Below are positions 1 through 64,000 of a stretch of DNA of 64,000 nucleotides, piece after piece (the stretch's first letter is position 1; each line of letters begins with the position of its first letter). Made by a program: the position numbers and the translations under genes. The DNA lies in contig JAEPLS010000001.1 of NCBI GenBank assembly GCA_017644325.1, positions 682,001-746,000 of the forward strand. Direction: 5' to 3'. The stretch is from Prochlorococcus marinus CUG1438. Its GTDB lineage: Bacteria > Cyanobacteriota > Cyanobacteriia > PCC-6307 > Cyanobiaceae. Below the pieces are notes generated by a model. The model saw nothing but the letters and a program-made list of their open reading frames with translations. It was not told the origin of the DNA and ran no database searches.

Positions 1-648
1 AAAATCGACTAATCTTACTTGAGCTTTTGAGTTTGTGACCTCATTTATAAGATCTAGACTTTCTCCAGTCAGCAAATATTGTTCTTTTGATTGACTTGTA
101 AAGCTCCCATATGCTGAACCTATAAGTAAGGTTATTAATCCAATATGTACAACTAAAGGACCGACTTTTCCAATTAAACCCCTTCTTGCGGAAATATGAC
201 TTCTAAATTTGAACGTTTTCCATCCTCTTTTCTCAAGTAACAAATTAACTTTTGATATAAGGTCTTTATCTTTATTAATTGTGTGACTTGAGGTTAATTG
301 CAGTTTTTTAAATTTTTTTTCGTTCTTATATTCAATCCATTTTAATGAAGCGTTTAAGGAGGGAATTTGCCTTCTTAAACTACAAGCTGCGAGAGAAATG
401 CAAAGAAGAATTAATGTAAATAAAAACCAAAAGCTTGTGTATATATGATCTAATTGAAGTTTTAAAACTTTTTCTCCATTTAAAAATCCTAAAATTGGAG
501 CATCATCAAATATATCAATATAGAATTTTTTACTATTACCTTGAGGTATGAATGTTCCAATGCCACTTGAAACGGCTATGAAAATTATGAGTGATATAGC
601 GAATCTTAAACTTGATATTTTTAAAATTAAATTCCTAAAAATAATCAT
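1..648 (-). CDS. ccs1: Cytochrome c biogenesis protein Ccs1/ResB, N-terminal part
   Basis: This is the first 216 codons of a System II cytochrome c maturation protein; the rest lies beyond the left edge. Ccs1 works with CcsA in the thylakoid membrane to deliver and attach haem to apocytochromes. The reading frame is open throughout, with a hydrophobic N-terminal helix followed by [11 protein letters not shown], a second helix around residues 70-95 and a third with [19 protein letters not shown]. That spacing is typical of ResB/Ccs1. The ATG at 648 abuts the ccdA stop with no gap, so the two are probably translationally coupled. Family call is firm; only the C-terminus is unseen. Confidence 0.88.
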
Positions 649-1305
649 TTAAATCCAATTTGAAAATAAATTTAATAACCCCAGGGAAATTAAAAAAATC
701 CCACTTAATGTAGGAATGAGTTGACTAAATTTTCTAAGCTCCAAAAATTTTTTTAAGTTTTCTGCAGTAGCTCCTGCAACAATTAATGGAATTACTTGAC
801 CTATTCCAAAGAAAAATAAAAAAATAATAGAGATTGCGGGGTTTTTAGCTTGTGATACCCAAGCCAGAAGAGTTGCCAAAACTGGAGTAATGCAAGGTGA
901 AGAGGCTAGTCCAAAAGTAGTTCCTATTGCAAAAGGTCCCAGAAATGATGGTATTTTATCTTCAATTATTCTTAAATCAGGTCCATTTGGGAACTGAAAC
1001 TTAAGAATTCCTAGTAAATTTAAACCCATTATTATTGCTATCAAGGCAACAAACGAGGAGTAATAAGATGGAATTTGTCCGTATATTTTACCTAATAATC
1101 CACTGACAGCACCAAGTGTAACTAGTGAAAAAACGATACCTCCTGAAAAACTAATGAGTTTAAATTTATTGTTCTCGGTTCCTCCTATATAAGCAATTGT
1201 GACTGGAAGTAATGACAATGAACATGGTCCAAGACTGGTTAAAAGTCCTGCGCTAAAAACCAAAAATATAGTAAATGGACCTGGATTAATAAGACCATTT
1301 TGCAT
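649..1305 (-). CDS. ccdA: Thiol-disulfide transporter CcdA
   Basis: CcdA carries reducing equivalents across the thylakoid membrane so that apocytochrome c cysteines stay reduced for haem attachment by the adjacent Ccs1. The 218-residue protein has six predicted membrane helices and the two family cysteines in LTSLGPCSLSLLP (Cys28) and LASSPCITPV (Cys138). An in-frame TTG two codons upstream is possible, but the ATG at 1305 has AGAGG about ten bases before it and is preferred. It lies between ftsW and ccs1 on the same strand. Confidence 0.93.
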   Translation of the reverse strand: MQNGLINPGPFTIFLVFSAGLLTSLGPCSLSLLPVTIAYIGGTENNKFKLISFSGGIVFSLVTLGAVSGLLGKIYGQIPSYYSSFVALIAIIMGLNLLGILKFQFPNGPDLRIIEDKIPSFLGPFAIGTTFGLASSPCITPVLATLLAWVSQAKNPAISIIFLFFFGIGQVIPLIVAGATAENLKKFLELRKFSQLIPTLSGIFLISLGLLNLFSNWI

Positions 1306-1386
1306 AATCAAATTACCTCTTTGAGATAATTCTGAAATAACTAAATTTAATGATTCGATAGCTTGATTTAATTTTTTAAATTCTAA

Positions 1387-2619
1387 CTAATTAAGAGTCT
1401 TTCGTGTACTAATCATCCCTATGAATCCCGTAGACTCAAGTGAACATCTTAGCAACATACCTGCAATAAAAAAGGAAGCGATCAATGAATTTCCACCATA
1501 ACTAATAAAAGGTAATGGTAAGCCTGTGGTAGGCATTGAACCTGTTGCTACAGCAATATGCATTATTGATTGGCCTATTAACAATACACCACATCCGATA
1601 GCAACTAATTTTGTATAGTTATTTCTGCATTTAAGAGCAATTCTTAAGGTGATATAAGAGAAAACCACTAAAAATCCTAAATACAAAGTACATCCTAATA
1701 AGCCAAATTCCTCTGCAAAAATAGCGAAAATAAAATCTGTATACATGAATGGAAGGTATTGTAATTTCTGTATAGAGAGCCCAAATCCTTGTCCGAATAA
1801 ACCACCTGAACCTATAGCTAATAAACTCTGAACTAATTGAAAACCATTGCCTTGCTGATCTTTCCAGGGATCAATAAAGGAGGTAACTCTTAGTTTTTGA
1901 TATTCGTTTGTTAATATACTCATACACCCAGTCATGAAGCCCAATGAGGCAAATGTAAATAGAGAACTAAGTCTTACGCCCCCACATAAACCCATTATCC
2001 AAAAGAGAACCCCTGTTAATGATGCGGTACTTAAATTAGGTTGCTTAAGTATTAGTAAAATTAAAAAACAATAGGAAAATAATGAAATTAATTTTTTATC
2101 ATTTTTAATTAAATTCCAATGAGCAAAAAGGTTTGAAGCCTCAAGAATCAGAAAAGGCTTTATTAATTCAGATGGTTGGAGACGAAGATTTCCTATTAGT
2201 AGCCATCTTGAAGATCCATTTACTGTGATGCCTATAATATTCGTGAGGAAAATCAAAAGGAATAAAAAATAAAAAATAATCCTTGAAAATTTTAAAAGAT
2301 TTCTAATTTTGGTATTTATAACAAAATAAAATAGACCAATTCCTGGAATTGTCCAAATAATTTGTTTTTTTAAAAAGTAAGCCCAATTTCCCATTTCCCT
2401 ACTAGCGACCCACCAGCTTGATGATCCTAAGATGAATATTCCTAAAATTGACCAAATCCCAACTAACATAATCAGTATTTTCGCCTCATAAGGCCATATA
2501 GCCCAAGGTAAAGGAAATATAGATTCTTTTAAAAAGTTTTGATTATCTAAATTAGAACTAAGATTTTTTTTTCTTTTATGATTTTTTTTAAATTTAATTT
2601 TTTCTTGACTTATCTCCAC
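1387..2619 (-). CDS. ftsW: FtsW/RodA-type peptidoglycan glycosyltransferase
   Basis: This is a SEDS-family membrane glycosyltransferase that polymerises lipid II at the septum. The 410 residues hold about ten membrane helices and the family blocks NGSSRWLLIGNLRLQPSELIKP in the middle and GLPLPFISYGGNSLIASFF near the C-terminus. The start is a GTG. A basic, low-complexity N-terminal tail of about 40 residues precedes the first helix. FtsW is favoured over RodA because it is the usual SEDS protein beside ccdA/ccs1 in marine picocyanobacteria; sequence alone does not fully separate them. Confidence 0.85.
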   Translation of the reverse strand: MEISQEKIKFKKNHKRKKNLSSNLDNQNFLKESIFPLPWAIWPYEAKILIMLVGIWSILGIFILGSSSWWVASREMGNWAYFLKKQIIWTIPGIGLFYFVINTKIRNLLKFSRIIFYFLFLLIFLTNIIGITVNGSSRWLLIGNLRLQPSELIKPFLILEASNLFAHWNLIKNDKKLISLFSYCFLILLILKQPNLSTASLTGVLFWIMGLCGGVRLSSLFTFASLGFMTGCMSILTNEYQKLRVTSFIDPWKDQQGNGFQLVQSLLAIGSGGLFGQGFGLSIQKLQYLPFMYTDFIFAIFAEEFGLLGCTLYLGFLVVFSYITLRIALKCRNNYTKLVAIGCGVLLIGQSIMHIAVATGSMPTTGLPLPFISYGGNSLIASFFIAGMLLRCSLESTGFIGMISTRKTLN

Positions 2620-2887
2620 TTTTTTTACTGTACATATACTATTGAGACGTTAAATCGAGACTTTGCAAGTTTTTATGAAAGATTTAAGGTATAAACCAAT
2701 AAAAAAAGATGTCTAATCATAAATTCTCAACGTGAAGAATAAAGTAAATAATGGTCTTTAGATTTATCACAAATCTTAAGAATTAATTTTTTATAGAAAA
2801 AAACTAGCTAAAAGTCACCTCTCCGTGATAGATTCCGTGAGTTTATATACTTACTTCAAACCATTATTTTAGAGGGGGTTTTAAACC
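2620..2887. promoter_or_regulatory. Divergent intergenic region upstream of the ATP synthase operon
   Basis: These 268 bases separate minus-strand ftsW from plus-strand atpI and must hold the atp operon promoter. A purine-rich AGAGGGGGT at about 2872 serves as ribosome binding site for atpI. I cannot pick a single convincing -35/-10 pair in this AT-rich stretch. Confidence 0.4.
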
Positions 2888-3364
2888 ATGTTCACATCAG
2901 TGGACTCAAATACAAAAAAAGTTGAGCATCCTTCTTCCAAGAATGTTCAATTTTCTGAATCCCTCGACAATTCGATCATCAAAGAGAGTAAATCAGTCAT
3001 TGCCACTAAATTAGATACTTTTCTCTCTAAAAACGATGAATACACAAAATTGCAATTAACAATTTTTGGAATTACTTTTATTGTTTCTATTTTCGTAGCA
3101 TCAATAACTGGAATTTTTCTCGGATTTACTTTTGGTTTTAGTATTTTAATAGGTGCAATTTCCGGCATTTTTTACTTACGTTTGCTCGCTAAAAGTGTAG
3201 GGAAACTAGGTAAAGAATCAACAGGTGTATCAAAATTGCAACTATTAGTTCCAGTTTGCCTCTTTATTTTTTCTAGCAAGCTAGGATCTCTGGATATTTT
3301 TCCTGCAATGATAGGGTTTTTCATTTACAAGCCTTCACTCATTTTTTATTTTTCACGTTCTTAA
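2888..3364 (+). CDS. atpI: ATP synthase protein I
   Basis: AtpI is the small membrane protein at the head of bacterial atp operons, thought to help assemble the c-ring. The 158-residue product has a polar N-terminal tail of about 50 residues followed by four hydrophobic helices, with the glycine-rich [21 protein letters not shown] between the first pairs. Sequence conservation in this family is low, so the call rests largely on topology and on position immediately before atpB. Confidence 0.85.
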
Positions 3365-3408
3365 GTAAATTTTGTTTTCAAAATTTATTAATCCTTTATT
3401 CAAATCAA

Positions 3409-4134
3409 ATGTTCTTTAATTCCTTGCTAACAAATTTTGCAGCATTAGAAGTTGGTCAACATCTTTATTGGCAAATTGGAAATATCAGACTTCACGGGCA
3501 GGTATTTTTGACATCTTGGATTTTATTGGGTGCGTTATTAATTTTCATTTCTTTAGGAACTAAAAAAATGGAAAATGATCCCAAAGGCCTTCAAAACTTG
3601 CTTGAGTTTCTCTGGGATTATATAAGAGATCTAGCTAGGACTCAAATAGGTGAAAAAGTTTATAGAGATTGGATGCCATTTATAGGTACTTTATTTTTAT
3701 TTGTATTTGTTAGTAATTGGGGAGGAGCTTTAATTCCTTGGAGATTGATTAAGTTACCTAGTGGCGAATTGGGTGCACCTACTGCAGATATAAACACAAC
3801 AATAGCCTTGGCTTTATTGGTTTCACTTTCTTATTTCTATGCTGGTTTAAGCAATAAGGGTTGGAGATACTTTGAATATTATGTTCACCCAACTCCGATT
3901 ATGCTTCCTTTTAAAATTTTAGAGGACTTTACTAAACCTCTATCCCTCTCTTTTAGGCTATTTGGAAATATATTGGCTGATGAACTTGTTGTTGGTGTTT
4001 TAGTATTCTTAGTTCCACTAATTCTGCCAATACCAGTTATGTTTCTGGGATTATTTACTAGTGCAATTCAGGCATTGATTTTCGCAACTTTGGCTGCCTA
4101 TTACATAGGAGAAGCTGTTGAAGAACATCATTAG
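3409..4134 (+). CDS. atpB: ATP synthase F0 subunit a
   Basis: Subunit a forms the proton half-channels facing the c-ring in the thylakoid membrane. The 241-residue protein has the expected membrane helices and the essential arginine in [17 protein letters not shown] (Arg183). It follows atpI after 44 bases and is separated from atpE by an unusually long 166-base spacer with two hairpins. Confidence 0.97.
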
Positions 4135-4151
4135 CTTTCTTCTAATATGTT

Positions 4152-4220
4152 CAGACGCTTTTACAAAGTGTCTGTAATCTGGCAAAATATCTAATCGCGT
4201 AGGTCTGAAACTATCAGACC
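4152..4220 (+). promoter_or_regulatory. Paired hairpins in the atpB-atpE spacer
   Basis: Two stem-loops lie in the spacer: CAGACGC (4152-4158) with GTGTCTG (4168-4174), allowing one G-U pair, and GGTCTG (4202-4207) with CAGACC (4215-4220) around a 7-base loop. Neither is followed by a T-run, so they do not look like terminators. In this position they could protect or start a separate atpE message, fitting the high copy number of subunit c; that role is inference. Confidence 0.45.
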
Positions 4221-4282
4221 CATTCTTAAATTTAAAGGATGTCCAAGCGTGAATGACAAAAAAGATTTATCACAAGCATTAA

Positions 4283-4546
<264 letters not shown>

Positions 4547-4614
4547 AAGTTAATATTGCTTCTATTCCTTATTAGCAATATTTCAATTTAATTTTTTAAC
4601 TTCAACTGAATCAT

Positions 4615-5076
4615 ATGTTGGCCTTTAATTTTTTTGGTGCTGCAGAAGGTGGATTATTTGATATAAATGCCACTTTGCCACTAATGGCAATACAAGTAGT
4701 TGCTCTTACTTACATATTAAATTCTCTTTTTTTTAAGCCTGTAGGCAATATTGTTGAAAAAAGAGAAAAGTTTGTAAGTAATAATATTATTGAGGCTAAA
4801 AATAAACTTTCAGAGGTCAAAAAGTTAGAAGCTGATTTATTAACTCAGCTTCAAAGTGCTCGTACAGAAGCTCAAAGGATTGTGAGCGAAGCTGAGAATG
4901 AGTCTGATAAGCTTTATAAAGAAGCATTAGAACTTGCTAACAATGAGGCAAATGCTTCTAAAGAAAAAGCAAGGCTAGAAATTGAAAGTCAGACATCTGT
5001 TGCTCGTGATCAACTTTCTAAACAGGCTGATGACTTGAGCGAACTTATTGTTAATAGATTGATTCTAGAAAAATGA
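4615..5076 (+). CDS. atpF': ATP synthase F0 subunit b'
   Basis: Photosynthetic ATP synthases use a b/b' heterodimer as peripheral stalk. This 153-residue protein has one membrane helix near residues 20-40 followed by a long charged coiled coil. Being first of the two b-type genes and having the short acidic N-terminus identifies it as b'. It overlaps the downstream b gene by four bases (ATGA), suggesting coupled translation and balanced synthesis. Confidence 0.93.
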
Positions 5077-5585
5077 ATTTAACTCTTTTAGCTACAGAAG
5101 GTTTTGGATTGAATTTCAATTTATTTGAAACTAATATCCTTAATTGGGCTGTAGTGGTTTTCGGCCTTTATAAATTTTTGCCTGGTTTTCTAGGCAAGAT
5201 GCTTCAAAAAAGGAGAGAAGGAATCCTTCTTGAATTAAAAGATGCTGAAGATCGACTACTCAAAGCTACACAAGCTTTAGAGAAGGCAAAGAAAGACTTA
5301 TCTTCAGCAGAAGAAAAAGCTTCTCAAATAAAAGCAGATTCTCTTAAAAGATCTGAATCAATCAGAATGGAAAGTGAGAAAAAAGCTATAGAAGAGATGG
5401 CACGAATTAAACAAAGTGCAATCTCCGATGAGAGCTCTGAAGCATCCAGAGCAATTTCTCAACTTCGAAAAGAAGCTGTTGAACTAGCTATTAAAAAAGC
5501 TTTAGATTCTCTCCCAAATAGACTTGATAAGACAACACAAGAAAATTTGGTAACTCAATCAATTAACAATATTGAGGTGAACTAA
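5073..5585 (+). CDS. atpF: ATP synthase F0 subunit b
   Basis: This is the second peripheral-stalk subunit, 170 residues, with one membrane helix (about 20-45) and a long alpha-helical, Lys/Glu/Ala-rich stalk. Its ATG lies inside the end of the b' gene, and its TAA shares a base with the atpH ATG (TAATG). Confidence 0.95.
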
Positions 5586-6127
5586 TGCCACTTTTAAATT
5601 CAATTACTACTCCATACGCAGAGGCATTACTTCAAGTTGTGAATGAAAATTCACAAACTGAAGAGATAGTTTCTGAGGTTAAACAACTCTTGGAATTAAT
5701 GAATGATTCCCCTGAATTGGAGAAGGCACTATCCTCTCCAATTTTAGAGACAGATGCTAAAAAGAAAATCATTATTGAAATTTTCTCAAACAAGGTTAAT
5801 TCCTCTTTACTGAATTTCTTAAAATTATTGGCCGATAGGCAAAGAATTGGAATTCTTTCTTCAATTCTTGGTAGGTTTTTAGAGATTTATCGAGAAAATA
5901 GTAATATTGCTTTGGCAACCGTTACTTCTGCCGTCGAGCTTACTGATGAACAGAAAGGTTTAATAACCAAAAAGATCATCAACATTGCTGGAACAGAAAA
6001 ATTAGAACTTGTAACTAAAATCGATCCATCTCTTATTGGTGGTTTCGTCGCCAGTGTAGGATCAAAAGTAATTGATGCTTCCCTTGCTTCACAAATAAGA
6101 AAACTTGGCTTATCCCTCTCCAAGTAA
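5585..6127 (+). CDS. atpH: ATP synthase F1 subunit delta
   Basis: Subunit delta links the peripheral stalk to the top of F1. The 180-residue protein begins with the typical ITTPYAEALLQV and ends with the C-terminal signature DPSLIGGFVASVGSKVIDASLASQI. It overlaps atpF by one base and precedes atpA by 30 bases. Confidence 0.96.
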   Translation: MPLLNSITTPYAEALLQVVNENSQTEEIVSEVKQLLELMNDSPELEKALSSPILETDAKKKIIIEIFSNKVNSSLLNFLKLLADRQRIGILSSILGRFLEIYRENSNIALATVTSAVELTDEQKGLITKKIINIAGTEKLELVTKIDPSLIGGFVASVGSKVIDASLASQIRKLGLSLSK

Positions 6128-6145
6128 CTTTTAAATCAACCTTAA

Positions 6146-7675
<1,530 letters not shown>

Positions 7676-7694
7676 ATTTATTTAAGGAGATACC

Positions 7695-8645
7695 ATGGCA
7701 AATCTTAAAGAGATCAGAGATCGAATCGTTTCCGTTAAAAATACAAGAAAAATAACGGAGGCAATGAGACTCGTTGCAGCTGCAAAAGTAAGGAGAGCTC
7801 AAGATCAAGTTCTTAAGAGTAGACCTTTTGCAGATAAACTTGCACGTGTTTTAGAAAATATTCAATCAAAAGTACAATTTGAGGCTGTCGACTCTCCTCT
7901 ATTATCCAAGAGAGAAGTAAAAAGCATCACCTTGGTTTGCATAACTGCAGATAGAGGTTTATGCGGTGGTTACAACACAAATATAATAAAAAAGGTAGAA
8001 ATAAGATATGCAGAATTAGTCAAACAAGGGTATCAACCAAATTTGATTTTAGTAGGTAAAAAAGCTATTGGATATTTTCAAAATAGAAAGGATAGATATG
8101 TAATTAAAAGTACTTTCAAAGAACTAGAACAGGTACCCACAGTTCAGGACTCTGAAGGAGTTACCAATGAGATTTTAGCTGAATTTCTTTCAGAAAATTC
8201 TGATAGGGTAGAAATTATTTACACTAAATTTATAACTCTTGTTAGCTGCGCCCCTGTCGTTCAAACACTATTGCCACTTGATCCTCAAGGAATTGCTGAG
8301 GAAAATGATGAAATTTTTAGGTTGACTACAAAAGATAGTAAGTTACTTGTTGAAAAATCAAACATTGAAAAAAGTGATTCAGAGAAGTTGCCATCAGATA
8401 TCGTTTTTGAACAAAGCCCTGATCAACTATTAGATTCGTTATTACCCTTATATTTACAGAATCAGGTGCTAAGAGCTCTTCAAGAGTCGGCAGCTTCAGA
8501 ACTAGCTTGCAGAATGACTGCTATGAATAATGCGAGTGATAATGCTAAAGAATTAGCAAGTACTTTGAATCTAACCTATAACAAAGCCAGACAAGCAGCT
8601 ATTACTCAAGAAATATTAGAAGTTGTAGGAGGTTCAGCAGTTTAG
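7695..8645 (+). CDS. atpG: ATP synthase F1 subunit gamma
   Basis: Gamma is the central rotor shaft. The 316-residue protein has the N-terminal helix MANLKEIRDRIVSVKNTRKI and the C-terminal helix with ASELACRMTAMNNASDNA. The central domain carries a cyanobacterial-type insertion around residues 195-245, but I see no CxxxxxC redox pair of the plant type. A strong ribosome binding site (AAGGAGAT) sits seven bases before the ATG. Cyanobacterial annotations often call this gene atpC. Confidence 0.97.
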   Translation: MANLKEIRDRIVSVKNTRKITEAMRLVAAAKVRRAQDQVLKSRPFADKLARVLENIQSKVQFEAVDSPLLSKREVKSITLVCITADRGLCGGYNTNIIKKVEIRYAELVKQGYQPNLILVGKKAIGYFQNRKDRYVIKSTFKELEQVPTVQDSEGVTNEILAEFLSENSDRVEIIYTKFITLVSCAPVVQTLLPLDPQGIAEENDEIFRLTTKDSKLLVEKSNIEKSDSEKLPSDIVFEQSPDQLLDSLLPLYLQNQVLRALQESAASELACRMTAMNNASDNAKELASTLNLTYNKARQAAITQEILEVVGGSAV

Positions 8646-8661
8646 GAATGAGATTTAGAAT

Positions 8662-8988
8662 ATGCCTGATTACAATATAAAAGTTCAATTTGAGCAAAAG
8701 ACATTCAGTTTTTTATGTTCTGAAGATCAAGATATTATTTCAGCGGCAAAAATGAATGGAATAGATTTACCAAGTAGTTGTTGTTCAGGAGTTTGTACAG
8801 ACTGTGCATCCATGATATTGGAAGGATCTTTAGATCAAGAAGATGCTATGGGATTAAATGATGATTTAAGGGGAAAAGGCTTTGCACTTTTGTGTGTGGC
8901 ATATCCTAAGTCGGATTTGAATATTGTTATTGGTAAAGAAGTCGAAGATGATTTATATAATGATCAATTTGGTAAATATCAAAAATGA
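8662..8988 (+). CDS. 2Fe-2S plant-type ferredoxin
   Basis: This 108-residue ferredoxin has cluster ligands Cys40, Cys45, Cys48 and Cys78 in the C-x4-C-x2-C...C pattern, the first three within LPSSCCSGVCTDCA. It is not the main photosynthetic ferredoxin: the usual PYSCRAGAC is replaced by PSSCCSGVC and the tail is longer. It starts 16 bases after atpG and overlaps the next small gene by four bases, so it probably shares the atp transcript. Its partner enzyme is not evident. Confidence 0.88.
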   Translation: MPDYNIKVQFEQKTFSFLCSEDQDIISAAKMNGIDLPSSCCSGVCTDCASMILEGSLDQEDAMGLNDDLRGKGFALLCVAYPKSDLNIVIGKEVEDDLYNDQFGKYQK

Positions 8989-9176
8989 AATTAACATCAG
9001 TTGATTTTTATTTAGACTGGCCAGTTTCAATAAAATTAAAAAATTTAAGGAAATTTATCATTTCAAATTTAGAAAAAAAAGGTGATGTAATTAGATGGTC
9101 AATTGTTGATATTCAAAATTCTATTGACCCTTTTGGAACAAAAAAACTTAAAATTAAAGTTGTGTTAGCTAACTAA
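8985..9176 (+). CDS. Conserved hypothetical protein, 63 residues
   Basis: I do not recognise this family. The ATG overlaps the ferredoxin stop (ATGA), so the two proteins are probably made together. The product is basic and soluble-looking with alternating strands and one helix, and no cysteines, so it is not itself an iron-sulfur protein. It may be a ferredoxin accessory protein, which is inference from overlap only. Confidence 0.7.
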   Translation: MKLTSVDFYLDWPVSIKLKNLRKFIISNLEKKGDVIRWSIVDIQNSIDPFGTKKLKIKVVLAN

Positions 9177-9203
9177 AGAATATAACTTTAATTAATTTTA
9201 CTA

Positions 9204-10262
9204 ATGGAAATTTCACCAACAATATTCATTGTTCCAACCGGTATTGGTTGTGAAGTAGGTGGTTTTGCTGGGGATGCGCTTCCTACCGCTAAATTATTAG
9301 CATCGGCAAGTGGATGTTTAATTACGCATCCAAATGTTATGAATGGTGGTAATCTTTCTGAAAAAGATAAAAATATTCTTTATGTTGAGGGTTATAGTTT
9401 AGACCGACTAGCTAAAGGAGAAATCGCTTTAAAAAAGGTAAAGCAACAGAAAATTGGGATAATTTTTGATTCAGCTATTGCAAGTGAAATATTAGTAAGA
9501 CATTTACAAGTCGCTGATGCATGTGTTTCCACTTTAGGGATTAATGTAAATTCTTATGTGGTTACAAAAAAACCATTAAACATAGTTATTGATTCTGATC
9601 CGTCAAAAATGAGTGGTGGCACAATTGAAAATCCTGATACTCTAATTGATGCAGGAAAATGTTTAATAGAAAAAGGAGTTACGGCAATAGCAATTGTGGC
9701 AAAATTTCCAGATGATTCTGATTCGCAAGAAACAAATAGCTATAGAGAGGGGAAAGGGGTTGATCCTATTTCTGGAGTCGAAGCAGTTATAAGTCATGTA
9801 ATAAGCAAATTCTTAAAAGTTCCCTGTGCTCATGCCCCAGCTTTAAATCCAATTGAGTTGAATGAAAATTTAGATCCTCGTGCAGCCGCAGAAGAAATAG
9901 GATACACCTTTTTACCATCAGTGTTGGTTGGTTTAAGCAATGCACCCGACATTGTTGAATTGCCTACTAAACATGAATTAATCACACTACACCCTGATCA
10001 GATTGAATCTATTGTTGTTCCTGATGGTGCACTAGGAGGAGAAGCAGTACTAGCATCTATTGAAAAAGGTTTGAATATAATCTCTGTAAGAAATCAAAAT
10101 ATATTAAAAGTGACCAATGAGTATTTTGATTATCCTAATCTTTTTGAAGTAAACAATTATTTTGAAGCTGCAGGAATAATTCTTGCTATCAGAAAAGGTA
10201 TCAACCTTAAGTCAATTAAACGACCTTTGAAAAACATTCAAAAAATTCCTAATAATTATTAA
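9204..10262 (+). CDS. DUF3326 domain-containing protein
   Basis: This 352-residue protein belongs to the uncharacterised DUF3326 family common in cyanobacteria. Conserved-looking stretches include VPTGIGCEVGGFAGDALP at the N-terminus, GVDPISGVEAVISH and NLDPRAAAEEIGYTFLPSVL. It looks like a soluble, glycine-rich alpha/beta enzyme; no substrate can be assigned. It closes the ATP synthase/ferredoxin gene run and overlaps convergent nadE by four bases. Confidence 0.85.
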   Translation: MEISPTIFIVPTGIGCEVGGFAGDALPTAKLLASASGCLITHPNVMNGGNLSEKDKNILYVEGYSLDRLAKGEIALKKVKQQKIGIIFDSAIASEILVRHLQVADACVSTLGINVNSYVVTKKPLNIVIDSDPSKMSGGTIENPDTLIDAGKCLIEKGVTAIAIVAKFPDDSDSQETNSYREGKGVDPISGVEAVISHVISKFLKVPCAHAPALNPIELNENLDPRAAAEEIGYTFLPSVLVGLSNAPDIVELPTKHELITLHPDQIESIVVPDGALGGEAVLASIEKGLNIISVRNQNILKVTNEYFDYPNLFEVNNYFEAAGIILAIRKGINLKSIKRPLKNIQKIPNNY

Positions 10263-11956
10263 TAAGATATTGCTATGGGAACTCTCCAGTCACTTCCTAA
10301 TGATTGACTGCTTAATTTTAGAATTGGAGGAGCCTGTTTCCTTTTGAATTCCGCTTTTTTTATGAGTGAGATTACTTTGAAAATTAACTCTTTTTTATAA
10401 CCATCTGCTTCAAGTTGCTTAAAATCTTTTTTTTCTTCAATAATTCCTTTAAGAATTTTATCTAGAATGGAATAAGGTGGGAGAGAATCAGTATCTAATT
10501 GATTGGGACCCAATTCGGCACTTGGTGGTTTTTTACGTATATTTTCTCCAATTATATCTGCATTCATATCTAACATATATAATTTTCTATGGTTAATTGA
10601 ATCTTTACTATCAAGCCAATTGCATAATTTAAAAACATTACTCTTATATAAATCCCCTATTACAGATAATCCTCCATTCATATCACCATAAAGTGTGCAA
10701 TATCCTACGGCTAGCTCCGATTTATTACCTGTTGAAAGTAATAAATGCTTTTCTTGATTTGCTAAAGCCATGAGAAGCGTTCCTCTTATTCTTGACTGAA
10801 TATTTTGATTTGTTATTTCAGCCATTTCGAAATTTATTGTTTTTATAAAAGATTCTTCAAAAGAGGTCATCAAGTTTTCAATTGGAATACTTTTGAAATT
10901 TATATTTAACCTTCTAGCTAAATCTTCTGCATCACTCTTTGAATGAGATGTGCTCCATTTAGACGGCATTGAGACGCAATAAATATTATCGCTTCCAAGA
11001 GCAGCCGTCGCAATTGCTGAAACTAGTGCTGAATCAATACCACCGCTTAATCCAATTAGAGCTGTTTTAAATCCGCATTTTTTTGCATAATCTTTAACCC
11101 CAAGGACTAATGCATCAAAAATTGATGACATCTCAGAGCTTTTGAATTTATTTTTTACAGGCTTTGTTTGGTCAATTTCCCAACTGTAGAGTTCTTCTGA
11201 AAAAGATTTTAATTGCTTAATTGTAGATCCATTTTTATCAAGAATAAAACTATTTCCATCAAAAATTAAATTATCATTTGCTCCAATCTGGTTTACATAA
11301 ATCAGTGGCACTTGAAGATATTGAGCAGCAAAACTAGAAACTTTGGATCTTAATTCTAACTTTTTGAAAGTATATGGGGAGGCTGATAAATTTACTAAAA
11401 TATCAACGTTTTTTTTCTTTAAATCAAAAATAGGATTTTTTCTATGAATTCCTCTACCGTCTATATCTTTGTTGACCCATAAATCTTCACATATAGTAAG
11501 GCCAAGTCGCCAAGTTTTGTTTTTAATTTTTTTTACCAATACGGAAACTTTTTTTTCTGATCTAAAGTATCTTTTCTCATCAAATACTTCATAAGTGGGA
11601 AGAATAATTTTACGAGCAATTATCTTCCATTCTCCGCCCTCAAGCAAAGCAATAGAATTATAAAGGTTTGGGAAAAAAGAATCATTTATTATCTCAGCTA
11701 TCCCTACTGCGATTCTTAAGTTTCCATATTTTTTATTTATATCTAAGGCTAATTGATCAAGAATTTTATATTGATTTCTGATTAAATTACTATTTAAAAG
11801 TAAGTCATTTGGAGGATATCCCCATAATGACAATTCTGGAGTAAGAACGAAATCAGCAGAAATTGAGCTTGCTTTTGAAGCTATATCATGTATTTTTTTT
11901 GCATTGCCCTCTAAATCTCCAACGACTGGATTTATTTGAGCAAGTAAAAACTTCAT
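10259..11956 (-). CDS. nadE: Glutamine-dependent NAD+ synthetase
   Basis: NadE amidates nicotinic acid adenine dinucleotide to NAD using glutamine and ATP. The 565-residue protein has an N-terminal nitrilase-type glutaminase domain with Glu41, Lys116 and Cys156 (GLTICEDLW) as the triad, and a C-terminal synthetase domain with the PP-loop SGGIDS (304-309). Its ATG overlaps the nadD stop by four bases, pairing the last two steps of NAD synthesis. Confidence 0.96.
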   Translation of the reverse strand: MKFLLAQINPVVGDLEGNAKKIHDIASKASSISADFVLTPELSLWGYPPNDLLLNSNLIRNQYKILDQLALDINKKYGNLRIAVGIAEIINDSFFPNLYNSIALLEGGEWKIIARKIILPTYEVFDEKRYFRSEKKVSVLVKKIKNKTWRLGLTICEDLWVNKDIDGRGIHRKNPIFDLKKKNVDILVNLSASPYTFKKLELRSKVSSFAAQYLQVPLIYVNQIGANDNLIFDGNSFILDKNGSTIKQLKSFSEELYSWEIDQTKPVKNKFKSSEMSSIFDALVLGVKDYAKKCGFKTALIGLSGGIDSALVSAIATAALGSDNIYCVSMPSKWSTSHSKSDAEDLARRLNINFKSIPIENLMTSFEESFIKTINFEMAEITNQNIQSRIRGTLLMALANQEKHLLLSTGNKSELAVGYCTLYGDMNGGLSVIGDLYKSNVFKLCNWLDSKDSINHRKLYMLDMNADIIGENIRKKPPSAELGPNQLDTDSLPPYSILDKILKGIIEEKKDFKQLEADGYKKELIFKVISLIKKAEFKRKQAPPILKLSSQSLGSDWRVPIAISY

Positions 11957-12531
11957 TCAACTAATTTGGAGGATTCATACAAATTATTCTCCTTAACTAT
12001 ATCTATTAATGACGTTGGTAAATTAGAATAATTAAAATTTAATCTAAAATTAGAACTTGAAGTGTCTGGGATTTTGATGGTTGAAATTTTAAATTTGACT
12101 CTGTAAGTTTCTAACATTTTAAGAGTATTTGATTCGACAGGATATCCCTCTCGTAAAATTATAAAAAAACTTACATCCAAAATAATTTTGTCAAAATTTT
12201 TCCAGTAGAAAATATCTTTAATTAAATCACTACCAATAACAAAATCTAAATTATTAAATTCATAAATTTCTTTACATTTTTCAATTGAATCTACTGCCCA
12301 TTGGCTACTAACACTTTGATTAAATAAAATTTTAGGATTATCTAAATCTTCAATAAGAGTTTTTAATAAATGGCTACGCATTGATATATCTTCTATATGC
12401 TTTTTTTTGGGGTTATTGCTCACATAGCTAATAGTAAAGCCATAAATTCTTGATAATTCCTCAAGAATTTTTTCATGACCGATAGTGGGTGGATCTGCAC
12501 TAGTACCAAATAAAGCAATATTTTTTTCCAT
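11953..12531 (-). CDS. nadD: Nicotinate-nucleotide adenylyltransferase
   Basis: NadD joins nicotinate mononucleotide and ATP to give deamido-NAD, the substrate of NadE encoded next door. The 192-residue nucleotidyltransferase has the phosphate-binding signature GTSADPPTIGH (9-19) and a C-terminal SSSNFR segment corresponding to the ISSTxIR motif. The first motif is a variant of GxFDPxHxGH, with the first His replaced by Thr, so the assignment leans partly on context. Confidence 0.9.
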   Translation of the reverse strand: MEKNIALFGTSADPPTIGHEKILEELSRIYGFTISYVSNNPKKKHIEDISMRSHLLKTLIEDLDNPKILFNQSVSSQWAVDSIEKCKEIYEFNNLDFVIGSDLIKDIFYWKNFDKIILDVSFFIILREGYPVESNTLKMLETYRVKFKISTIKIPDTSSSNFRLNFNYSNLPTSLIDIVKENNLYESSKLVE

Positions 12532-12539
12532 TTTTATAT

Positions 12540-13781
12540 TTAAGGCAGAAAACTCAATAAATTATTATTTAAATTCCTGTCTGATAAATAAATATTAATG
12601 TGGCTAAAAATCTCTGGCTCTTTAAATTTTATATTTTGAATAATCATAAAAGGTTCTATATTAGAAACTTTGCTTCTTATGAATATTTCTTTGGCTGCTA
12701 ATTTACCAAGTATTTTTGTAGACTGAACAGCGATTGCCGCTTGCATTATTGCTACAGGTCCATATGGTAAGAGTGATAGTCCATTAGTAAAAGGTGCGGT
12801 TATTAAAATTACTTTTTTAATAAGATTGAAAGATGTATTAATACCAACTTGAGTTACTCCCAAAAATAAATTATTTATTGATATATTTTTGAATATTTTT
12901 CTTGTAGATTCTTTTTTCAAATTTAACCCATAAATCTTACTTAATTCGCCAATTAAAGCAGTATCTAGCGCAAAACTTCCAGCAACATCAAAAAAAATAA
13001 AAGGATTAAGAGCTACTGCCGATGCCTTAATAGTTGAAAATTTACCAATAGTTGTCTGTGCTAGTTTCTGCCTCCTTTTTAATCTTTGCTCTTTTATTTT
13101 TATGAATAATTTGTCAGCTAATTGAAGAGTATTTAGCGTCAATAATATCTCCCCATATTGATTTATTGTTTTTATTATGAGTTCTTCAAGGTTGTTTTCA
13201 TTATTAATAATTATTGGAATATTAAGATCTTTTGGAATCTTAAACCTTATATTTTCAATAATTTCTGTTAATTCGTTTTTTTTAAAAAGATCGATTTTAT
13301 TCAAAATTATAAATATTTTTTTCCCATTTTTTATGAAGGAATTGATTTCGCTTGCTTCATTTCGATTTATATCTCCTGCAACTACAAATAAAATAAGATC
13401 TGAATTATTTATGTGAGAGTATGTTTTATTTGGAGAGTCAATATTGCAGAAATCAAATCCTGGCGAATCTAATAATTTTACACTTTTAATTGTTTGGACT
13501 TTAAGATTCCATTCTTCAGCTTGTAATTCTCTTGTAGAACCGTTAATAATATCCGTTTTAAATATGTTTTTTCTTAATAAGGAATTTAAAACAGAGGATT
13601 TACCAACTCCTGATTTACCATATACGCCAATTCTGATTTCTTTTTCTTTGAGCCTAAAAAGTTGTTGATTAAAAGAAACTATTTCTTTATTAAAGAAACT
13701 TTTTTCATAGTTGGTAAGGACCATAGTCTCCCACCAATTTTTTAAAAGTAAATAATTTTTATTTAGTTTCAGTTTTTTCAT
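12540..13781 (-). CDS. Membrane-associated GTPase with DUF697-like domain
   Basis: The 413-residue protein has an Era-like GTPase domain with P-loop GKSGVGKSS (about 55-63), G3 motif DSPGFD and G4 motif NKID. A hydrophobic C-terminal half with helices around 255-275 and 310-350 resembles DUF697/YcjF. Such proteins occur at cyanobacterial membranes, but the role is unknown. It lies nine bases upstream of nadD and three bases downstream of the CNNM gene, in one minus-strand block. Confidence 0.85.
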   Translation of the reverse strand: MKKLKLNKNYLLLKNWWETMVLTNYEKSFFNKEIVSFNQQLFRLKEKEIRIGVYGKSGVGKSSVLNSLLRKNIFKTDIINGSTRELQAEEWNLKVQTIKSVKLLDSPGFDFCNIDSPNKTYSHINNSDLILFVVAGDINRNEASEINSFIKNGKKIFIILNKIDLFKKNELTEIIENIRFKIPKDLNIPIIINNENNLEELIIKTINQYGEILLTLNTLQLADKLFIKIKEQRLKRRQKLAQTTIGKFSTIKASAVALNPFIFFDVAGSFALDTALIGELSKIYGLNLKKESTRKIFKNISINNLFLGVTQVGINTSFNLIKKVILITAPFTNGLSLLPYGPVAIMQAAIAVQSTKILGKLAAKEIFIRSKVSNIEPFMIIQNIKFKEPEIFSHINIYLSDRNLNNNLLSFLP

Positions 13782-13784
13782 AAT

Positions 13785-14762
13785 TTATTTTTTCCACCAA
13801 CCAGCTAATACAGATAACACAGCTTCTGCACCAATGATTCCCACGAAGCCACCAAATTCATCTACTACTACTTTCACTCCTTTATGATCCTTGTCAAATC
13901 TTGTTAATAGTTGATCTGCCTTAATCATTTCAGGAATATAGTCCACAGGCTCGCAAATTTCAGATAATAATTTTTTATTTTCCCCGTTAATTAATTTAGC
14001 TAACATATTTTCACGTTTAACTACCCCTTGTATTTTGTCAACTTTATCTCCCAAAATTACCCACCATGGTGAGTTATTTGTCATTATTAGCTTTGAAATC
14101 GCACCAAGATTCGAAGACCCATCGAGACATGGTGCTGCTACCCTAGGGATCATCAAATCTTTAGCTTTTAAATCATTTAATTGAAAAACTTTAAATATCA
14201 TTGCTGCTTCATCAGCTTCAATCAAACCTTTCTGACTTCCAATTTTCGCCATTTGTCTTATTTCTTCTTCATCAGTTGAAATTTCGTTTTCTGCAGTAAT
14301 AACTGGAAATATTTGCTCTATTAGTATTAAGAATGGTCTCATTAAGGTATTTAATATTCTCAGGATTGGAACGGATAATAATGCTATTTGTAATGAAAAT
14401 CTTGTACCAAGAGCTTTGGGTAATACTTCTCCAACTAAAACTACCAGTACATAAAAAACAATTGAAAAGATGGTTAAGCCATAATTACTATTAATAACCA
14501 AAGTGACGTATACCCCTAAAATAAGACTTCCAATTATATTAAATCCATTATTAGTAATAGTAATTACAGTTAACGTTCTTCCAAGATGTTTCCTAAGCTT
14601 TAGGAGTTGATTCGCAGAACTTTTAGGCCTTTGTTTTGAGGCTAATTCTATTATCCTAATCGAATTGACAGCTAAAAAAGCCGCTTCTACTCCCGAACAA
14701 CAAGCCGATCCAACTAATATTATGAGAATAAGTAAAATTAATCCGTAAACACTTGGTTCCAT
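13785..14762 (-). CDS. CNNM/HlyC-type membrane protein with CBS domains
   Basis: A DUF21 membrane domain (about residues 1-140, with SACCSGVEAAFLAVN and VLVGEVLPKALG) is followed by a CBS-pair region containing KAKDLMIPR and VVDEFGGFVGI. Relatives are linked to magnesium or cobalt efflux and membrane integrity. The C-terminal CorC/HlyC transporter-associated domain is missing, giving a short 325-residue form. An in-frame TTG four codons upstream is possible; the ATG at 14762 is preferred. Confidence 0.88.
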   Translation of the reverse strand: MEPSVYGLILLILIILVGSACCSGVEAAFLAVNSIRIIELASKQRPKSSANQLLKLRKHLGRTLTVITITNNGFNIIGSLILGVYVTLVINSNYGLTIFSIVFYVLVVLVGEVLPKALGTRFSLQIALLSVPILRILNTLMRPFLILIEQIFPVITAENEISTDEEEIRQMAKIGSQKGLIEADEAAMIFKVFQLNDLKAKDLMIPRVAAPCLDGSSNLGAISKLIMTNNSPWWVILGDKVDKIQGVVKRENMLAKLINGENKKLLSEICEPVDYIPEMIKADQLLTRFDKDHKGVKVVVDEFGGFVGIIGAEAVLSVLAGWWKK

Positions 14763-14836
14763 TAAAATAAACAAAACACGTAATCTGTTTTAATTTATTC
14801 TTCCATTTTTTTTAAAAACACGCCAATAAACAATTT

Positions 14837-16162
14837 ATGTCCAAATCAAACAATAAAATTTTTGAAGAAAGAAGAGAAATTTTCTTAGAAAAATTGGGAG
14901 GTAAAGCCGCTATTATTCCTGGGGCTAAGCTTGTAAAACATCATGCCGATTGCGAATATCCCTTCAGGCAAGATAGTAACTTTTGGTATTTAACCGGTTT
15001 TGATGAGCCTGATGCGATCGCTCTTTTTTTATCTCATAAGCCAAAGGGGGAGAGATTTATTTTATTTGTTGCTCCTAAAAATGTTATTAGTGAAGTCTGG
15101 CATGGTTTTAGATGGGGTATAGAAGGGGCTGAAAAAGAGTTTAAAGCTGATAAGGCTCACTCAATAAATGAACTAAAAGATTTACTTCCAGGTTATATAA
15201 GTGGTTCAGATGAACTTGTTTTTTCAATTGGAAAGGATCCATCAATCGAAAAAATTATATTAGAGATATTTTCACAGCAACTTGAAAATCGCTCAAGATT
15301 GGGTGTTGGCGCAAATTCTATAAAATCTCCAGAAATTTATTTAAATGAGATGAGATTAATAAAAAGTGAGTTTGAAATCCAGAGAATGAGAGAGGCTATA
15401 AAAATTTCAGCTGAAGCTCATGAACTAGTTAGACAATCTGTTTCATTAAAGAAAAATGAAAGACAAATTCAAGGCCTTTTAGAAGGATTTTTTTTAGAAA
15501 AAGGGGCAAGAGGGCCAGCATATAATTCAATTGTTGCATCAGGAGATAATGCTTGTATTTTACATTACACTTGTAATGACTCTCCACTGAAAAAGGGGGA
15601 TTTATTATTGGTGGATGCTGGCTGTTCATTAACTGATTATTATAATGGTGACATAACAAGAACTTTCCCAATAGGAGGGAAATTTTCTAAAGAGCAAAAA
15701 ATTATTTACGAAATAGTACTTAATGCACAGAAAGCAGCAATTAAAAGCGCCGTAACTGGTTCCAATTCTAGTACTGTTCATCATGTTGCTTTAATAAATC
15801 TTATAGAAGGATTAAAAGAAATTTCTTTATTGAAAGGTAGTACTGAAGAAATAATTCAGAATCAATCATATAAACATCTTTACATGCATCGAACTGGACA
15901 TTGGCTAGGTTTAGATGTTCATGATGTTGGAGCTTACAGAATGGGAGATTATGAAGTTTCTCTCCGACATGGAATGATTCTTACTGTAGAACCAGGTATA
16001 TACATAAGTGATAGGATTCCCGTCCCAGATGGCCAGCCTAGCATTGATGAGAAATGGAAAGGCATTGGTATAAGGATTGAAGATGATATTCTTGTAAAAG
16101 ATACAAACCCAGAAGTTTTAAGTATTGCTGCACTTAAAGAAATTTCTGATTTAGAATTTTAA
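14837..16162 (+). CDS. pepP: Xaa-Pro aminopeptidase
   Basis: PepP removes N-terminal residues preceding proline. The 441-residue protein has an N-terminal domain beginning with FRQDSNFWYLTGFDEPDA and a pita-bread catalytic domain. The dimetal ligands are visible: two Asp in VDAGCS and NGDITRTFP, His in HRTGHWLGLDVHD, Glu in VEPGIYI and Glu in IRIEDD. It is divergent from the CNNM gene with a 74-base gap. Confidence 0.96.
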   Translation: MSKSNNKIFEERREIFLEKLGGKAAIIPGAKLVKHHADCEYPFRQDSNFWYLTGFDEPDAIALFLSHKPKGERFILFVAPKNVISEVWHGFRWGIEGAEKEFKADKAHSINELKDLLPGYISGSDELVFSIGKDPSIEKIILEIFSQQLENRSRLGVGANSIKSPEIYLNEMRLIKSEFEIQRMREAIKISAEAHELVRQSVSLKKNERQIQGLLEGFFLEKGARGPAYNSIVASGDNACILHYTCNDSPLKKGDLLLVDAGCSLTDYYNGDITRTFPIGGKFSKEQKIIYEIVLNAQKAAIKSAVTGSNSSTVHHVALINLIEGLKEISLLKGSTEEIIQNQSYKHLYMHRTGHWLGLDVHDVGAYRMGDYEVSLRHGMILTVEPGIYISDRIPVPDGQPSIDEKWKGIGIRIEDDILVKDTNPEVLSIAALKEISDLEF

Positions 16163-16217
16163 ATTTGACTTATTCGGTTAATAGATTTATTTTTTATAAA
16201 AAGTTAAAAGATCACAA

Positions 16218-16376
16218 ATGAATGAGCCAGATCTATATGATTCAAAACTATCTCAGGCAAGAGGCTTAGCTAGTCAGCTTGGAATGTTTGCAGAAGAAAA
16301 CGATATTCCCAAAGATCTTTGGGATTCATTGGAAGCTACAATTTATGATTTTTATAAAGTTTCTCATGATAGATAA
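16218..16376 (+). CDS. Conserved small protein, 52 residues
   Basis: A short open frame begins with ATG at 16218, 55 bases after pepP. The product is acidic, rich in charged and small residues (MNEPDLYDSKLSQARGLAS at its start), and looks like a single soluble helical protein with no cysteines or membrane segment. Function unknown. Codon use matches its neighbours and the orientation is the same as pepP and the PSRP-3 gene. Confidence 0.65.
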   Translation: MNEPDLYDSKLSQARGLASQLGMFAEENDIPKDLWDSLEATIYDFYKVSHDR

Positions 16377-16483
16377 AAAGTATTTTTAGAAAGCATCAAT
16401 AACTAAAATCAAGAAATTTTGAATAAATCAATCAAAATGTGACCATTAACTGATAAATTATTTATTAAATATTTATTAAGTGA

Positions 16484-16960
16484 ATGACTTCATCGGATAA
16501 GTTAAATCAAAATTCAACAGAAAAAAAAGAAAAGAATAGCGACCAACCGAAAGCTAAAAATTCTTCTCCTAATTCGGGGATGATGGGTGCTTCAGCAGTA
16601 TTAGCAGCAGCGACAATCGATGAAGATGGAGTACCCAGCGGATATACTCCCAAACCTGACGAGGGCAGGTTCATTATTAAAGTTTTATGGTTGCCTGATA
16701 ATGTTGCTTTAGCTGTTGACCAAATAGTAGGAGGAGGCCCAAGCCCACTGACTGCTTATTATTTTTGGCCAAGAGATGATGCTTGGGAAAAATTAAAAAG
16801 TGAACTAGAAAATAAAGGTTGGATTACAGATAACGAAAGAGTCGAAATATTGAATAAAGCTACTGAAGTTATAAATTATTGGCAAGAAGAAGGTAAAACA
16901 AAAAAATTAGAAGAAGCTAAGTTAAAGTTCCCTGAAGTGACTTTTTGTGGAACTGCTTAA
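16484..16960 (+). CDS. psrp3: Ribosomal protein PSRP-3/Ycf65
   Basis: PSRP-3 (plastid-specific ribosomal protein 3, also cS23/Ycf65) is a 30S ribosome component of cyanobacteria and plastids. The conserved core is in the second half: [33 protein letters not shown] and [10 protein letters not shown]. The first 50 residues are a low-complexity, Ser/Lys/Asn-rich extension. It ends two bases from convergent atpC. Confidence 0.9.
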
Positions 16961-16962
16961 AA

Positions 16963-17367
16963 TTAATTTTTTGCAGCTTGAATTCTAGCTTCGGCTTTTG
17001 AAATCTCTTTCAAGGCTTTGATTTTTTCTGGATTTTTTTCATTTTCAGAGAATTTACTCATTGTCAATTTTGCTTCTTGAAGATCTTTCTCAGCATTTTG
17101 AACATTAATTTCAGATCCAACTTCTGCATTGTTAACTAAAACTATTACTTCATCTGATTCAATTTCAGCGAAGCCACCCATTAAAGCTATAGATTTCCAC
17201 TTAGAATTTGTTCTAAGCCTTAAAACACCAATATCAATAGCCGTAACTAAAGAAATATGTCCGGGAAGTACTCCAAGTTGACCAGTGGTACTGGGGAGGA
17301 TCACTTCTTCAGCTTCGCCTTGATAAACATTTTTGTTAGGAGCTAAAACCTTAAGAGAAATTGCCAT
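16963..17367 (-). CDS. atpC: ATP synthase F1 subunit epsilon
   Basis: Epsilon is the small regulatory rotor subunit that inhibits ATP hydrolysis. The 134-residue protein has the N-terminal beta-sandwich with [21 protein letters not shown] and a C-terminal helical hairpin. It follows atpD by 43 bases. The beta-epsilon pair is placed apart from the main operon, as in all cyanobacteria. Some cyanobacterial annotations call it atpE. Confidence 0.96.
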
Positions 17368-17410
17368 TAATTTAAAATTATTTTGGGTTAATTTAAATAA
17401 ATTTAGATAT

Positions 17411-19091
<1,681 letters not shown>

Positions 19092-19403
19092 ATGGCAGCT
19101 GTTTCACTTACAGTCTCTACAGTAAAACCACTGGGAGATAGAATATTTATTAAAGTTTCCGCATCTGAGGAAAAAACTGCTGGGGGCATTCTTTTGCCTG
19201 ATACAGCCAAAGAAAAACCACAGGTGGGAGAAGTTGCTCAGGTAGGTCCTGGGAAACTTAATGACGATGGTTCTCGACAAACTCCAGAAGTGAGTATTGG
19301 CGATAAAGTCTTATACAGCAAATATGCTGGAACAGACATTAAATTGGGAGGAGATGAATATGTCTTGCTCTCAGAAAAAGATATTTTAGCTGTAGTTGGC
19401 TAA
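19092..19403 (+). CDS. groES: Co-chaperonin GroES
   Basis: GroES caps the GroEL cage. The 103-residue protein has the mobile-loop region [14 protein letters not shown] and the C-terminal [16 protein letters not shown]. It precedes groEL by 51 bases in the standard groESL order. Confidence 0.98.
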
Positions 19404-19427
19404 AATATTTGTTTCAAAAATTATTAA

Positions 19428-21092
<1,665 letters not shown>

Positions 21093-21128
21093 CTAAGCAA
21101 AAGTCATAAGCTCACTTTCATAGGTTAA

Positions 21129-21155
21129 GGGATCATTTAAAAATGATCCCTTTTT
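21129..21155 (+). terminator. Rho-independent terminator after groESL
   Basis: GGGATCATTT (21129-21138) pairs with AAATGATCCC (21141-21150) and is followed by TTTTT. It sits between convergent groEL and secG. Confidence 0.85.
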
Positions 21156-21167
21156 CTTGTTCAAATT

Positions 21168-21395
21168 TTATGAAATCCATCCAGCACTAAGAATAATTGC
21201 AAGAGACAAAAATATAACTAGAAAAGTCCAAGTTATTTTGTTGAGAGACGCCTCTGCGCTACTAGCACTGTTGAACATTGAGCTCCCACTAGCGGCTATA
21301 CCTCCCATTCCATCACCTTTGGGACTATGAAGTAACACTAAAAGTATGAGAAGAATTCCAGAAAATACCCATATCCAACTAAAAATTTGAATCAT
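21168..21395 (-). CDS. secG: Preprotein translocase subunit SecG
   Basis: SecG is the small third subunit of the SecYEG channel. The 75-residue protein has two membrane helices flanking the glycine-rich loop SPKGDGMGGIAASGSSMF, the family signature. It lies 23 bases after gpmI on the same strand. Confidence 0.93.
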   Translation of the reverse strand: MIQIFSWIWVFSGILLILLVLLHSPKGDGMGGIAASGSSMFNSASSAEASLNKITWTFLVIFLSLAIILSAGWIS

Positions 21396-21418
21396 TTTTT
21401 GTAAAGGTTTTAAAAACT

Positions 21419-23041
21419 TTAGACATGTTGTACTACCTTATTATAACCTTTTAACTCAATCTCTTTAATTAGCGATTTTCCTGTCATTTCTTTAGGGATT
21501 GGTAGGTTTAATAATTGCAATAATGTAGGTGCAATATCTGCTAAGCCAGCATTATCTCTTAAGTAAATCTCATTTCCCATATTTGGAATTTTTCTTTTTT
21601 CACCCTCAATAAAAATTAAAGGAACCTTATTAATGGTATGTGCCGTCCATGGTTCTCCAGATGGCCCTTTCATTACCTCTGCGTTACCATGATCTGCAGT
21701 TATTAGTATGCTTCCTCCCATTTCTCCGGTAGCATTAACAATTTGACCTATACATTTATCTACTGTTTCTATAGCTTTAATTGTTGCGTTCATATTACCT
21801 GTATGACCGACCATATCAGGATTAGCAAAATTGATCACAACAAAAGCATATCTTCCACTTTTAATCGCTTTAGAGCAACTAATAGTTAATTGTTCTGCAG
21901 ACATCTCAGGTTGCATATCATAAGTTGCGACTCTAGGTGATGGTATTAAATGTCTTTCTTCTCCAGGTAAAGGAATTTCTACTCCTCCATTAAAAAAATA
22001 TGTTACGTGAGGATATTTTTCTGTTTCTGCGGTTCTGTATTGTTTGAGGCCGTTTTCTGAAACTATTTGGCCGATAAAATTATTAAGAGATTCAGGAGGA
22101 AAAGCAACTTTAACTGGTAAATTTACGTCATATTGGGTAAAAGTAACTATATCTAAATTTGGAAAATTTTTTCTTTCAAATTCTGAGAATTTTTTCTCTG
22201 AAAGAGATCTAGTTATTTGCCGAGCTCGGTCTGGACGGAAATTAAAGCAAATTAAACTATCACCATCCTTAAAATAGTTTTCAGACATTCGAATAGGCTC
22301 TATAAATTCATCAGTTATATTTTTTTCATAACTTTTTTTAATGTAATCTTCAGGAGAAATTTTTGTCACTTTAATATCTGGATCAGTCAAATTAACATAT
22401 GCTTTTTCTGTTCTTTCCCATAGAAGATTTCTATCCATTATCCAGTATCTGCCACATATAGAGGCTATCTCACCAGTATTATATTTTTTGATGCATGACT
22501 CTATTTGGTTGATATATTTAGATGCACTTTTTGAAGGAGTATCTCTTCCATCAGTAATAATATGAATTGCTACCTTTTTGATTTCATTATCTGACGCCCA
22601 CTTTATTAATCCTAATAAATGATCAATATGACTATGTACCCCTCCATCAGAACATAATCCTGTGATATGCAGAGTAGAATTACTATTCTTTAATGAATTA
22701 GCCATCTTCTTTAACTCATCAACTATGGCTAATTGATTATTTTTTACAACATTTGAAATTCTCACAAGTTCTTGTTGAATTATTCTTCCAGAACCAATAG
22801 TAAGGTGACCTACCTCTGAATTACCCATTTGACCATTTGGGAGCCCCACATCAGATCCACTAGCGCTTATAAGAGTATGAGGATATGCATGCCAAAGTGA
22901 ATCCATGATTGGTGTACTAGCATTTTTAATAGCATTATCTGATAAATCTTCTCGATAACCCCATCCGTCTAGTATCGCAAGAACTACAGGACTCTGAGGT
23001 ACGCTTAACCTATTTATATTTTTACTGCTAATCTTTGACAT
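21419..23041 (-). CDS. gpmI: 2,3-bisphosphoglycerate-independent phosphoglycerate mutase
   Basis: GpmI interconverts 3- and 2-phosphoglycerate using a phosphoserine and two manganese ions. The 540-residue protein has the first metal site in [12 protein letters not shown] (Asp25), the catalytic serine in [10 protein letters not shown] (Ser75), and the second metal cluster in [11 protein letters not shown] near the C-terminus. Its length is slightly above the 510-515 of non-cyanobacterial enzymes, with extra residues at the N-terminus. Confidence 0.97.
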
Positions 23042-23177
23042 ATTTAGATCAAATTTATTGTTATGTGATCCAATATTAAATTTAGCTTTAAAAGTAACTC
23101 TTTAACAATTTATATTTAACATAGTTAGCTTTTGCAGATTTATTAAAATATTGTATAGAGTGGTTTATCGATGAATC

Positions 23178-23714
23178 ATGGCCAATAAAACAAAAAGGGT
23201 CATAATACTAAATGCAATTGAGCTTAGAAAAACAATTTCACGTTTAAGTTCTGAAATTATTGAAAGAGTAAAAAATCTCGATAACCTTGTTTTGGTAGGC
23301 ATACCCACCAGGGGAATTGATTTGGCCGAAGTTCTTGAAAAAGAATTATTAAATAAGTCAGGTGTAAAAATAAGAAAAGGAATAATTGATCCAACTTTTT
23401 ATAGAGATGATCAAAATAGGGTAGGAACACGCCTAATAAAAGCAACTAATATTCCAACTCCTATCGAGGAACAAGAAATTCTTTTAATAGATGATGTTAT
23501 CTATACGGGGAGAACAATTAGGGCTGCAATGGATGCTTTATATTCATGGGGCAGACCACAAAAAGTGATGTTACTAGTAATGGTAGATAGAGGACATAGA
23601 GAATTACCTATTCAACCAGATTTTTGTGGTAAAAAAGTTGCAACTAGTAAAAATGAGAGTATTAGCTTACGACTACATAATGTTGACGATGAAGAGGGAG
23701 TGTTTCTTGAATAA
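23178..23714 (+). CDS. pyrR: Pyrimidine regulator / uracil phosphoribosyltransferase PyrR
   Basis: The 178-residue protein is a type I phosphoribosyltransferase with the PRPP-binding motif ILLIDDVIYTGRTIRAAMD (101-119) and the PyrR stretch DPTFYRDD. In Bacillus PyrR binds pyr mRNA; in marine cyanobacteria an RNA target is not established, so uracil salvage is the safer role. No pyr genes are nearby. It converges with the Hsp70 gene with seven bases between. Confidence 0.9.
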   Translation: MANKTKRVIILNAIELRKTISRLSSEIIERVKNLDNLVLVGIPTRGIDLAEVLEKELLNKSGVKIRKGIIDPTFYRDDQNRVGTRLIKATNIPTPIEEQEILLIDDVIYTGRTIRAAMDALYSWGRPQKVMLLVMVDRGHRELPIQPDFCGKKVATSKNESISLRLHNVDDEEGVFLE

Positions 23715-23721
23715 CTTTGGA

Positions 23722-25290
23722 TCAGAATATATTTCCTAAATTATAATCTCCAAGAAATTCATCCTTAATATCAAAACACTCAACTAATAGATCAGCTTTC
23801 TTAGTGATTTTGAAAAAAAGTGTTAATTTGTCTTCCCCAATTTTTGATGTATTTTTCAGTTCGATTCTCAGTGGATTCTTATCCCAAATTATAATTTCTT
23901 CTTCTCTTTGAACTTCTGATAGTTGCGGTAATCCATTTTCAAAAATCACATCATATGTTCTTTCTTTTTTCGTTTCTCCAATAATTATTTCAAATATTTT
24001 CTGGTTATTTTTACTGGGTTGAAGAATTAGTTTTAAAGGGTTTTCGGTTGGCCATGTTTGACCTTTGCAAAAAATAGGGTGCCAGAAGTGTTTTTGTTCT
24101 CTTTTATTGAATAATCTTATAGATAGCCCTTTGGTTAAGATGTCTTTAATTTTAACCCCTGGGGTCATTGCCAAAGCTCCCAAAGCTACAGATTCGATAG
24201 GAGCTGGAGTCTTTATTTGAATATCTGGAATCTTTTTTGTTATCCATTCTTTAATTAAGGGAATCTGAGATCCCCCTCCAACTAAAATTATTGCGCTTAA
24301 ATCCTCAGTAGTACAAAATTTTCCTCTTGCTTCGTTTAATAAATCTTTGAGTAAAGAGTTAAGGTGGTTTAGAAGATTATTCTCAATAATAATTTTTTCA
24401 AATAATTCTTTACTCATGAAAAATTCTTCTTCTTTATTATCTTCAATCAAAAAATTTATTGGGTATTGATTTTCATATTTTATTTCTGATGCGCTGAGCT
24501 TACATTTTATCTCTTCTGCCTTTAAAAGATTAGTAGCATATTTATTATCTGAAAGAAAATAATCAACAATCCATCTGTCAAAATCTTTTCCCCCAATTTT
24601 TGAGCCTGTTTTACTAATTATTTCAGCACACCTAGTTTTTTGTTTTGAAATTGAGCTTACATCATTTCCTCTGAATTTTAATAATTCAGCTATCGGACCA
24701 GATTTTCCTTCTCCGCCTTCTATTTTGACTATATTCATATCTATTGTGCTCCCTCCAATATCGAGTGTCATTATTTTGGAGCCAAATGCTACATCAATAC
24801 CTAAACTTGCGGCAGTAGGTTCATCAACTAGCGCAATTTCATCTACTGATATTTCTCTGCACAGATTAACCAACCATTCTCTGTAGCCTTTGTATGTGTC
24901 AATTGGAGCAGTTAAAACGAGTCTCTTTACCTCATAATTTTTAGGAATGTTTTCCCACAAAAATTTAAAAAATTTTTCACCACATTCTGTAGGCTTTAAA
25001 ATATTTTTTTGATTATTTTTTTCAATAGGATTTCCAATTAATCTTTTAAAATTCGAATGAAAAAACAAATCTGTTTTTGAACTTTCCCTCATCTCTAGAG
25101 CACTAATGCCAATTTTCAAAATTTTTGAAGGTTCCTCAAACCAAAGTGCTGTAGGGATGACCCCTGGAGATGATGTAATATTAGGTATTTCAACTAGAAC
25201 AGAATTTATATGATTTTGATCTTGAAAAGCTATTACAGTATTTGTATTCCCCAAATCAATAGCAAGCGTTCCAGATAAATTTATATCCAT
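23722..25290 (-). CDS. Hsp70-like (DnaK-family) protein, short form
   Basis: The ATPase domain is clear: AIDLGNTNTVIAF (phosphate 1), VDEPTAASLGID, MTLDIGGSTIDMNIV (phosphate 2) and AIILVGGGSQIPLI (adenosine). At 522 residues it lacks the C-terminal lid of the 630-residue DnaK and has a divergent substrate-binding part. It is therefore not the main DnaK but one of the extra cyanobacterial Hsp70-like proteins. Partner J-proteins are not visible here. Confidence 0.9.
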   Translation of the reverse strand: MDINLSGTLAIDLGNTNTVIAFQDQNHINSVLVEIPNITSSPGVIPTALWFEEPSKILKIGISALEMRESSKTDLFFHSNFKRLIGNPIEKNNQKNILKPTECGEKFFKFLWENIPKNYEVKRLVLTAPIDTYKGYREWLVNLCREISVDEIALVDEPTAASLGIDVAFGSKIMTLDIGGSTIDMNIVKIEGGEGKSGPIAELLKFRGNDVSSISKQKTRCAEIISKTGSKIGGKDFDRWIVDYFLSDNKYATNLLKAEEIKCKLSASEIKYENQYPINFLIEDNKEEEFFMSKELFEKIIIENNLLNHLNSLLKDLLNEARGKFCTTEDLSAIILVGGGSQIPLIKEWITKKIPDIQIKTPAPIESVALGALAMTPGVKIKDILTKGLSIRLFNKREQKHFWHPIFCKGQTWPTENPLKLILQPSKNNQKIFEIIIGETKKERTYDVIFENGLPQLSEVQREEEIIIWDKNPLRIELKNTSKIGEDKLTLFFKITKKADLLVECFDIKDEFLGDYNLGNIF

Positions 25291-25388
25291 ATGAAGTTTT
25301 TTTTGAATTAATTAAGTTCTTTTTGTAATTTATGCTTTGAATCTGTCCGATAAACTGTAAAATACATTTTATAATAAAAAATTTTTTT

Positions 25389-25625
25389 ATGAATATATCA
25401 AATAGCATGGGAATCGATTCTAATGATCTTGCAAAAAGAGGAGAGAGCTTAGTAAGAAAATCAACGAATAGATACTTAACTACAGTTAAAATTGCTTTCA
25501 GAGCTAAACAAAGACGCTTTGATGACTTTGATGGACTACTAGAGGAGTCGACTATTAAGCCTGTTCAAAGGTCAATTATTGAATTAAGCGATGAACAAGA
25601 TCAACCTGATTTACTGCCAGGCTAA
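25389..25625 (+). CDS. rpoZ: RNA polymerase omega subunit
   Basis: Omega helps assemble RNA polymerase by binding the C-terminus of beta'. The 78-residue protein carries the family core [17 protein letters not shown] and [20 protein letters not shown], as in cyanobacterial RpoZ. It is followed after two bases by a DUF1818 gene. Confidence 0.93.
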
Positions 25626-25627
25626 TT

Positions 25628-25999
25628 TTGGCAAAAGACCAAAAAAGATGGAGATTACTTAGAGATCTCAACAAAGGAAAATATTGTTTTTTGATAGGAG
25701 TTGATAATTGGTCAATTGAATTACAAAAAAGTGAATTTCATTCACTTTATCTTTTACTTTTAAAAATTAATGAACAAATATTAGTTATTAAAAATGAATT
25801 AATGGATGAGGAGTCTATTTCTTTAGAGTTAGAACAACTGCCTTGGTATATCGAGTTAGAAGGGAAAAAAAATGAGTGGAGTTTAAGGTTAGTTTTTGAA
25901 AGTCAAGACAACACTAGATCTTTCGAAATGTATTGGCCGATACCAATAGCACAAAATTTATTTTATGAAATAAAAAAAATGTGGGAATCAATGGATTAA
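25628..25999 (+). CDS. DUF1818 family protein
   Basis: A 123-residue protein of the cyanobacteria-specific DUF1818 family, following rpoZ by two bases and starting at TTG. It looks soluble, with the tryptophan-rich segments LPWYIELEGKKNEWSLRL and RSFEMYWPIP. Function unknown; an rpoZ-DUF1818 pairing recurs in picocyanobacteria (recalled, not checked). Confidence 0.82.
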   Translation: MAKDQKRWRLLRDLNKGKYCFLIGVDNWSIELQKSEFHSLYLLLLKINEQILVIKNELMDEESISLELEQLPWYIELEGKKNEWSLRLVFESQDNTRSFEMYWPIPIAQNLFYEIKKMWESMD

Positions 26000-26312
26000 A
26001 AAATAAATTAAATTGGAAATTTTGAAAAAAAATTCCCCGTGTTAAAAATAATTTTTCACAACTTTTCCACAACTTATTTTTACAAAATAAATAGTGAACT
26101 AAAGTATGTGGAAAACTTTTAATTTAATATAATTCTTCATATTTCAGCTGGATTTATATCATTGAAATTTATTTTCATGATCCCCCTTATAATGACTGAA
26201 TTCTCATTATTCTATTAACTGAGACTGATTCTTTTTAATACTTGTTGACGATTAATTAATTTTGAAGAAAACTGGAACTTGTAAATTAAATCTTAGAAAA
26301 ATCTTTTTTAAT
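26000..26312. other. Gene-free AT-rich region with two DnaA-box-like sites
   Basis: The 313 bases between DUF1818 and DUF2811 contain two exact copies of the cyanobacterial DnaA-box form TTTTCCACA: one on the plus strand (26063-26071) and one on the minus strand (26107-26115), 35 bases apart. A near match, TTTTTCACA, lies at 26052-26060. No ORF of note is present. The known oriC region of Prochlorococcus lies near dnaN, which is not here, so any role would be DnaA regulation or titration. Confidence 0.45.
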
Positions 26313-26564
26313 ATGAATGAATTAAATTACGATCCTAATCAAAAAGTCTTAAATAACCAAGATGAAATAATTAGTTTCAAATGTGAACTTCAAGAAAATC
26401 TTCTAAAGGCTATGAAAGAATTTGTTGACAAACATCCTAACTGGGATCAATACAGGATAATTCAAGCTGCTATCGCAGGATTTCTGATGCAAAAAGGATT
26501 TCAAAATAGAGACTTAACGAGACTTTATGTTGGCAATATGTTTTCAATGAATTTTAAGGATTAA
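26313..26564 (+). CDS. DUF2811 family protein
   Basis: The 83-residue product matches the cyanobacterial DUF2811 pattern: VDKHPNWDQYRIIQAAIAGFL followed by QNRDLTRLYVGNMF. These are small helical proteins of unknown role. An in-frame TTG at 26262 would add 17 basic residues, but the ATG at 26313 starts right at the conserved part and is preferred. It converges with the EVE gene. Confidence 0.78.
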   Translation: MNELNYDPNQKVLNNQDEIISFKCELQENLLKAMKEFVDKHPNWDQYRIIQAAIAGFLMQKGFQNRDLTRLYVGNMFSMNFKD

Positions 26565-26569
26565 AGTTT

Positions 26570-27034
26570 TTATATTTTTTCTAGTAGTATTCTCGCGACA
26601 TCATTTCGTACAGGCACTATTGACAACCTATTTCCTTTTTTGACGACTAATAACTCATCCTCATTAAATAAAATCTTTAATTCTGGTAAACTAAGAATCT
26701 TTTGAGACTTTGATAAAAATTTTACTTTTACACAATCCCATCTAGGATTATTTGGTTTTGATTTTGGATCAAAATACTTTGATTCTTTATCAAATTGAGT
26801 GGGATCAACTATATTTAGATCAATAACTTCCATAAGACCAACTATCCCTGGGGGCTTACAGTTTGAATGATAGAAAAAGACTTTATCTCCTTTATTCATA
26901 TTTCTCATGAAATTCCTAGCTTGATAATTTCTTATCCCATCCCATAGTGTAACTTCATCATTTTTTAAAGTATCAATACTATACGCATCAGGCTCACTTT
27001 TCATTAGCCAGTAGCTAGGTTCCTGTTGTACCAT
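26570..27034 (-). CDS. EVE domain-containing protein
   Basis: The 154-residue protein is a single EVE domain, a PUA/YTH-like fold thought to bind modified bases in nucleic acid. Hallmarks are YWLMKSEPDAYSIDTL, LWDGIRNYQARNFMR, DKVFFYHSNCKPPGIVG and NPRWDCVKVKFL. It ends six bases from convergent DUF2811. The first part of this gene and its upstream DNA recur in degenerate form at 30046-30188, marking the borders of a variable insert. Confidence 0.92.
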   Translation of the reverse strand: MVQQEPSYWLMKSEPDAYSIDTLKNDEVTLWDGIRNYQARNFMRNMNKGDKVFFYHSNCKPPGIVGLMEVIDLNIVDPTQFDKESKYFDPKSKPNNPRWDCVKVKFLSKSQKILSLPELKILFNEDELLVVKKGNRLSIVPVRNDVARILLEKI

Positions 27035-27127
27035 AGGATCTCGGCGAATATATAGGGTTTGAGTAAAGTTTGGGTAACTTCTTTGAATATGAATTTATTA
27101 TCCATCAAAGTTTCTATTTAGGAAAGT
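26992..27127. repeat. Left copy of direct repeat (EVE gene 5' end and upstream)
   Basis: Shared blocks with the right copy are GCTCACTTTTCATTAGCCA (26992-27010 and 30051-30069), GTTTGAGTAAAGTTTG (27057-27072 and 29990-30005), ATTATCCATCAAAGT (27097-27111 and 30156-30170) and GGAAAGTG just after. The two copies enclose about 3 kb of microgenes. Confidence 0.75.
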
Positions 27128-27176
27128 GTACCCCTTTCCTCTATATATCATGACGGTACCCCTTTATAAATTACGC

Positions 27177-27338
27177 TTATCTGTTGGAAATATTGAAGGA
27201 AAAATCTTTAATCGAGAATTTATTAAATAATGACTTACCTATTTGTGAACCCACGCCGTTGTTCTTGAGTTCCTTTTGATATGCCTCTTTGCTTGAGAGA
27301 ATGATATCTTTAATCGAGAATTTATTAAATAATGACAT
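27177..27338 (-). CDS. Possible 53-residue protein with internal duplication
   Basis: An ATG frame on the minus strand encodes a short basic protein in which SLFNKFSIKD occurs twice, 34 residues apart, because of an exact 31-base direct repeat (27204-27234 and 27306-27336). The 102-base spacing keeps the frame. There is no clear ribosome binding site, and it may be a remnant rather than a working gene. Confidence 0.35.
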   Translation of the reverse strand: MSLFNKFSIKDIILSSKEAYQKELKNNGVGSQIGKSLFNKFSIKDFSFNISNR

Positions 27339-27368
27339 TCTTATTTGGGAAAATTGCTTTGTAGATGA

Positions 27369-27506
27369 TCACATCATCTCGTAATTATCAAATTTAGTTT
27401 TTAACTTTGCTGCTTTATGTATTAGTCCAACTGCTTCTTTTCTTCCAGTAGCTTGTTGCGCCTGATGCATTAATTCAGCATATTTTTTTACGATTTTCTT
27501 TTGCAT
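27369..27506 (-). CDS. Small basic protein, 45 residues
   Basis: An ATG frame beginning MQKKIVKKYAELMHQAQQAT gives a Lys/Ala/Gln-rich, probably all-helical protein ending in YEMM. No cysteines or membrane segment. Function unknown; it resembles the many short basic proteins of Prochlorococcus variable regions. Ribosome binding site is weak. Confidence 0.5.
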   Translation of the reverse strand: MQKKIVKKYAELMHQAQQATGRKEAVGLIHKAAKLKTKFDNYEMM

Positions 27507-27956
27507 GGTTTAGATTAAATAAAGACCGTTTTTTAATCTAAAGCTGCAAGGAACAACTTTCAGAAGATAAGGAATCAACGGTAAAACCTCAGAGTCAACA
27601 AATTGGAACGGGTTAACTCGTGTGTTAAATATATAATCAATTAGCTAATTACCTGTTGGTATCTATGATTACATTGTTTTCAAATCCTGATTTATTTTAG
27701 TTTTATCTAAAGTGGAGAAGATTTCTTTTTAAATAATGAGTGTGTTTTAAATCTTGAATTGATCTCTAATAATTTATGGTTGGCTTCAGTTGTATCCCTG
27801 CAACTGCCTCATGACAACCATGTATTAATTTTAGGACTGCTTTAGTATTTTTTGATTCAAAATATATACCTCTTCCCGTACCTAATAGTTCCTCAAACCG
27901 ACCTATAAATTTAAGGCTATAGGAGGACAATATAAGTATAGATCTAGGAGGTCTAA
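27507..27956. other. 450-base region with one weak ORF remnant
   Basis: The only coding-like stretch is on the minus strand at 27766-27930: a TTG-started frame of 54 codons with GRFEELLGTGRGIYF and LKLIHGCHEAVAGIQ. The composition looks protein-like and the frame is clean, so it may be the tail of a lost gene. The rest is AT-rich and unassigned. Confidence 0.3.
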
Positions 27957-28139
27957 ATGAAACTATTCAATCAATTCACAATCCTTCCAAGATACCTAAA
28001 AGCATTTAATTATGCTGGAAACAGAATGGAAGAAATAACAAGAAATCTTGATAGAGATAACCATTTATTTGAAGACTATTGGAAGAGGGAATGTAGAGAA
28101 CATCCAACTAATCAGCATTGTTTAGTCTATTGCGACTGA
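27957..28139 (+). CDS. Cys-motif microprotein (C-x8-C-x3-C-D end), 60 residues
   Basis: The gene has a strong AGGAGG seven bases before the ATG. The product has a helical, charged N-terminal half (YLKAFNYAGNRMEEI), the block FEDYWKRE and a C-terminal cysteine array Cys46, Cys55, Cys59 followed by a final Asp. The same ending C-x8-C-x3-C-[DN] occurs in proteins at 35123-35287 and 34775-34921. No signal peptide is apparent. A metal site or disulfide is possible; function unknown. Confidence 0.75.
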   Translation: MKLFNQFTILPRYLKAFNYAGNRMEEITRNLDRDNHLFEDYWKRECREHPTNQHCLVYCD

Positions 28140-28157
28140 GAATTTTAATCTTAAGGG

Positions 28158-28186
28158 TTGACAACTGAGTATAAATACTCTATAAA
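28158..28186 (+). promoter_or_regulatory. Promoter of the leader-peptide cassette, copy 1
   Basis: TTGACA (28158-28163), 17 bases, then TATAAA (28181-28186): a near-consensus sigma-70 promoter. It places the start of transcription near 28193, at the first stem of the structured leader. The TTGACA box is kept in copy 2 at 44409-44414. Confidence 0.7.
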
Positions 28187-28192
28187 TAAAGT

Positions 28193-28290
28193 GTAGTAAA
28201 TGCTACCAAATCGTCCGATCTACTATTAGATAGACCGCAGTACGAATCAAGCCATAGGACGGGGACTTGATCAAGACCAGGAGCTGCATA
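28193..28290 (+). promoter_or_regulatory. Downstream-peptide / glutamine-II riboswitch-like leader, copy 1
   Basis: The 98-base leader can fold into GTAG(TAAATG)CTAC (28193-28206), a short stem around TCTA...TAGA, and a hairpin ATCAAG/CTTGAT (28246-28251, 28266-28271). Its loop holds GGACG (28257-28261), complementary to CGTCC (28212-28216), making a pseudoknot. AGGAG lies just before the peptide ATG. The downstream-peptide motif is a known glutamine-binding RNA placed before short ORFs in Prochlorococcus and Synechococcus; genus, position and pseudoknot fit. The match to its consensus is from memory. Confidence 0.65.
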
Positions 28291-28392
28291 ATGGTAAACA
28301 TGTATTTTAACGGCAAATCTTTCGTATATTGCAAGAGCCAAGAAGAGAAAACAATAAAGCTTACTTATAGAGGATCTAGTTACTTGAGATAA
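28291..28392 (+). CDS. DUF4278-like microprotein, copy 1, 33 residues
   Basis: This short protein starts at ATG 28291 behind AGGAG and the structured leader. The C-terminal IKLTYRGSSY matches the core of the small cyanobacterial DUF4278 domain, and MYFNGKSFVYC forms the first half. Copy 2 at 44542-44652 keeps most residues, with third-position changes between copies, which argues that the frame is translated. If the leader is a glutamine sensor, this peptide would respond to nitrogen status; that is inference. Confidence 0.72.
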   Translation: MVNMYFNGKSFVYCKSQEEKTIKLTYRGSSYLR

Positions 28393-28450
28393 ATAAAATC
28401 TCATATCTATTAAATATTCAATAAACTATTTTTTTTAGAGGTGTTATGCC

Positions 28451-28582
28451 ATGAAATTTACTAATTCTCCTTTTGCCATACTCGATAAGAACATGAACGC
28501 ATTAGATTATCAAAAAAGAAATTTAAAATATGAGGACTATTGGAGAAGGGAAGGAATTAGCAAAAGTAAAGGTCTATCTTAA
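28451..28582 (+). CDS. Microprotein, 43 residues, possibly frameshifted
   Basis: The frame starts at ATG 28451 and includes KYEDYWRREG, similar to FEDYWKRECR in the 27957 protein. It stops just where a second frame (28530-28667) continues with a membrane helix. Either this is a truncated relative of the Cys-motif family, or both frames were once one gene joined by a single-base shift near 28565-28580. Confidence 0.5.
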   Translation: MKFTNSPFAILDKNMNALDYQKRNLKYEDYWRREGISKSKGLS

Positions 28583-28667
28583 TACTGGAATAATTGCTGG
28601 ATTAGTTGGTGTTGGATTTGTTGCCTCTACTTTAATTTTTAGAGTATTAATTCTAGTTTTAAAATAA
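28530..28667 (+). CDS. Small membrane protein, 45 residues, overlapping frame
   Basis: ATG 28530 opens a frame overlapping the previous gene by 53 bases. Its C-terminal two thirds is one hydrophobic helix (TGIIAGLVGVGFVASTLIF). The first 14 residues look like out-of-frame sequence of the upstream gene, so the real product may be a fusion of the upstream N-terminus and this helix, broken by a frameshift. Confidence 0.4.
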   Translation: MRTIGEGKELAKVKVYLNTGIIAGLVGVGFVASTLIFRVLILVLK

Positions 28668-28721
28668 AAAAGGTAGTTTAACTAAGCTTTTGATTAAAGT
28701 ATTTAATACCTGCCATTAGAA

Positions 28722-29028
28722 ATTAAGAAAAAGGTTTGGTTGAATTAGATGGAACTTCTACTGGAACCAATGACTCACCATAATGTGATATAGCTGATTT
28801 TATTAGTAACCAGTAAAAGAAGTTAACTAAAGCTTTCTCCACGAGGATTTAGTAACTAATCTAGATAACCTTATTAGTTTTGTAATAGCAATATACAAAA
28901 AATATTTATCAAGTAATCAATATATTTATCAAAACTAGAAGAAAGTTACTTTAATTAGGATAGATTCACCTTTCGGCAGCGGACTAAATCCTCGTGGAGC
29001 ATTGGACTTTAGCCCGCTCTATCTTTTT
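28722..29028 (+). ncRNA. RNA-like element X, copy 1, with terminator and long-range stem
   Basis: This 307-base gene-free element resembles 43632-43931; both share GAATTAGATGGAACTT (28742-28757) and scattered blocks. It ends in a terminator: GCGGACTAAA (28979-28988) with TTTAGCCCGC (29008-29017), one mismatch, then TATCTTTTT. A 17-base perfect inverted repeat joins 28837-28853 to 28983-28999 and overlaps the terminator's 5' arm, so the two folds exclude each other, as in attenuators. No open frame runs through it. Confidence 0.55.
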
Positions 29029-29201
29029 AGCAAATCAAAAATTGAACTGCAATTCAGCTCTTAGATGTGACATCCAAGATAATTTCAAAAATATTTTTTT
29101 CTAAAAAAAGAATTAAGTATTTTTTCGGAATGCTTTGAAAAGAAATATGTGTTTAATTTTGTTTAAGTTTTATCTCGTAAAACTAATAGGGAATTTTATT
29201 T

Positions 29202-29654
29202 ATGAAAAACATTCTGTATAAAATTTTTGAATTCCTAAAGGATCTTTTCCAAAAAATTTCTGAATTTTTAAAAAGAAGATTTTCTGAAGAAGAAGAGAAG
29301 CCAGTTGAAGAAGAGAAGCCAGTTGAAGGAGAGAAGCCAGTTGAAGAAGAGAAGCCAGTTGAAGAAGAGAAACCAGTTGAAGAAGAGATGCCAGTTGAAG
29401 AAGAGAAGCCAGTTGAAGAAGAGAAACCAGTTGAAGAAGAGATGCCAGTTGAAGAAGAGAAGCCAGTTGAAGAAGAGAAGCTAGTTGAAGGAGAGAAGCT
29501 AGTTGAAGAAGAGAAGCCAGTTGAAGAAGAGAAGCCAGTTGAAGGAGAGAAGCCAGTTGAAGAAGAGAAGCCAGTTGAAGGAGAGAAGCTAGTTGAAGGA
29601 GAGAAGCTAGTTGAAGAAGAGAAGCCAGTTGAAGGAGAGAAGCCAGAATTATAA
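29202..29654 (+). CDS. Hexapeptide-repeat protein with amphipathic N-terminal helix
   Basis: The 150-residue protein starts with a 27-residue amphipathic helix (ILYKIFEFLKDLFQKISEF) and then has 20 tandem units of [EG]-E-[KM]-[PL]-V-E, ending GEKPEL. The tail is strongly acidic and Pro-rich, probably extended. The helix could bind a membrane, leaving a charged brush. The 18-base units are nearly identical in DNA, pointing to recent slippage expansion, and length probably varies between strains. Function unknown. Confidence 0.6.
   Translation: MKNILYKIFEFLKDLFQKISEFLKRRFSEEEEKPVEEEKPVEGEKPVEEEKPVEEEKPVEEEMPVEEEKPVEEEKPVEEEMPVEEEKPVEEEKLVEGEKLVEEEKPVEEEKPVEGEKPVEEEKPVEGEKLVEGEKLVEEEKPVEGEKPEL
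29292..29651 (+). repeat. Tandem array of 20 x 18-base units
   Basis: The unit is GAAGAGAAGCCAGTTGAA or a close variant, repeated in frame inside the gene at 29202. Variants cluster (GGAGAG for Gly, CTA for Leu, ATG for Met), consistent with block duplications. Confidence 0.95.
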
Positions 29655-29746
29655 GCAGAAATTTATTAAATAATTTACCTTCCTTTTCATTAGTTTTTGG
29701 CTAGTGAATCAAGTTACCTAAACTTGTTATGAATATATTTTATCGG

Positions 29747-29860
29747 TATAAGTGGTCTAAGGACTTGAGCCTAGCAGTTTCAAGGTTAACCCCGCACTCC
29801 TACACACGAGTACAAAAACCTTTTTAATTAATGCAGATTACTTCCAAGACACTTAGCTTG
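29747..29860. repeat. tRNA-like repeat R, copy 1
   Basis: This 114-base sequence recurs at 42718-42849 on the same strand with clear similarity over its length, including TTTCAAGGTTAA, CTCCTACAC and CGAGTACAAAAACCTTTTT. On the minus strand it contains CTAGG-CTCAAGT-CC, close to a tRNA T-arm. No full cloverleaf can be drawn. It could be a worn tRNA end left by integration, or an sRNA. Confidence 0.55.
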
Positions 29861-30045
29861 CTACTTAATGTAGTTTTTGTGCTTTGTGTCTTTGTCATTT
29901 GAAGACTATTCATCAAAAGAGATTAATAGTTTCAGGGTTTTCTTACTTCGAACCGAACTCAATATCGGTTAGTTTTTTAGTCTTTAAAAGTTTGAGTAAA
30001 GTTTGAGTAAAAAATTACGATTCCCTGAAATCCCAGTAATAGCTA

Positions 30046-30188
30046 GACGCGCTCACTTTTCATTAGCCAAAACTTTTTTTCAGTCATATCAAGGGATCTC
30101 AGCGAATTTTAAAGCTTGAAATAAGGCTTACTCAAACTTTTTTGGGTATAAATTCATTATCCATCAAAGTCTCTAATTAGGAAAGTGA
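30046..30188. repeat. Right copy of direct repeat (degenerate EVE gene start)
   Basis: Repeats the EVE gene 5' end and upstream DNA of 26992-27127, but with indels that destroy the frame. GCTCACTTTTCATTAGCCA is exact, as is ATTATCCATCAAAGT. It looks like the far border of an insertion. Confidence 0.75.
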
Positions 30189-30256
30189 TGGGTGGTACGG
30201 GGTCAATGTGACCGTGCTACATCGTATATATGATCTGATAAATTTCTGTTAAAAGT

Positions 30257-30406
30257 TTATGGGTACAACCTTTCAATAGCTTCTTTCTGTTCTTGCTTTT
30301 TTATGTCTTCAGCATCTAAAACAGGGCACGAGTTTTGATTTAGTGATGAGAGGAAAGTGCTTTTGTTGAATAGTTTGAAAAGTGGTGCAAGTAATAAGTT
30401 TTTCAT
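30257..30406 (-). CDS. Small protein, 49 residues
   Basis: The ATG at 30406 abuts the stop of the upstream 61-residue gene with no gap, so translation is probably coupled. The product starts MKNLLLAPLFKLFNK and ends with a charged helix EDIKKQEQKEAIERLYP. It has one cysteine. Unknown function. Confidence 0.6.
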   Translation of the reverse strand: MKNLLLAPLFKLFNKSTFLSSLNQNSCPVLDAEDIKKQEQKEAIERLYP

Positions 30407-30592
30407 TTATTCCCAAGTTTTCATATCAGAGAAGTCGCTTGCTATTGCATGAAGCATCCCTCCTACAAATGATCTAGGACAACCAAGTTTGTTAACTAAT
30501 ACTTCTGATTGTTTTTTGATATCTTCCCATGTAGGTCTGATATCCTCATTTATTTGTTTAAGGCTAGGTTTAAATTCTTCTGAATCATTCAT
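30407..30592 (-). CDS. Small acidic protein, 61 residues
   Basis: Unrecognised family. The sequence contains RPTWEDIKKQSEVLV and CPRSFVGGMLHAIASDF, suggesting a helical, soluble protein. It sits upstream of and directly adjoining the 49-residue gene on the same strand, forming a two-gene unit. Confidence 0.6.
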   Translation of the reverse strand: MNDSEEFKPSLKQINEDIRPTWEDIKKQSEVLVNKLGCPRSFVGGMLHAIASDFSDMKTWE

Positions 30593-30672
30593 AATAAAAA
30601 AGGTATTAACTTAGTAAAATTCAAATGATCGTAAAGATAATCTCATTTATTTAAATCAATATTCAATTAAAA

Positions 30673-30828
30673 TTACAAAATAAATTCTTTAGAAATTATT
30701 CTAAGCTGATTTAAATTCAGATTATTTAAATAATTATTTGCAATAAATTTTTTCTCATTAATTTCGAGATCTTTAATCTCAGAAATAATGCTATTAGATA
30801 TTAAATCAATTAAATGTTCTTTATCCAT
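30673..30828 (-). CDS. Microprotein of the MDKxHLI family, 51 residues, member 1
   Basis: An ATG frame beginning MDKEHLIDLIS and ending LNLNQLRIISKEFIL. A relative at 57508-57663 shares both ends (MDKDHLIELIS and LNLDQLRTMSKEFIL) with a variable middle, so the frame is under selection. It is an acidic, probably three-helix protein with no cysteines. Unknown role. Confidence 0.68.
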   Translation of the reverse strand: MDKEHLIDLISNSIISEIKDLEINEKKFIANNYLNNLNLNQLRIISKEFIL

Positions 30829-30924
30829 TACTTATATATAAACCTAAAACAAACATTAATTATTTAAAGTCTTCAACTCAACATATAAGTAAAAATACTT
30901 AGATAAATAAAAAACTTTTTTAAA

Positions 30925-31068
30925 TTACTTTTTATAAATAAATTTATGTATGTCTTCGAATAGGTTAGATTTTGATTTGAAAAATCCATTATTTCTTAAA
31001 TAAGATTTTCCTTTCTCTATATTTTTAATTCTTTTTTGATAAGAATTTTCATCTAAATCTTTTTGCAT
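30925..31068 (-). CDS. Small basic protein, 47 residues
   Basis: ATG frame beginning MQKDLDENSYQKRIKNIEKG and ending FEDIHKFIYKK. Lys/Asn-rich, probably helical. No relatives seen in the window and only a weak ribosome binding site, so the call is cautious. Confidence 0.4.
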   Translation of the reverse strand: MQKDLDENSYQKRIKNIEKGKSYLRNNGFFKSKSNLFEDIHKFIYKK

Positions 31069-31332
31069 AAAAAAATAGTTGGAACCTTATTCTGATTAGT
31101 GCTCACAAAAAAGTGGTTACCTTAAATACAAAATTTAAGTTCTTTCTTGAACTACTTCTCATTCAAACTAAAGATCTTTAGAAATAGTTTCTTTCTTAAA
31201 TTTCGTGAATTAATAATGAAAAATAAATTAAAAATAAAATTCTTAGAAAAAATGTGATTTAGGTATGGAACACTACATCAATTACCTATTAGGAATAATT
31301 AATTTATAAATATAAATCTACTTCGAATAATT

Positions 31333-31461
31333 ATGGAATTCGCAAAAAAATTCATGACTGAAAAAGCTGAAAAGCTTAACGGTAAAGCTGCAATGCTTGG
31401 AATGTTTGCTCTAGTAGGGGCTTACTATTTTACAGGTCAAATAGTTCCAGGTATTTTCTAA
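31333..31461 (+). CDS. hli: High-light-inducible protein (Hli), 42 residues
   Basis: Hli proteins are one-helix relatives of plant light-harvesting proteins that bind chlorophyll and carotenoid and protect photosystems under stress. This one has the chlorophyll-binding core EKLNGKAAMLGMFALVGAYYFTGQ and the multicopy-type end GQIVPGIF. The usual ExxNGR reads EKLNGK here. A terminator follows. It is alone here, away from the three-gene hli cluster near 51-52 kb. Confidence 0.93.
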   Translation: MEFAKKFMTEKAEKLNGKAAMLGMFALVGAYYFTGQIVPGIF

Positions 31462-31486
31462 ACAAAATAATTTTTAGAATTTTTAA

Positions 31487-31510
31487 GAGGGCTTTATTAA
31501 GCCCTTTTTT
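31487..31510 (+). terminator. Terminator after hli
   Basis: GGGCTT (31489-31494), loop TATT, AAGCCC (31499-31504), then TTTTTT. Confidence 0.88.
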
Positions 31511-31537
31511 ATTTGATTAGAAATTTTCTTTTTTTTT

Positions 31538-32275
31538 TTAATTTTCTAATAATCCAAACAATTTGTTTATGAGAAGCTTTCTTTTTAAAAAAGTCCTATC
31601 ACTATATTTTTTGTTTTCTTCTCTTAAAATTTCCTCACCATTTGATCCCAATCCTTTAAAGACAAATTCTTTATCTTCTTTAATCCAGTTATTTACCATT
31701 GCCCCCGTTGTCTCTATATGAAATTGTAATCCGTAAGCAAAATCACCAATCCTAAAAAACTGTTCCTTACAAACTGCACTGCTAGCAATGAGTACTGCTT
31801 TATTAGGTAATAAAATCCTATCTCCATGCCAATGCAGTACATAAAAAGGGTCTTCAAATAGTGATTTAAAGTCACTATTTGATTTATCAATAAAAATTTG
31901 AGACCATCCAATTTCTGGTAATTCTTTTGGAGGGTATCCATATTTTAAAATTTCAACATCTCCTCCAGCAGCACTCGCAAGCAACTGAGCACCTAAGCAA
32001 ACACCGATTATAGGTCTCTTATTCTCTAATTCTCTTCTTATAAAATCTCTCTCCAACTTAAGCCATGAGTATTTGTCGCTCCCAATATCTTTGACTCCCA
32101 TCGGTCCACCCATAATTAAAATTAGATCACCTTCTTTTGTTTTAGGAAGATTATCTTTTTTATCCAAACGAATAATTTCAATTTTTAAATTTCTTTCTTC
32201 AGCAAATTGTTTAAAAAGACCAGGTCCTTCTATTTCTAAATGCTGCAAAACTAATAGTCGTTTTATTCCCTTCAT
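31538..32275 (-). CDS. Class I glutamine amidotransferase-like protein
   Basis: The 245-residue protein has a free-standing class I glutaminase fold, like the GMP synthase-type amidotransferase subfamily. The nucleophile is Cys93 in GVCLGAQLLA, the oxyanion region is MGGPMG, and the catalytic His-Glu pair is in GLQFHIETT. No synthetase domain is attached, so the acceptor is unknown. It overlaps the preceding 98-residue gene by four bases. In a window with a glutamine-riboswitch-like leader its glutamine chemistry is notable, but no link is shown. Confidence 0.87.
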   Translation of the reverse strand: MKGIKRLLVLQHLEIEGPGLFKQFAEERNLKIEIIRLDKKDNLPKTKEGDLILIMGGPMGVKDIGSDKYSWLKLERDFIRRELENKRPIIGVCLGAQLLASAAGGDVEILKYGYPPKELPEIGWSQIFIDKSNSDFKSLFEDPFYVLHWHGDRILLPNKAVLIASSAVCKEQFFRIGDFAYGLQFHIETTGAMVNNWIKEDKEFVFKGLGSNGEEILREENKKYSDRTFLKRKLLINKLFGLLEN

Positions 32276-32568
32276 TCACTTTCCATTATTTCAGCAGAAT
32301 CAGAACAGACATTAACGCTAAACCACTCCATTGAGGACCAATTACTTTCTTGGTATGTACCAGCAGCAACACTTACAAAACAATCATTCTCAAACCAACT
32401 TCGATAATTGGGATTTAATTCAGTTCCTTTTAATCTGTTTTCTAAGCCTTTTCCATATTTTTTAATAACAAGATTTATAGCTTCGTACTCAATTTGTCTT
32501 TGCCTTTCATCAGCAAAAGCTCCTAAAGGGATAAAAAAAAGGATTGATGCAATAAGCAAATGTTTCAT
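32272..32568 (-). CDS. Secreted small protein, 98 residues
   Basis: The first 19 residues form a signal peptide (HLLIASILFFIPLGAFA) with likely cleavage before DERQR. The mature part of about 79 residues has two cysteines, in ENDCFVSV and VNVCSDS, that could form a disulfide in the periplasm. It lacks any recognised domain. The stop overlaps the amidotransferase start (ATGA). Confidence 0.68.
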   Translation of the reverse strand: MKHLLIASILFFIPLGAFADERQRQIEYEAINLVIKKYGKGLENRLKGTELNPNYRSWFENDCFVSVAAGTYQESNWSSMEWFSVNVCSDSAEIMESE

Positions 32569-32583
32569 CGATTCTTCTATTTT

Positions 32584-32874
32584 TTATATGAAGTTAATTT
32601 CATATTGTTTAATTAATTTTTTAAAATCTTCAACTCTTTTTTGTCCGTTCTTTAAAGGTCTTGAGGAGTCAAGTACAGCTGCACAACATAATTGCCAACA
32701 AGATTTTTCATCTAGGTCTAATTGCTCGCATATTTTTTTTGGGGCTTTAAAAAATGTATTTATTTCAGCAATATGTTGAGTAGTTTCCCATAACTCTCCT
32801 TCAAGAAAATCAAGTTCAATACTTGATAATAATTCTGTGGCTACGTAATCTTTGATTAGCTCAGTTAATTCCAC
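32584..32874 (-). CDS. Hypothetical protein, 96 residues
   Basis: A soluble, acidic, helical protein with three cysteines in EKSCWQLCCAAVLD. It lies 15 bases upstream of the secreted 98-residue gene on the same strand and may be co-transcribed with it and the amidotransferase. I do not recognise the family. Confidence 0.62.
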   Translation of the reverse strand: MELTELIKDYVATELLSSIELDFLEGELWETTQHIAEINTFFKAPKKICEQLDLDEKSCWQLCCAAVLDSSRPLKNGQKRVEDFKKLIKQYEINFI

Positions 32875-32931
32875 AATATTTTATTAAAGCAGGAAAAGTT
32901 AAATCATCTCTTAGTATTTATATAGCAAGAT

Positions 32932-32955
32932 AAAAAAAAAGGAGCTAATTGCCCC
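32932..32955 (-). terminator. Minus-strand terminator
   Basis: On the minus strand GGGGC (32955-32951), loop, GCTCC (32945-32941), with one G-U pair, then a run of nine T (32940-32932). It ends transcription of the 51-residue gene at 33025-33180. Confidence 0.7.
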
Positions 32956-33024
32956 TTAAGTTTAGATATAATTTAAATCCGTAATATTCATGATTCTATT
33001 CATCTCTTGTTAAAAAGTATTTTT

Positions 33025-33180
33025 TTAGCCAGAACAAGAGAAAGCACCTGCAAGAAAATTTTTAAAAATTGGTGCTTGACCTAATGTGTATAAGAAGAAA
33101 GTTGATGATGCAAGAGTAATGGCTATTTTAGAAAACCTATTAACTTTCAAATTTGAGACTTTTGTAAATGCAGAATTCAT
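33025..33180 (-). CDS. Small membrane or exported protein, 51 residues
   Basis: ATG frame with a basic N-terminus and one hydrophobic segment (IAITLASSTFFLYTLG), ending AGAFSCSG. The final Cys is two residues from the end. A terminator lies 70 bases downstream. Unknown role. Confidence 0.55.
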   Translation of the reverse strand: MNSAFTKVSNLKVNRFSKIAITLASSTFFLYTLGQAPIFKNFLAGAFSCSG

Positions 33181-33285
33181 TTTTTTATTAATGTACTGAA
33201 GTCATATTAGCTGCATAAATAAAATATTCAGCATCAAAATTTACCAAAGATTAATATTATCTCTGCTGTTGTTACTCCTGCATTT

Positions 33286-34170
33286 TTATATGTTGGAATT
33301 CTTTATTAAGTCCCAAGCCTCATTTGCTGTATCAGCATATTGAAAAATAGATAAATCATTCTCTCCAATTAAACCCATTTCAGAAAGAAATTGAAAATTA
33401 ATTACCTTATTCCAGTAGCTTCTACCAAATAAAATTATCGGAATATTCTTTTTCATCCCGGTCTGTCTTAATGTTAATAATTCAAATAATTCATCTAAAG
33501 TTCCAAATCCTCCAGGGAAAAAAACTGCGGCAGCAGATCTCATAACAAAATGAAATTTCCTCATGGCAAAATAATTAAATTTAAAACATAATCCTGGAGT
33601 AATAAAAGAATTAGGGTGTTGTTCATTAGGCAGACTTATATTTAATCCAATCGATTTACATCCAGCATCAAATGCTCCTCTATTAGCTGCTTCCATTATT
33701 CCGGGACCGCCGCCAGTAACTATTACATGTGAATGGGGATTTTTTGTTTTGCTATCTAGCGAGATTATTTTAGATAATTCTCTTGCGGCAGAATAATAAT
33801 GCGAAAGTGAGTACAAATTTTTTAATCTCTCGAAATTTATCTTTGAAGATTTAGATTTAGGATTAGTTGAAAGAATTTTTTCTGCATTATCTAACCTTTT
33901 TTTGGATGTAATTTCTTCTGTTATATGGACTCCTCCAAACACAATAACAGTTGAAATAATATTTTCCTTTTCAATAACCTGTTCAGGCTTTGTAATTTCA
34001 AGAAGCATCCTAACTCCTCTCATCTCATCAGTATTCAATAAGTCAATATCTTCGTGAGCTAGTGAATAAGTACTAGATTTTAAAATTGCTTCTAAATTAC
34101 TAGCAACTAGTTCCAAATCATTACTCCTTTCTTGAGCTAAATTGAATTTAAAATTTTCATCCATATGCAT
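33286..34170 (-). CDS. LOG family protein (TIGR00730 Rossmann fold)
   Basis: The 294-residue protein belongs to the LOG/lysine-decarboxylase-like family, whose members hydrolyse nucleoside 5'-monophosphates such as cytokinin precursors. The signature PGGFGTLDELFE is present, along with GGGPGIMEAANRGA and the arginine motif MRKFHFVMRSAA. An N-terminal extension of about 85 residues precedes the core. Substrate not known. Confidence 0.88.
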   Translation of the reverse strand: MHMDENFKFNLAQERSNDLELVASNLEAILKSSTYSLAHEDIDLLNTDEMRGVRMLLEITKPEQVIEKENIISTVIVFGGVHITEEITSKKRLDNAEKILSTNPKSKSSKINFERLKNLYSLSHYYSAARELSKIISLDSKTKNPHSHVIVTGGGPGIMEAANRGAFDAGCKSIGLNISLPNEQHPNSFITPGLCFKFNYFAMRKFHFVMRSAAAVFFPGGFGTLDELFELLTLRQTGMKKNIPIILFGRSYWNKVINFQFLSEMGLIGENDLSIFQYADTANEAWDLIKNSNI

Positions 34171-34184
34171 ATCTTTTTTATTAA

Positions 34185-34700
34185 TTAATTTATTGCAGTT
34201 TTTTGAATTAAAGGATCAAACATTAATCTTTTGATTTGATCATTTTCCCAAATCCAATAAACGGGTGGACTTTTTCTGGCATTAATTAGGCTTAATTTGT
34301 TTAGTTTTTGAGGAACAAATTCTTTTTTTGGATCAAAAAATTTATCTCTTATAGGTTGATTTAAAACTATGCTCCCGTCTTTCCCAGAAATTGATCTGTG
34401 ATAAGTTCCAATAGGAATTTCAATTGCTCCCATAGGTCTTTTTAGATAAATCACATGATGTGGCTCGTCCCAAGTTGGATTTATCAAAATAAATTTCCGC
34501 TCACCAGTAATAACTAAATTGTGATCAATTTGGTGATTGTGCACGTAGTACTGTTCATACTCAAATTCATCTGGCGGGGATATAGCCTCTCCAGAATGCA
34601 TAACCACATCACAACCATTAGTTGACTCTATGCCTGCATCAAAAAAAGTTACTTTGGGAGTTTCTCTAAAAATAGTAATGGGGCAGAATTTTAATTTCAT
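34185..34700 (-). CDS. Cupin-like protein, 171 residues
   Basis: Predicted beta-barrel protein. HNHQIDHNLVITGERKFILIN and MGAIEIPIGTYHRSISG fit the two halves of a cupin metal site (several His, a Glu and a later His). No domain name can be given with certainty. It lies 14 bases upstream of the LOG-family gene on the same strand. Confidence 0.6.
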   Translation of the reverse strand: MKLKFCPITIFRETPKVTFFDAGIESTNGCDVVMHSGEAISPPDEFEYEQYYVHNHQIDHNLVITGERKFILINPTWDEPHHVIYLKRPMGAIEIPIGTYHRSISGKDGSIVLNQPIRDKFFDPKKEFVPQKLNKLSLINARKSPPVYWIWENDQIKRLMFDPLIQKTAIN

Positions 34701-34774
34701 AATTCAACCTCCCTGCTAGTGGATTAACAAATACGATTAGAAGTTATTTGAAAAAAATAATTATTTATTGATAC

Positions 34775-34921
34775 TTAGTTGCAACAAACTAAACAATCTT
34801 CCTCAGATGGATAATCTATACAACTTTGTTTTAGAGTTTTTTCTAAAGTTTGCATTTTCTTTACGTAATCAAGATCTCTCAAATCTTTTTTAGGAACAGT
34901 GAATTGCGTTTGTAGTCTCAT
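34775..34921 (-). CDS. Cys-motif microprotein (C-x8-C-x3-C-N end), 48 residues
   Basis: Begins MRLQTQFTVPKKDLRDLDY behind a strong AGGAGG. The C-terminus has Cys34, Cys43, Cys46 and Cys47 then Asn48; Cys34/43/47 match the C-x8-C-x3-C-[DN] spacing of the proteins at 27957-28139 and 35123-35287. Last gene of a three-microgene operon. Confidence 0.72.
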   Translation of the reverse strand: MRLQTQFTVPKKDLRDLDYVKKMQTLEKTLKQSCIDYPSEEDCLVCCN

Positions 34922-34933
34922 TTTGTCCTCCTA

Positions 34934-35035
34934 TTAATATTGTTGTTTGTAGCCATTCCAAGTTTGATTCAACCTTAATCCAAGATATGTAATTAAGATT
35001 GTCCAAAAAAGAATCTCTAAACTTAAATTAGTCAT
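34934..35035 (-). CDS. 33-residue membrane microprotein, member 1
   Basis: One hydrophobic helix (LEILFWTILITYLGLRL) followed by a polar tail ending QTWNGYKQQY. AAGGAGG lies ten bases before the ATG. A clear relative at 51474-51575 shares LEI.FW.IL.TY and the NG(Y/F) tail. Middle gene of the 35287-34775 operon, 12 bases before the next. Confidence 0.72.
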   Translation of the reverse strand: MTNLSLEILFWTILITYLGLRLNQTWNGYKQQY

Positions 35036-35122
35036 CTACTTTTCCTCCTTTTTTAATAACTAAGCTTTACTACGGATTAAATATAAAAATCAAGGGTAAG
35101 AATACTTAAGATAGATCGGATA

Positions 35123-35287
35123 TTAATCACAATAAATTTTACAATGACTATTAGTAGGATGCGCTATGCATTCTTGATCCCAATATTTTTTTAATTCTTT
35201 TTTGGGTAATTGATAATTGAAATCATGCATTTTCCACATATCTGAAGTTGCATTTCTGAGAGCTATGTACGGAGTAGTGAGTTTCAT
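35123..35287 (-). CDS. Cys-motif microprotein (C-x8-C-x3-C-D end), 54 residues
   Basis: First gene of the microgene operon, with AGGAGG seven bases before the ATG. The C-terminal half contains YWDQEC and HPTNSHCKIYCD: Cys40, Cys49, Cys53 and a terminal Asp, nearly the same as the 60-residue protein at 27957. The N-terminal half differs. Unknown role; a shared metal- or thiol-based function is inferred from the array. Confidence 0.75.
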   Translation of the reverse strand: MKLTTPYIALRNATSDMWKMHDFNYQLPKKELKKYWDQECIAHPTNSHCKIYCD

Positions 35288-35492
35288 AAAACCTCCTTTA
35301 TCTCTTCTACTTCTTAATTATCCTTCTTTTAAATTGAAATTGATAGAGTATTATTACCCGAGTATTAGTGTTTTAAATAAATTTCTTTTTACTCTGTATG
35401 TGTCAACTTGTCCGGATTTAAGATATTTTTTCATTGTTGCTATTGTTTTTTTTTATTAGTCATTTATAAAAGTAAAACAGATTTTAATAATA

Positions 35493-36599
35493 ATGGACAA
35501 AAAAGATTTTGCTAGTTGGTTTGAAAATTTATCTAAAAAAGAAAAAGAAGTAGTGAAATTGAGGTTTGGAATTGATGGGGAAGAACCTGTTACTCTTAAC
35601 GAGATATCATTAAAACTAGGAATTGAAATTAGTAAGGCGAAATTAATTGAAGAAAAATATATTCAAAAGCTAAGAGTCTTATCTGATAAACCCCAATCGA
35701 AACAAACTGAGGAATTTATTGAAAATTCAAAAGAGATTTGTGATTTTACTAGTTTAAAATATCTTCTCAAAAGAAACTTTACTGAAATTGAGAATATTTC
35801 ATTAGGAAATGCTTCAGCAGGTATACCTACCTCTTTCTACGATTTGGATGCGATGACTCAAGGCTTAAGAAGAGGAGATTTGATTGCTTTTGCAGGACGC
35901 CCATCAATGGGTAAAACTTCCTTAGCTTTGCAGTTGGCTAGAAATATTGCAGGTCAAAATCTTCCAGTATGTTTCTTCGGATTTGATTTGAGTAAAGAAG
36001 AATTGGCTTTCAGGTTATTAGGTATGGAGGTTGGTATAGAAATTGGTCGAATAAGAACAGGAAGATTTACTTCAGAGGAGTGGGAACTAGTTAATGAAAA
36101 GAATAAAAAACTTGAATCTCTCCCAATATTTTTAGAAGATAAAAAAGCTATCTCAATTGATGAAATAAAAAATAGATGTAGAAATATATCTAAGACCAAT
36201 GATGAAAAAAGTTTAGGGCTAATAGTAATCGATTCTTATCACATGATGGAGCATTCAACCTTAAATGATTTTCAAGCCCAATTAGAGAGAAATACCAAAG
36301 AGTTGAAGAGTTTAGCAAAAGAGCTCAATGTACCTGTTTTAATTACCGCACCTATATCGCGAGGAGTTGAAGAAAGAGAAAATTGCAGACCGATGTTATC
36401 TGATCTAAGAGATTCTGATGCACTTGAAGATTACGGAGATATTATCGTAATGCTCTATAGAGATGAATATTATGACCCAGATACAGAAGATAGAGGTATA
36501 GCTGAGTTAATAGTTACTACTCACAGAAATGGTCCAGTTGGAACTGTTAAAATGTTATTTGAACCACAATTTGGGCGTTTCAGAAATTTAGTTGCATAA
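35493..36599 (+). CDS. Sigma-70 region 4 HTH fused to DnaB-type helicase C-domain
   Basis: Residues about 12-62 match sigma-70 region 4: LSKKEKEVVKLRFGIDG, then LNEISLKLGIEISKAKLIEEK as the helix-turn-helix. Residues 108-365 are a DnaB C-terminal RecA fold with Walker A GRPSMGKTS (135-143), Walker B LGLIVID (241-247), SRGVEERENCRPMLSDLRDS (289-308) and RNGPVG. The DnaB N-terminal primase-contact domain is absent. The catalytic Glu of DnaB (SLEM) is Asp165 here (GFDL), and the IDYLQLM motif reads IDSYHMM. It is not the main replicative helicase. Role unknown. Confidence 0.85.
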   Translation: MDKKDFASWFENLSKKEKEVVKLRFGIDGEEPVTLNEISLKLGIEISKAKLIEEKYIQKLRVLSDKPQSKQTEEFIENSKEICDFTSLKYLLKRNFTEIENISLGNASAGIPTSFYDLDAMTQGLRRGDLIAFAGRPSMGKTSLALQLARNIAGQNLPVCFFGFDLSKEELAFRLLGMEVGIEIGRIRTGRFTSEEWELVNEKNKKLESLPIFLEDKKAISIDEIKNRCRNISKTNDEKSLGLIVIDSYHMMEHSTLNDFQAQLERNTKELKSLAKELNVPVLITAPISRGVEERENCRPMLSDLRDSDALEDYGDIIVMLYRDEYYDPDTEDRGIAELIVTTHRNGPVGTVKMLFEPQFGRFRNLVA

Positions 36600-36704
36600 A
36601 TTTATTAAGTTAGCCATTACTAAAAATTTTATTTTTAGTAAAGTGTAAATTTTAATTGAAAATGAAAAAAAATAATTTATTATATTTTTAAATTAATTTT
36701 ATAT

Positions 36705-37100
36705 GTGATGAAAAAATATTTGAAATTATCCTTTACAGCTATTGGTATATTTACCAGCCTATTAATCCAAAAAGTTGATGCTTATACCAGTCCTTACAAT
36801 AGTGCAAAGGTAGCATATGCGATAAATTTTTGTGCCAATGAATATGGAATTTTCAATGACGCAGAATCTTTTAATAATATAAATCGCTATATGAAAAACA
36901 ATCACAATATGGAACCTTGGCAGGTTTATAACCTTACTCAAAGGAAGGGATTTTGGAAAGAGACTTATGCCATAGTTACTAAAATGGGTGGTTGCAAAAA
37001 AATTGCTCAGGATTTACAAGATAGGATTAATGCGCAAGCAAGAGGTTTTTCTGGATTAAAAGATTCTCTAAATAATGATTATTTATATAAATTAGACTAA
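36705..37100 (+). CDS. Secreted hypothetical protein, 131 residues
   Basis: A signal peptide (residues 1-26, ending QKVDA) precedes a mature helical protein with two cysteines, in INFCANEYG and MGGCKKIAQ. ATG 36705 is preceded by another possible ATG codon in frame (MMKK...), so start is uncertain by one residue. It ends directly against the convergent metallopeptidase gene. No family recognised. Confidence 0.68.
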   Translation: MMKKYLKLSFTAIGIFTSLLIQKVDAYTSPYNSAKVAYAINFCANEYGIFNDAESFNNINRYMKNNHNMEPWQVYNLTQRKGFWKETYAIVTKMGGCKKIAQDLQDRINAQARGFSGLKDSLNNDYLYKLD

Positions 37101-37859
37101 TTATTTAAATGATCCTGTAATTGTTTTTGGGTAGGGAGTAATCTTCAGATTTAATTTTGAGTCAATAGATCTTTTCGCATCAACAATTGAAACATCTATT
37201 TTACCATCGCCTAAATCTTGCATTTCTTTGTTTGTACAACCATAGTTAATAATTCCCATTCCTGCTGAAAGAGCATATTTTCTTTGAGCACCAGTACCGT
37301 GAGTAGGATCTCCGATTGCATATGCTAAATTCGCCATATCAAGGGTATCTTGCCTTGTTATTCCTATTTCTGAGCTTCCTTCTTTTATAAATGCTCCTGC
37401 TATGCAGTCTGCTTGGAGTTCTAATGCTGGATCTTTTAAGTTTCCTAAAATACCAAAAGCTAATTGAACTGCATGAGCATATTCATGAGCTACAACAAAA
37501 GCAACTGCAGAGGGACCGAATTCATCTGCAAAATATTGAAGCTGCTCTGGAACTAAAAAAATAGTATGTGTCCTTGGGCAATAGGCACTCCCCCCCACTT
37601 CTGCACCAATTGAATAATCACCGCATCCTCCATAAACTTTGGAATCAGCAGCTATCGGTAAAATTTGTGGTGGTCTTAATACATCTTTTAAATCCTCATC
37701 GTTGTCCCATCGAGTATTTAAAAATCTAGTTGTTTTGTCTATATAAGTATATATGTCAGTTTTTTTTAGTCCTTGATTTTTTAAATTGTCAAATATATTT
37801 GCTTTACCTTCCTGCGATAAAAAAATAAAAAATATAGATAGAAAAAATAGTTTTTTCAA
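37101..37859 (-). CDS. Neutral zinc metallopeptidase, YpfJ-like, secreted
   Basis: The 252-residue protein has a signal peptide ending GKA (about residue 20) and the zincin motif HEYAH (125-129), with a likely third ligand in ELQADCIAGAF. Length and motifs fit the putative neutral zinc metallopeptidase family (YpfJ). It is the next gene downstream of the TPR-CHAT gene, after 42 bases on the same strand, suggesting co-expression of two proteases. Confidence 0.88.
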   Translation of the reverse strand: MKKLFFLSIFFIFLSQEGKANIFDNLKNQGLKKTDIYTYIDKTTRFLNTRWDNDEDLKDVLRPPQILPIAADSKVYGGCGDYSIGAEVGGSAYCPRTHTIFLVPEQLQYFADEFGPSAVAFVVAHEYAHAVQLAFGILGNLKDPALELQADCIAGAFIKEGSSEIGITRQDTLDMANLAYAIGDPTHGTGAQRKYALSAGMGIINYGCTNKEMQDLGDGKIDVSIVDAKRSIDSKLNLKITPYPKTITGSFK

Positions 37860-37901
37860 AATTTGTTTTTTTTATATATTAACAAAAAATATTATTTGGG
37901 T

Positions 37902-40900
37902 TTATTTATTTAACGATTTCCAATCACCACTTAATTGAAATGCTGCCCAATAGTAAGGATGACGTAAGCCAGGAATAGGGTGATTTAAGAAATCTTTTTG
38001 TGTATTTTTTAAAGCCTCTGCTTTACTTTGTCCTTCAATTAATTTTTTATAAAAACTCTCCATAAATCTTGCTGTTCCTGCATCATCAACCTTCCATAGT
38101 GATAATAAGCTTGATGAGGCTCCAGCAACAGAAATTGACCTTTTTAAACCAAATACTCCTTCACCAGATTGGCTTTCGCCTTTACCGGATTCGCAACCGG
38201 AAATAACAACCAATTCAGTCCCCTCCCAATTTAATCTAGTAATTTCAAGTGCTGTAAGATAACCATCATCAGAACTATTAAGATTAGGATTATTAGCTCC
38301 AGCAAGTACAATTCCACTGCGGAGTAAAGGATTTTTTTCTTCTTCATTGGGAATAAAATAAGAATGACTTGCTATATGTAAAATTTTTGGAGAATTAACT
38401 TTTTCTATCTCTAGAGAAGTAGCGTTTTCCTGTAAAAGAAGATCTGCATTAAGAAATTTTGATATTACTCTTCCTTCCTTTTCGGTACCTAATAACTCAT
38501 TCCATTTTTGATTAGATAAAACACCTGATCTTTGTTGCCCAAAATTAATTTTCTTTGAAATTTCGCTAACAACTTTGTTAGTTAAATCAAATTTTGGATT
38601 AGCAACTACTAATGATCTCTCTAAGTTCTTTGATTTAATATTTTTAATTTTTATTAATTCTCTACCAGTAGTTAGTAATCGTATATTTTTATTTTCAAAT
38701 AACAACTTTTGATCTGAGGAACCAATTGCTGCAAAGGGAATTCTATTTAATTCTGAATCTGGTGAAATAAATAATGTATTTACAGAACCTATCCTATTTT
38801 CTATGGGCTTAATAATAAGTTCACCTATTTCTTTCCATAAAGAAATTGCATTTGGTTTTTGATTTTCAGTACTTAAAATTGCATTATTTATTTTTTCTTC
38901 TAAAGGTTTAGCCAATCCAAGATCTATTTTAAAAATTTCTCCATTAGGTTTTAATACAAGAGCTAAATAACTATATTCACCAAAATTATCAGAATAAAAA
39001 TCATAATTTAATACAGGACGAAATTTTTGAAATTCAATAAGAACAGAATTAGCCGGAATGTTCTTTTTTATTTGTTCAATTTCGATTATCTTTGGCTCAA
39101 GTGCAGGTATTTCTGAGTAAAGTTTTTCTTCTAGCTTTTCCTTTTGATTATTTAATTTATCAAAAATATTTTTATCAACACTCACATCAGAGATTTGTGT
39201 GTTGATATTTTTTATTTCTTCTAAAAGCATTTTCTGCTTATTATTTAAGTCAGACAAATTTGATTGATATTTTTCAATGTCTTCTAATAATCCTTGTCTA
39301 TTTAGCCTTGCTTTAAGAGCTAGTTTTTTCCCGTTAGGAAGTTTATCAATTAAGGAAAACAAAATTTCATAGGAATTTAAAACTATTGCTGAGAACTTTT
39401 CTCTATCTTTTTCAGGTAAATATTGGGATTGCTCCTTGGCTAATAAAATTCCTGAATCGATTGTTTTTTCAATATATTTTTCAGCATCAATAGAATCTTT
39501 TTTTTCAATATATAATCTTGCTAAGCTTTGATAAAGTTGAATAATATCTAGGGATAATCTAGATTTATTTAAATATAAACTATGTATTTTTAAACTTTCT
39601 TTTAGATACTCTTCTGATTTTTTTAAATCCCCTTTATATAGATAAACTTCTCCAATAGACTTCAAAGTTGTAAATGATTGATAATTATTTATACCTCTTT
39701 TACTTTTTATAATGAAAAGTGCTTTTTTGTAGACATCTAGTGATTGATCGTATGATTTACTTAAAGCTAAAGTTGCTCCATCAATAATTAACTTAGTTAC
39801 AATTTCTGGATCATTTTCATCGGCATTTTTAGATAGTAAAAAGTTATTACTAAGTTTTCCTTTACCGCCCTCTAATACCAGTAATATACTTTTCAATTTT
39901 TCTAAATAATTTACTTCAAATTTATATTTACGTTTTTTTATTTTGTAGATTTTTAAAGCATTATTAAGCATCTTTTTAGATTCCTTAAAGTCTCCAAGAT
40001 AAAAATAGACTCCTGCTAAATCAGAATAACTTTTTGCTAGTGATAGATCATTTTTATCAAATATTTTGGTTCTTATTTCAAAAGCTATTATTGCATTTTT
40101 TTTTGCATTTCTATAATCTCCAATCTGATTATAGTCATGATGTATTTGCGAATATAAAAATGCTTTGTAATCAGGTATTGAGGTATAAAAATCATTTTGC
40201 TCTTTAGAAATATTTGCTATCTGAATTGCTTTTTTCCTGAGACTTATTGCTTTTTCGTAGTTACCGATCTCTGAGTAAAGTCCAGCTAAATTTTGATAGC
40301 TAGCTGCAGTTTGTATATTTTCTAAGCCAAAAACATTTTCTTTTATTTTAAGTACTCTTTCTTTAATACTTACCACTTCCTTAAAATACAATTTATCAAC
40401 AAAATATTGTCCTCGATAATATAAAAATGATAAACCATCTAATAAATTAGCAACTTCTAAAGAATCTTTGCTAGTTAGTTTTTCTTCAACTTTTATACCT
40501 TTTATTTGGTATTCAATAGCTTTATCATAATTGCCGATTTTTTCAAAATTAAAAGCTATTGCAGAATATGGGAAAGAAGATACTCTGTTATCCTTTTTCT
40601 CAAGCTCAATTATTTTTTTGTAATTTTTAATTATATTTTTATAATCTTTTTTCTCTTCTAATTTTTTTATTTCTTCTGATAATTTAATGATTGTGTTAGA
40701 TATTAAAAATTTTTTTTCTGTAATCTGTCTTTCTTCGTAAAATATTTTATTCTCAATTGCTAATTTGTTTTTTGGATTAATTAAAATCGCTTTATCAAAA
40801 TCATCTATTGCATTTTGAAATTTATTAAGTGCTCCTTTTGATAAACCCCTTGCATTTAAAGCATCATCATTATTCGGATCATTTTTAATAACCACATCAA

Positions 40901-41729
40901 AATCTTTAATCGCTTCTTTGTATTCTTGAACCATATTTCTTGATAAACCTCTCAAAAAATATGCATCAATCTGATTTGGATCTAGCTTAATTAAATTTGA
41001 AAAATCATCTATAGATGCTTCATATTCCCCTAATTCTGATTTTGAAATTCCTCGGTTAAGTAGAGCTTCTTTATATTTTGGATTAATTTTGAGGGCTTTA
41101 CTGTAGTCTTCTATAGAGCCAATAAAATCTTTCAGAGAATATTTTGATAATCCCCTTAAAAATAGAATATTTGTATCATCGCCATTTAAATTTAAGTATT
41201 TTGTAAAATCATCTATTGATTCTTTGAAATCTCCTAGTTTTTGTTTAGCGATACCCCTGAATAAAAAACCTTTATAATAATTAGGGTTTAGTTTTAGTGA
41301 CTTGGAGAAATCAATAATAGATTCCTTAAAATCTCTAATTTCTGTTTTTGCAAGTCCTCTATTAAGAAATGATTGCCAAGATGGATTTATATTGATTGCT
41401 TTTGAATAGTCATCTATAGCCCCTTTAAAATCACCAAGAATATCTTTTACAAATGCTTTATAAAAATATGCATTACTATTAGTTTGATCAATTTTAGATG
41501 CTTTATCAAAAAAAAATATTGCATTTTCGTAGTCTTTTTTTTCTAAACTTTCTAGTCCTTTTTTAACCAATTCATCACTTCTTATAGCTTTTTTATAGAT
41601 TTTATTATCTTGAATATCACTTCTAAAAATTTCTTGTGATTTTAAATATTCATAAGGTGAAAGAATATTTAAAAATATAAAAAAAATAATTGATATTTGC
41701 TTTTTATTTTTTAGTGCAAAAAAAAACAT
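37902..41729 (-). CDS. TPR-CHAT domain protein (caspase-like)
   Basis: The 1275-residue protein has an N-terminal hydrophobic/signal segment, about eight classic 34-residue TPR units (about 50-325), a second TPR set (about 385-720), a coiled coil and a C-terminal CHAT domain. CHAT is a caspase-related peptidase fold; the dyad is His1122 in HIASHSYF and Cys1179 in VISGCESGKGE, counted from the C-terminus. Cyanobacterial relatives are often annotated HetF-like. If exported, it would act in the periplasm next to the YpfJ-type peptidase. Confidence 0.9.
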   Translation of the reverse strand: MFFFALKNKKQISIIFFIFLNILSPYEYLKSQEIFRSDIQDNKIYKKAIRSDELVKKGLESLEKKDYENAIFFFDKASKIDQTNSNAYFYKAFVKDILGDFKGAIDDYSKAININPSWQSFLNRGLAKTEIRDFKESIIDFSKSLKLNPNYYKGFLFRGIAKQKLGDFKESIDDFTKYLNLNGDDTNILFLRGLSKYSLKDFIGSIEDYSKALKINPKYKEALLNRGISKSELGEYEASIDDFSNLIKLDPNQIDAYFLRGLSRNMVQEYKEAIKDFDVVIKNDPNNDDALNARGLSKGALNKFQNAIDDFDKAILINPKNKLAIENKIFYEERQITEKKFLISNTIIKLSEEIKKLEEKKDYKNIIKNYKKIIELEKKDNRVSSFPYSAIAFNFEKIGNYDKAIEYQIKGIKVEEKLTSKDSLEVANLLDGLSFLYYRGQYFVDKLYFKEVVSIKERVLKIKENVFGLENIQTAASYQNLAGLYSEIGNYEKAISLRKKAIQIANISKEQNDFYTSIPDYKAFLYSQIHHDYNQIGDYRNAKKNAIIAFEIRTKIFDKNDLSLAKSYSDLAGVYFYLGDFKESKKMLNNALKIYKIKKRKYKFEVNYLEKLKSILLVLEGGKGKLSNNFLLSKNADENDPEIVTKLIIDGATLALSKSYDQSLDVYKKALFIIKSKRGINNYQSFTTLKSIGEVYLYKGDLKKSEEYLKESLKIHSLYLNKSRLSLDIIQLYQSLARLYIEKKDSIDAEKYIEKTIDSGILLAKEQSQYLPEKDREKFSAIVLNSYEILFSLIDKLPNGKKLALKARLNRQGLLEDIEKYQSNLSDLNNKQKMLLEEIKNINTQISDVSVDKNIFDKLNNQKEKLEEKLYSEIPALEPKIIEIEQIKKNIPANSVLIEFQKFRPVLNYDFYSDNFGEYSYLALVLKPNGEIFKIDLGLAKPLEEKINNAILSTENQKPNAISLWKEIGELIIKPIENRIGSVNTLFISPDSELNRIPFAAIGSSDQKLLFENKNIRLLTTGRELIKIKNIKSKNLERSLVVANPKFDLTNKVVSEISKKINFGQQRSGVLSNQKWNELLGTEKEGRVISKFLNADLLLQENATSLEIEKVNSPKILHIASHSYFIPNEEEKNPLLRSGIVLAGANNPNLNSSDDGYLTALEITRLNWEGTELVVISGCESGKGESQSGEGVFGLKRSISVAGASSSLLSLWKVDDAGTARFMESFYKKLIEGQSKAEALKNTQKDFLNHPIPGLRHPYYWAAFQLSGDWKSLNK

Positions 41730-41787
41730 TTATGATTTCCATTCGAATTGATATTCATATTCTTTATATATACTTCCATATCCTTTC

Positions 41788-42120
41788 TTAATTTTTAGTC
41801 TTTTTTTTAATTTCAATATTGAGGGTTTTATTTTTATGCTTAAGTGCTTCTTCCTTCATTTTTTTTGTTAAATCAAAAGAATAGTATCCACCTATAAGTT
41901 GCAATGGAATCTTTATTTCTGGTTTAAATGAATTTATTCTTGCTAAAGAAAGAATTATGTATCCAGCTACAAATACAAATAAATAAGGTAATATCGCAAG
42001 TTTCAATGATCTTTGCCTTATACCCCAAATTAAAGATGAAAGAGGAGAAACAAGGCCAACAAATATCCCTATTAGAGTCGGGTTACATTTCTCTCTTCTT
42101 TCGGTTGGTGTTTGTCTCAT
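41788..42120 (-). CDS. Small membrane protein, 110 residues
   Basis: Two hydrophobic helices (LIGIFVGLVSPLSSLIWGI and LAILPYLFVFVAGYIILSL) with basic ends and a Lys-rich tail. It is 58 bases upstream of the CHAT gene on the same strand. Family not recognised. Confidence 0.65.
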   Translation of the reverse strand: MRQTPTERREKCNPTLIGIFVGLVSPLSSLIWGIRQRSLKLAILPYLFVFVAGYIILSLARINSFKPEIKIPLQLIGGYYSFDLTKKMKEEALKHKNKTLNIEIKKKTKN

Positions 42121-42140
42121 TTTATAATTTACGATTAAAG

Positions 42141-42335
42141 TTAAAACCCTTTGATTCCCAATGCTATTAAAAAAATTCCCAAAGTTGAATAAAAAATTCT
42201 TGCTCCTTTTTTACCTCTACACAAAGATAAAACACCCTTAGCTTTAGGATGATTCCAGAACCAATTCCAATTACTTCTAGCTGCTAATAAAGCAAAAAAG
42301 CCTCCAAAAATGCAAAATAATTGATCTATATTCAT
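42141..42335 (-). CDS. Imm17-like two-helix membrane protein, 64 residues
   Basis: The layout of two helices flanking a basic loop, with SNWNWFWNHPKAKG and GKKGARIFYSTLGIFLIALG, matches the Imm17 family, named as predicted immunity proteins in polymorphic-toxin loci. No toxin with recognisable domains is adjacent, so immunity is not shown. It is 20 bases upstream of the 110-residue membrane protein and heads the run leading to the CHAT protease. Confidence 0.65.
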   Translation of the reverse strand: MNIDQLFCIFGGFFALLAARSNWNWFWNHPKAKGVLSLCRGKKGARIFYSTLGIFLIALGIKGF

Positions 42336-42476
42336 TGCTAATTATTTTGGAAATCTTCACTAAAAATAAGAAAATAAATATTTCTGGGCAATTATATGTA
42401 TATAAATTTAAATACTTTCAATCAAAAGCTCTAAGATTATCTATTCATTTTTTTAATTTGTAAAATACTATTTTTT

Positions 42477-42608
42477 CTATTCATCAAATAAATTAATTGT
42501 TTCTGGATTACCTTTCTTTGAACAATTCTTTTTATGCTCATAAATAATATTCATGTAGAACGCTCCAACATCAAATATTTTAAGTTTTTTCTTTAACCAA
42601 TGGTCCAT
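42477..42608 (-). pseudogene. Truncated gene remnant, 43-codon 3' end
   Basis: From ATG 42608 the frame encodes MDHWLKKKLKIFDVGAFYM and ends NLFDE. The same frame stays open upstream to about 42688 with protein-like sequence (SRAEQTKGCPKITIVIA) but no start codon, and then meets a stop near the tRNA-like repeat R2. It is best read as a gene that lost its 5' end. A short working protein from the internal ATG cannot be excluded. Confidence 0.45.
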
Positions 42609-43121
42609 AGCTATAACAATAGTTATTTTTGGACAGCCTTTTGTCTGCTCAGCTCTAGATAGTTTATCTTTATTGTAACTAGGAAGTTAAAACCTTTTCT
42701 TAAAGTAATAAATTCGCTATAAGTGGTGTAAGGACTTGTCCTTTTCGTAAGGACTTGAACCTAGCGGTTTCAAGGTTAAATCCGCGCTCCTACACGCGAG
42801 TACAAAAACCTTTTTCTTAATGAAGATCTTCTCCAAGACACTTAGCTTGATTCATAATATAGTTTTGTTATTTCTTTCTTTATTACCTTTATTTTGACTT
42901 GAAATTTATAGAGTATTTGTAACCATTAAAAAGCGCTTTATTGTTTTCAAGGTAACCTTTTTCATTTTATGGGAGTACATATAATTTAGGATTCAAAAGT
43001 ACTTAATCTACTTTGTAGATAGCGAAGTGCATGCTATTGCGCTGGAAATTATGGCGGTTATTCTGTAAAAATCCTTTTTAAGCTATTTCTTGATAAATTC
43101 CTGTTTTAGTAATCATTTAAT
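42609..43121. other. Gene-free stretch containing repeat R2
   Basis: Contains the tRNA-like repeat R2 (42718-42849) and otherwise AT-rich sequence with no frame I can support. Confidence 0.5.
42718..42849. repeat. tRNA-like repeat R, copy 2
   Basis: Second copy of 29747-29860. It carries a local duplication of GTAAGGACTTG (42728-42738 and 42747-42757). On the minus strand GG-TTCAAGT-CC matches the tRNA T-arm form GG-TTCRANY-CC exactly. Surrounding bases do not give a whole tRNA. Confidence 0.55.
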
Positions 43122-43229
43122 CTATTTTTCTTTTTTGGCAGTATTTCCTTTAGCTCTTAAAAGTAAGGTTATTGTGAGAGCAGTACTAAGTATTACTGCA
43201 TCAATTATTAAATGGGGTGTAATATCCAT
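43122..43229 (-). CDS. Small membrane microprotein, 35 residues
   Basis: ATG frame with one hydrophobic helix (HLIIDAVILSTALTITLLL) and a basic tail RAKGNTAKKEK. Resembles the general plan of the 43-residue protein at 54976-55107 (one helix, basic tail), without clear sequence identity. Confidence 0.5.
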   Translation of the reverse strand: MDITPHLIIDAVILSTALTITLLLRAKGNTAKKEK

Positions 43230-44402
43230 TAGCTAATCAAAGAAATAAGAAGGGTTATTATTTTTTCAGCTAAAAATCTTTTACCCATAAAAAAGGTCTG
43301 TTTAAATCAATCTTACAAAGAATTTCACTCAAATAAACAATTTTGGTAAGAAGGGGCAAATTTTGCCCCCTCTTGGTGAAACTCTTCCAAAGAAACACCA
43401 TCAAAATTTTACTCTGATTAATACAAAGATGAATAAATTAATAATAATATGACTTTAAAATTTCATTAACTTTTCTAATGCATTTAATTAAACAACTAAT
43501 TTATATGCAGTAATTTTTCTTAAAAAGTCATAAACTTTTTTATATCAATATCTATATAAAATTACACTTTCAAAGTGGCAAATTATTCTGTCATTTTTTT
43601 AATAGTTGCCGAATGGACACTTATATAAAAATTTAAGAAAAACTTTTAATCGAATTAGATGGAACTTGGAATGATATTAGTGATTCGCCATAGTGTGATG
43701 CGGCTAATTTCATTATTACCCAATAAAAAAAGTTCATTAAATTTTTTCCCACGAGTATTTAGTTGCTAGTTCAGATAACCTTATAATTTTTGTATTAGCA
43801 ATATACAAAACAAATTTATCAAGCTATCAAGATACTTGTATAAAAAATAAATTTATCTTAAATAAGACAGATTATTACCTATGGGCAACGGATTAAATCT
43901 TTATGGGGCTTTGGACTCTAATCCGCTTTTTCTATTCGTAAATCATAATTATCCTCTAATTGAGCGCGATTGCTCATAGCATTAGTGGTTCTACATGAGT
44001 CTTTATAAGTTGATTAGAAAAATACTAATTAAGCATTTTTTAGTTTATTTATTGTATTAGGATGTTACAGAACTTTAGTCATATCAATAGATTCAGTATT
44101 TTTGCTCATTGATATAATCATTCTCACAATAATAGTATTGTCAATGACTAAAATGTTTTGATTTTGAAAAAGATAATTAAGTTTTTGAAACTATTTAAAA
44201 GGAGAATTGATATATTTAGCGCAGAAACTCAATTAAAATTTATATTGGAAAATTAATAATGGGATTCCTCATTTACCTATTTGTCTTGTTCTAGCGCTTA
44301 TTTCTGTATTTATATAAGAGTTACGAGTAGTTATATGATCTTTATCCTTTTAGGGAGTTTATAAAAGAAGTATTTATTTTTAACTTTAAGTTTGGCTTTT
44401 TT
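43230..44402. other. 1.2-kb gene-free region
   Basis: No supported gene. It contains a palindromic hairpin GGGGCAAA/TTTGCCCC (43353-43369) without T-run, and RNA-like element X copy 2 (43632-43931). Stop codons are dense in all frames outside these. Confidence 0.55.
43632..43931 (+). ncRNA. RNA-like element X, copy 2
   Basis: Related to 28722-29028. Keeps GAATTAGATGGAACTT (43652-43667) and ends with terminator CGGATTA (43890-43896) / TAATCCG (43919-43925) followed by CTTTTTC. The stem differs from copy 1 by paired changes (GGACTA/TAGCCC in copy 1 against GGATTA/TAATCC here), which supports an RNA stem. The long-range arm is eroded to about 11 of 16 pairs. Confidence 0.5.
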
Positions 44403-44408
44403 TAAGGG

Positions 44409-44541
44409 TTGACACCTAAGCATAAATACTTTAAAAGTAGGATGTAGTAAATGCTACACAATCGTCCGATCTACCTTCTGATAGACCGCAGTACGACTCA
44501 AGCCATAGGACGGGGACTTGAGCAGATTTAGGAGCTGCATT
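44409..44541 (+). promoter_or_regulatory. Promoter and downstream-peptide riboswitch-like leader, copy 2
   Basis: TTGACA (44409-44414) is kept; the -10 (TTAAAA near 44431) is weaker than in copy 1. The leader folds as copy 1: GTAG/CTAC, CGTCC (44463-44467) with GGACG (44508-44512) in the loop of CTCAAG (44497-44502) / CTTGAG (44517-44522), then AGGAG before the ATG. Against copy 1 the outer pair C-G is replaced by A-T, a compensatory change. Confidence 0.65.
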
Positions 44542-44652
44542 ATGGTAAAAATGTATTTCAATGGTAAGTCGTTCGTATATTGTAGAAAGCAAGAAGATAG
44601 GGCAATAAAGCTTATTTATAGAGGATCTAGTTACTTAAAAAAAGATTTCTAA
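44542..44652 (+). CDS. DUF4278-like microprotein, copy 2, 36 residues
   Basis: Paralogue of the 28291 peptide. Shared residues are MV-MYFNGKSFVYC and IKL-YRGSSYL; the tail KKDF is longer. Many differences between copies are silent (for example AAC/AAT, GGC/GGT), which supports translation. Same leader, same spacing from AGGAG to ATG. Confidence 0.72.
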   Translation: MVKMYFNGKSFVYCRKQEDRAIKLIYRGSSYLKKDF

Positions 44653-45463
44653 TCTTTTTGAGATATGGAATAAAAGTTTATTAAAGAGTCACTATTGAAT
44701 TTATTAATTATCTTTTTGCAATACTAGAGATCAGAATTAACTTATTTCTTTGCTAAAAAAGTAATCCTTATAAATGATGATTTTTGGACAAGATAAAGAC
44801 AAAATAAATGCGACTTTATTATCCCAATCTAATAAGTCTTTGAAAATAAATGTTTTTAATAAATTTGTAAGCTAATTTTTACTCTAAATTAGTAGAGATC
44901 TTTGCAAATGATGCCGTTATACTTATTTTTTATGAGTGTAGTATGCATATTATTGTTATTACTCTATTGAGTAATAGAGCAATTAAGATGAAAAAAACTA
45001 GATAATTTTTATTATTCATCACAAAAATATTTAAAAAGTTTTTAGACTTTTTTGATATGAATTTCAACTCGGTATTTTTTGATACTTTATAAGAAAAACT
45101 TATTGTGGATATATTTTTTGCCTATTAAAAAAATAATTTATTCGTATATTTGGTTACGAGAAATATTTGTATAAATTACTAATTTACAATCAGTTTTTAT
45201 AATGGTTATGCAACCAATTTCTGAAGAACTTTACAAAAAAATACTTGAGAGTTCCAAAAAATGAGTAAGTTTTTAATTGCTTTATTAGCTTTAGATATAG
45301 GGGTTAGTCTGTCTAAAGTATTTATTTTTACCTGACTTAGAAAAAATGACTTTGTAAGATAGAGGCAAATCTTTAGTTTTAGATCTATTATTTCAAATGT
45401 ACAATCTTGCTTCTTAAATATTTCTAAATAAAATTTGTTAATATGGAAAAAAACTAAAGTTAA
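44653..45463. other. 810-base region without a firm gene
   Basis: A 33-codon ATG frame at 44774-44875 and an antisense frame at 45206-45469 exist but neither has a ribosome binding site or recognisable sequence. The rest is AT-rich with dense stops. Confidence 0.4.
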
Positions 45464-45595
45464 ATGCAAAATATAGATATTTCGTTAAATAAATTTTTAA
45501 TTTTTGGTAAAAAGGTAAAAAAATATTTACCTTTCTTTATTGGATTTAAATTACTCACATTTACTGGCTTTCTAACTTATATGATGAATCGTTAA
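45464..45595 (+). CDS. Small membrane protein, 43 residues
   Basis: ATG frame with a basic N-terminal half and a hydrophobic segment YLPFFIGFKLLTFTGFLTY. It ends 36 bases before the next gene on the same strand. Unknown role. Confidence 0.5.
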   Translation: MQNIDISLNKFLIFGKKVKKYLPFFIGFKLLTFTGFLTYMMNR

Positions 45596-45631
45596 TTAAT
45601 TTTACATTCATAATTATTTAATTAAAATTTA

Positions 45632-45844
45632 GTGAATAAAGAAGAACGAACAAAAAGATTTAAGTCTTTGTCTAGTAGTGAGAGAAAGGCATTGATTTTA
45701 AAGAAGATGAAAATCATGGGAATAGAAGCTGGAAGCGGAGTACCTTATAAAAAATATGATAGTAAAGAGGTTTATGAATTAATTTACATTGCAAAACGTT
45801 TTCCAGAATTAATAGAAAATAAAAATAATAAAAATAATATTTAG
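45632..45844 (+). CDS. Hypothetical basic protein, 70 residues
   Basis: Starts with GTG. Highly charged, Lys/Glu-rich with RKALILKKMKIMGIEAG and a KEVYELIYIAKRFPEL helix. Soluble; no cysteines. Converges with the DoxX gene after 19 bases. Family not recognised. Confidence 0.55.
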   Translation: MNKEERTKRFKSLSSSERKALILKKMKIMGIEAGSGVPYKKYDSKEVYELIYIAKRFPELIENKNNKNNI

Positions 45845-45863
45845 TTTTATCTAATTACGTTAT

Positions 45864-46244
45864 TTATATTTTTTCCCTTAATGCAGTAATAATTAATCCA
45901 CCTATCAATCCTAGATTCATAAGGACCGGTCTCAGGTTGAAAGGAAATACATGAAAAATTATTGTTGTTGGAATAAGGAAAATTAATAAGAAGACTGAGC
46001 CAATTTTTTGATTTTCTCCAAATATAAAAAATCCCGATCCCAAGATAAGACATATAATGGCTCCCACTAATAGAATAGATGCAATTGGATCAGGAATACC
46101 TTTTGAAGAGATATATTCAACTGTTCTTTCAAACCCATTTATTTTGCTTGGTATGGCAGAGATAAAAATGGCAGAAATTGATACTCTTGAAAGAAAATCT
46201 AAAAAAGATTTTATACTTTTACTTTTGAAAATAAAAATCTTCAT
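45864..46244 (-). CDS. DoxX family membrane protein
   Basis: The 126-residue protein has the four-helix DoxX layout, with an N-terminal helix ending in a PSKINGFERTVEY loop, then ILLVGAIICLILGSGFFIFG and paired C-terminal helices. DoxX proteins have been linked to quinone-dependent redox chemistry, but this member's role is unknown. Confidence 0.82.
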   Translation of the reverse strand: MKIFIFKSKSIKSFLDFLSRVSISAIFISAIPSKINGFERTVEYISSKGIPDPIASILLVGAIICLILGSGFFIFGENQKIGSVFLLIFLIPTTIIFHVFPFNLRPVLMNLGLIGGLIITALREKI

Positions 46245-46400
46245 AATTTTAATACCAGAAACATCTTTGAATTTTCTTTAGAAATGCTAACGTAACCATA
46301 AGAATTTTATAGAGTTAGATAAATCTTTAAATAAGAATTAAGGCACTTTTTGAATTATCATTTTATTTTTATGCAATAATTTATCTTACTTGATTTGATA

Positions 46401-46877
46401 ATGATTAAGACTTTACCTTTAACTTTATTTTTATTTCTTAGTTCTTTCATAGCTATTTATCCTTTAAGAAAAGAAAATATTGGCTTAATAAATTATTGTT
46501 ATTCTCTAGAAAAGATACTTTCTAAAAATTCCTTAGAAAAAAACAAAAATATTTCTAAGAAATATAAAACCTTTGCAAACGATATTACTTCGTTTGGGAC
46601 TAAAAAAACAAAAGGGGCATTAGTAAATAAGATGATTGATCAATATAAAGCTTCCAAAAAATTTTTTATTATAAATATTGTGCCTAATCAAATTTTTTGT
46701 TTGGCAGGATATTGGATCGAGGAGCTAAACCCAGGCACATTCCACTCTTTCTTCTATGAGATAAGCAAAGAAAAAATTAATCAATACAAAAATGTTAAAA
46801 AAGAATTTGATGAATTTCTGAATGACATTAATGACGAATATAAATATATAAAAAAAGAAATTAACAATTTCTTCTAG
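46401..46877 (+). CDS. Exported hypothetical protein, 158 residues
   Basis: A signal-like segment (LPLTLFLFLSSFIAIYPL) precedes a Lys-rich helical protein with two cysteines, in INYCYSLEK and IFCLAGYWIEE. An in-frame TTG at 46395 is an alternative start; the ATG is preferred. No family recognised. Confidence 0.6.
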   Translation: MIKTLPLTLFLFLSSFIAIYPLRKENIGLINYCYSLEKILSKNSLEKNKNISKKYKTFANDITSFGTKKTKGALVNKMIDQYKASKKFFIINIVPNQIFCLAGYWIEELNPGTFHSFFYEISKEKINQYKNVKKEFDEFLNDINDEYKYIKKEINNFF

Positions 46878-47024
46878 TAAATTAAAACCTTTTTCTAGTA
46901 GAAATACTTCATTTGCATTATTTATAAAAAATTATAAATAATGCCTTAATTAATGCACTATTATGAAACTCAAATTTACTAATTATTTTATTAATTTGTT
47001 CAATTTAGTTGACTTGATAGTTTG

Positions 47025-47180
47025 TCATTTTGCCTTTCTTGTCCCACCATAGACATAATTATTATGTTTTGAAATAATATTCCAACATTTTTTACAACAA
47101 AAAATCCAGTTTTTATGAATTATAGATTTAACCCTATATTGTACTAAATCTGGCTTTTTACATAAATCACATTTTTTCAT
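47025..47180 (-). CDS. Zinc-ribbon microprotein, 51 residues
   Basis: Cys4-x2-Cys7 near the N-terminus and Cys29-x2-Cys32 (FCCKKCW) form a CxxC...CxxC zinc-ribbon pattern; Cys28 is extra. The protein is basic, ending YGGTRKAK, which would suit nucleic-acid binding, although that is inference. Small treble-clef/HNH-like proteins can look similar. Confidence 0.65.
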   Translation of the reverse strand: MKKCDLCKKPDLVQYRVKSIIHKNWIFCCKKCWNIISKHNNYVYGGTRKAK

Positions 47181-47502
47181 TTACTTGAACTTTTGATTAA
47201 TAAGTTTTAAAAATAAAATCGAGTATAAATTTTTAATATTCAGGAAAGGGATTTTAAATTTGCATTATATAAATGCTTTCTTCTTCAGCAAAGCGGTGGT
47301 TACGTAGAGTGCGAATCTTTCTTATAGAACTTTAAAGTATAGTAATTCAAAAATTTAAGTTTTAAAAATCCTCATAAACTTAATCCCCTTTACTACATCA
47401 AAAATTTTCAAAAATTTATTATACTATTGCATTAGAAATTTAAAAAGAAATTCACGATTATTATTTAATCAACTTTATTATTAATAAATATATTTTTTTA
47501 CT
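47181..47502. other. Intergenic stretch, nothing recognised
   Basis: 322 AT-rich bases between divergent small genes. GC rises briefly at about 47288-47310 (AGCGGTGGTTACGTAGAGTG), which might be part of an RNA, but no fold or terminator was found. Confidence 0.3.
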
Positions 47503-47643
47503 ATGAACATTTACTTATTTTGGATATTATTTTTAGCTTTATGGGCAATTGTTCCATTAATGATTATTAAGGGCAGAGTTGATGAATCACCCAAGATTAA
47601 AACCTCTCCAGATGTTAAGGTTAAGAAAAAAGGTTGGTTTTAA
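47503..47643 (+). CDS. Small membrane protein, 46 residues
   Basis: One N-terminal helix (FWILFLALWAIVPLMIIKG) and a polar Lys-rich tail ending KKKGWF. Typical plan of Prochlorococcus single-helix proteins. Unknown function. Confidence 0.55.
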   Translation: MNIYLFWILFLALWAIVPLMIIKGRVDESPKIKTSPDVKVKKKGWF

Positions 47644-48022
47644 GGTAAAGTGTTTTTAATTTAATTTTTAAATTAGTTACAAGAAATAACTTGTTTATTT
47701 AAATTATTTATTAATACTGATGTAATGTTTCACTATTTAAGATTTGACAAAAGTTTTATAAAATTAGCTTAATTATTAAAATTTCTTCCTATTTTTTTCT
47801 AGGATAAATGTAAAGGGAGTTAAGTAAGAATTAAATAAGGATTCTTTATTGTTTTTAAAATAGTAGATCTATAAAATTATCTGAGAATTAATAACTATGA
47901 ATAATTTAATTTAAATTCAAACTCTTCTAAACAGAGCTAGAATTCAATAGTTTAAATATAAAAATCTTTACTTAATTTATCCTTAGGTTTAAACTTAGGC
48001 TGAAAGTTAATCTTGTATATAA
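47644..48022. other. Intergenic stretch, nothing recognised
   Basis: 379 AT-rich bases, no frame, hairpin or repeat that I can support. Confidence 0.3.
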
Positions 48023-48700
48023 ATGTCTGATATAAAAACACCTTGGGGTTCAATATCCTCAAAAGTTAGTTTATTCCCAATATACTATTTGCTATTTATT
48101 TATGGTTTCGTATACATATTACCTTTTGGCAAGAATTTTATGGGAACAACTTGGTTTGACTTATTAAAAAAAGAAGATGGACCTTTGGAGTGGTTGCAGT
48201 TTGCTCAGTTTTTTATTTCTTCTCTGATGGGCTTTTTTATTTTTTATAAGTCTAAAAAAAAGAAGTCAATAAATTCGTTGATTTGGTTATTTTTTAGTAT
48301 GTTTTGCTTTTTGATTTCTGCTGAAGAAATAAGTTGGGGGGAGAGGATTACAGGTTTTACATTGAATTCTATATCTGATTTAAGTATTCAAGGTGAGACA
48401 AATTTTCATAATCTTCCTTTTTTTCATAATGTTCTCCTTGATCCACTATTACATGCCATATGCCTATTTTTAGGATGGGTGGGATGGAAGAAATGGCCTA
48501 ATTTAACTTCTTTACCAAGTAGGAAATATAGCTTGTATTTTTTATTGGTGTCTTTATTTTTTGCTTACTATGATCTCTCGTGGGCTTCAACAGTTCAACA
48601 TATAAGAAATGATCAAGAGATTTTTGAATTTCTCTTATCTACTGGAATCTTTTTGCATTTTTTTGAAGAATTTAAATTTCTAAAAAACCTAAAAAAATAA
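48023..48700 (+). CDS. Multi-pass membrane protein, 225 residues
   Basis: About six hydrophobic helices. The conserved-looking loop SAEEISWGERITGF followed by QGETNFHNLPFFHN resembles a widespread uncharacterised membrane family with an acidic EEISWG motif and paired His residues. These Glu/His positions could form a metal or catalytic site. No function known. Confidence 0.7.
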   Translation: MSDIKTPWGSISSKVSLFPIYYLLFIYGFVYILPFGKNFMGTTWFDLLKKEDGPLEWLQFAQFFISSLMGFFIFYKSKKKKSINSLIWLFFSMFCFLISAEEISWGERITGFTLNSISDLSIQGETNFHNLPFFHNVLLDPLLHAICLFLGWVGWKKWPNLTSLPSRKYSLYFLLVSLFFAYYDLSWASTVQHIRNDQEIFEFLLSTGIFLHFFEEFKFLKNLKK

Positions 48701-48841
48701 TTTTTATATTTTCAAGAAATAATTAATAAATATTTTTTTCGGGTAAATCATTTTTACATTTAAAAATTATTTATTAAACGAAATTGAAATAATTGATATT
48801 TATTGAATAAATTTATATTTTATATTTTAATTTTTGAAAAA

Positions 48842-50041
48842 CTATAGAGAGGTTTTTTTTAAGAAATAAAATCCACCAGATATAGATACTATTACTGGAA
48901 ACCAAGCTGCAATTATTGGCGGAAGTAATCCCTTAACGCCAAACGAACTAAATATAAATGACATTACATAATAAACTAATATTAAGATTACACTTAATCC
49001 AAATCCCTGACTTTTTGAAGACCTTAAATTAGATTTACATCCTAAAATACTGCCTATCAATCCAAAAACCAAGCATGCACAAGGTAAGGTAAACTTTTCC
49101 TGTATTCTTACTTGAATCTTTCTAATTTGTTTTAGATCACCTATCTTTTTATAAATTCTTTCAGCCTCTAATGCTTCTTTTAATGACATATCGCTCGCAT
49201 CCTTTGGGACTCTCGCAAGATCTAGTGGGCCTTCAACGAAAGGATATAGATATTCTTTGAATTTTATATTTGTTGTTTGGCCAAGAGAGTCAGTTGAAAT
49301 AATGCTTCCATCTGTGAATACCCAAGAAGAATTATCTCTATCAAAGATTGCACTTCTCGCAGTAAGAATCTGTTTTATATTTACTCTAGAAAAGTCTAAA
49401 ACTGTAACTTCTTTCAATATATTATTTTCATACCGAGAAGCATAAAAAATGTGAGTTAGGTATGTATTGATCTTGGTTGGCTTATTTGTGGGATCTATTC
49501 TTGATCCTTTTCTAGAGAAAATAATATTATTTTTACTTTTCCCTTGATTGAAAGAACTACCCATTCCTGATCTTAAAGTAGATTCGGCAAGTTTATTACT
49601 ATTAGGAACTAAATTATCATTAAAATAAAAAGTTAATCCTGTCATGAAAATTGAAATTGCAATAGCGGGAGCTATGATTCTTGAAGTCTTAATCCCCAAT
49701 GATCTTAAAGCTAATAATTCAGAATTAGCTGAAAGTTTTCCATAAGATAATAGCGTCGACAATAAAACAGCCATTGGAAATGATAAAACTAAAAAACTAG
49801 GAAGACTATAAATTAAAGCTTGTAATGCCTGTAATAGAGGTAAGCCATACTCAACTATTTTTCTTATTAAATCAAACATCACACCTACTGATAGAGAAAT
49901 TACAGTAAAAGCTGAAATGGCAAATATCATGGGGGGTATTATTTGCCCTAGTAACCATCTATCTATTAAAGCTATGGAATACCAAGGAGTAATTATTTTG
50001 TGAAAAACTTTTTTAATTAGTGATTGGTTTGAAATTTTCAA
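48842..50041 (-). CDS. LptF/LptG family permease (YjgP/YjgQ)
   Basis: The 399-residue protein has the LptF/G plan: three N-terminal helices, a periplasmic domain of roughly 170 residues and three C-terminal helices. With LptB it would form the ABC transporter that extracts lipopolysaccharide from the inner membrane. Cyanobacteria usually encode one such protein acting as both LptF and LptG, so I give no letter. Confidence 0.87.
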   Translation of the reverse strand: MKISNQSLIKKVFHKIITPWYSIALIDRWLLGQIIPPMIFAISAFTVISLSVGVMFDLIRKIVEYGLPLLQALQALIYSLPSFLVLSFPMAVLLSTLLSYGKLSANSELLALRSLGIKTSRIIAPAIAISIFMTGLTFYFNDNLVPNSNKLAESTLRSGMGSSFNQGKSKNNIIFSRKGSRIDPTNKPTKINTYLTHIFYASRYENNILKEVTVLDFSRVNIKQILTARSAIFDRDNSSWVFTDGSIISTDSLGQTTNIKFKEYLYPFVEGPLDLARVPKDASDMSLKEALEAERIYKKIGDLKQIRKIQVRIQEKFTLPCACLVFGLIGSILGCKSNLRSSKSQGFGLSVILILVYYVMSFIFSSFGVKGLLPPIIAAWFPVIVSISGGFYFLKKTSL

Positions 50042-50222
50042 AAGGATTTTATTTAATTTGTACTAACTTTTCTTGAATTATAAAATATCAATGATTTAGA
50101 TACCAAAATTACATTTCTAATGAAAAAGAAATTTTTTATTGATCTCCAAAAAAAATATAAATAATTGAGAAACACTTGCGTTAAAGCAAAAAATTTGTTT
50201 TTTTAAAATAAACATTACATTA

Positions 50223-50336
50223 ATGAAAAATAAAACTTTATTAGAAGAATGTAAGTGTTTACATTGCCAACAAAAATTAGAGCAAATTAATAATGCAAGA
50301 TTATATTGGCACAAATTAAGTTTGAATAAGAGTTGA
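50223..50336 (+). CDS. CxxC microprotein, 37 residues
   Basis: ATG frame with CKCLHCQQK (Cys10, Cys12, Cys15) and a basic, helical C-terminal half. Could bind zinc or a cluster as a dimer. Overlaps no other supported gene. Confidence 0.5.
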   Translation: MKNKTLLEECKCLHCQQKLEQINNARLYWHKLSLNKS

Positions 50337-50999
50337 GCTTACTATTTCTAGCAAACTGTTCAAATATTTTTCATTATAAAATTGATTGATCTTCGATCTT
50401 TTTAGAAAAAAATAAAGTTTACCTTATCTTTTTATCTTATTGAAAAAGTTAAGAAATTACTTTTACTATTGATCTCTTTTGTAAATTATATTTTCCTTAA
50501 AAAAAGAATAATAAAAAAACATACGGGAATAAGTATGAAAACCATAGATATTTTTCTTATGAAATCTTTTTTATTTTAGAAATAAAATAGTATTAAGACA
50601 CCTATTTCATCTCTTATATCGATGATTTTCTGCATAATCTATATCTACTAATTATTATATTGGAATGCGTTTAAAATTAAAAGAGCTTGCTAGTATCCCA
50701 CCGGCAAGCTCATGACGACATAGTTAAATTCAGATTTTCTGATTTTAACCAGCTAAGCACTTCCTAAATGCTATAAACATTCTACTAAGTAAAATTACTT
50801 AGTGTGAGTATAAATGCTTATGATTTAGTGATTTTATATGAATTAAAAAATAATTTATTAATTTTTTTTCTGGCAATTAATTTTTAGGCAAAACTGTCAC
50901 TATATTGACTCTTGAGTAATTACCAAAAAAGAATTTTATAGATTTTAATTTACATTTGTTAATATTTATGTTACTTTAGTTAACAATTATATTTAGGAA
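50337..50999. other. 660-base gene-free region before hli
   Basis: Contains the stem-loop at 50683-50711 and the upstream region of hli. A site TTTACATT (50949-50956) is one half of the HLR1 light-response element (RpaB site); the second half is poor. No ORF supported. Confidence 0.4.
50683..50711 (+). ncRNA. Stem-loop, candidate small RNA
   Basis: GAGCTTGC (50683-50690), a 13-base loop starting TAGTA, and GCAAGCTC (50704-50711). It is GC-rich compared with its surroundings but has no T-run. Loop start and stem length resemble the hairpin at 52280-52309. Confidence 0.4.
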
Positions 51000-51206
51000 A
51001 TGTCAAACTCAGGCGTTACAAATGAATCAGGCGGAAGACAAAATATGTTCCCTTCTGAAACCAGGCCTTACATAGATAAATCGGTATCATACGATGGATA
51101 TCCTCAAAATGCAGAAAAAGTTAATGGCAGATGGGCTATGGTTGGCTTTATTGCATTATTAGGTGCTTACATAACTACAGGACAAATTATTCCAGGAATT
51201 TTCTAA
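51000..51206 (+). CDS. hli: High-light-inducible protein (Hli), 68 residues
   Basis: Chlorophyll-binding one-helix protein with core AEKVNGRWAMVGFIALLGAY and end TGQIIPGIF. The N-terminal 35 residues form a polar extension (ETRPYIDKSVSYDGYPQN) longer than in the other Hli proteins here. AGGAA lies just before the ATG. First of the hli cluster at 51.0-52.0 kb. Confidence 0.94.
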   Translation: MSNSGVTNESGGRQNMFPSETRPYIDKSVSYDGYPQNAEKVNGRWAMVGFIALLGAYITTGQIIPGIF

Positions 51207-51331
51207 TTTATTTTTGAGAAACAAAAAAACCAAATAAATGTAATTGCATTAAGGCTAAATATTACCCCAAGAAATATGTAAGCAAATTTTTTGCCTATAA
51301 ATGCGGTATCAGGTTCAAGCTTAACTCTCAT
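51203..51331 (-). CDS. Small membrane protein, 42 residues
   Basis: ATG frame behind GAGG. A short polar start (MRVKLEPDTAFIGKKF) leads to one helix, IFLGVIFSLNAITFIWFF. Its end overlaps the hli stop by four bases on the other strand. Confidence 0.6.
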   Translation of the reverse strand: MRVKLEPDTAFIGKKFAYIFLGVIFSLNAITFIWFFCFSKIN

Positions 51332-51473
51332 GAAAACCTCAAATTGTCTTAAATACGATAACACTATCCATAAAATAAATTTTCTTATTACAGAAGAAAA
51401 AGAATTAATCTAAACTTTTTTTAAATTATCTTAATCAAATGATCCTCTGATAAAAAAGATTTTAACTTTTAAT

Positions 51474-51575
51474 CTAATATTCTCTTCTAAAACCATTTCT
51501 AGTTTGAGTTATTCTTGCACTGATGTATGTTAGTAGAATTACCCAAAAAACAATTTCTAATCCCAAATTAGACAT
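51474..51575 (-). CDS. 33-residue membrane microprotein, member 2
   Basis: MSNLGLEIVFWVILLTYISA, then a basic tail ending QTRNGFRREY. Same length and plan as the protein at 34934-35035, with about half the residues identical. Unknown role. Confidence 0.7.
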   Translation of the reverse strand: MSNLGLEIVFWVILLTYISARITQTRNGFRREY

Positions 51576-51738
51576 GAACTTTATACCTTATTAATAGAAT
51601 ATTTTAATTTTATTATTTTTATTGCGAAAGAGTTTTTATACTGATTTTCTGGAATATTAATTGCATTAATTATATGAATTTGATTTAGTTCAAAATTCAA
51701 AAATTTATTAGAATCTAATATTCATTTTTAAAAATAAA

Positions 51739-51768
51739 AAAACCGAATTCAAATAGAATCCGGTTTTT
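51739..51768 (-). terminator. Terminator of the minus-strand hli pair
   Basis: Minus strand AACCGGATTC pairs with GAATTCGGTT, one mismatch, followed by a T-run. The reverse side also has TTTTT, so it may work both ways. Confidence 0.75.
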
Positions 51769-51782
51769 CGTTAGAGCTTTAC

Positions 51783-51923
51783 CTAGATAAAACCTGGAAT
51801 GATTTGACCTGTAGTTAGATATGCTCCCACAAGTGCTACGAAACCTAACATTGCAAATCTGCCATTAAGCTTTTCGGCAACAATTTTTTCTTTTTCTACA
51901 GCCTTGGATTCTGTTTTTTTCAT
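51783..51923 (-). CDS. hli: High-light-inducible protein (Hli), 46 residues
   Basis: Core AEKLNGRFAMLGFVALVGAY and end TGQIIPGFI with a charged N-terminus (KKTESKAVEKEK). The longer upstream frame is the out-of-frame reading of the next hli gene, so the ATG at 51923 is chosen; it shares one base with that gene's stop (TAATG), showing coupling. Confidence 0.93.
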   Translation of the reverse strand: MKKTESKAVEKEKIVAEKLNGRFAMLGFVALVGAYLTTGQIIPGFI

Positions 51924-52030
51924 TAGAACCAACCTGGTATGATCTGTCCAGTTGTTACATATGCACCAACTGCTGCAACAAAGCCTAACATTGCTGCCCA
52001 ACCATTAAAACGTTCTGCTTCTGGAGTCAT
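51923..52030 (-). CDS. hli: High-light-inducible protein (Hli), 35 residues
   Basis: One of the shortest Hli forms: AERFNGWAAMLGFVAAVGAY then TGQIIPGWF. In this protein the usual ExxNGR has Trp in place of Arg (RFNGWAAM), which changes the ligand motif. Likely pairs with the downstream 46-residue Hli, with which it overlaps by one base. Confidence 0.92.
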   Translation of the reverse strand: MTPEAERFNGWAAMLGFVAAVGAYVTTGQIIPGWF

Positions 52031-52045
52031 TTTTTTAAAGAATAA

Positions 52046-52063
52046 TTTGTAAACAAATATAAC
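52046..52063 (-). promoter_or_regulatory. HLR1-like site (RpaB) upstream of the hli pair
   Basis: Read on the minus strand: GTTATATT-TG-TTTACAAA. The HLR1 consensus is two (G/T)TTACA(T/A)(T/A) repeats two bases apart; this is 15 of 16. RpaB controls hli genes in cyanobacteria. It lies 16 bases before the ATG, which is closer than usual. Confidence 0.5.
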
Positions 52064-52279
52064 ATATATATTTACTTATGTAAAGAAAATCATGTAATTA
52101 TTTCGGAATTGCTCTCTAAATAACATATTTGCGACAAATATGTATCAGTTTATACTTTGTTTTTAGATAAGAGTTTTGCTACTTTAATTTATTAATTTGA
52201 AAAGGAAATAAAATTTTAAAGTTTTTCTTTTAAAGAAGAAATCCTCATTTAGAAGTAATTTAAATTATTATATATCTAA

Positions 52280-52314
52280 GAGTCAGCTAGTAGGGATACA
52301 GGCTGACTCTTTTT
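52280..52314 (+). ncRNA. Terminated hairpin, candidate small RNA end
   Basis: GAGTCAGC (52280-52287), 14-base loop starting TAGTA, GCTGACTC (52302-52309), then TTTTT. No gene lies just upstream on the plus strand, so it may end an unannotated small RNA. Confidence 0.5.
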
Positions 52315-52395
52315 CATGGGACTTTTTTGGGTTTAAAAATAAAAGTTTTTAGGAGTCAAATAATTGCTATTAATTAATTAGCTATACATAATTTA

Positions 52396-52560
52396 ATGTC
52401 ATTTGAAACTTTTTACATGCATTTTATTTTTGCTAGAGTACCCTCTCTATTAAGTTCTGATTTAATACTTTATATTGTTCCCGCACTTACAATCTCAATA
52501 TTATTCTTTAGCTTTAAAATAATGTTCTTTAATACGCCAAAATTGAGAAAAGTTAAATAA
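52396..52560 (+). CDS. Small membrane protein, 54 residues
   Basis: ATG frame with a long hydrophobic stretch (LILYIVPALTISILFFSF) and a basic tail NTPKLRKVK. Unknown role; it precedes the methyltransferase by 54 bases. Confidence 0.6.
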   Translation: MSFETFYMHFIFARVPSLLSSDLILYIVPALTISILFFSFKIMFFNTPKLRKVK

Positions 52561-52614
52561 AAAAGGATCTCAAAATATTTATTAATTTCATTGTATTTCC
52601 TAATTCTTTAAATT

Positions 52615-53238
52615 TTGGATAGAAGACTTTTTTTTCTGGCTACTAAAAGAAATACAAATTGCATTGGAGATGTACTTTCTAGCATTATAAAAAAAGGTGC
52701 ATCAATACTGGAAATTGGAAGCGGAAGTGGAGAGCATGGAGTAGCCTTTCAAAAACGGTTTCCTGAAATAATTTGGCAAACAAGTGATCCAGAGTTATTG
52801 CATAGAAAAAGTATAATTTCTTGGATTGAGTATGAAAAATTAAATAAGAATATGCCTCAACCTATTGAGCTTGATGTAAGAGATATTCCTTGGAAAATTC
52901 CAATGAAGTTTGCCAACTCTTTGCAAGTTATAGTTTCTATAAATATGATTCATGTGGCACCTTGGTCGTGTACTAAAGCCCTCTTTAAGGGTTCAGGGAA
53001 AATACTTGATGTAGGGAAATTTTTGATATTATATGGGCCATTTAAAATTGGTAATAAGCATACAAATCAAAGCAATTATTTGTTCGATAATTCATTAAAA
53101 TTACGAAATGATCTTTGGGGTATTAGAAATCTCGAGGAAGTTACTGAGGAAGCCAATAAAAATGGTTTTTTAAAAGAGGATGTTATTAGTATGCCGGCAA
53201 ATAATTTTTTAATAATTTATAGAAAATTTTCTTGTTAA
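52615..53238 (+). CDS. DUF938 SAM-dependent methyltransferase
   Basis: The 207-residue protein has the methyltransferase motif I ILEIGSGSGEHGVAF and the DUF938 features RRLFFLATKRNTNCI, WQTSDPE and SINMIHVAPWSC. It is a cytosolic enzyme of unknown substrate. The frame starts at TTG with no clear ribosome binding site; the first conserved residues follow at once, so the start is near correct. Confidence 0.88.
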   Translation: MDRRLFFLATKRNTNCIGDVLSSIIKKGASILEIGSGSGEHGVAFQKRFPEIIWQTSDPELLHRKSIISWIEYEKLNKNMPQPIELDVRDIPWKIPMKFANSLQVIVSINMIHVAPWSCTKALFKGSGKILDVGKFLILYGPFKIGNKHTNQSNYLFDNSLKLRNDLWGIRNLEEVTEEANKNGFLKEDVISMPANNFLIIYRKFSC

Positions 53239-53283
53239 ATCAAATCTAATATCAACTTGTATGAAAGATTATTTAATAACTCT

Positions 53284-53445
53284 TCAATCTGAAAGAATTC
53301 TACTCCACTCTTTATGTTTTTCATCTAAATCTGAAATTTCTTCACCTAAACGCAAGTATCTTTCTAATAATTCAACTTTTGTAAGTGTAATTTTCTCTGA
53401 ATAAAATTTAATAGGTTGCTTACCATGTAAGTTGTCACCGCTCAT
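53284..53445 (-). CDS. Small acidic protein, 53 residues
   Basis: ATG frame beginning MSGDNLHGKQPIKFYSEK, then a charged helix with LERYLRLGEEISDL. Convergent with the methyltransferase gene. Soluble, no cysteines, unknown role. Confidence 0.6.
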   Translation of the reverse strand: MSGDNLHGKQPIKFYSEKITLTKVELLERYLRLGEEISDLDEKHKEWSRILSD

Positions 53446-53560
53446 AAGGACAATAATAATCAAATTACTTTTAAGATGAAATTTTGAATATTATTAATTC
53501 TTTTATATTCTTTACAGATTTGCGTAAAATATCGTGATAATTATCGTATTTATTATTTTT

Positions 53561-54772
53561 TTATTTTCTTTTACTATATGAAGATTGCCATATGTATTTT
53601 TCTGTATTGATGTCGGACTTCACTGCAATGCAATTGCAAGCAACATTCCATAAGGCTTTGTGGATTGGATCAGGATTGAAAAGATATACTTTTTTAAAAG
53701 CTTCTTTAATCAAAATAGTAGCCTTTTTGGCATGATAATGGGGGATTGTTGGACATACATGATGAACGACATGACTAGTACCAATATTATGATGCAGAAA
53801 ATTAAGGATTTCACCGTAAGGTCTGTCAATAGATAAAAATGCTCCTCTCATAAACGAAAAGCCTTTATTTGAGAGATGGGGTACATCTGAATCAGTATGA
53901 TGAAGCCATGTATAGACTACTAACCAACAGTTAACTACTAATAAAGGACAAAAATACAAAGCAATTACTGGGAATAATCCATATACTGAAATACAATAAA
54001 AAATGCTTAATAATGTTAAGGCTATACCAATATCTGATAACCAAACTTTTTTAGTCCATACTGATGGCCATAATACTTTTGAAAATGGTTTGATTGGCCA
54101 AAAATGATTTGAATTTCCATATTTAATACCCCCTGTACTTCCTGTAAGTAAATAAGCAGGCCAGCCAAATATTAGATGTAAAAAAAGCTGGAGAATTCCG
54201 TAATTTTTCTTGCCTAAGGAATTTGAAAAATTTAATTCTTTTTCTCCTCCAACCTTTTCTGTAACTCCATTCCCCTCGATGACTAATGGTACATGAGTTT
54301 CTCCATTTGTTACATTATTTGTGAATCGATGATGAACAGCATGAGATCGTTGCCAAGAAAAATAAGGAACTAGTAGTAATGAATGTATTAAATAACCAGT
54401 TATGGTTTCCAAAGTCTTGTTTTCAGAAAACGCTCCATGTCCACATTCATGCGCAATTACCCAGAATCCCATAGCAGTGGTGCCAGATAGTAATGCGTAT
54501 ATGATCCAAATTGGGATCATTTTTGGAGTAAATGGGATATGTAACCCTATTATTATTACTATCAATTGAATTAAAGATGATTGCAAAAGATACATAAAAG
54601 ACGTTTTGGTATTGCTTTTAAAGTAGTGATTTGGGATCACATCCTTAAATTCTTTTATACTTGGAATATCACTATTCTCTATTGAGAGGGCTTGGCCTTT
54701 AAGACCTGAAAATTTTATTTTACTCAAATTTTTGTTAGATAAGAATTGTGTTAGATAAAAATTATTCTTCAT
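53561..54772 (-). CDS. Membrane fatty acid desaturase, DesA-like
   Basis: The 403-residue protein has the three histidine boxes of the di-iron membrane desaturases: HECGHGAF, HAVHHRF and HVVHHVCPTIPHYH, with hydrophobic pairs between. The pattern is that of cyanobacterial acyl-lipid desaturases of the DesA (delta-12) type. Which double bond it makes cannot be read from sequence. Confidence 0.87.
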   Translation of the reverse strand: MKNNFYLTQFLSNKNLSKIKFSGLKGQALSIENSDIPSIKEFKDVIPNHYFKSNTKTSFMYLLQSSLIQLIVIIIGLHIPFTPKMIPIWIIYALLSGTTAMGFWVIAHECGHGAFSENKTLETITGYLIHSLLLVPYFSWQRSHAVHHRFTNNVTNGETHVPLVIEGNGVTEKVGGEKELNFSNSLGKKNYGILQLFLHLIFGWPAYLLTGSTGGIKYGNSNHFWPIKPFSKVLWPSVWTKKVWLSDIGIALTLLSIFYCISVYGLFPVIALYFCPLLVVNCWLVVYTWLHHTDSDVPHLSNKGFSFMRGAFLSIDRPYGEILNFLHHNIGTSHVVHHVCPTIPHYHAKKATILIKEAFKKVYLFNPDPIHKALWNVACNCIAVKSDINTEKYIWQSSYSKRK

Positions 54773-54975
54773 AATATATTATCCATCAAAGGATCTTATA
54801 ATGAAAAGTATTTTTATTTTTTTTTCAATAAAATTTTTTATGATTTTAATTTAATTTCAAATAAAGTAATTTGTGAGGAATTTTTTTATATTATTTCATC
54901 CCAATCTCTTTTTTTATCTATTTATTAATTATTTTTTCATGGTGGTCCTTGACTCTTCCTGATTGCTTAATTAAT

Positions 54976-55107
54976 CTAAAGACCGCGTATATACCTTTTA
55001 GGTAAACCAGCTTGTTTACGTGGTTTTACTAAAATAGGTAAAACTATAACCCCTACAGTAAAAAGACAAATTGGAGCAACTACCATCAATATAGATTCTA
55101 GAGACAT
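54976..55107 (-). CDS. Small membrane protein, 43 residues
   Basis: One helix (LESILMVVAPICLFTVGVIV) followed by a basic tail with KPRKQAGLPKRYIRGL. ATG 55107. Unknown role; a plausible one-helix thylakoid protein. Confidence 0.62.
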   Translation of the reverse strand: MSLESILMVVAPICLFTVGVIVLPILVKPRKQAGLPKRYIRGL

Positions 55108-55297
55108 TTAAAATTTTGAATTTATTAATAAATAGCAAGATTTCTTTTAAAAGTCATGCGTATTTATATCTATTTTTTAGAGAGGATTTAAAATTTTTAT
55201 AAAATATTAAGTAAAAAAGAAAAAAAGATTAAAAAATATCAGTTTTTTCATAATTCGTCCTAAAAAATTAACTGTAATTTAGGTATAAAGATTATTT

Positions 55298-55438
55298 ATG
55301 GATAAAGAAAAAAAGTGGATGCTTATGACTTATTATTGTCCAACCCATGGTGATTCAAGTTTAGTACAGCCAATTCAACTAACAAAAAAAGAAATTAGTA
55401 AAACATTATTCAAAAAAGGTAGGAGTTCCAAAAATTAA
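55298..55438 (+). CDS. Small basic protein, 46 residues
   Basis: ATG frame beginning MDKEKKWMLMTYYCPTHGDS, with one Cys-Pro-x-His (CPTH) half-site that could bind metal, and a Lys-rich end. Unknown role. Confidence 0.52.
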   Translation: MDKEKKWMLMTYYCPTHGDSSLVQPIQLTKKEISKTLFKKGRSSKN

Positions 55439-55570
55439 TTTTTTAAAATAAAACCTAAGATATTGTGAAAATGTTTATAAATTGGTAGATATTCTTGATT
55501 TTTTAAGTAGTTACATTAAGGTATTTAAATTTTGATACTAGTTTAAATTTATTCTTGTAATTAATAATTT

Positions 55571-55723
55571 TTAAATTTGATCAGAATCGCATGTTAATTC
55601 ACATTGATTAAGTTCATTAGATGATAACTTCTCTAAAATTCTTAACATATCAACTTCCGAAAGCTCTCCATTAGAGTTCCATTTTAAAGTGGTTTTCCTT
55701 TGTGGTGAATTTTTTTTATTCAT
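55571..55723 (-). CDS. Small polar protein, 50 residues
   Basis: ATG 55723 lies inside the last codons of the upstream Cys-rich microprotein gene (8-base overlap), so the two are probably translated together. Contains GELSEVDMLRILEKLSS and two cysteines in NQCELTCDSD. Unknown role. Confidence 0.62.
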   Translation of the reverse strand: MNKKNSPQRKTTLKWNSNGELSEVDMLRILEKLSSNELNQCELTCDSDQI

Positions 55724-55874
55724 TTTCATCACCCCCCTTTAAATGAATTTCTAAACAACGAGTAATACATTCTTGATGACCATCCACAATACTGCATTCA
55801 GTAATACACTCAAAATATGAATTAATAGAATCTATTTCTGTATTTTGGTTGGATGAAACGAATGAATCATTCAT
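55716..55874 (-). CDS. Twin CX3C microprotein, 52 residues
   Basis: The core is ECITECSIVDGHQECITRCL: Cys23-x3-Cys27-x8-Cys36-x3-Cys40, a symmetric twin CX3C pattern able to staple a helical hairpin. An in-frame ATG at 55925 would give 69 residues; the internal ATG at 55874 is chosen on length, with low certainty. It overlaps the 50-residue gene downstream by eight bases. Confidence 0.65.
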   Translation of the reverse strand: MNDSFVSSNQNTEIDSINSYFECITECSIVDGHQECITRCLEIHLKGGDENE

Positions 55875-56161
55875 GATATTGATATATTTATTTGGATTAG
55901 AGATATAGCACGAATTTATGTTCAATAATTTAATTTATTAAGTGAATTAGAAAAAATAAGTATTATTTACTAAACCTATATTTTAGGTTGTTTAACTTTC
56001 AAAAGATAGTTATAGAATTCTTTTACGTGAAAAAAGGAAACAACACTTTTTATTACTTAATATTATTTTATAAGGCAATCTTTCAAAAAATCAGCATAAA
56101 GACTGATTTACTTTTCAGTAATTTAATTAGATGATAAAAAAGTAAACTTTTTGCTTTTCAA

Positions 56162-56314
56162 ATGAAATCAGTAATTAATTGGCTTTCGAAAATGTTAGAA
56201 AGTATGGCAAATGCTTTTATGCATCCTTTAAAGAATGACTTGCCTCCATCTATTGGTACTCATGCTTATAGCAGTATTCCTCTGAAAAGGAAATTGAGAA
56301 GAAGATTAAATTAG
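56162..56314 (+). CDS. Small basic protein, 50 residues
   Basis: ATG frame with an N-terminal amphipathic helix (VINWLSKMLESMANAFM) and a strongly basic end LKRKLRRRLN. The stop lies three bases from the convergent desaturase gene. Unknown role; the layout suggests a membrane-surface or RNA-binding peptide. Confidence 0.6.
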   Translation: MKSVINWLSKMLESMANAFMHPLKNDLPPSIGTHAYSSIPLKRKLRRRLN

Positions 56315-56317
56315 ATA

Positions 56318-57424
56318 TTAACTTATTGGAATTAATTTTTCATTTTTATTATCCCAAATAATATATCTAAAGCAGTTTGGAAAATCTCTTAATTTTAAGA
56401 ACTTGGATTTTTGGAGCAAATGAATGTTTGCTTTATGACAAGCTCTTAAATTGTAATTTGGTATTCTCTCAGAGAGATGATGAATACTATGGAAGGATAT
56501 ATCTGCTAAAAACCAATTTAGCCAATTAGGAATATCTAAATTGCTACTTCCTAAAATCGCTGCATCGAAGACGTCCCAATTTTTTGTATTTTTAGCATAT
56601 GCATCTTCATAGTTATGTTGTACGAAAAAAACACATATTAAGATTGCAGCTGATAATGTTAATACCACGGAATAAAACGATAAGAAAAAAATTAACCCCA
56701 ACCATTTGCACATTAAAATCCAGCCAACTATTACGATTATGTTATTGATTATTAATTCAAATAGTTCATTAAAATTATCTCCATAATCAGAAAAAGGTGG
56801 TTTAACTCTTGAATTTATAGTTAAAAGGTTAGAAATTTCTTTGTTTTTTATTTTAATAAAAGTCTCTTCCAATATATCTTTAATTAAATTAAAAATAATA
56901 ATAATCAATCCTAATCTAGGTTTTAAAACTAAGTAAAAAAAACCGCCAGGGAAAAGCATCATCCAGTTTCGACTTGCTTTATAAAATATTTGCTCTCTTT
57001 GTGTAAGAGAATTATAATCTTCAAGACTTAAAACATCGATCGGACCTTTGTAAATCTCCCAATTCCCATTATTTCTATGATGAAATGAGTGATCAATTGA
57101 CCATGATTGTTGGGGAATTCCATTAACCAAGCCAAGTATAAATCCAAAAAAGCGGTTTAATTTCCTTTTTGTGAAAAGAGAATTATGGCCACAGTCATGC
57201 ATTAATGAGAATGTTCTTGAAGAGAATAGAGTTAGAAGAAAAATAATAGGTATTAGTAAAAATCCCTTTATCAATAGTGAAAAAGGTTGATTTATTATTT
57301 GGTAGACGATTAACCAAATAGAAATTATTGGTAAAAGGGTAGAAATAATTTGAAATAGAGCTCTAAAGTTATTTCTTTCAAGATATGGTTTGATTAAAAA
57401 ACTGCTTCTATTAACTTTGGACAT
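56318..57424 (-). CDS. Membrane fatty acid desaturase family protein
   Basis: The 368-residue protein has His boxes HDCGHNSLF, HSFHHRNNG and HSIHHLSERIPNYN plus four or more membrane helices. It differs from the DesA-like protein at 53561 in box sequence and shorter length. Either an acyl-lipid desaturase or a related di-iron membrane hydroxylase/desaturase is possible. Confidence 0.82.
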   Translation of the reverse strand: MSKVNRSSFLIKPYLERNNFRALFQIISTLLPIISIWLIVYQIINQPFSLLIKGFLLIPIIFLLTLFSSRTFSLMHDCGHNSLFTKRKLNRFFGFILGLVNGIPQQSWSIDHSFHHRNNGNWEIYKGPIDVLSLEDYNSLTQREQIFYKASRNWMMLFPGGFFYLVLKPRLGLIIIIFNLIKDILEETFIKIKNKEISNLLTINSRVKPPFSDYGDNFNELFELIINNIIVIVGWILMCKWLGLIFFLSFYSVVLTLSAAILICVFFVQHNYEDAYAKNTKNWDVFDAAILGSSNLDIPNWLNWFLADISFHSIHHLSERIPNYNLRACHKANIHLLQKSKFLKLRDFPNCFRYIIWDNKNEKLIPIS

Positions 57425-57507
57425 ATTTCTATGATTTATCTTATTAAAATAACATTTCTACATAGTATTGTTAATTTAGTAGATAATAAAAAATTTTGTT
57501 AATTATA

Positions 57508-57663
57508 CTAAAGAATAAATTCTTTAGACATAGTCCTCAATTGATCTAAATTTAATCTTTCTAAGTAATTTATAAAATCGCTATGATTCGTAGTTGATTC
57601 TGGGTCTTTACTATCGTAAAGAAGGCTACTAGAAATTAATTCAATAAGATGATCTTTATCCAT
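57508..57663 (-). CDS. Microprotein of the MDKxHLI family, 51 residues, member 2
   Basis: Paralogue of 30673-30828: same length, MDKDHLIELIS start and LNLDQLRTMSKEFIL end, different middle. Acidic, helical, unknown function. Confidence 0.7.
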   Translation of the reverse strand: MDKDHLIELISSSLLYDSKDPESTTNHSDFINYLERLNLDQLRTMSKEFIL

Positions 57664-57746
57664 AATTCTTTATAGACCATAATTCCTTATTAAAAAATTA
57701 AGGTCTTGAATTCGAGATCATTAAGTCATTTCTGTAAAAGTAATTT

Positions 57747-57965
57747 TTATAGATTTTTTAATTCTTGTTCTATTTTTTCTAATCTTTCATTTAATTCTTT
57801 TCGTTCCTTAATTAAGGCTTTTTTCTTTTCTGCAAGCTCTTTATTTAAAGGCGAATTAAAATATTTTTGATACGAAACAAAAAAAACTGCTATTGCTACA
57901 GCAATACCGAGAGCACCAATTATTAAAATTGGAGATGAAGGAAAGTCATAAAATGGAATAGACAA
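57747..57965 (-). CDS. Membrane-anchored coiled-coil protein, 72 residues
   Basis: One N-terminal helix (PILIIGALGIAVAIAVFFVS) followed by a charged coiled coil rich in Lys and Glu (KALIKERKELNERLEKIEQE). The topology suggests a small thylakoid or plasma-membrane scaffold. Unknown family. Confidence 0.68.
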   Translation of the reverse strand: MSIPFYDFPSSPILIIGALGIAVAIAVFFVSYQKYFNSPLNKELAEKKKALIKERKELNERLEKIEQELKNL

Positions 57966-58172
57966 TGTTATTTAGTAAAAATAAATTCTAACTATCTCAA
58001 AAACAAAAGAATGAGTAATAAATACTTATTATCTAAAAGTTTTTTAGGTACTTAATTTATTTGTGTTACTAAAAATAAATAAAATTTATATTTAATTAAT
58101 TCCTAAATAAGTAATTTTACAGCTGTCAAAAAAAGAATTAGTAATAATGATTAACCTAGTAAAGGTTTTTTC

Positions 58173-58490
58173 ATGAGTAACTTCATAAATAAAAAACATC
58201 ATAAAAATGAACCATGGTTTCAATGGTTAATCAGAGAACTTGATTCTATTGAAGCTTTTCAGGATTTCGACTCAGGAAAGAATCCAAGAGATGTTGCAGA
58301 GGAATTTATTTCTAGTAATAGTGATGCTATTGCAGAAGTTTTTGAGAATTTTGATGAAGGAGATAAAGATACGCTCGATCAATTTCTCAAATTAACCGAA
58401 TGCGAGATGCATGTGTTTAGAAATCTTGAAAAACAAATAGAGTTAAGAAATAAGGTAAGATTTGTAGATTTTAAAAAAAAGAAAAAATAA
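58173..58490 (+). CDS. Hypothetical protein, 105 residues
   Basis: Soluble acidic protein with a tryptophan-rich start (NEPWFQWLIRELDSI), KNPRDVAEEFISSNSDAIAEVF and a basic tail ending FKKKKK. Probably helical. Not recognised. Converges with the decayed DUF805 gene. Confidence 0.65.
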   Translation: MSNFINKKHHKNEPWFQWLIRELDSIEAFQDFDSGKNPRDVAEEFISSNSDAIAEVFENFDEGDKDTLDQFLKLTECEMHVFRNLEKQIELRNKVRFVDFKKKKK

Positions 58491-58504
58491 AAAAGTTAAT
58501 TTCT

Positions 58505-58835
58505 TTAAAAGCTTATTTTCCCATTACCAGTCTTTCTAAAGCCTAACCAGATGAACTACAAGATCCATCCGAAGATAGGTATTAAATTAATAAGGATCCA
58601 TTTCCAATCTTTTCCAAAGTTACTGATTCTTCTTATATCTAGCTATTTGTGGAATGATACAAACTACTCCATAAGCGTTGAAAACGAACGTCTTCAAAAA
58701 TATTGGCAAAGTTAATAAAGAAATTATTAGATTCGCTAATTGAACGAACCACCAGTCCTATTGTGATGTTAATCCTTTGAAGTCTGTAGCTTTAATCCAA
58801 AACTCTTAATATGCATTTCTAAAGTCATTAATCAT
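58505..58835 (-). pseudogene. DUF805 family pseudogene
   Basis: Reading from ATG 58835, the frame gives MINDFRNAY, stop, EFWIKATDFKGLTSQ, stop, DWWFVQLANLIISLL and CIIPQIA. A frameshift near 58640 then leads to DIRRISNFGKDWKWIL and IPIFGWIL, stop, FIWLGFRKTG. This is a DUF805 membrane protein with three in-frame stops and one shift, so it is dead. DUF805 proteins are common in Prochlorococcus islands. Confidence 0.78.
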
Positions 58836-58902
58836 TAACTAAAATTCAAAGAATTCAACACTACCAATTTAATTATCAGTTTATCAGAATGATATTTATT
58901 TA

Positions 58903-59067
58903 CTAAATAGGATCAAATAAATTCATGTCATTTGAATCTTGTTTTGGGCTCTCATCTTGATTTGGTAAGGAACAGAATCCGTTTTTACAAATCATATTTT
59001 CTTTTGCAATACTTGTATTCTCTGAGAATATATTTTTATCATTTTTATTTGAAGATTCTTTCAGCAT
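58903..59067 (-). CDS. Small polar protein, 54 residues
   Basis: ATG frame, Ser/Asn/Asp-rich and probably disordered, with two cysteines in MICKNGFCSLP. Unknown role. Confidence 0.52.
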   Translation of the reverse strand: MLKESSNKNDKNIFSENTSIAKENMICKNGFCSLPNQDESPKQDSNDMNLFDPI

Positions 59068-59141
59068 TTATATAAAATAAATCCAATATTAAATTGATAA
59101 CTCAATTTAATTTGAAAAGCAACAAAATTAATATTATTTAT

Positions 59142-59237
59142 TTACTTTTTTTGATTTGGTAAGTCTCTCCAAAATAGTGCCATTATGTAAATGAATAAAG
59201 ATATAGAACAAATATAAAGTAAAGAATTTAGATGCAT
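59142..59237 (-). CDS. Membrane microprotein, 31 residues
   Basis: One hydrophobic helix (LLYICSISLFIYIMALFW) and a polar tail RDLPNQKK. The size and plan resemble small photosystem-type subunits, but I cannot match it to one. Confidence 0.5.
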   Translation of the reverse strand: MHLNSLLYICSISLFIYIMALFWRDLPNQKK

Positions 59238-59485
59238 GTTTATTTATTAAAGTAATTACAAAGAGAAGGTCTTTCAGAAAAGTGATATCTATAGATTGTT
59301 AATTGTTTAACTTAGCAATCTCATAAATTCTAGTATTTATTTAAGTTTTTTATGCTTTTCCCAAAGGTTCGTAAGGAAAAGTTTTTGAAATTTAGGAATA
59401 TATCTTTTTAGTTAGTAAAACTTATAAAACTAAGAGTTCTGTAAAACAAATTACAATTTTATATTTTCAATGTTTTTTGTAATAT

Positions 59486-59626
59486 TCAAGATTTATCGTT
59501 CTTTATTTCTGTTAAAGCTTTTCTACCTTCTTTAATTGTTCTTAAGACAAGCCAGGATAGAGAAGAAATGATGAAAATGGTAAGTGTTATTAAGGAAATA
59601 AAAGTTGTATCAATAATTTTAGTCAA
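59486..59626 (-). CDS. Small membrane protein, 46 residues
   Basis: TTG-started frame with one helix (FISLITLTIFIISSLSWLVL) and a charged tail RTIKEGRKALTEIKNDKS. Unknown role; the start is uncertain. Confidence 0.52.
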   Translation of the reverse strand: MTKIIDTTFISLITLTIFIISSLSWLVLRTIKEGRKALTEIKNDKS

Positions 59627-59673
59627 TTTGCTGAAATTTTTTCTAAGCTTGAAATTTAAAATTCAAAAAATTT

Positions 59674-59856
59674 TTAAATGTTCGATCTAGAGTAAGCAGG
59701 TATAAGCATTCCACCATCTTGGTCGTCATTATTATCATCATCAAACCCACCACCAAGAAGTAATTCAATGATTACTAGTACAGCAATTGGGTAAAAACAC
59801 CATAATATTGCTGTTAGGGGACTTATTGAGGAATAAGCTGAGTACATTTCTGACAT
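59674..59856 (-). CDS. Membrane microprotein with acidic DDQDGG motif, 60 residues
   Basis: One helix (LTAILWCFYPIAVLVIIELLL) followed by DDDNNDDQDGGMLIPAYSR. The acidic motif and the following MLIPAY-type end are echoed in the protein at 60993-61127. An acidic patch on a one-helix protein could bind calcium or a basic partner; that is inference. Confidence 0.66.
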   Translation of the reverse strand: MSEMYSAYSSISPLTAILWCFYPIAVLVIIELLLGGGFDDDNNDDQDGGMLIPAYSRSNI

Positions 59857-60138
59857 ATGTTGATATTAATCTAAAGAAACAACAATTGTGGATCTTTTGG
59901 GTGGTGTTATTAACTATTTCTATAAATATTTTTAAAAACATTTCTCTTTCCCACTAATAGATCTTTGGAATGTATTGATATTTTTATTCTTCAATATGAT
60001 TTTAAATAACAATTTTCTTGAACTTATTGAGAAACTAATAATGACATAATGAATCGCATAACTGTTATTTTTTATACTTAACAATAATTGTACAATTTTG
60101 ATTCAAAAACTATTATTTATCTTGATTTTATAAATTCT

Positions 60139-60270
60139 ATGTTTTCTTTCACTTTTGATCCTTTGGCTGCGATATTTGGCATATCAGGAATAGTAGGCTT
60201 CTTTTTCTTCGTTTCTGCTGCTAAGGGAACTTCCAGTATCAATACAAAACCAAAAAAAGAATTAGATTAA
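60139..60270 (+). CDS. Small membrane protein, 43 residues
   Basis: Starts MFSFTFDPLAAIFGISGIVG with one helix and a basic tail TKPKKELD. An upstream in-frame TTG at 60088 is less likely. Unknown role. Confidence 0.6.
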   Translation: MFSFTFDPLAAIFGISGIVGFFFFVSAAKGTSSINTKPKKELD

Positions 60271-60336
60271 AGGTGTTACTTTCAGAAGACTAAGTTGAGA
60301 TTTTAAACCTAGTATTTTTAAAAGCCTTGTTAATTA

Positions 60337-60507
60337 TTACTTATTCCATTGTCTAGAAATAAACTCAAGAAAATCTTTTAGGTCCTCTTCTGGACAATTT
60401 GTTTGTTGTTGTAAGTCAATGCAAATTTGCTTAATATTTGCATAGGCTTTATTTACTATTTCGTTTTTTTTGATAACCTCAAAATATTCTTGATCAGTAA
60501 AAGGCAT
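60337..60507 (-). CDS. Small acidic helical protein, 56 residues
   Basis: Starts MPFTDQEYFEVIKKNEIVNK and contains two cysteines (QICIDLQQQTNCPEED). Soluble helices with a terminal SRQWNK. Unknown role. Confidence 0.62.
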   Translation of the reverse strand: MPFTDQEYFEVIKKNEIVNKAYANIKQICIDLQQQTNCPEEDLKDFLEFISRQWNK

Positions 60508-60599
60508 AATATTAGGTCCCCTTTTGAAAATTATTTATTAAATATATTTTATCTGCATTGACTTAACAATAAAAAAGTAAAAATCCTTTTTTTTGATAT

Positions 60600-60875
60600 T
60601 TAGCTACCCAACCGATAATGTTTTTTAATACTCTTGGTTATCTCCCACTCGCAGGAAAGTCCCGCTGGAAATTCAACAAGATCTCCAGCTTTAATCAAAT
60701 AAATATCACCTTTTTGGGTATTTATTCTCGCTTGGCCTTCAATAATTAAGCAAATTTCCTTATTATCATAATTCCATTGAAATTTGCTTGGTTCACATTC
60801 CCAAATAGGCCAACTTTTGATTCCATACTGAATTATTACGCTTGCGCTACAAGGGGAAGTGATTAGGACTTTCAC
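60600..60875 (-). CDS. Cupin domain protein (DUF861/EutQ-like)
   Basis: A 91-residue single cupin with KSWPIWECEPSKFQW, the short first motif EICLIIEGQARI and the second motif GDLVEFPAGLSCEW. The metal-site His residues of classic cupins are mostly absent, so it may bind ligand without metal. Unknown substrate. Confidence 0.8.
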   Translation of the reverse strand: MKVLITSPCSASVIIQYGIKSWPIWECEPSKFQWNYDNKEICLIIEGQARINTQKGDIYLIKAGDLVEFPAGLSCEWEITKSIKKHYRLGS

Positions 60876-60992
60876 GAAATAGTTTGAATATTTTTTTTAT
60901 TTTACAAATAAAGTAAATTTATATTTTCAAGAATTTGTATTTGTTTACTGTCTTTTATTTTTTTTGGTTTATCATAAAAAAAATTTAAATTT

Positions 60993-61127
60993 ATGGATGA
61001 ACTTTCTGTATTGTCAATTTCGTTATCTATAGCTTCTCTAGGGATATTTTTTTTATTTTTTGCGTCCAATGATGATGATGACCAAGATGGAGGTAAGTTG
61101 ATTAAATCATTCGAAAGAATTAATTAA
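60993..61127 (+). CDS. Membrane microprotein with acidic DDQDGG motif, 44 residues
   Basis: One helix (LSISLSIASLGIFFLFFAS) then NDDDDQDGGKLIKSFERIN. Shares helix-then-DDQDGG-x-LI with the 60-residue protein at 59674-59856. Unknown role. Confidence 0.62.
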   Translation: MDELSVLSISLSIASLGIFFLFFASNDDDDQDGGKLIKSFERIN

Positions 61128-61129
61128 TT

Positions 61130-61246
61130 TTAAGTAAATAGAAAATTTAATAAAGATTTATAACCTATAACGCCTGCATAAATGCAACTTAGAAAAATAA
61201 CATAAACCTCAAATGTACCAAGTCTTTTTTTCTTTAAAATTTTCAT
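61130..61246 (-). CDS. Membrane microprotein, 38 residues
   Basis: Basic start (MKILKKKRLGTFEVY) and one helix ending NFLFT. ATG 61246. Tail-to-tail with the 44-residue gene. Unknown role. Confidence 0.55.
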   Translation of the reverse strand: MKILKKKRLGTFEVYVIFLSCIYAGVIGYKSLLNFLFT

Positions 61247-61323
61247 AATTCTGAGTGTTTATAGGATAATTTTATTTAATCTAATTTCTATTAACATGAG
61301 TATTTTTTACATTAAATCTGAGA

Positions 61324-62196
61324 TTAAAGAATTATTAATGTCAAGCCAAACAATAAAAAACAAGTAAAAAATATTATTTTTTTGGTAATTTCTCTTTCCT
61401 CATTCTTTGCAAAGAATAAGGCAATTACTGGTGATGTACTTAATAAAGCCCACCCTATTCCTATGGGAAGGGTTTTAAAAACAACTTGTTGTAGCAATAT
61501 TCCTATATTGGTTCCAAAAAGTATTGAAAGCAAAAATCTTTTTTGTTGTTTTTTTTCAATGTTATTTAAGAAAAAATTAATATTAAATCTTTTTAGACTA
61601 ATCAAAAAAATTATTGCACCCAATAATCTTATCTCAGTTGTAAGGAAAGGAGATAAATTGCTTTGAAGGAAAACCATCCTTGAAAAAAGACCTCCAAGAA
61701 CTGCACATAAAACTGACAAAAAAGGAAAAGCAAAAATCTTAATGTTATTTTTTTCTGAGAAAGGTGCGTTTTCCTCTTTCAAATTATTACTTTTTTTGAG
61801 AATTATGAATAGCGAAATCGATACTATGATTATTCCAACCCATGATTTAGTTGTTAAATTTTCATTAATAAAAATTTCTCCTGACAAAGCAGCTATTAAG
61901 GGAGAGAGCGTTTCTATAGATAAAGTTTTTCTTGTGCCAATTGTTTGTAGTGACTTTAAATAGAAAGTATCACCTAAACCAATACCTATTATTCCACTTA
62001 TTAGTAAGATAAATATGTGTTTTAATTCTGATACAGAACCTAGATTAATAAAAGCAGGTATAAAAACTAAAAAAGCTATTATATTTTTTATTAAATTTAT
62101 ATCTATTGATTTATATATTTGAGTTTGCGAGCGCCAAATAAAGCACGCATAAGTCCAAGATGTAGCAGCTCCTAAAGCAGAAAGGATTCCAATCAA
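61324..62196 (-). CDS. EamA/DMT family transporter
   Basis: The 290-residue protein has ten predicted helices arranged as two EamA repeats, as in drug/metabolite transporters. IIGIGLGDTFYLKSLQTIGTRK is a typical first-repeat segment. The substrate cannot be told; relatives export amino acids or metabolites. Confidence 0.87.
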   Translation of the reverse strand: MIGILSALGAATSWTYACFIWRSQTQIYKSIDINLIKNIIAFLVFIPAFINLGSVSELKHIFILLISGIIGIGLGDTFYLKSLQTIGTRKTLSIETLSPLIAALSGEIFINENLTTKSWVGIIIVSISLFIILKKSNNLKEENAPFSEKNNIKIFAFPFLSVLCAVLGGLFSRMVFLQSNLSPFLTTEIRLLGAIIFLISLKRFNINFFLNNIEKKQQKRFLLSILFGTNIGILLQQVVFKTLPIGIGWALLSTSPVIALFFAKNEEREITKKIIFFTCFLLFGLTLIIL

Positions 62197-62217
62197 AACG
62201 AATAATTTTTTGAAATT

Positions 62218-62316
62218 TTATTTTATAAATTGAGTAAATACTAAAAAGGATACATAAACAAGAATTAAAATCCCAGGTAAGTACTGAATTAATGATTTGA
62301 AATTATTTTTTTTCAT
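62218..62316 (-). CDS. Membrane microprotein, 32 residues
   Basis: ATG 62316, seven bases after the next upstream gene. One helix (YLPGILILVYVSFLVFTQF) with a basic N-terminus. Probably co-transcribed with the 78-residue gene upstream. Confidence 0.55.
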   Translation of the reverse strand: MKKNNFKSLIQYLPGILILVYVSFLVFTQFIK

Positions 62317-62323
62317 ATTTACT

Positions 62324-62560
62324 TTAAATAGTTTTTTTATTACTAGGGTACAAACTCTCTAACTTCTTTCTTCTTTGAACTTTCGCATTAATTCTTTCTT
62401 CTTTTTCCTTTTTCTTGATCTCATCATTTATCTTATTTTGTCGATATCCAAACCAAAGTAGAACCCAAATAACAGAAGTTATTAAAAGAAGAGCAGTATA
62501 TTGACCAGTCATCGGAAAACTGGCCTCAGAATATTTAACGTAAGAAAATATTAAACTCAT
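62324..62560 (-). CDS. Small membrane protein, 78 residues
   Basis: One helix (TALLLITSVIWVLLWFGY) and a long Lys/Glu/Arg-rich cytoplasmic helix (KKKEKEERINAKVQRRKKLE). Unknown family; a membrane-anchored coiled coil of the type seen at 57747. Confidence 0.65.
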   Translation of the reverse strand: MSLIFSYVKYSEASFPMTGQYTALLLITSVIWVLLWFGYRQNKINDEIKKKEKEERINAKVQRRKKLESLYPSNKKTI

Positions 62561-62744
62561 TTAATCAAGTTAAAGCATAAAAATAGCGACTGCGTTGATT
62601 TTTTAGAAATTTAAAAATTAGTGAATTGCAACTATTTATTATGTAGTTTTAAAGTTTTTTATTTATTTTTTTATGGTTTTTGCAGTAATTTTTCTTTGTT
62701 ACTCCTTGCTATTATCAAATTGAAGCATATTAAATAATAAGTTT

Positions 62745-63977
62745 TTGGAACCTTTTGATTTAGCAGTTGTTGGAGGCGGTGCAGCCGGTTTTATGACAGC
62801 AATAACTGCTGCTGAAAATGGAGTAAAAAGAATAATAATTCTTGAAGGCACTTCAAAACTTATGGAGAAAGTAAGGATTAGTGGAGGGGGAAGATGTAAC
62901 GTCACTAATGCGACATGGATACCAAATGAACTAGTTGAGAATTACCCCAGAGGTGGAATTCAGCTCTTAGAATCATTTAATCGTTTTGCTCCTGGCGATG
63001 TTTATGATTGGTTTGAGAAAAAAGGGTTAAAATTAAAAATTGAGGAAGATTTAAGAGTATTCCCAGTGTCTAATTCTTCTTCAGATGTTATTGATTGTTT
63101 GAGAAAAAGTGCTTTATCAAAAAACGTAGAGATATTAACAAAATTTTTTGTAAAAGAAATTTCAAAAACTCCAGATAATATATTCAATATTTTTAGTATT
63201 AAAAAAGCAAAGGTAACTGCAAAAAATATTATTCTTTCAACTGGAGGTAATCCAAGCGGATATAAATTAGCTCAAAATCTTGGACACAACATTGTTAAAC
63301 CTGTACCATCGCTTTTTACTTTTTCTACAAAGGAAACTAATTTGGATGAATGTAGTGGGGTATCGATAAAGGGCATAGATATAGAAATTAAATTAAATAA
63401 TAAGAATTTTCAAAATAGAGGCGATTTACTAATAACGCATTGGGGTTTTAGTGGGCCAGCAGTATTAAAACTTTCGTCAATTGCAGCAAGGGAACTTTAT
63501 AACCAAAAATATAAATTTAATCTAATCATTAAATGGTCTGCTTTAAGTTATGAGGAGTTAAAAGAAAGAGTTAACTATTTAAGATTAAACAAAGGCAAGG
63601 TTAATCTAGTTAACAGCAGACCTGTTCCATTATTAACAAAAAGATTATGGATTTTTTTATTAAATAAAATAGGTATTGATAAAGAGAAAAAGTGGTCTGA
63701 CTTATTGGCGGATGAAAGAGAGAAAATGATAAATATTCTAATGAGGGACAAATATATAATTTCAGGGAAAGGACCATTTGGAGAGGAATTTGTTACTTCC
63801 GGAGGCGTAAAAATTAATGAGGTTAATTTTAAAAGTATGGAGAGCTTAATTTGTCCAGGTTTATTTTTTTCTGGAGAGGTTTTGGATGTTGATGGGATCA
63901 CTGGTGGATTTAATTTTCAACATTGTTGGACAAGTGGATGGATCGCTGGGATGGCAGTTTCAAAGTTAAATCAATAA
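62745..63977 (+). CDS. HI0933/BaiN-family FAD-dependent oxidoreductase
   Basis: The 410-residue flavoprotein has the dinucleotide-binding start FDLAVVGGGAAGFMTAITAAE, the family block VRISGGGRCNVTN, and the C-terminal FAD motif LDVDGITGGFNFQHCWTSG. These mark the HI0933 family of putative NAD(P)/FAD oxidoreductases. The substrate is unknown. It starts at TTG; no ATG is available near the N-terminal motif. Confidence 0.92.
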   Translation: MEPFDLAVVGGGAAGFMTAITAAENGVKRIIILEGTSKLMEKVRISGGGRCNVTNATWIPNELVENYPRGGIQLLESFNRFAPGDVYDWFEKKGLKLKIEEDLRVFPVSNSSSDVIDCLRKSALSKNVEILTKFFVKEISKTPDNIFNIFSIKKAKVTAKNIILSTGGNPSGYKLAQNLGHNIVKPVPSLFTFSTKETNLDECSGVSIKGIDIEIKLNNKNFQNRGDLLITHWGFSGPAVLKLSSIAARELYNQKYKFNLIIKWSALSYEELKERVNYLRLNKGKVNLVNSRPVPLLTKRLWIFLLNKIGIDKEKKWSDLLADEREKMINILMRDKYIISGKGPFGEEFVTSGGVKINEVNFKSMESLICPGLFFSGEVLDVDGITGGFNFQHCWTSGWIAGMAVSKLNQ

Positions 63978-64000
63978 TAAATTAATAAGTAATAAATCAG

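Follow-up and report, generated by a model that had tools for sequence, protein, structure and literature searches.

Much of the adaptive variation of Prochlorococcus is held in its genomic islands. Outside that setting, systems comparable to the proteins considered here include RepA of RSF1010, a DnaB-like ring without the N-terminal domain whose gene adjoins that of a small DNA-binding regulator, and the ParA/RHH and ParM/ParR partition pairs, in which an ATPase gene lies beside a gene for a DNA-binding protein of ribbon-helix-helix (RHH) type. The tycheposons of Prochlorococcus islands are reportedly the subject of Hackl 2023 (Cell 186:47). PMC10187409 and PMC10872708 touch on tycheposons and on integrases of picocyanobacteria that use tRNA sites, and PMC2784084 describes a Prochlorococcus island with partial tRNA copies. 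A literature search in which subscription journals are thinly covered returned no paper on a fusion of DnaB with sigma-70 region 4; nor, with the same thin coverage, was the protein family set out below described in the titles and abstract openings on Prochlorococcus DnaB or islands, or on DnaB with ribbon-helix-helix proteins.

That family, which we call DnaBC, comprises DnaB paralogues of about 300 aa without the N-terminal domain. Its members have so far been seen only in streamlined picocyanobacteria, often coupled to small DNA-binding domains, and are an instance of a replicative motor domain put to renewed use with the N-terminal collar missing; in one clade, purifying selection persists after loss of catalytic residues. 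Island movement and regulation in Prochlorococcus are poorly understood, and DnaBC offers a concrete, testable candidate for the machinery involved.

A sigma region 4-like domain fused to a DnaB motor core

The gene from which the analysis set out lies in the window, by which we mean the whole stretch of 64,000 nucleotides of Prochlorococcus marinus CUG1438 that was analysed. It is a single open reading frame of 368 codons with an ATG start, laid out as follows:

35493..36599, forward strand: fusion gene, sigma region 4-like helix-turn-helix (HTH) plus DnaB C-terminal ATPase, 368 aa (open reading frame, Pfam, NCBIfam, orthologues)
35493..35690, forward strand: sigma-70 region 4-like HTH, residues 1-66 (PF04545 at E 2e-7; four AlphaFold helices)
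35691..35807, forward strand: linker, residues 67-105 (host DnaB alignment; predicted helix 79-103 where DnaB has its linker helix; low pLDDT)
35808..36596, forward strand: DnaB_C RecA-like ATPase core, residues 106-368 (PF03796 at E 6e-78; Foldseek)

The preliminary description had proposed a sigma-70 region 4 joined to a DnaB C-terminal domain, and Pfam indeed matches both within the one frame: Sigma70_r4 (PF04545) covers residues 10-61 (E 2.3e-7; 30.6 bits against a cut-off of 24.1), bearing out the assignment of residues 1-65 to an HTH of this type, and DnaB_C (PF03796) covers residues 110-365 (E 6.1e-78). The top NCBIfam match of the N-terminal part is the region 4 end of a cyanobacterial RpoD/SigA model. 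Searched with Pfam at E 1, the protein matches neither a DnaB N-terminal family nor, among the 14 families, sigma region 2, the part that binds the -10 element. TIGR00665, the NCBIfam equivalog model for DnaB, scores 322.6 bits against a cut-off of 385.25, its match beginning only at position 136. AlphaFold predicts a four-helix HTH (helices 3-11, 15-25, 35-42 and 46-64; pLDDT block means of 73-90 for residues 1-60), followed by a RecA-type core with pLDDT blocks mostly of 84-94, some falling to 62-75 near the end; the linker region between them (residues 61-110) is poorly modelled, with block means of 37-56, and includes the helix at 79-103. Foldseek matches the model to DnaB (4esv) and G40P (3bh0).

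A fusion of the same 368 codons occurs in three more genomes at 87-89% identity to the window copy, and dN/dS across the whole gene is 0.15-0.22 in 6/6 pairs among the four copies; the fusion is real, neither chance nor an assembly artefact. The gene is under purifying selection. Taken by part, dN/dS in these six pairs is 0.10-0.19 in the ATPase; the HTH, at 0.11-0.69, and the linker, at 0.24-1.06, offer few codons each.

An HTH of promoter-recognition type, as first proposed, is not borne out. The recognition helix reads IEISKAKLIEEKY, as against VSRERVRQLEAKA or near in most of six genus sigma factors compared, and the presumed -35-reading residues of region 4 are changed. This altered helix makes DNA binding by the HTH uncertain; the domain may read DNA or may bind protein alone. 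A tree of region 4 sequences groups the fused HTHs with an HTH-only protein of another genome, G100 (100/99), separately from the SR4 group described below (100/98); for both groups, the origin among sigma factors is left without resolved branching.

A family of N-terminally truncated DnaB paralogues

The window genome (1.63 Mb) also encodes a normal DnaB of 460 aa (L002) and a second protein without the N-terminal domain, L003, which has 297 aa and is DnaB-C only. A profile (A3) built from 17 such proteins found DnaBC at no fewer than 39 places in 37 of 265 Prochlorococcus genomes, the 17 among them, all with E values of 1.2e-142 or below; after a gap, the next match was a host DnaB at 4.6e-137, in frames of 464 aa. 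A search of 300 genomes of the family, 24 of them from the genus, added at least 18 copies in 16 genomes of other genera, counted as frames of about 300-318 aa among the matches listed. These lie in seven genera (g11, g26, g31, g33, g39, g52 and g56), in genomes that are all 2.0 Mb or smaller. Frames of 325 aa in G447 and 335 aa in G412, and longer ones, were left out as host copies or pieces. G447 has two equal-scoring DnaB copies 25 kb apart (C1:1885373 and 1910531), one of them only in the 325-aa frame, and this short copy possibly marks a further truncated DnaB newly arising, in a different genus and a larger genome. One DnaBC copy (G531) carries a stop. With family genomes, phage records and viral contigs covered, DnaBC is known so far only from Prochlorococcus and seven other genera of its family.

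The preliminary description proposed looking for the same fusion elsewhere, and a query of residues 1-106 finds it in four of 266 genus genomes (G000, which is the window genome, G059, G089 and G112), along with the unfused HTH copy of G100. Three weaker matches that were inspected (L103, L104 and L118) proved to be sigma factors, not fusions; at L104:2-1642 (G524:C36), a 547-aa open frame passes from a sigma factor end into FtsZ-like sequence, either a fusion or an assembly join. The fusion was absent among the matches listed from the 300 family genomes, where any example would rank first.

Two trees, of 39 and 51 rows (the latter after removal of twelve, six of near-identical DnaBC and six of host DnaB), separate all proteins lacking the N-terminal domain from host DnaB, their nearest kin, as a single clade with support of 100/100. 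The four fused proteins form a single clade (97/89 and 99/93) that is sister to the HTH-less L069, and the simplest reading of this placement inside the truncated clade would be that loss of the N-terminal domain came first, followed by a single, later gain of the HTH. The gene is a highly derived member of the DnaBC family. It had been suggested that the HTH replaces the DnaB N-terminal domain: the one is present and the other missing, as claimed, but the trees speak against a direct exchange. Nor is the gene an ordinary DnaB paralogue in its relatives, the case in which the original interpretation was to have been given up. Two further ideas were rejected. A six-stop match upstream of L069 that might have been an HTH remnant was ruled out by reading the upstream frame. 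A phage origin of the ATPase sits badly with the phage records, in which all 1,253 matching entries of 50,697 lie below 60% identity (47.1% for the best of 20 listed), against 56% over 302 residues for host DnaB; viral contigs, scanned twice by pattern, yielded no relative.

Active-site changes

The motifs of the ATPase are as follows:

35895..35918, forward strand: Walker A, GRPSMGKT, from residue 135 (sequence)
35985..35987, forward strand: Asp165 replacing the DnaB catalytic Glu (alignments; Asp in 11/11 of clade A, Glu in 20/20 host DnaB)
36225..36248, forward strand: Walker B region, VIDSYHMM, from residue 245 (sequence, host alignment)
36345..36365, forward strand: motif H3, TAPISRG, Gln replaced by Pro287 (Pro in 11/11 of clade A, Gln in 20/20 host DnaB)
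36405..36431, forward strand: ssDNA-binding loop, LRDSDALED where the host has LRESGSIEQ, with Asp309 in place of Gly (host alignment)
36519..36536, forward strand: arginine-finger motif, THRNGP, Arg345 kept, Lys replaced by Thr343 (host alignment; in clade A, Arg 8/11, Thr 3/11)

The names and roles of the catalytic Glu, H3 Gln, ssDNA loop and arginine finger in DnaBC we presume to be those of the DnaB literature. The initial reading of this site holds in each particular: Walker A, Walker B and the arginine motif (with Arg345) are kept; IDSYHMM stands where DnaB has IDYLQLM; and Asp165, within FGFD, aligns to the Glu of the solved DnaB 2vye and of host DnaB. Thr343, two residues ahead of the finger Arg, is Lys in host DnaB.

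How far these changes extend was seen in an alignment of 20 host DnaB with 57 DnaBC, 39 of them from the genus and 18 from other genera, in which the fusion belongs to an 11-member genus clade (clade A) and the other genus groups number 13 and 15. The catalytic Glu has become Asp throughout clade A (11/11); it is Glu in 13/13, 15/15 and 17/18 of the other DnaBC groups and in every host protein (20/20). The H3 Gln is likewise Pro in 11/11 of clade A, and Gln in the other 46/46 DnaBC and all 20 hosts, with both residues kept in 45/46 DnaBC outside clade A. Loss of the ssDNA-loop Gly is far wider, at 39/39 genus and 16/18 other-genera copies, against retention in 20/20 host DnaB. The finger Arg is kept in 8/11 of clade A, 12/13 and 13/15 of the other genus groups and 18/18 from other genera; the Lys of Walker A and the Asp of Walker B persist in 57/57. 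The word helicase, used of the core in the preliminary description, is consequently doubtful, with the fused clade lacking catalytic Glu and H3 Gln alike and the loop Gly gone from the whole genus set.

Linked small DNA-binding genes

Many DnaBC genes are genetically coupled to small DNA-binding proteins of three kinds: RHH-like, sigma region 4 plus RHH-like, and sigma region 4 alone. The first kind is found in the other genera, where 11 of 18 loci have an RHH-like gene 75-111 nt upstream of DnaBC and on its strand, the remaining seven being without one. The encoded proteins have 59-80 aa, apart from one 38-aa piece, and five of the 11 seeded the RHH profile, which at E 1e-3 matches nothing else in the 284,751 bases of these loci. 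A short shared stretch lies upstream of the RHH genes. Directly downstream of one RHH-DnaBC pair is a gene for a protein with nine DUF4116 stretches (L198:2376-3344), and genes resembling it follow DnaBC in L202 and L203.

Within Prochlorococcus the partner is SR4, in the window genome a 139-aa protein with a sigma region 4-like stretch, encoded 52 bp downstream of L003, that scores 16.1 bits with Pfam Sigma70_r4, under the cut-off of 24.1. Counting weak and broken copies, SR4 occurs at 18 places in 200 genus genomes, 13 of them within 2.2 kb of a DnaBC gene. Conversely, with a region 4 profile partly seeded with these very proteins, a region 4-like frame lies within 2.2 kb of 12/35 unfused genus DnaBC, and none was found at 2.2-8 kb; the other 23 loci, where some contigs end nearby, have no such neighbour and no RHH match (0/23). 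Of the four fusions, two (L066 and L067) have in addition an SR4 gene on the opposite strand, at a distance of 216 bp. Short forms of 80-85 aa without the second domain occur by L081, L082 and L083, and a 199-aa protein by L077 matches Sigma70_r4 clearly (E 3e-10).

In 14 long SR4 proteins the RHH profile has a match to the C-terminal half, with E values between 6e-8 and 3e-6, its one other match being a chance frame (E 0.93); in profile-profile comparison, the RHH-like proteins and the SR4 C-terminal half agree with a probability of 96%. Pfam RHH_1, tried on three partner proteins, gave 20.8 bits (cut-off 20.5), 16.2 bits and no match. AlphaFold models SR4 with a confident HTH and two C-terminal helices, without a strand, and Foldseek returns sigma region 4 for this model, weakly (best E 0.02).

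Island setting and neighbours

DnaBC lives in variable islands, and the possible link to mobile DNA that had been raised for the gene was in this respect rightly judged. A fragment of about 46 bp from the 3' end of tRNA-Pro lies in the stretch around ten of 39 genus DnaBC genes (L065, L068, L071, L072, L075, L158, L162, L163, L172 and L178). The 40-bp core of this fragment occurs nine times in the window genome (eight exact, one with three mismatches), on one strand and within 34.7 kb, and the reversed core, as a control, has no match there; one of these copies could be the actual tRNA gene. The second DnaBC of this genome and its SR4 sit between two fragment copies. In L065 (G000:C1:979500-999400), fragments from 617 to 19241 divide the island into stretches of about 1-5 kb, a layout that resembles an integron, but with a tRNA-derived repeat. 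By a hand count without a control set, 22/39 genus DnaBC have a tRNA, a fragment or a tRNA-like 3' end no more than 5 kb away. For eight loci of clade C the distance to a tRNA-like 3' end, which we take to be ssrA, is 2.6-4.7 kb.

A tyrosine recombinase or its remnant, sought with one recombinase as query, is present in the stretches of 5/39 genus loci, at 1.0-1.5 kb from DnaBC in L080, L158 and L075 (in L075 an 86-aa remnant); in L158 it spans 4662-5915, beside a fragment at 6083, and no whole tRNA is called. DnaBC stretches look chromosomal, with housekeeping genes flanking several. No clear iteron array was seen in 8 upstream regions, the most being three 12-nt copies at 83-100% (L213).

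The fusion gene itself occupies two chromosomal sites. In G112 (L068) it lies between tRNA-Pro and the first fragment, with no recombinase match; in G000, G089 and G059 it is in a different island, whose flanking genes are shared with the window at about 23-27 kb. Near the window copy there is no tRNA fragment, recombinase match or SR4. A neighbouring gene is broken:

35354..35434, reverse strand: remnant, 26 aa, of a gene that in G089, G059 and G112 has its full 51 aa and is divergent from the fusion

The 51-aa gene (MKNYIISGQVDTYRIK...) recurs beside DnaBC or SR4 at L067:9947-10099 and six other loci, and two copies had no Pfam match. A conserved protein of 143-173 aa (MAKDFRNIEYH...) recurs beside DnaBC and TPR genes, at L065:10797-11315, a copy without a Pfam match, and as homologues in L070, L075, L082, L083, L159, L166 and L172. 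Elsewhere in the window, 37902-41729 (reverse strand) encodes a 1275-aa protein rich in TPR-like repeats, the C-terminal part of which by eye resembles a CHAT protease, and is adjoined by a gene with a Zn_peptidase match (37101-37859); 29202-29654 (forward strand) encodes a 150-aa protein made mostly of a VEEEKP / VEGEKP repeat.

Proposed mechanism and alternatives

The reading we put forward, and on which we are evenly poised, is that DnaBC is a DnaB-derived ring ATPase of islands, tethered to DNA or RNA polymerase, of which the fused form is a nucleotide-binding, weakly hydrolysing switch. DnaBC would still form a RecA-type ring, the core being kept and the linker region kept, if poorly modelled. 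An adaptor would tether this ring to particular DNA or, through sigma region 4, perhaps to the RNA polymerase flap, and an ATP-driven change in the ring might then act on whatever is bound there, in the control or maintenance of the island. For the fused clade, the changes of Glu to Asp and Gln to Pro, with the Lys of Walker A and the Asp of Walker B intact, lead us to expect nucleotide binding with poor hydrolysis; such a ring may serve as a DNA-anchored scaffold or nucleotide switch instead of a processive fork helicase. The fusion, then, suggests a DNA-anchored molecular switch more than an ordinary helicase.

The tethered ring is supported by the fusion as a Rosetta-stone link, taken with the RHH and SR4 linkage and the island setting, and by catalytic losses that are fixed in clade A (11/11) with an ATPase dN/dS of 0.10-0.19 in the fused four. 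It is weakened by the 23/35 genus and 7/18 other-genera loci without a partner gene; by the altered recognition helix of the sigma region 4 part; by an SR4 second half modelled without a strand and RHH_1 above its cut-off in 1/3 proteins; by dN/dS reaching 0.69 in the HTH and 1.06 in the linker, and a finger Arg that is Thr in 3/11 of clade A; and by a window locus without tRNA fragment, recombinase match or SR4. One must also consider that genes of hot-spot islands can be mere passengers. Were DnaBC such a passenger or a decaying island gene without specific function, its linkage would reflect shared hot spots, and its patchiness (at least 39 places in 37/265 genomes), the 51-aa neighbour broken in the window and the stop in the G531 copy would all be natural; with dN/dS of 0.15-0.22 in the fused gene and a near-constant spacing to RHH genes across genera, however, we find this very unlikely.

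More specific roles for the pair can be drawn from replication and partition. Tyrosine recombinases within 1.0-1.5 kb in L080, L158 and L075 (the 86-aa remnant), tRNA-derived repeats, and a catalytic Glu and H3 Gln kept in 45/46 DnaBC outside clade A would suit the replication module of an integrative element, in which origin marking would fall to the small protein, unwinding to DnaBC as a helicase that loads itself, in the manner of RSF1010 RepA, and both to the fused form. We judge this unlikely: the ssDNA-loop Gly is lost (39/39 genus and 16/18 other-genera copies), the fused clade lacks the catalytic residues, a recombinase match (one query) occurs at just 5/39 loci, and neither a clear iteron array in 8 upstream regions nor, in two pattern scans, a relative in viral contigs was found. 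The order of a small DNA-binding gene and then an ATPase, on one strand with short spacing, is also that of a partition- or maintenance-like pair, here convergent and derived from DnaB instead of ParA; to this we attach only slight probability, as the stretches look chromosomal, several with flanking housekeeping genes, and an array of binding sites was not seen in the 8 upstream regions. A third role concerns the fused clade, which might brake the host replicative helicase, its weak subunits mixing with DnaB or competing for loader or primase under the aim of the HTH. Identity to host DnaB of 56% over 302 residues, and active-site losses fixed in a clade whose fold is conserved, are in keeping with such a brake, which is nonetheless distinctly improbable, since the N-terminal collar that helps DnaB assemble is missing and the many DnaBC with intact active sites and linked DNA-binding genes would be left unexplained.

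Returning to the tethered ring, a bolder claim, which we regard as doubtful, is that DnaBC and its RHH or sigma region 4 partner make up a two-part DNA machine of a new class, with a collar-less helicase motor aimed by interchangeable DNA- or RNA-polymerase-binding adaptors and controlling the expression, movement or copy number of islands; the fusion would physically link the transcription apparatus to a replication-type ring.

Comparison with known systems

Some DnaBC loci, with tRNA-derived repeats and a tyrosine recombinase nearby, bear a possible resemblance to the tycheposons and tRNA-site islands mentioned in PMC10872708 and PMC10187409; the window locus has neither feature. A PADLOC scan of five proteins gave no specific match to a known anti-phage system and, for the fusion, generic partial matches alone (mad8 at 5e-7 in the ATPase core, MzaA at 2e-4 in the region 4 part). 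With sigma-70 region 4 the fusion shares the four-helix HTH, above the Pfam cut-off, and it departs from sigma-70 in lacking regions 1-3, in its changed recognition helix and in the attached ATPase. With the replicative helicase DnaB (460 aa in the host; solved as 4esv and 2r6a) it shares the C-terminal RecA-like core, Walker A and B and Arg345, whereas the N-terminal domain is missing with an HTH in its stead, Glu has become Asp, the H3 Gln has become Pro, the ssDNA-loop Gly is lost and TIGR00665 stays below its cut-off (322.6 against 385.25). Set against the ParA and ParM partition pairs, the DnaBC ATPase is DnaB-derived, neither ParA nor actin-like. The likeness to RSF1010 RepA is one of description and not of compared sequences, and DnaBC stands closest to the host's own DnaB.
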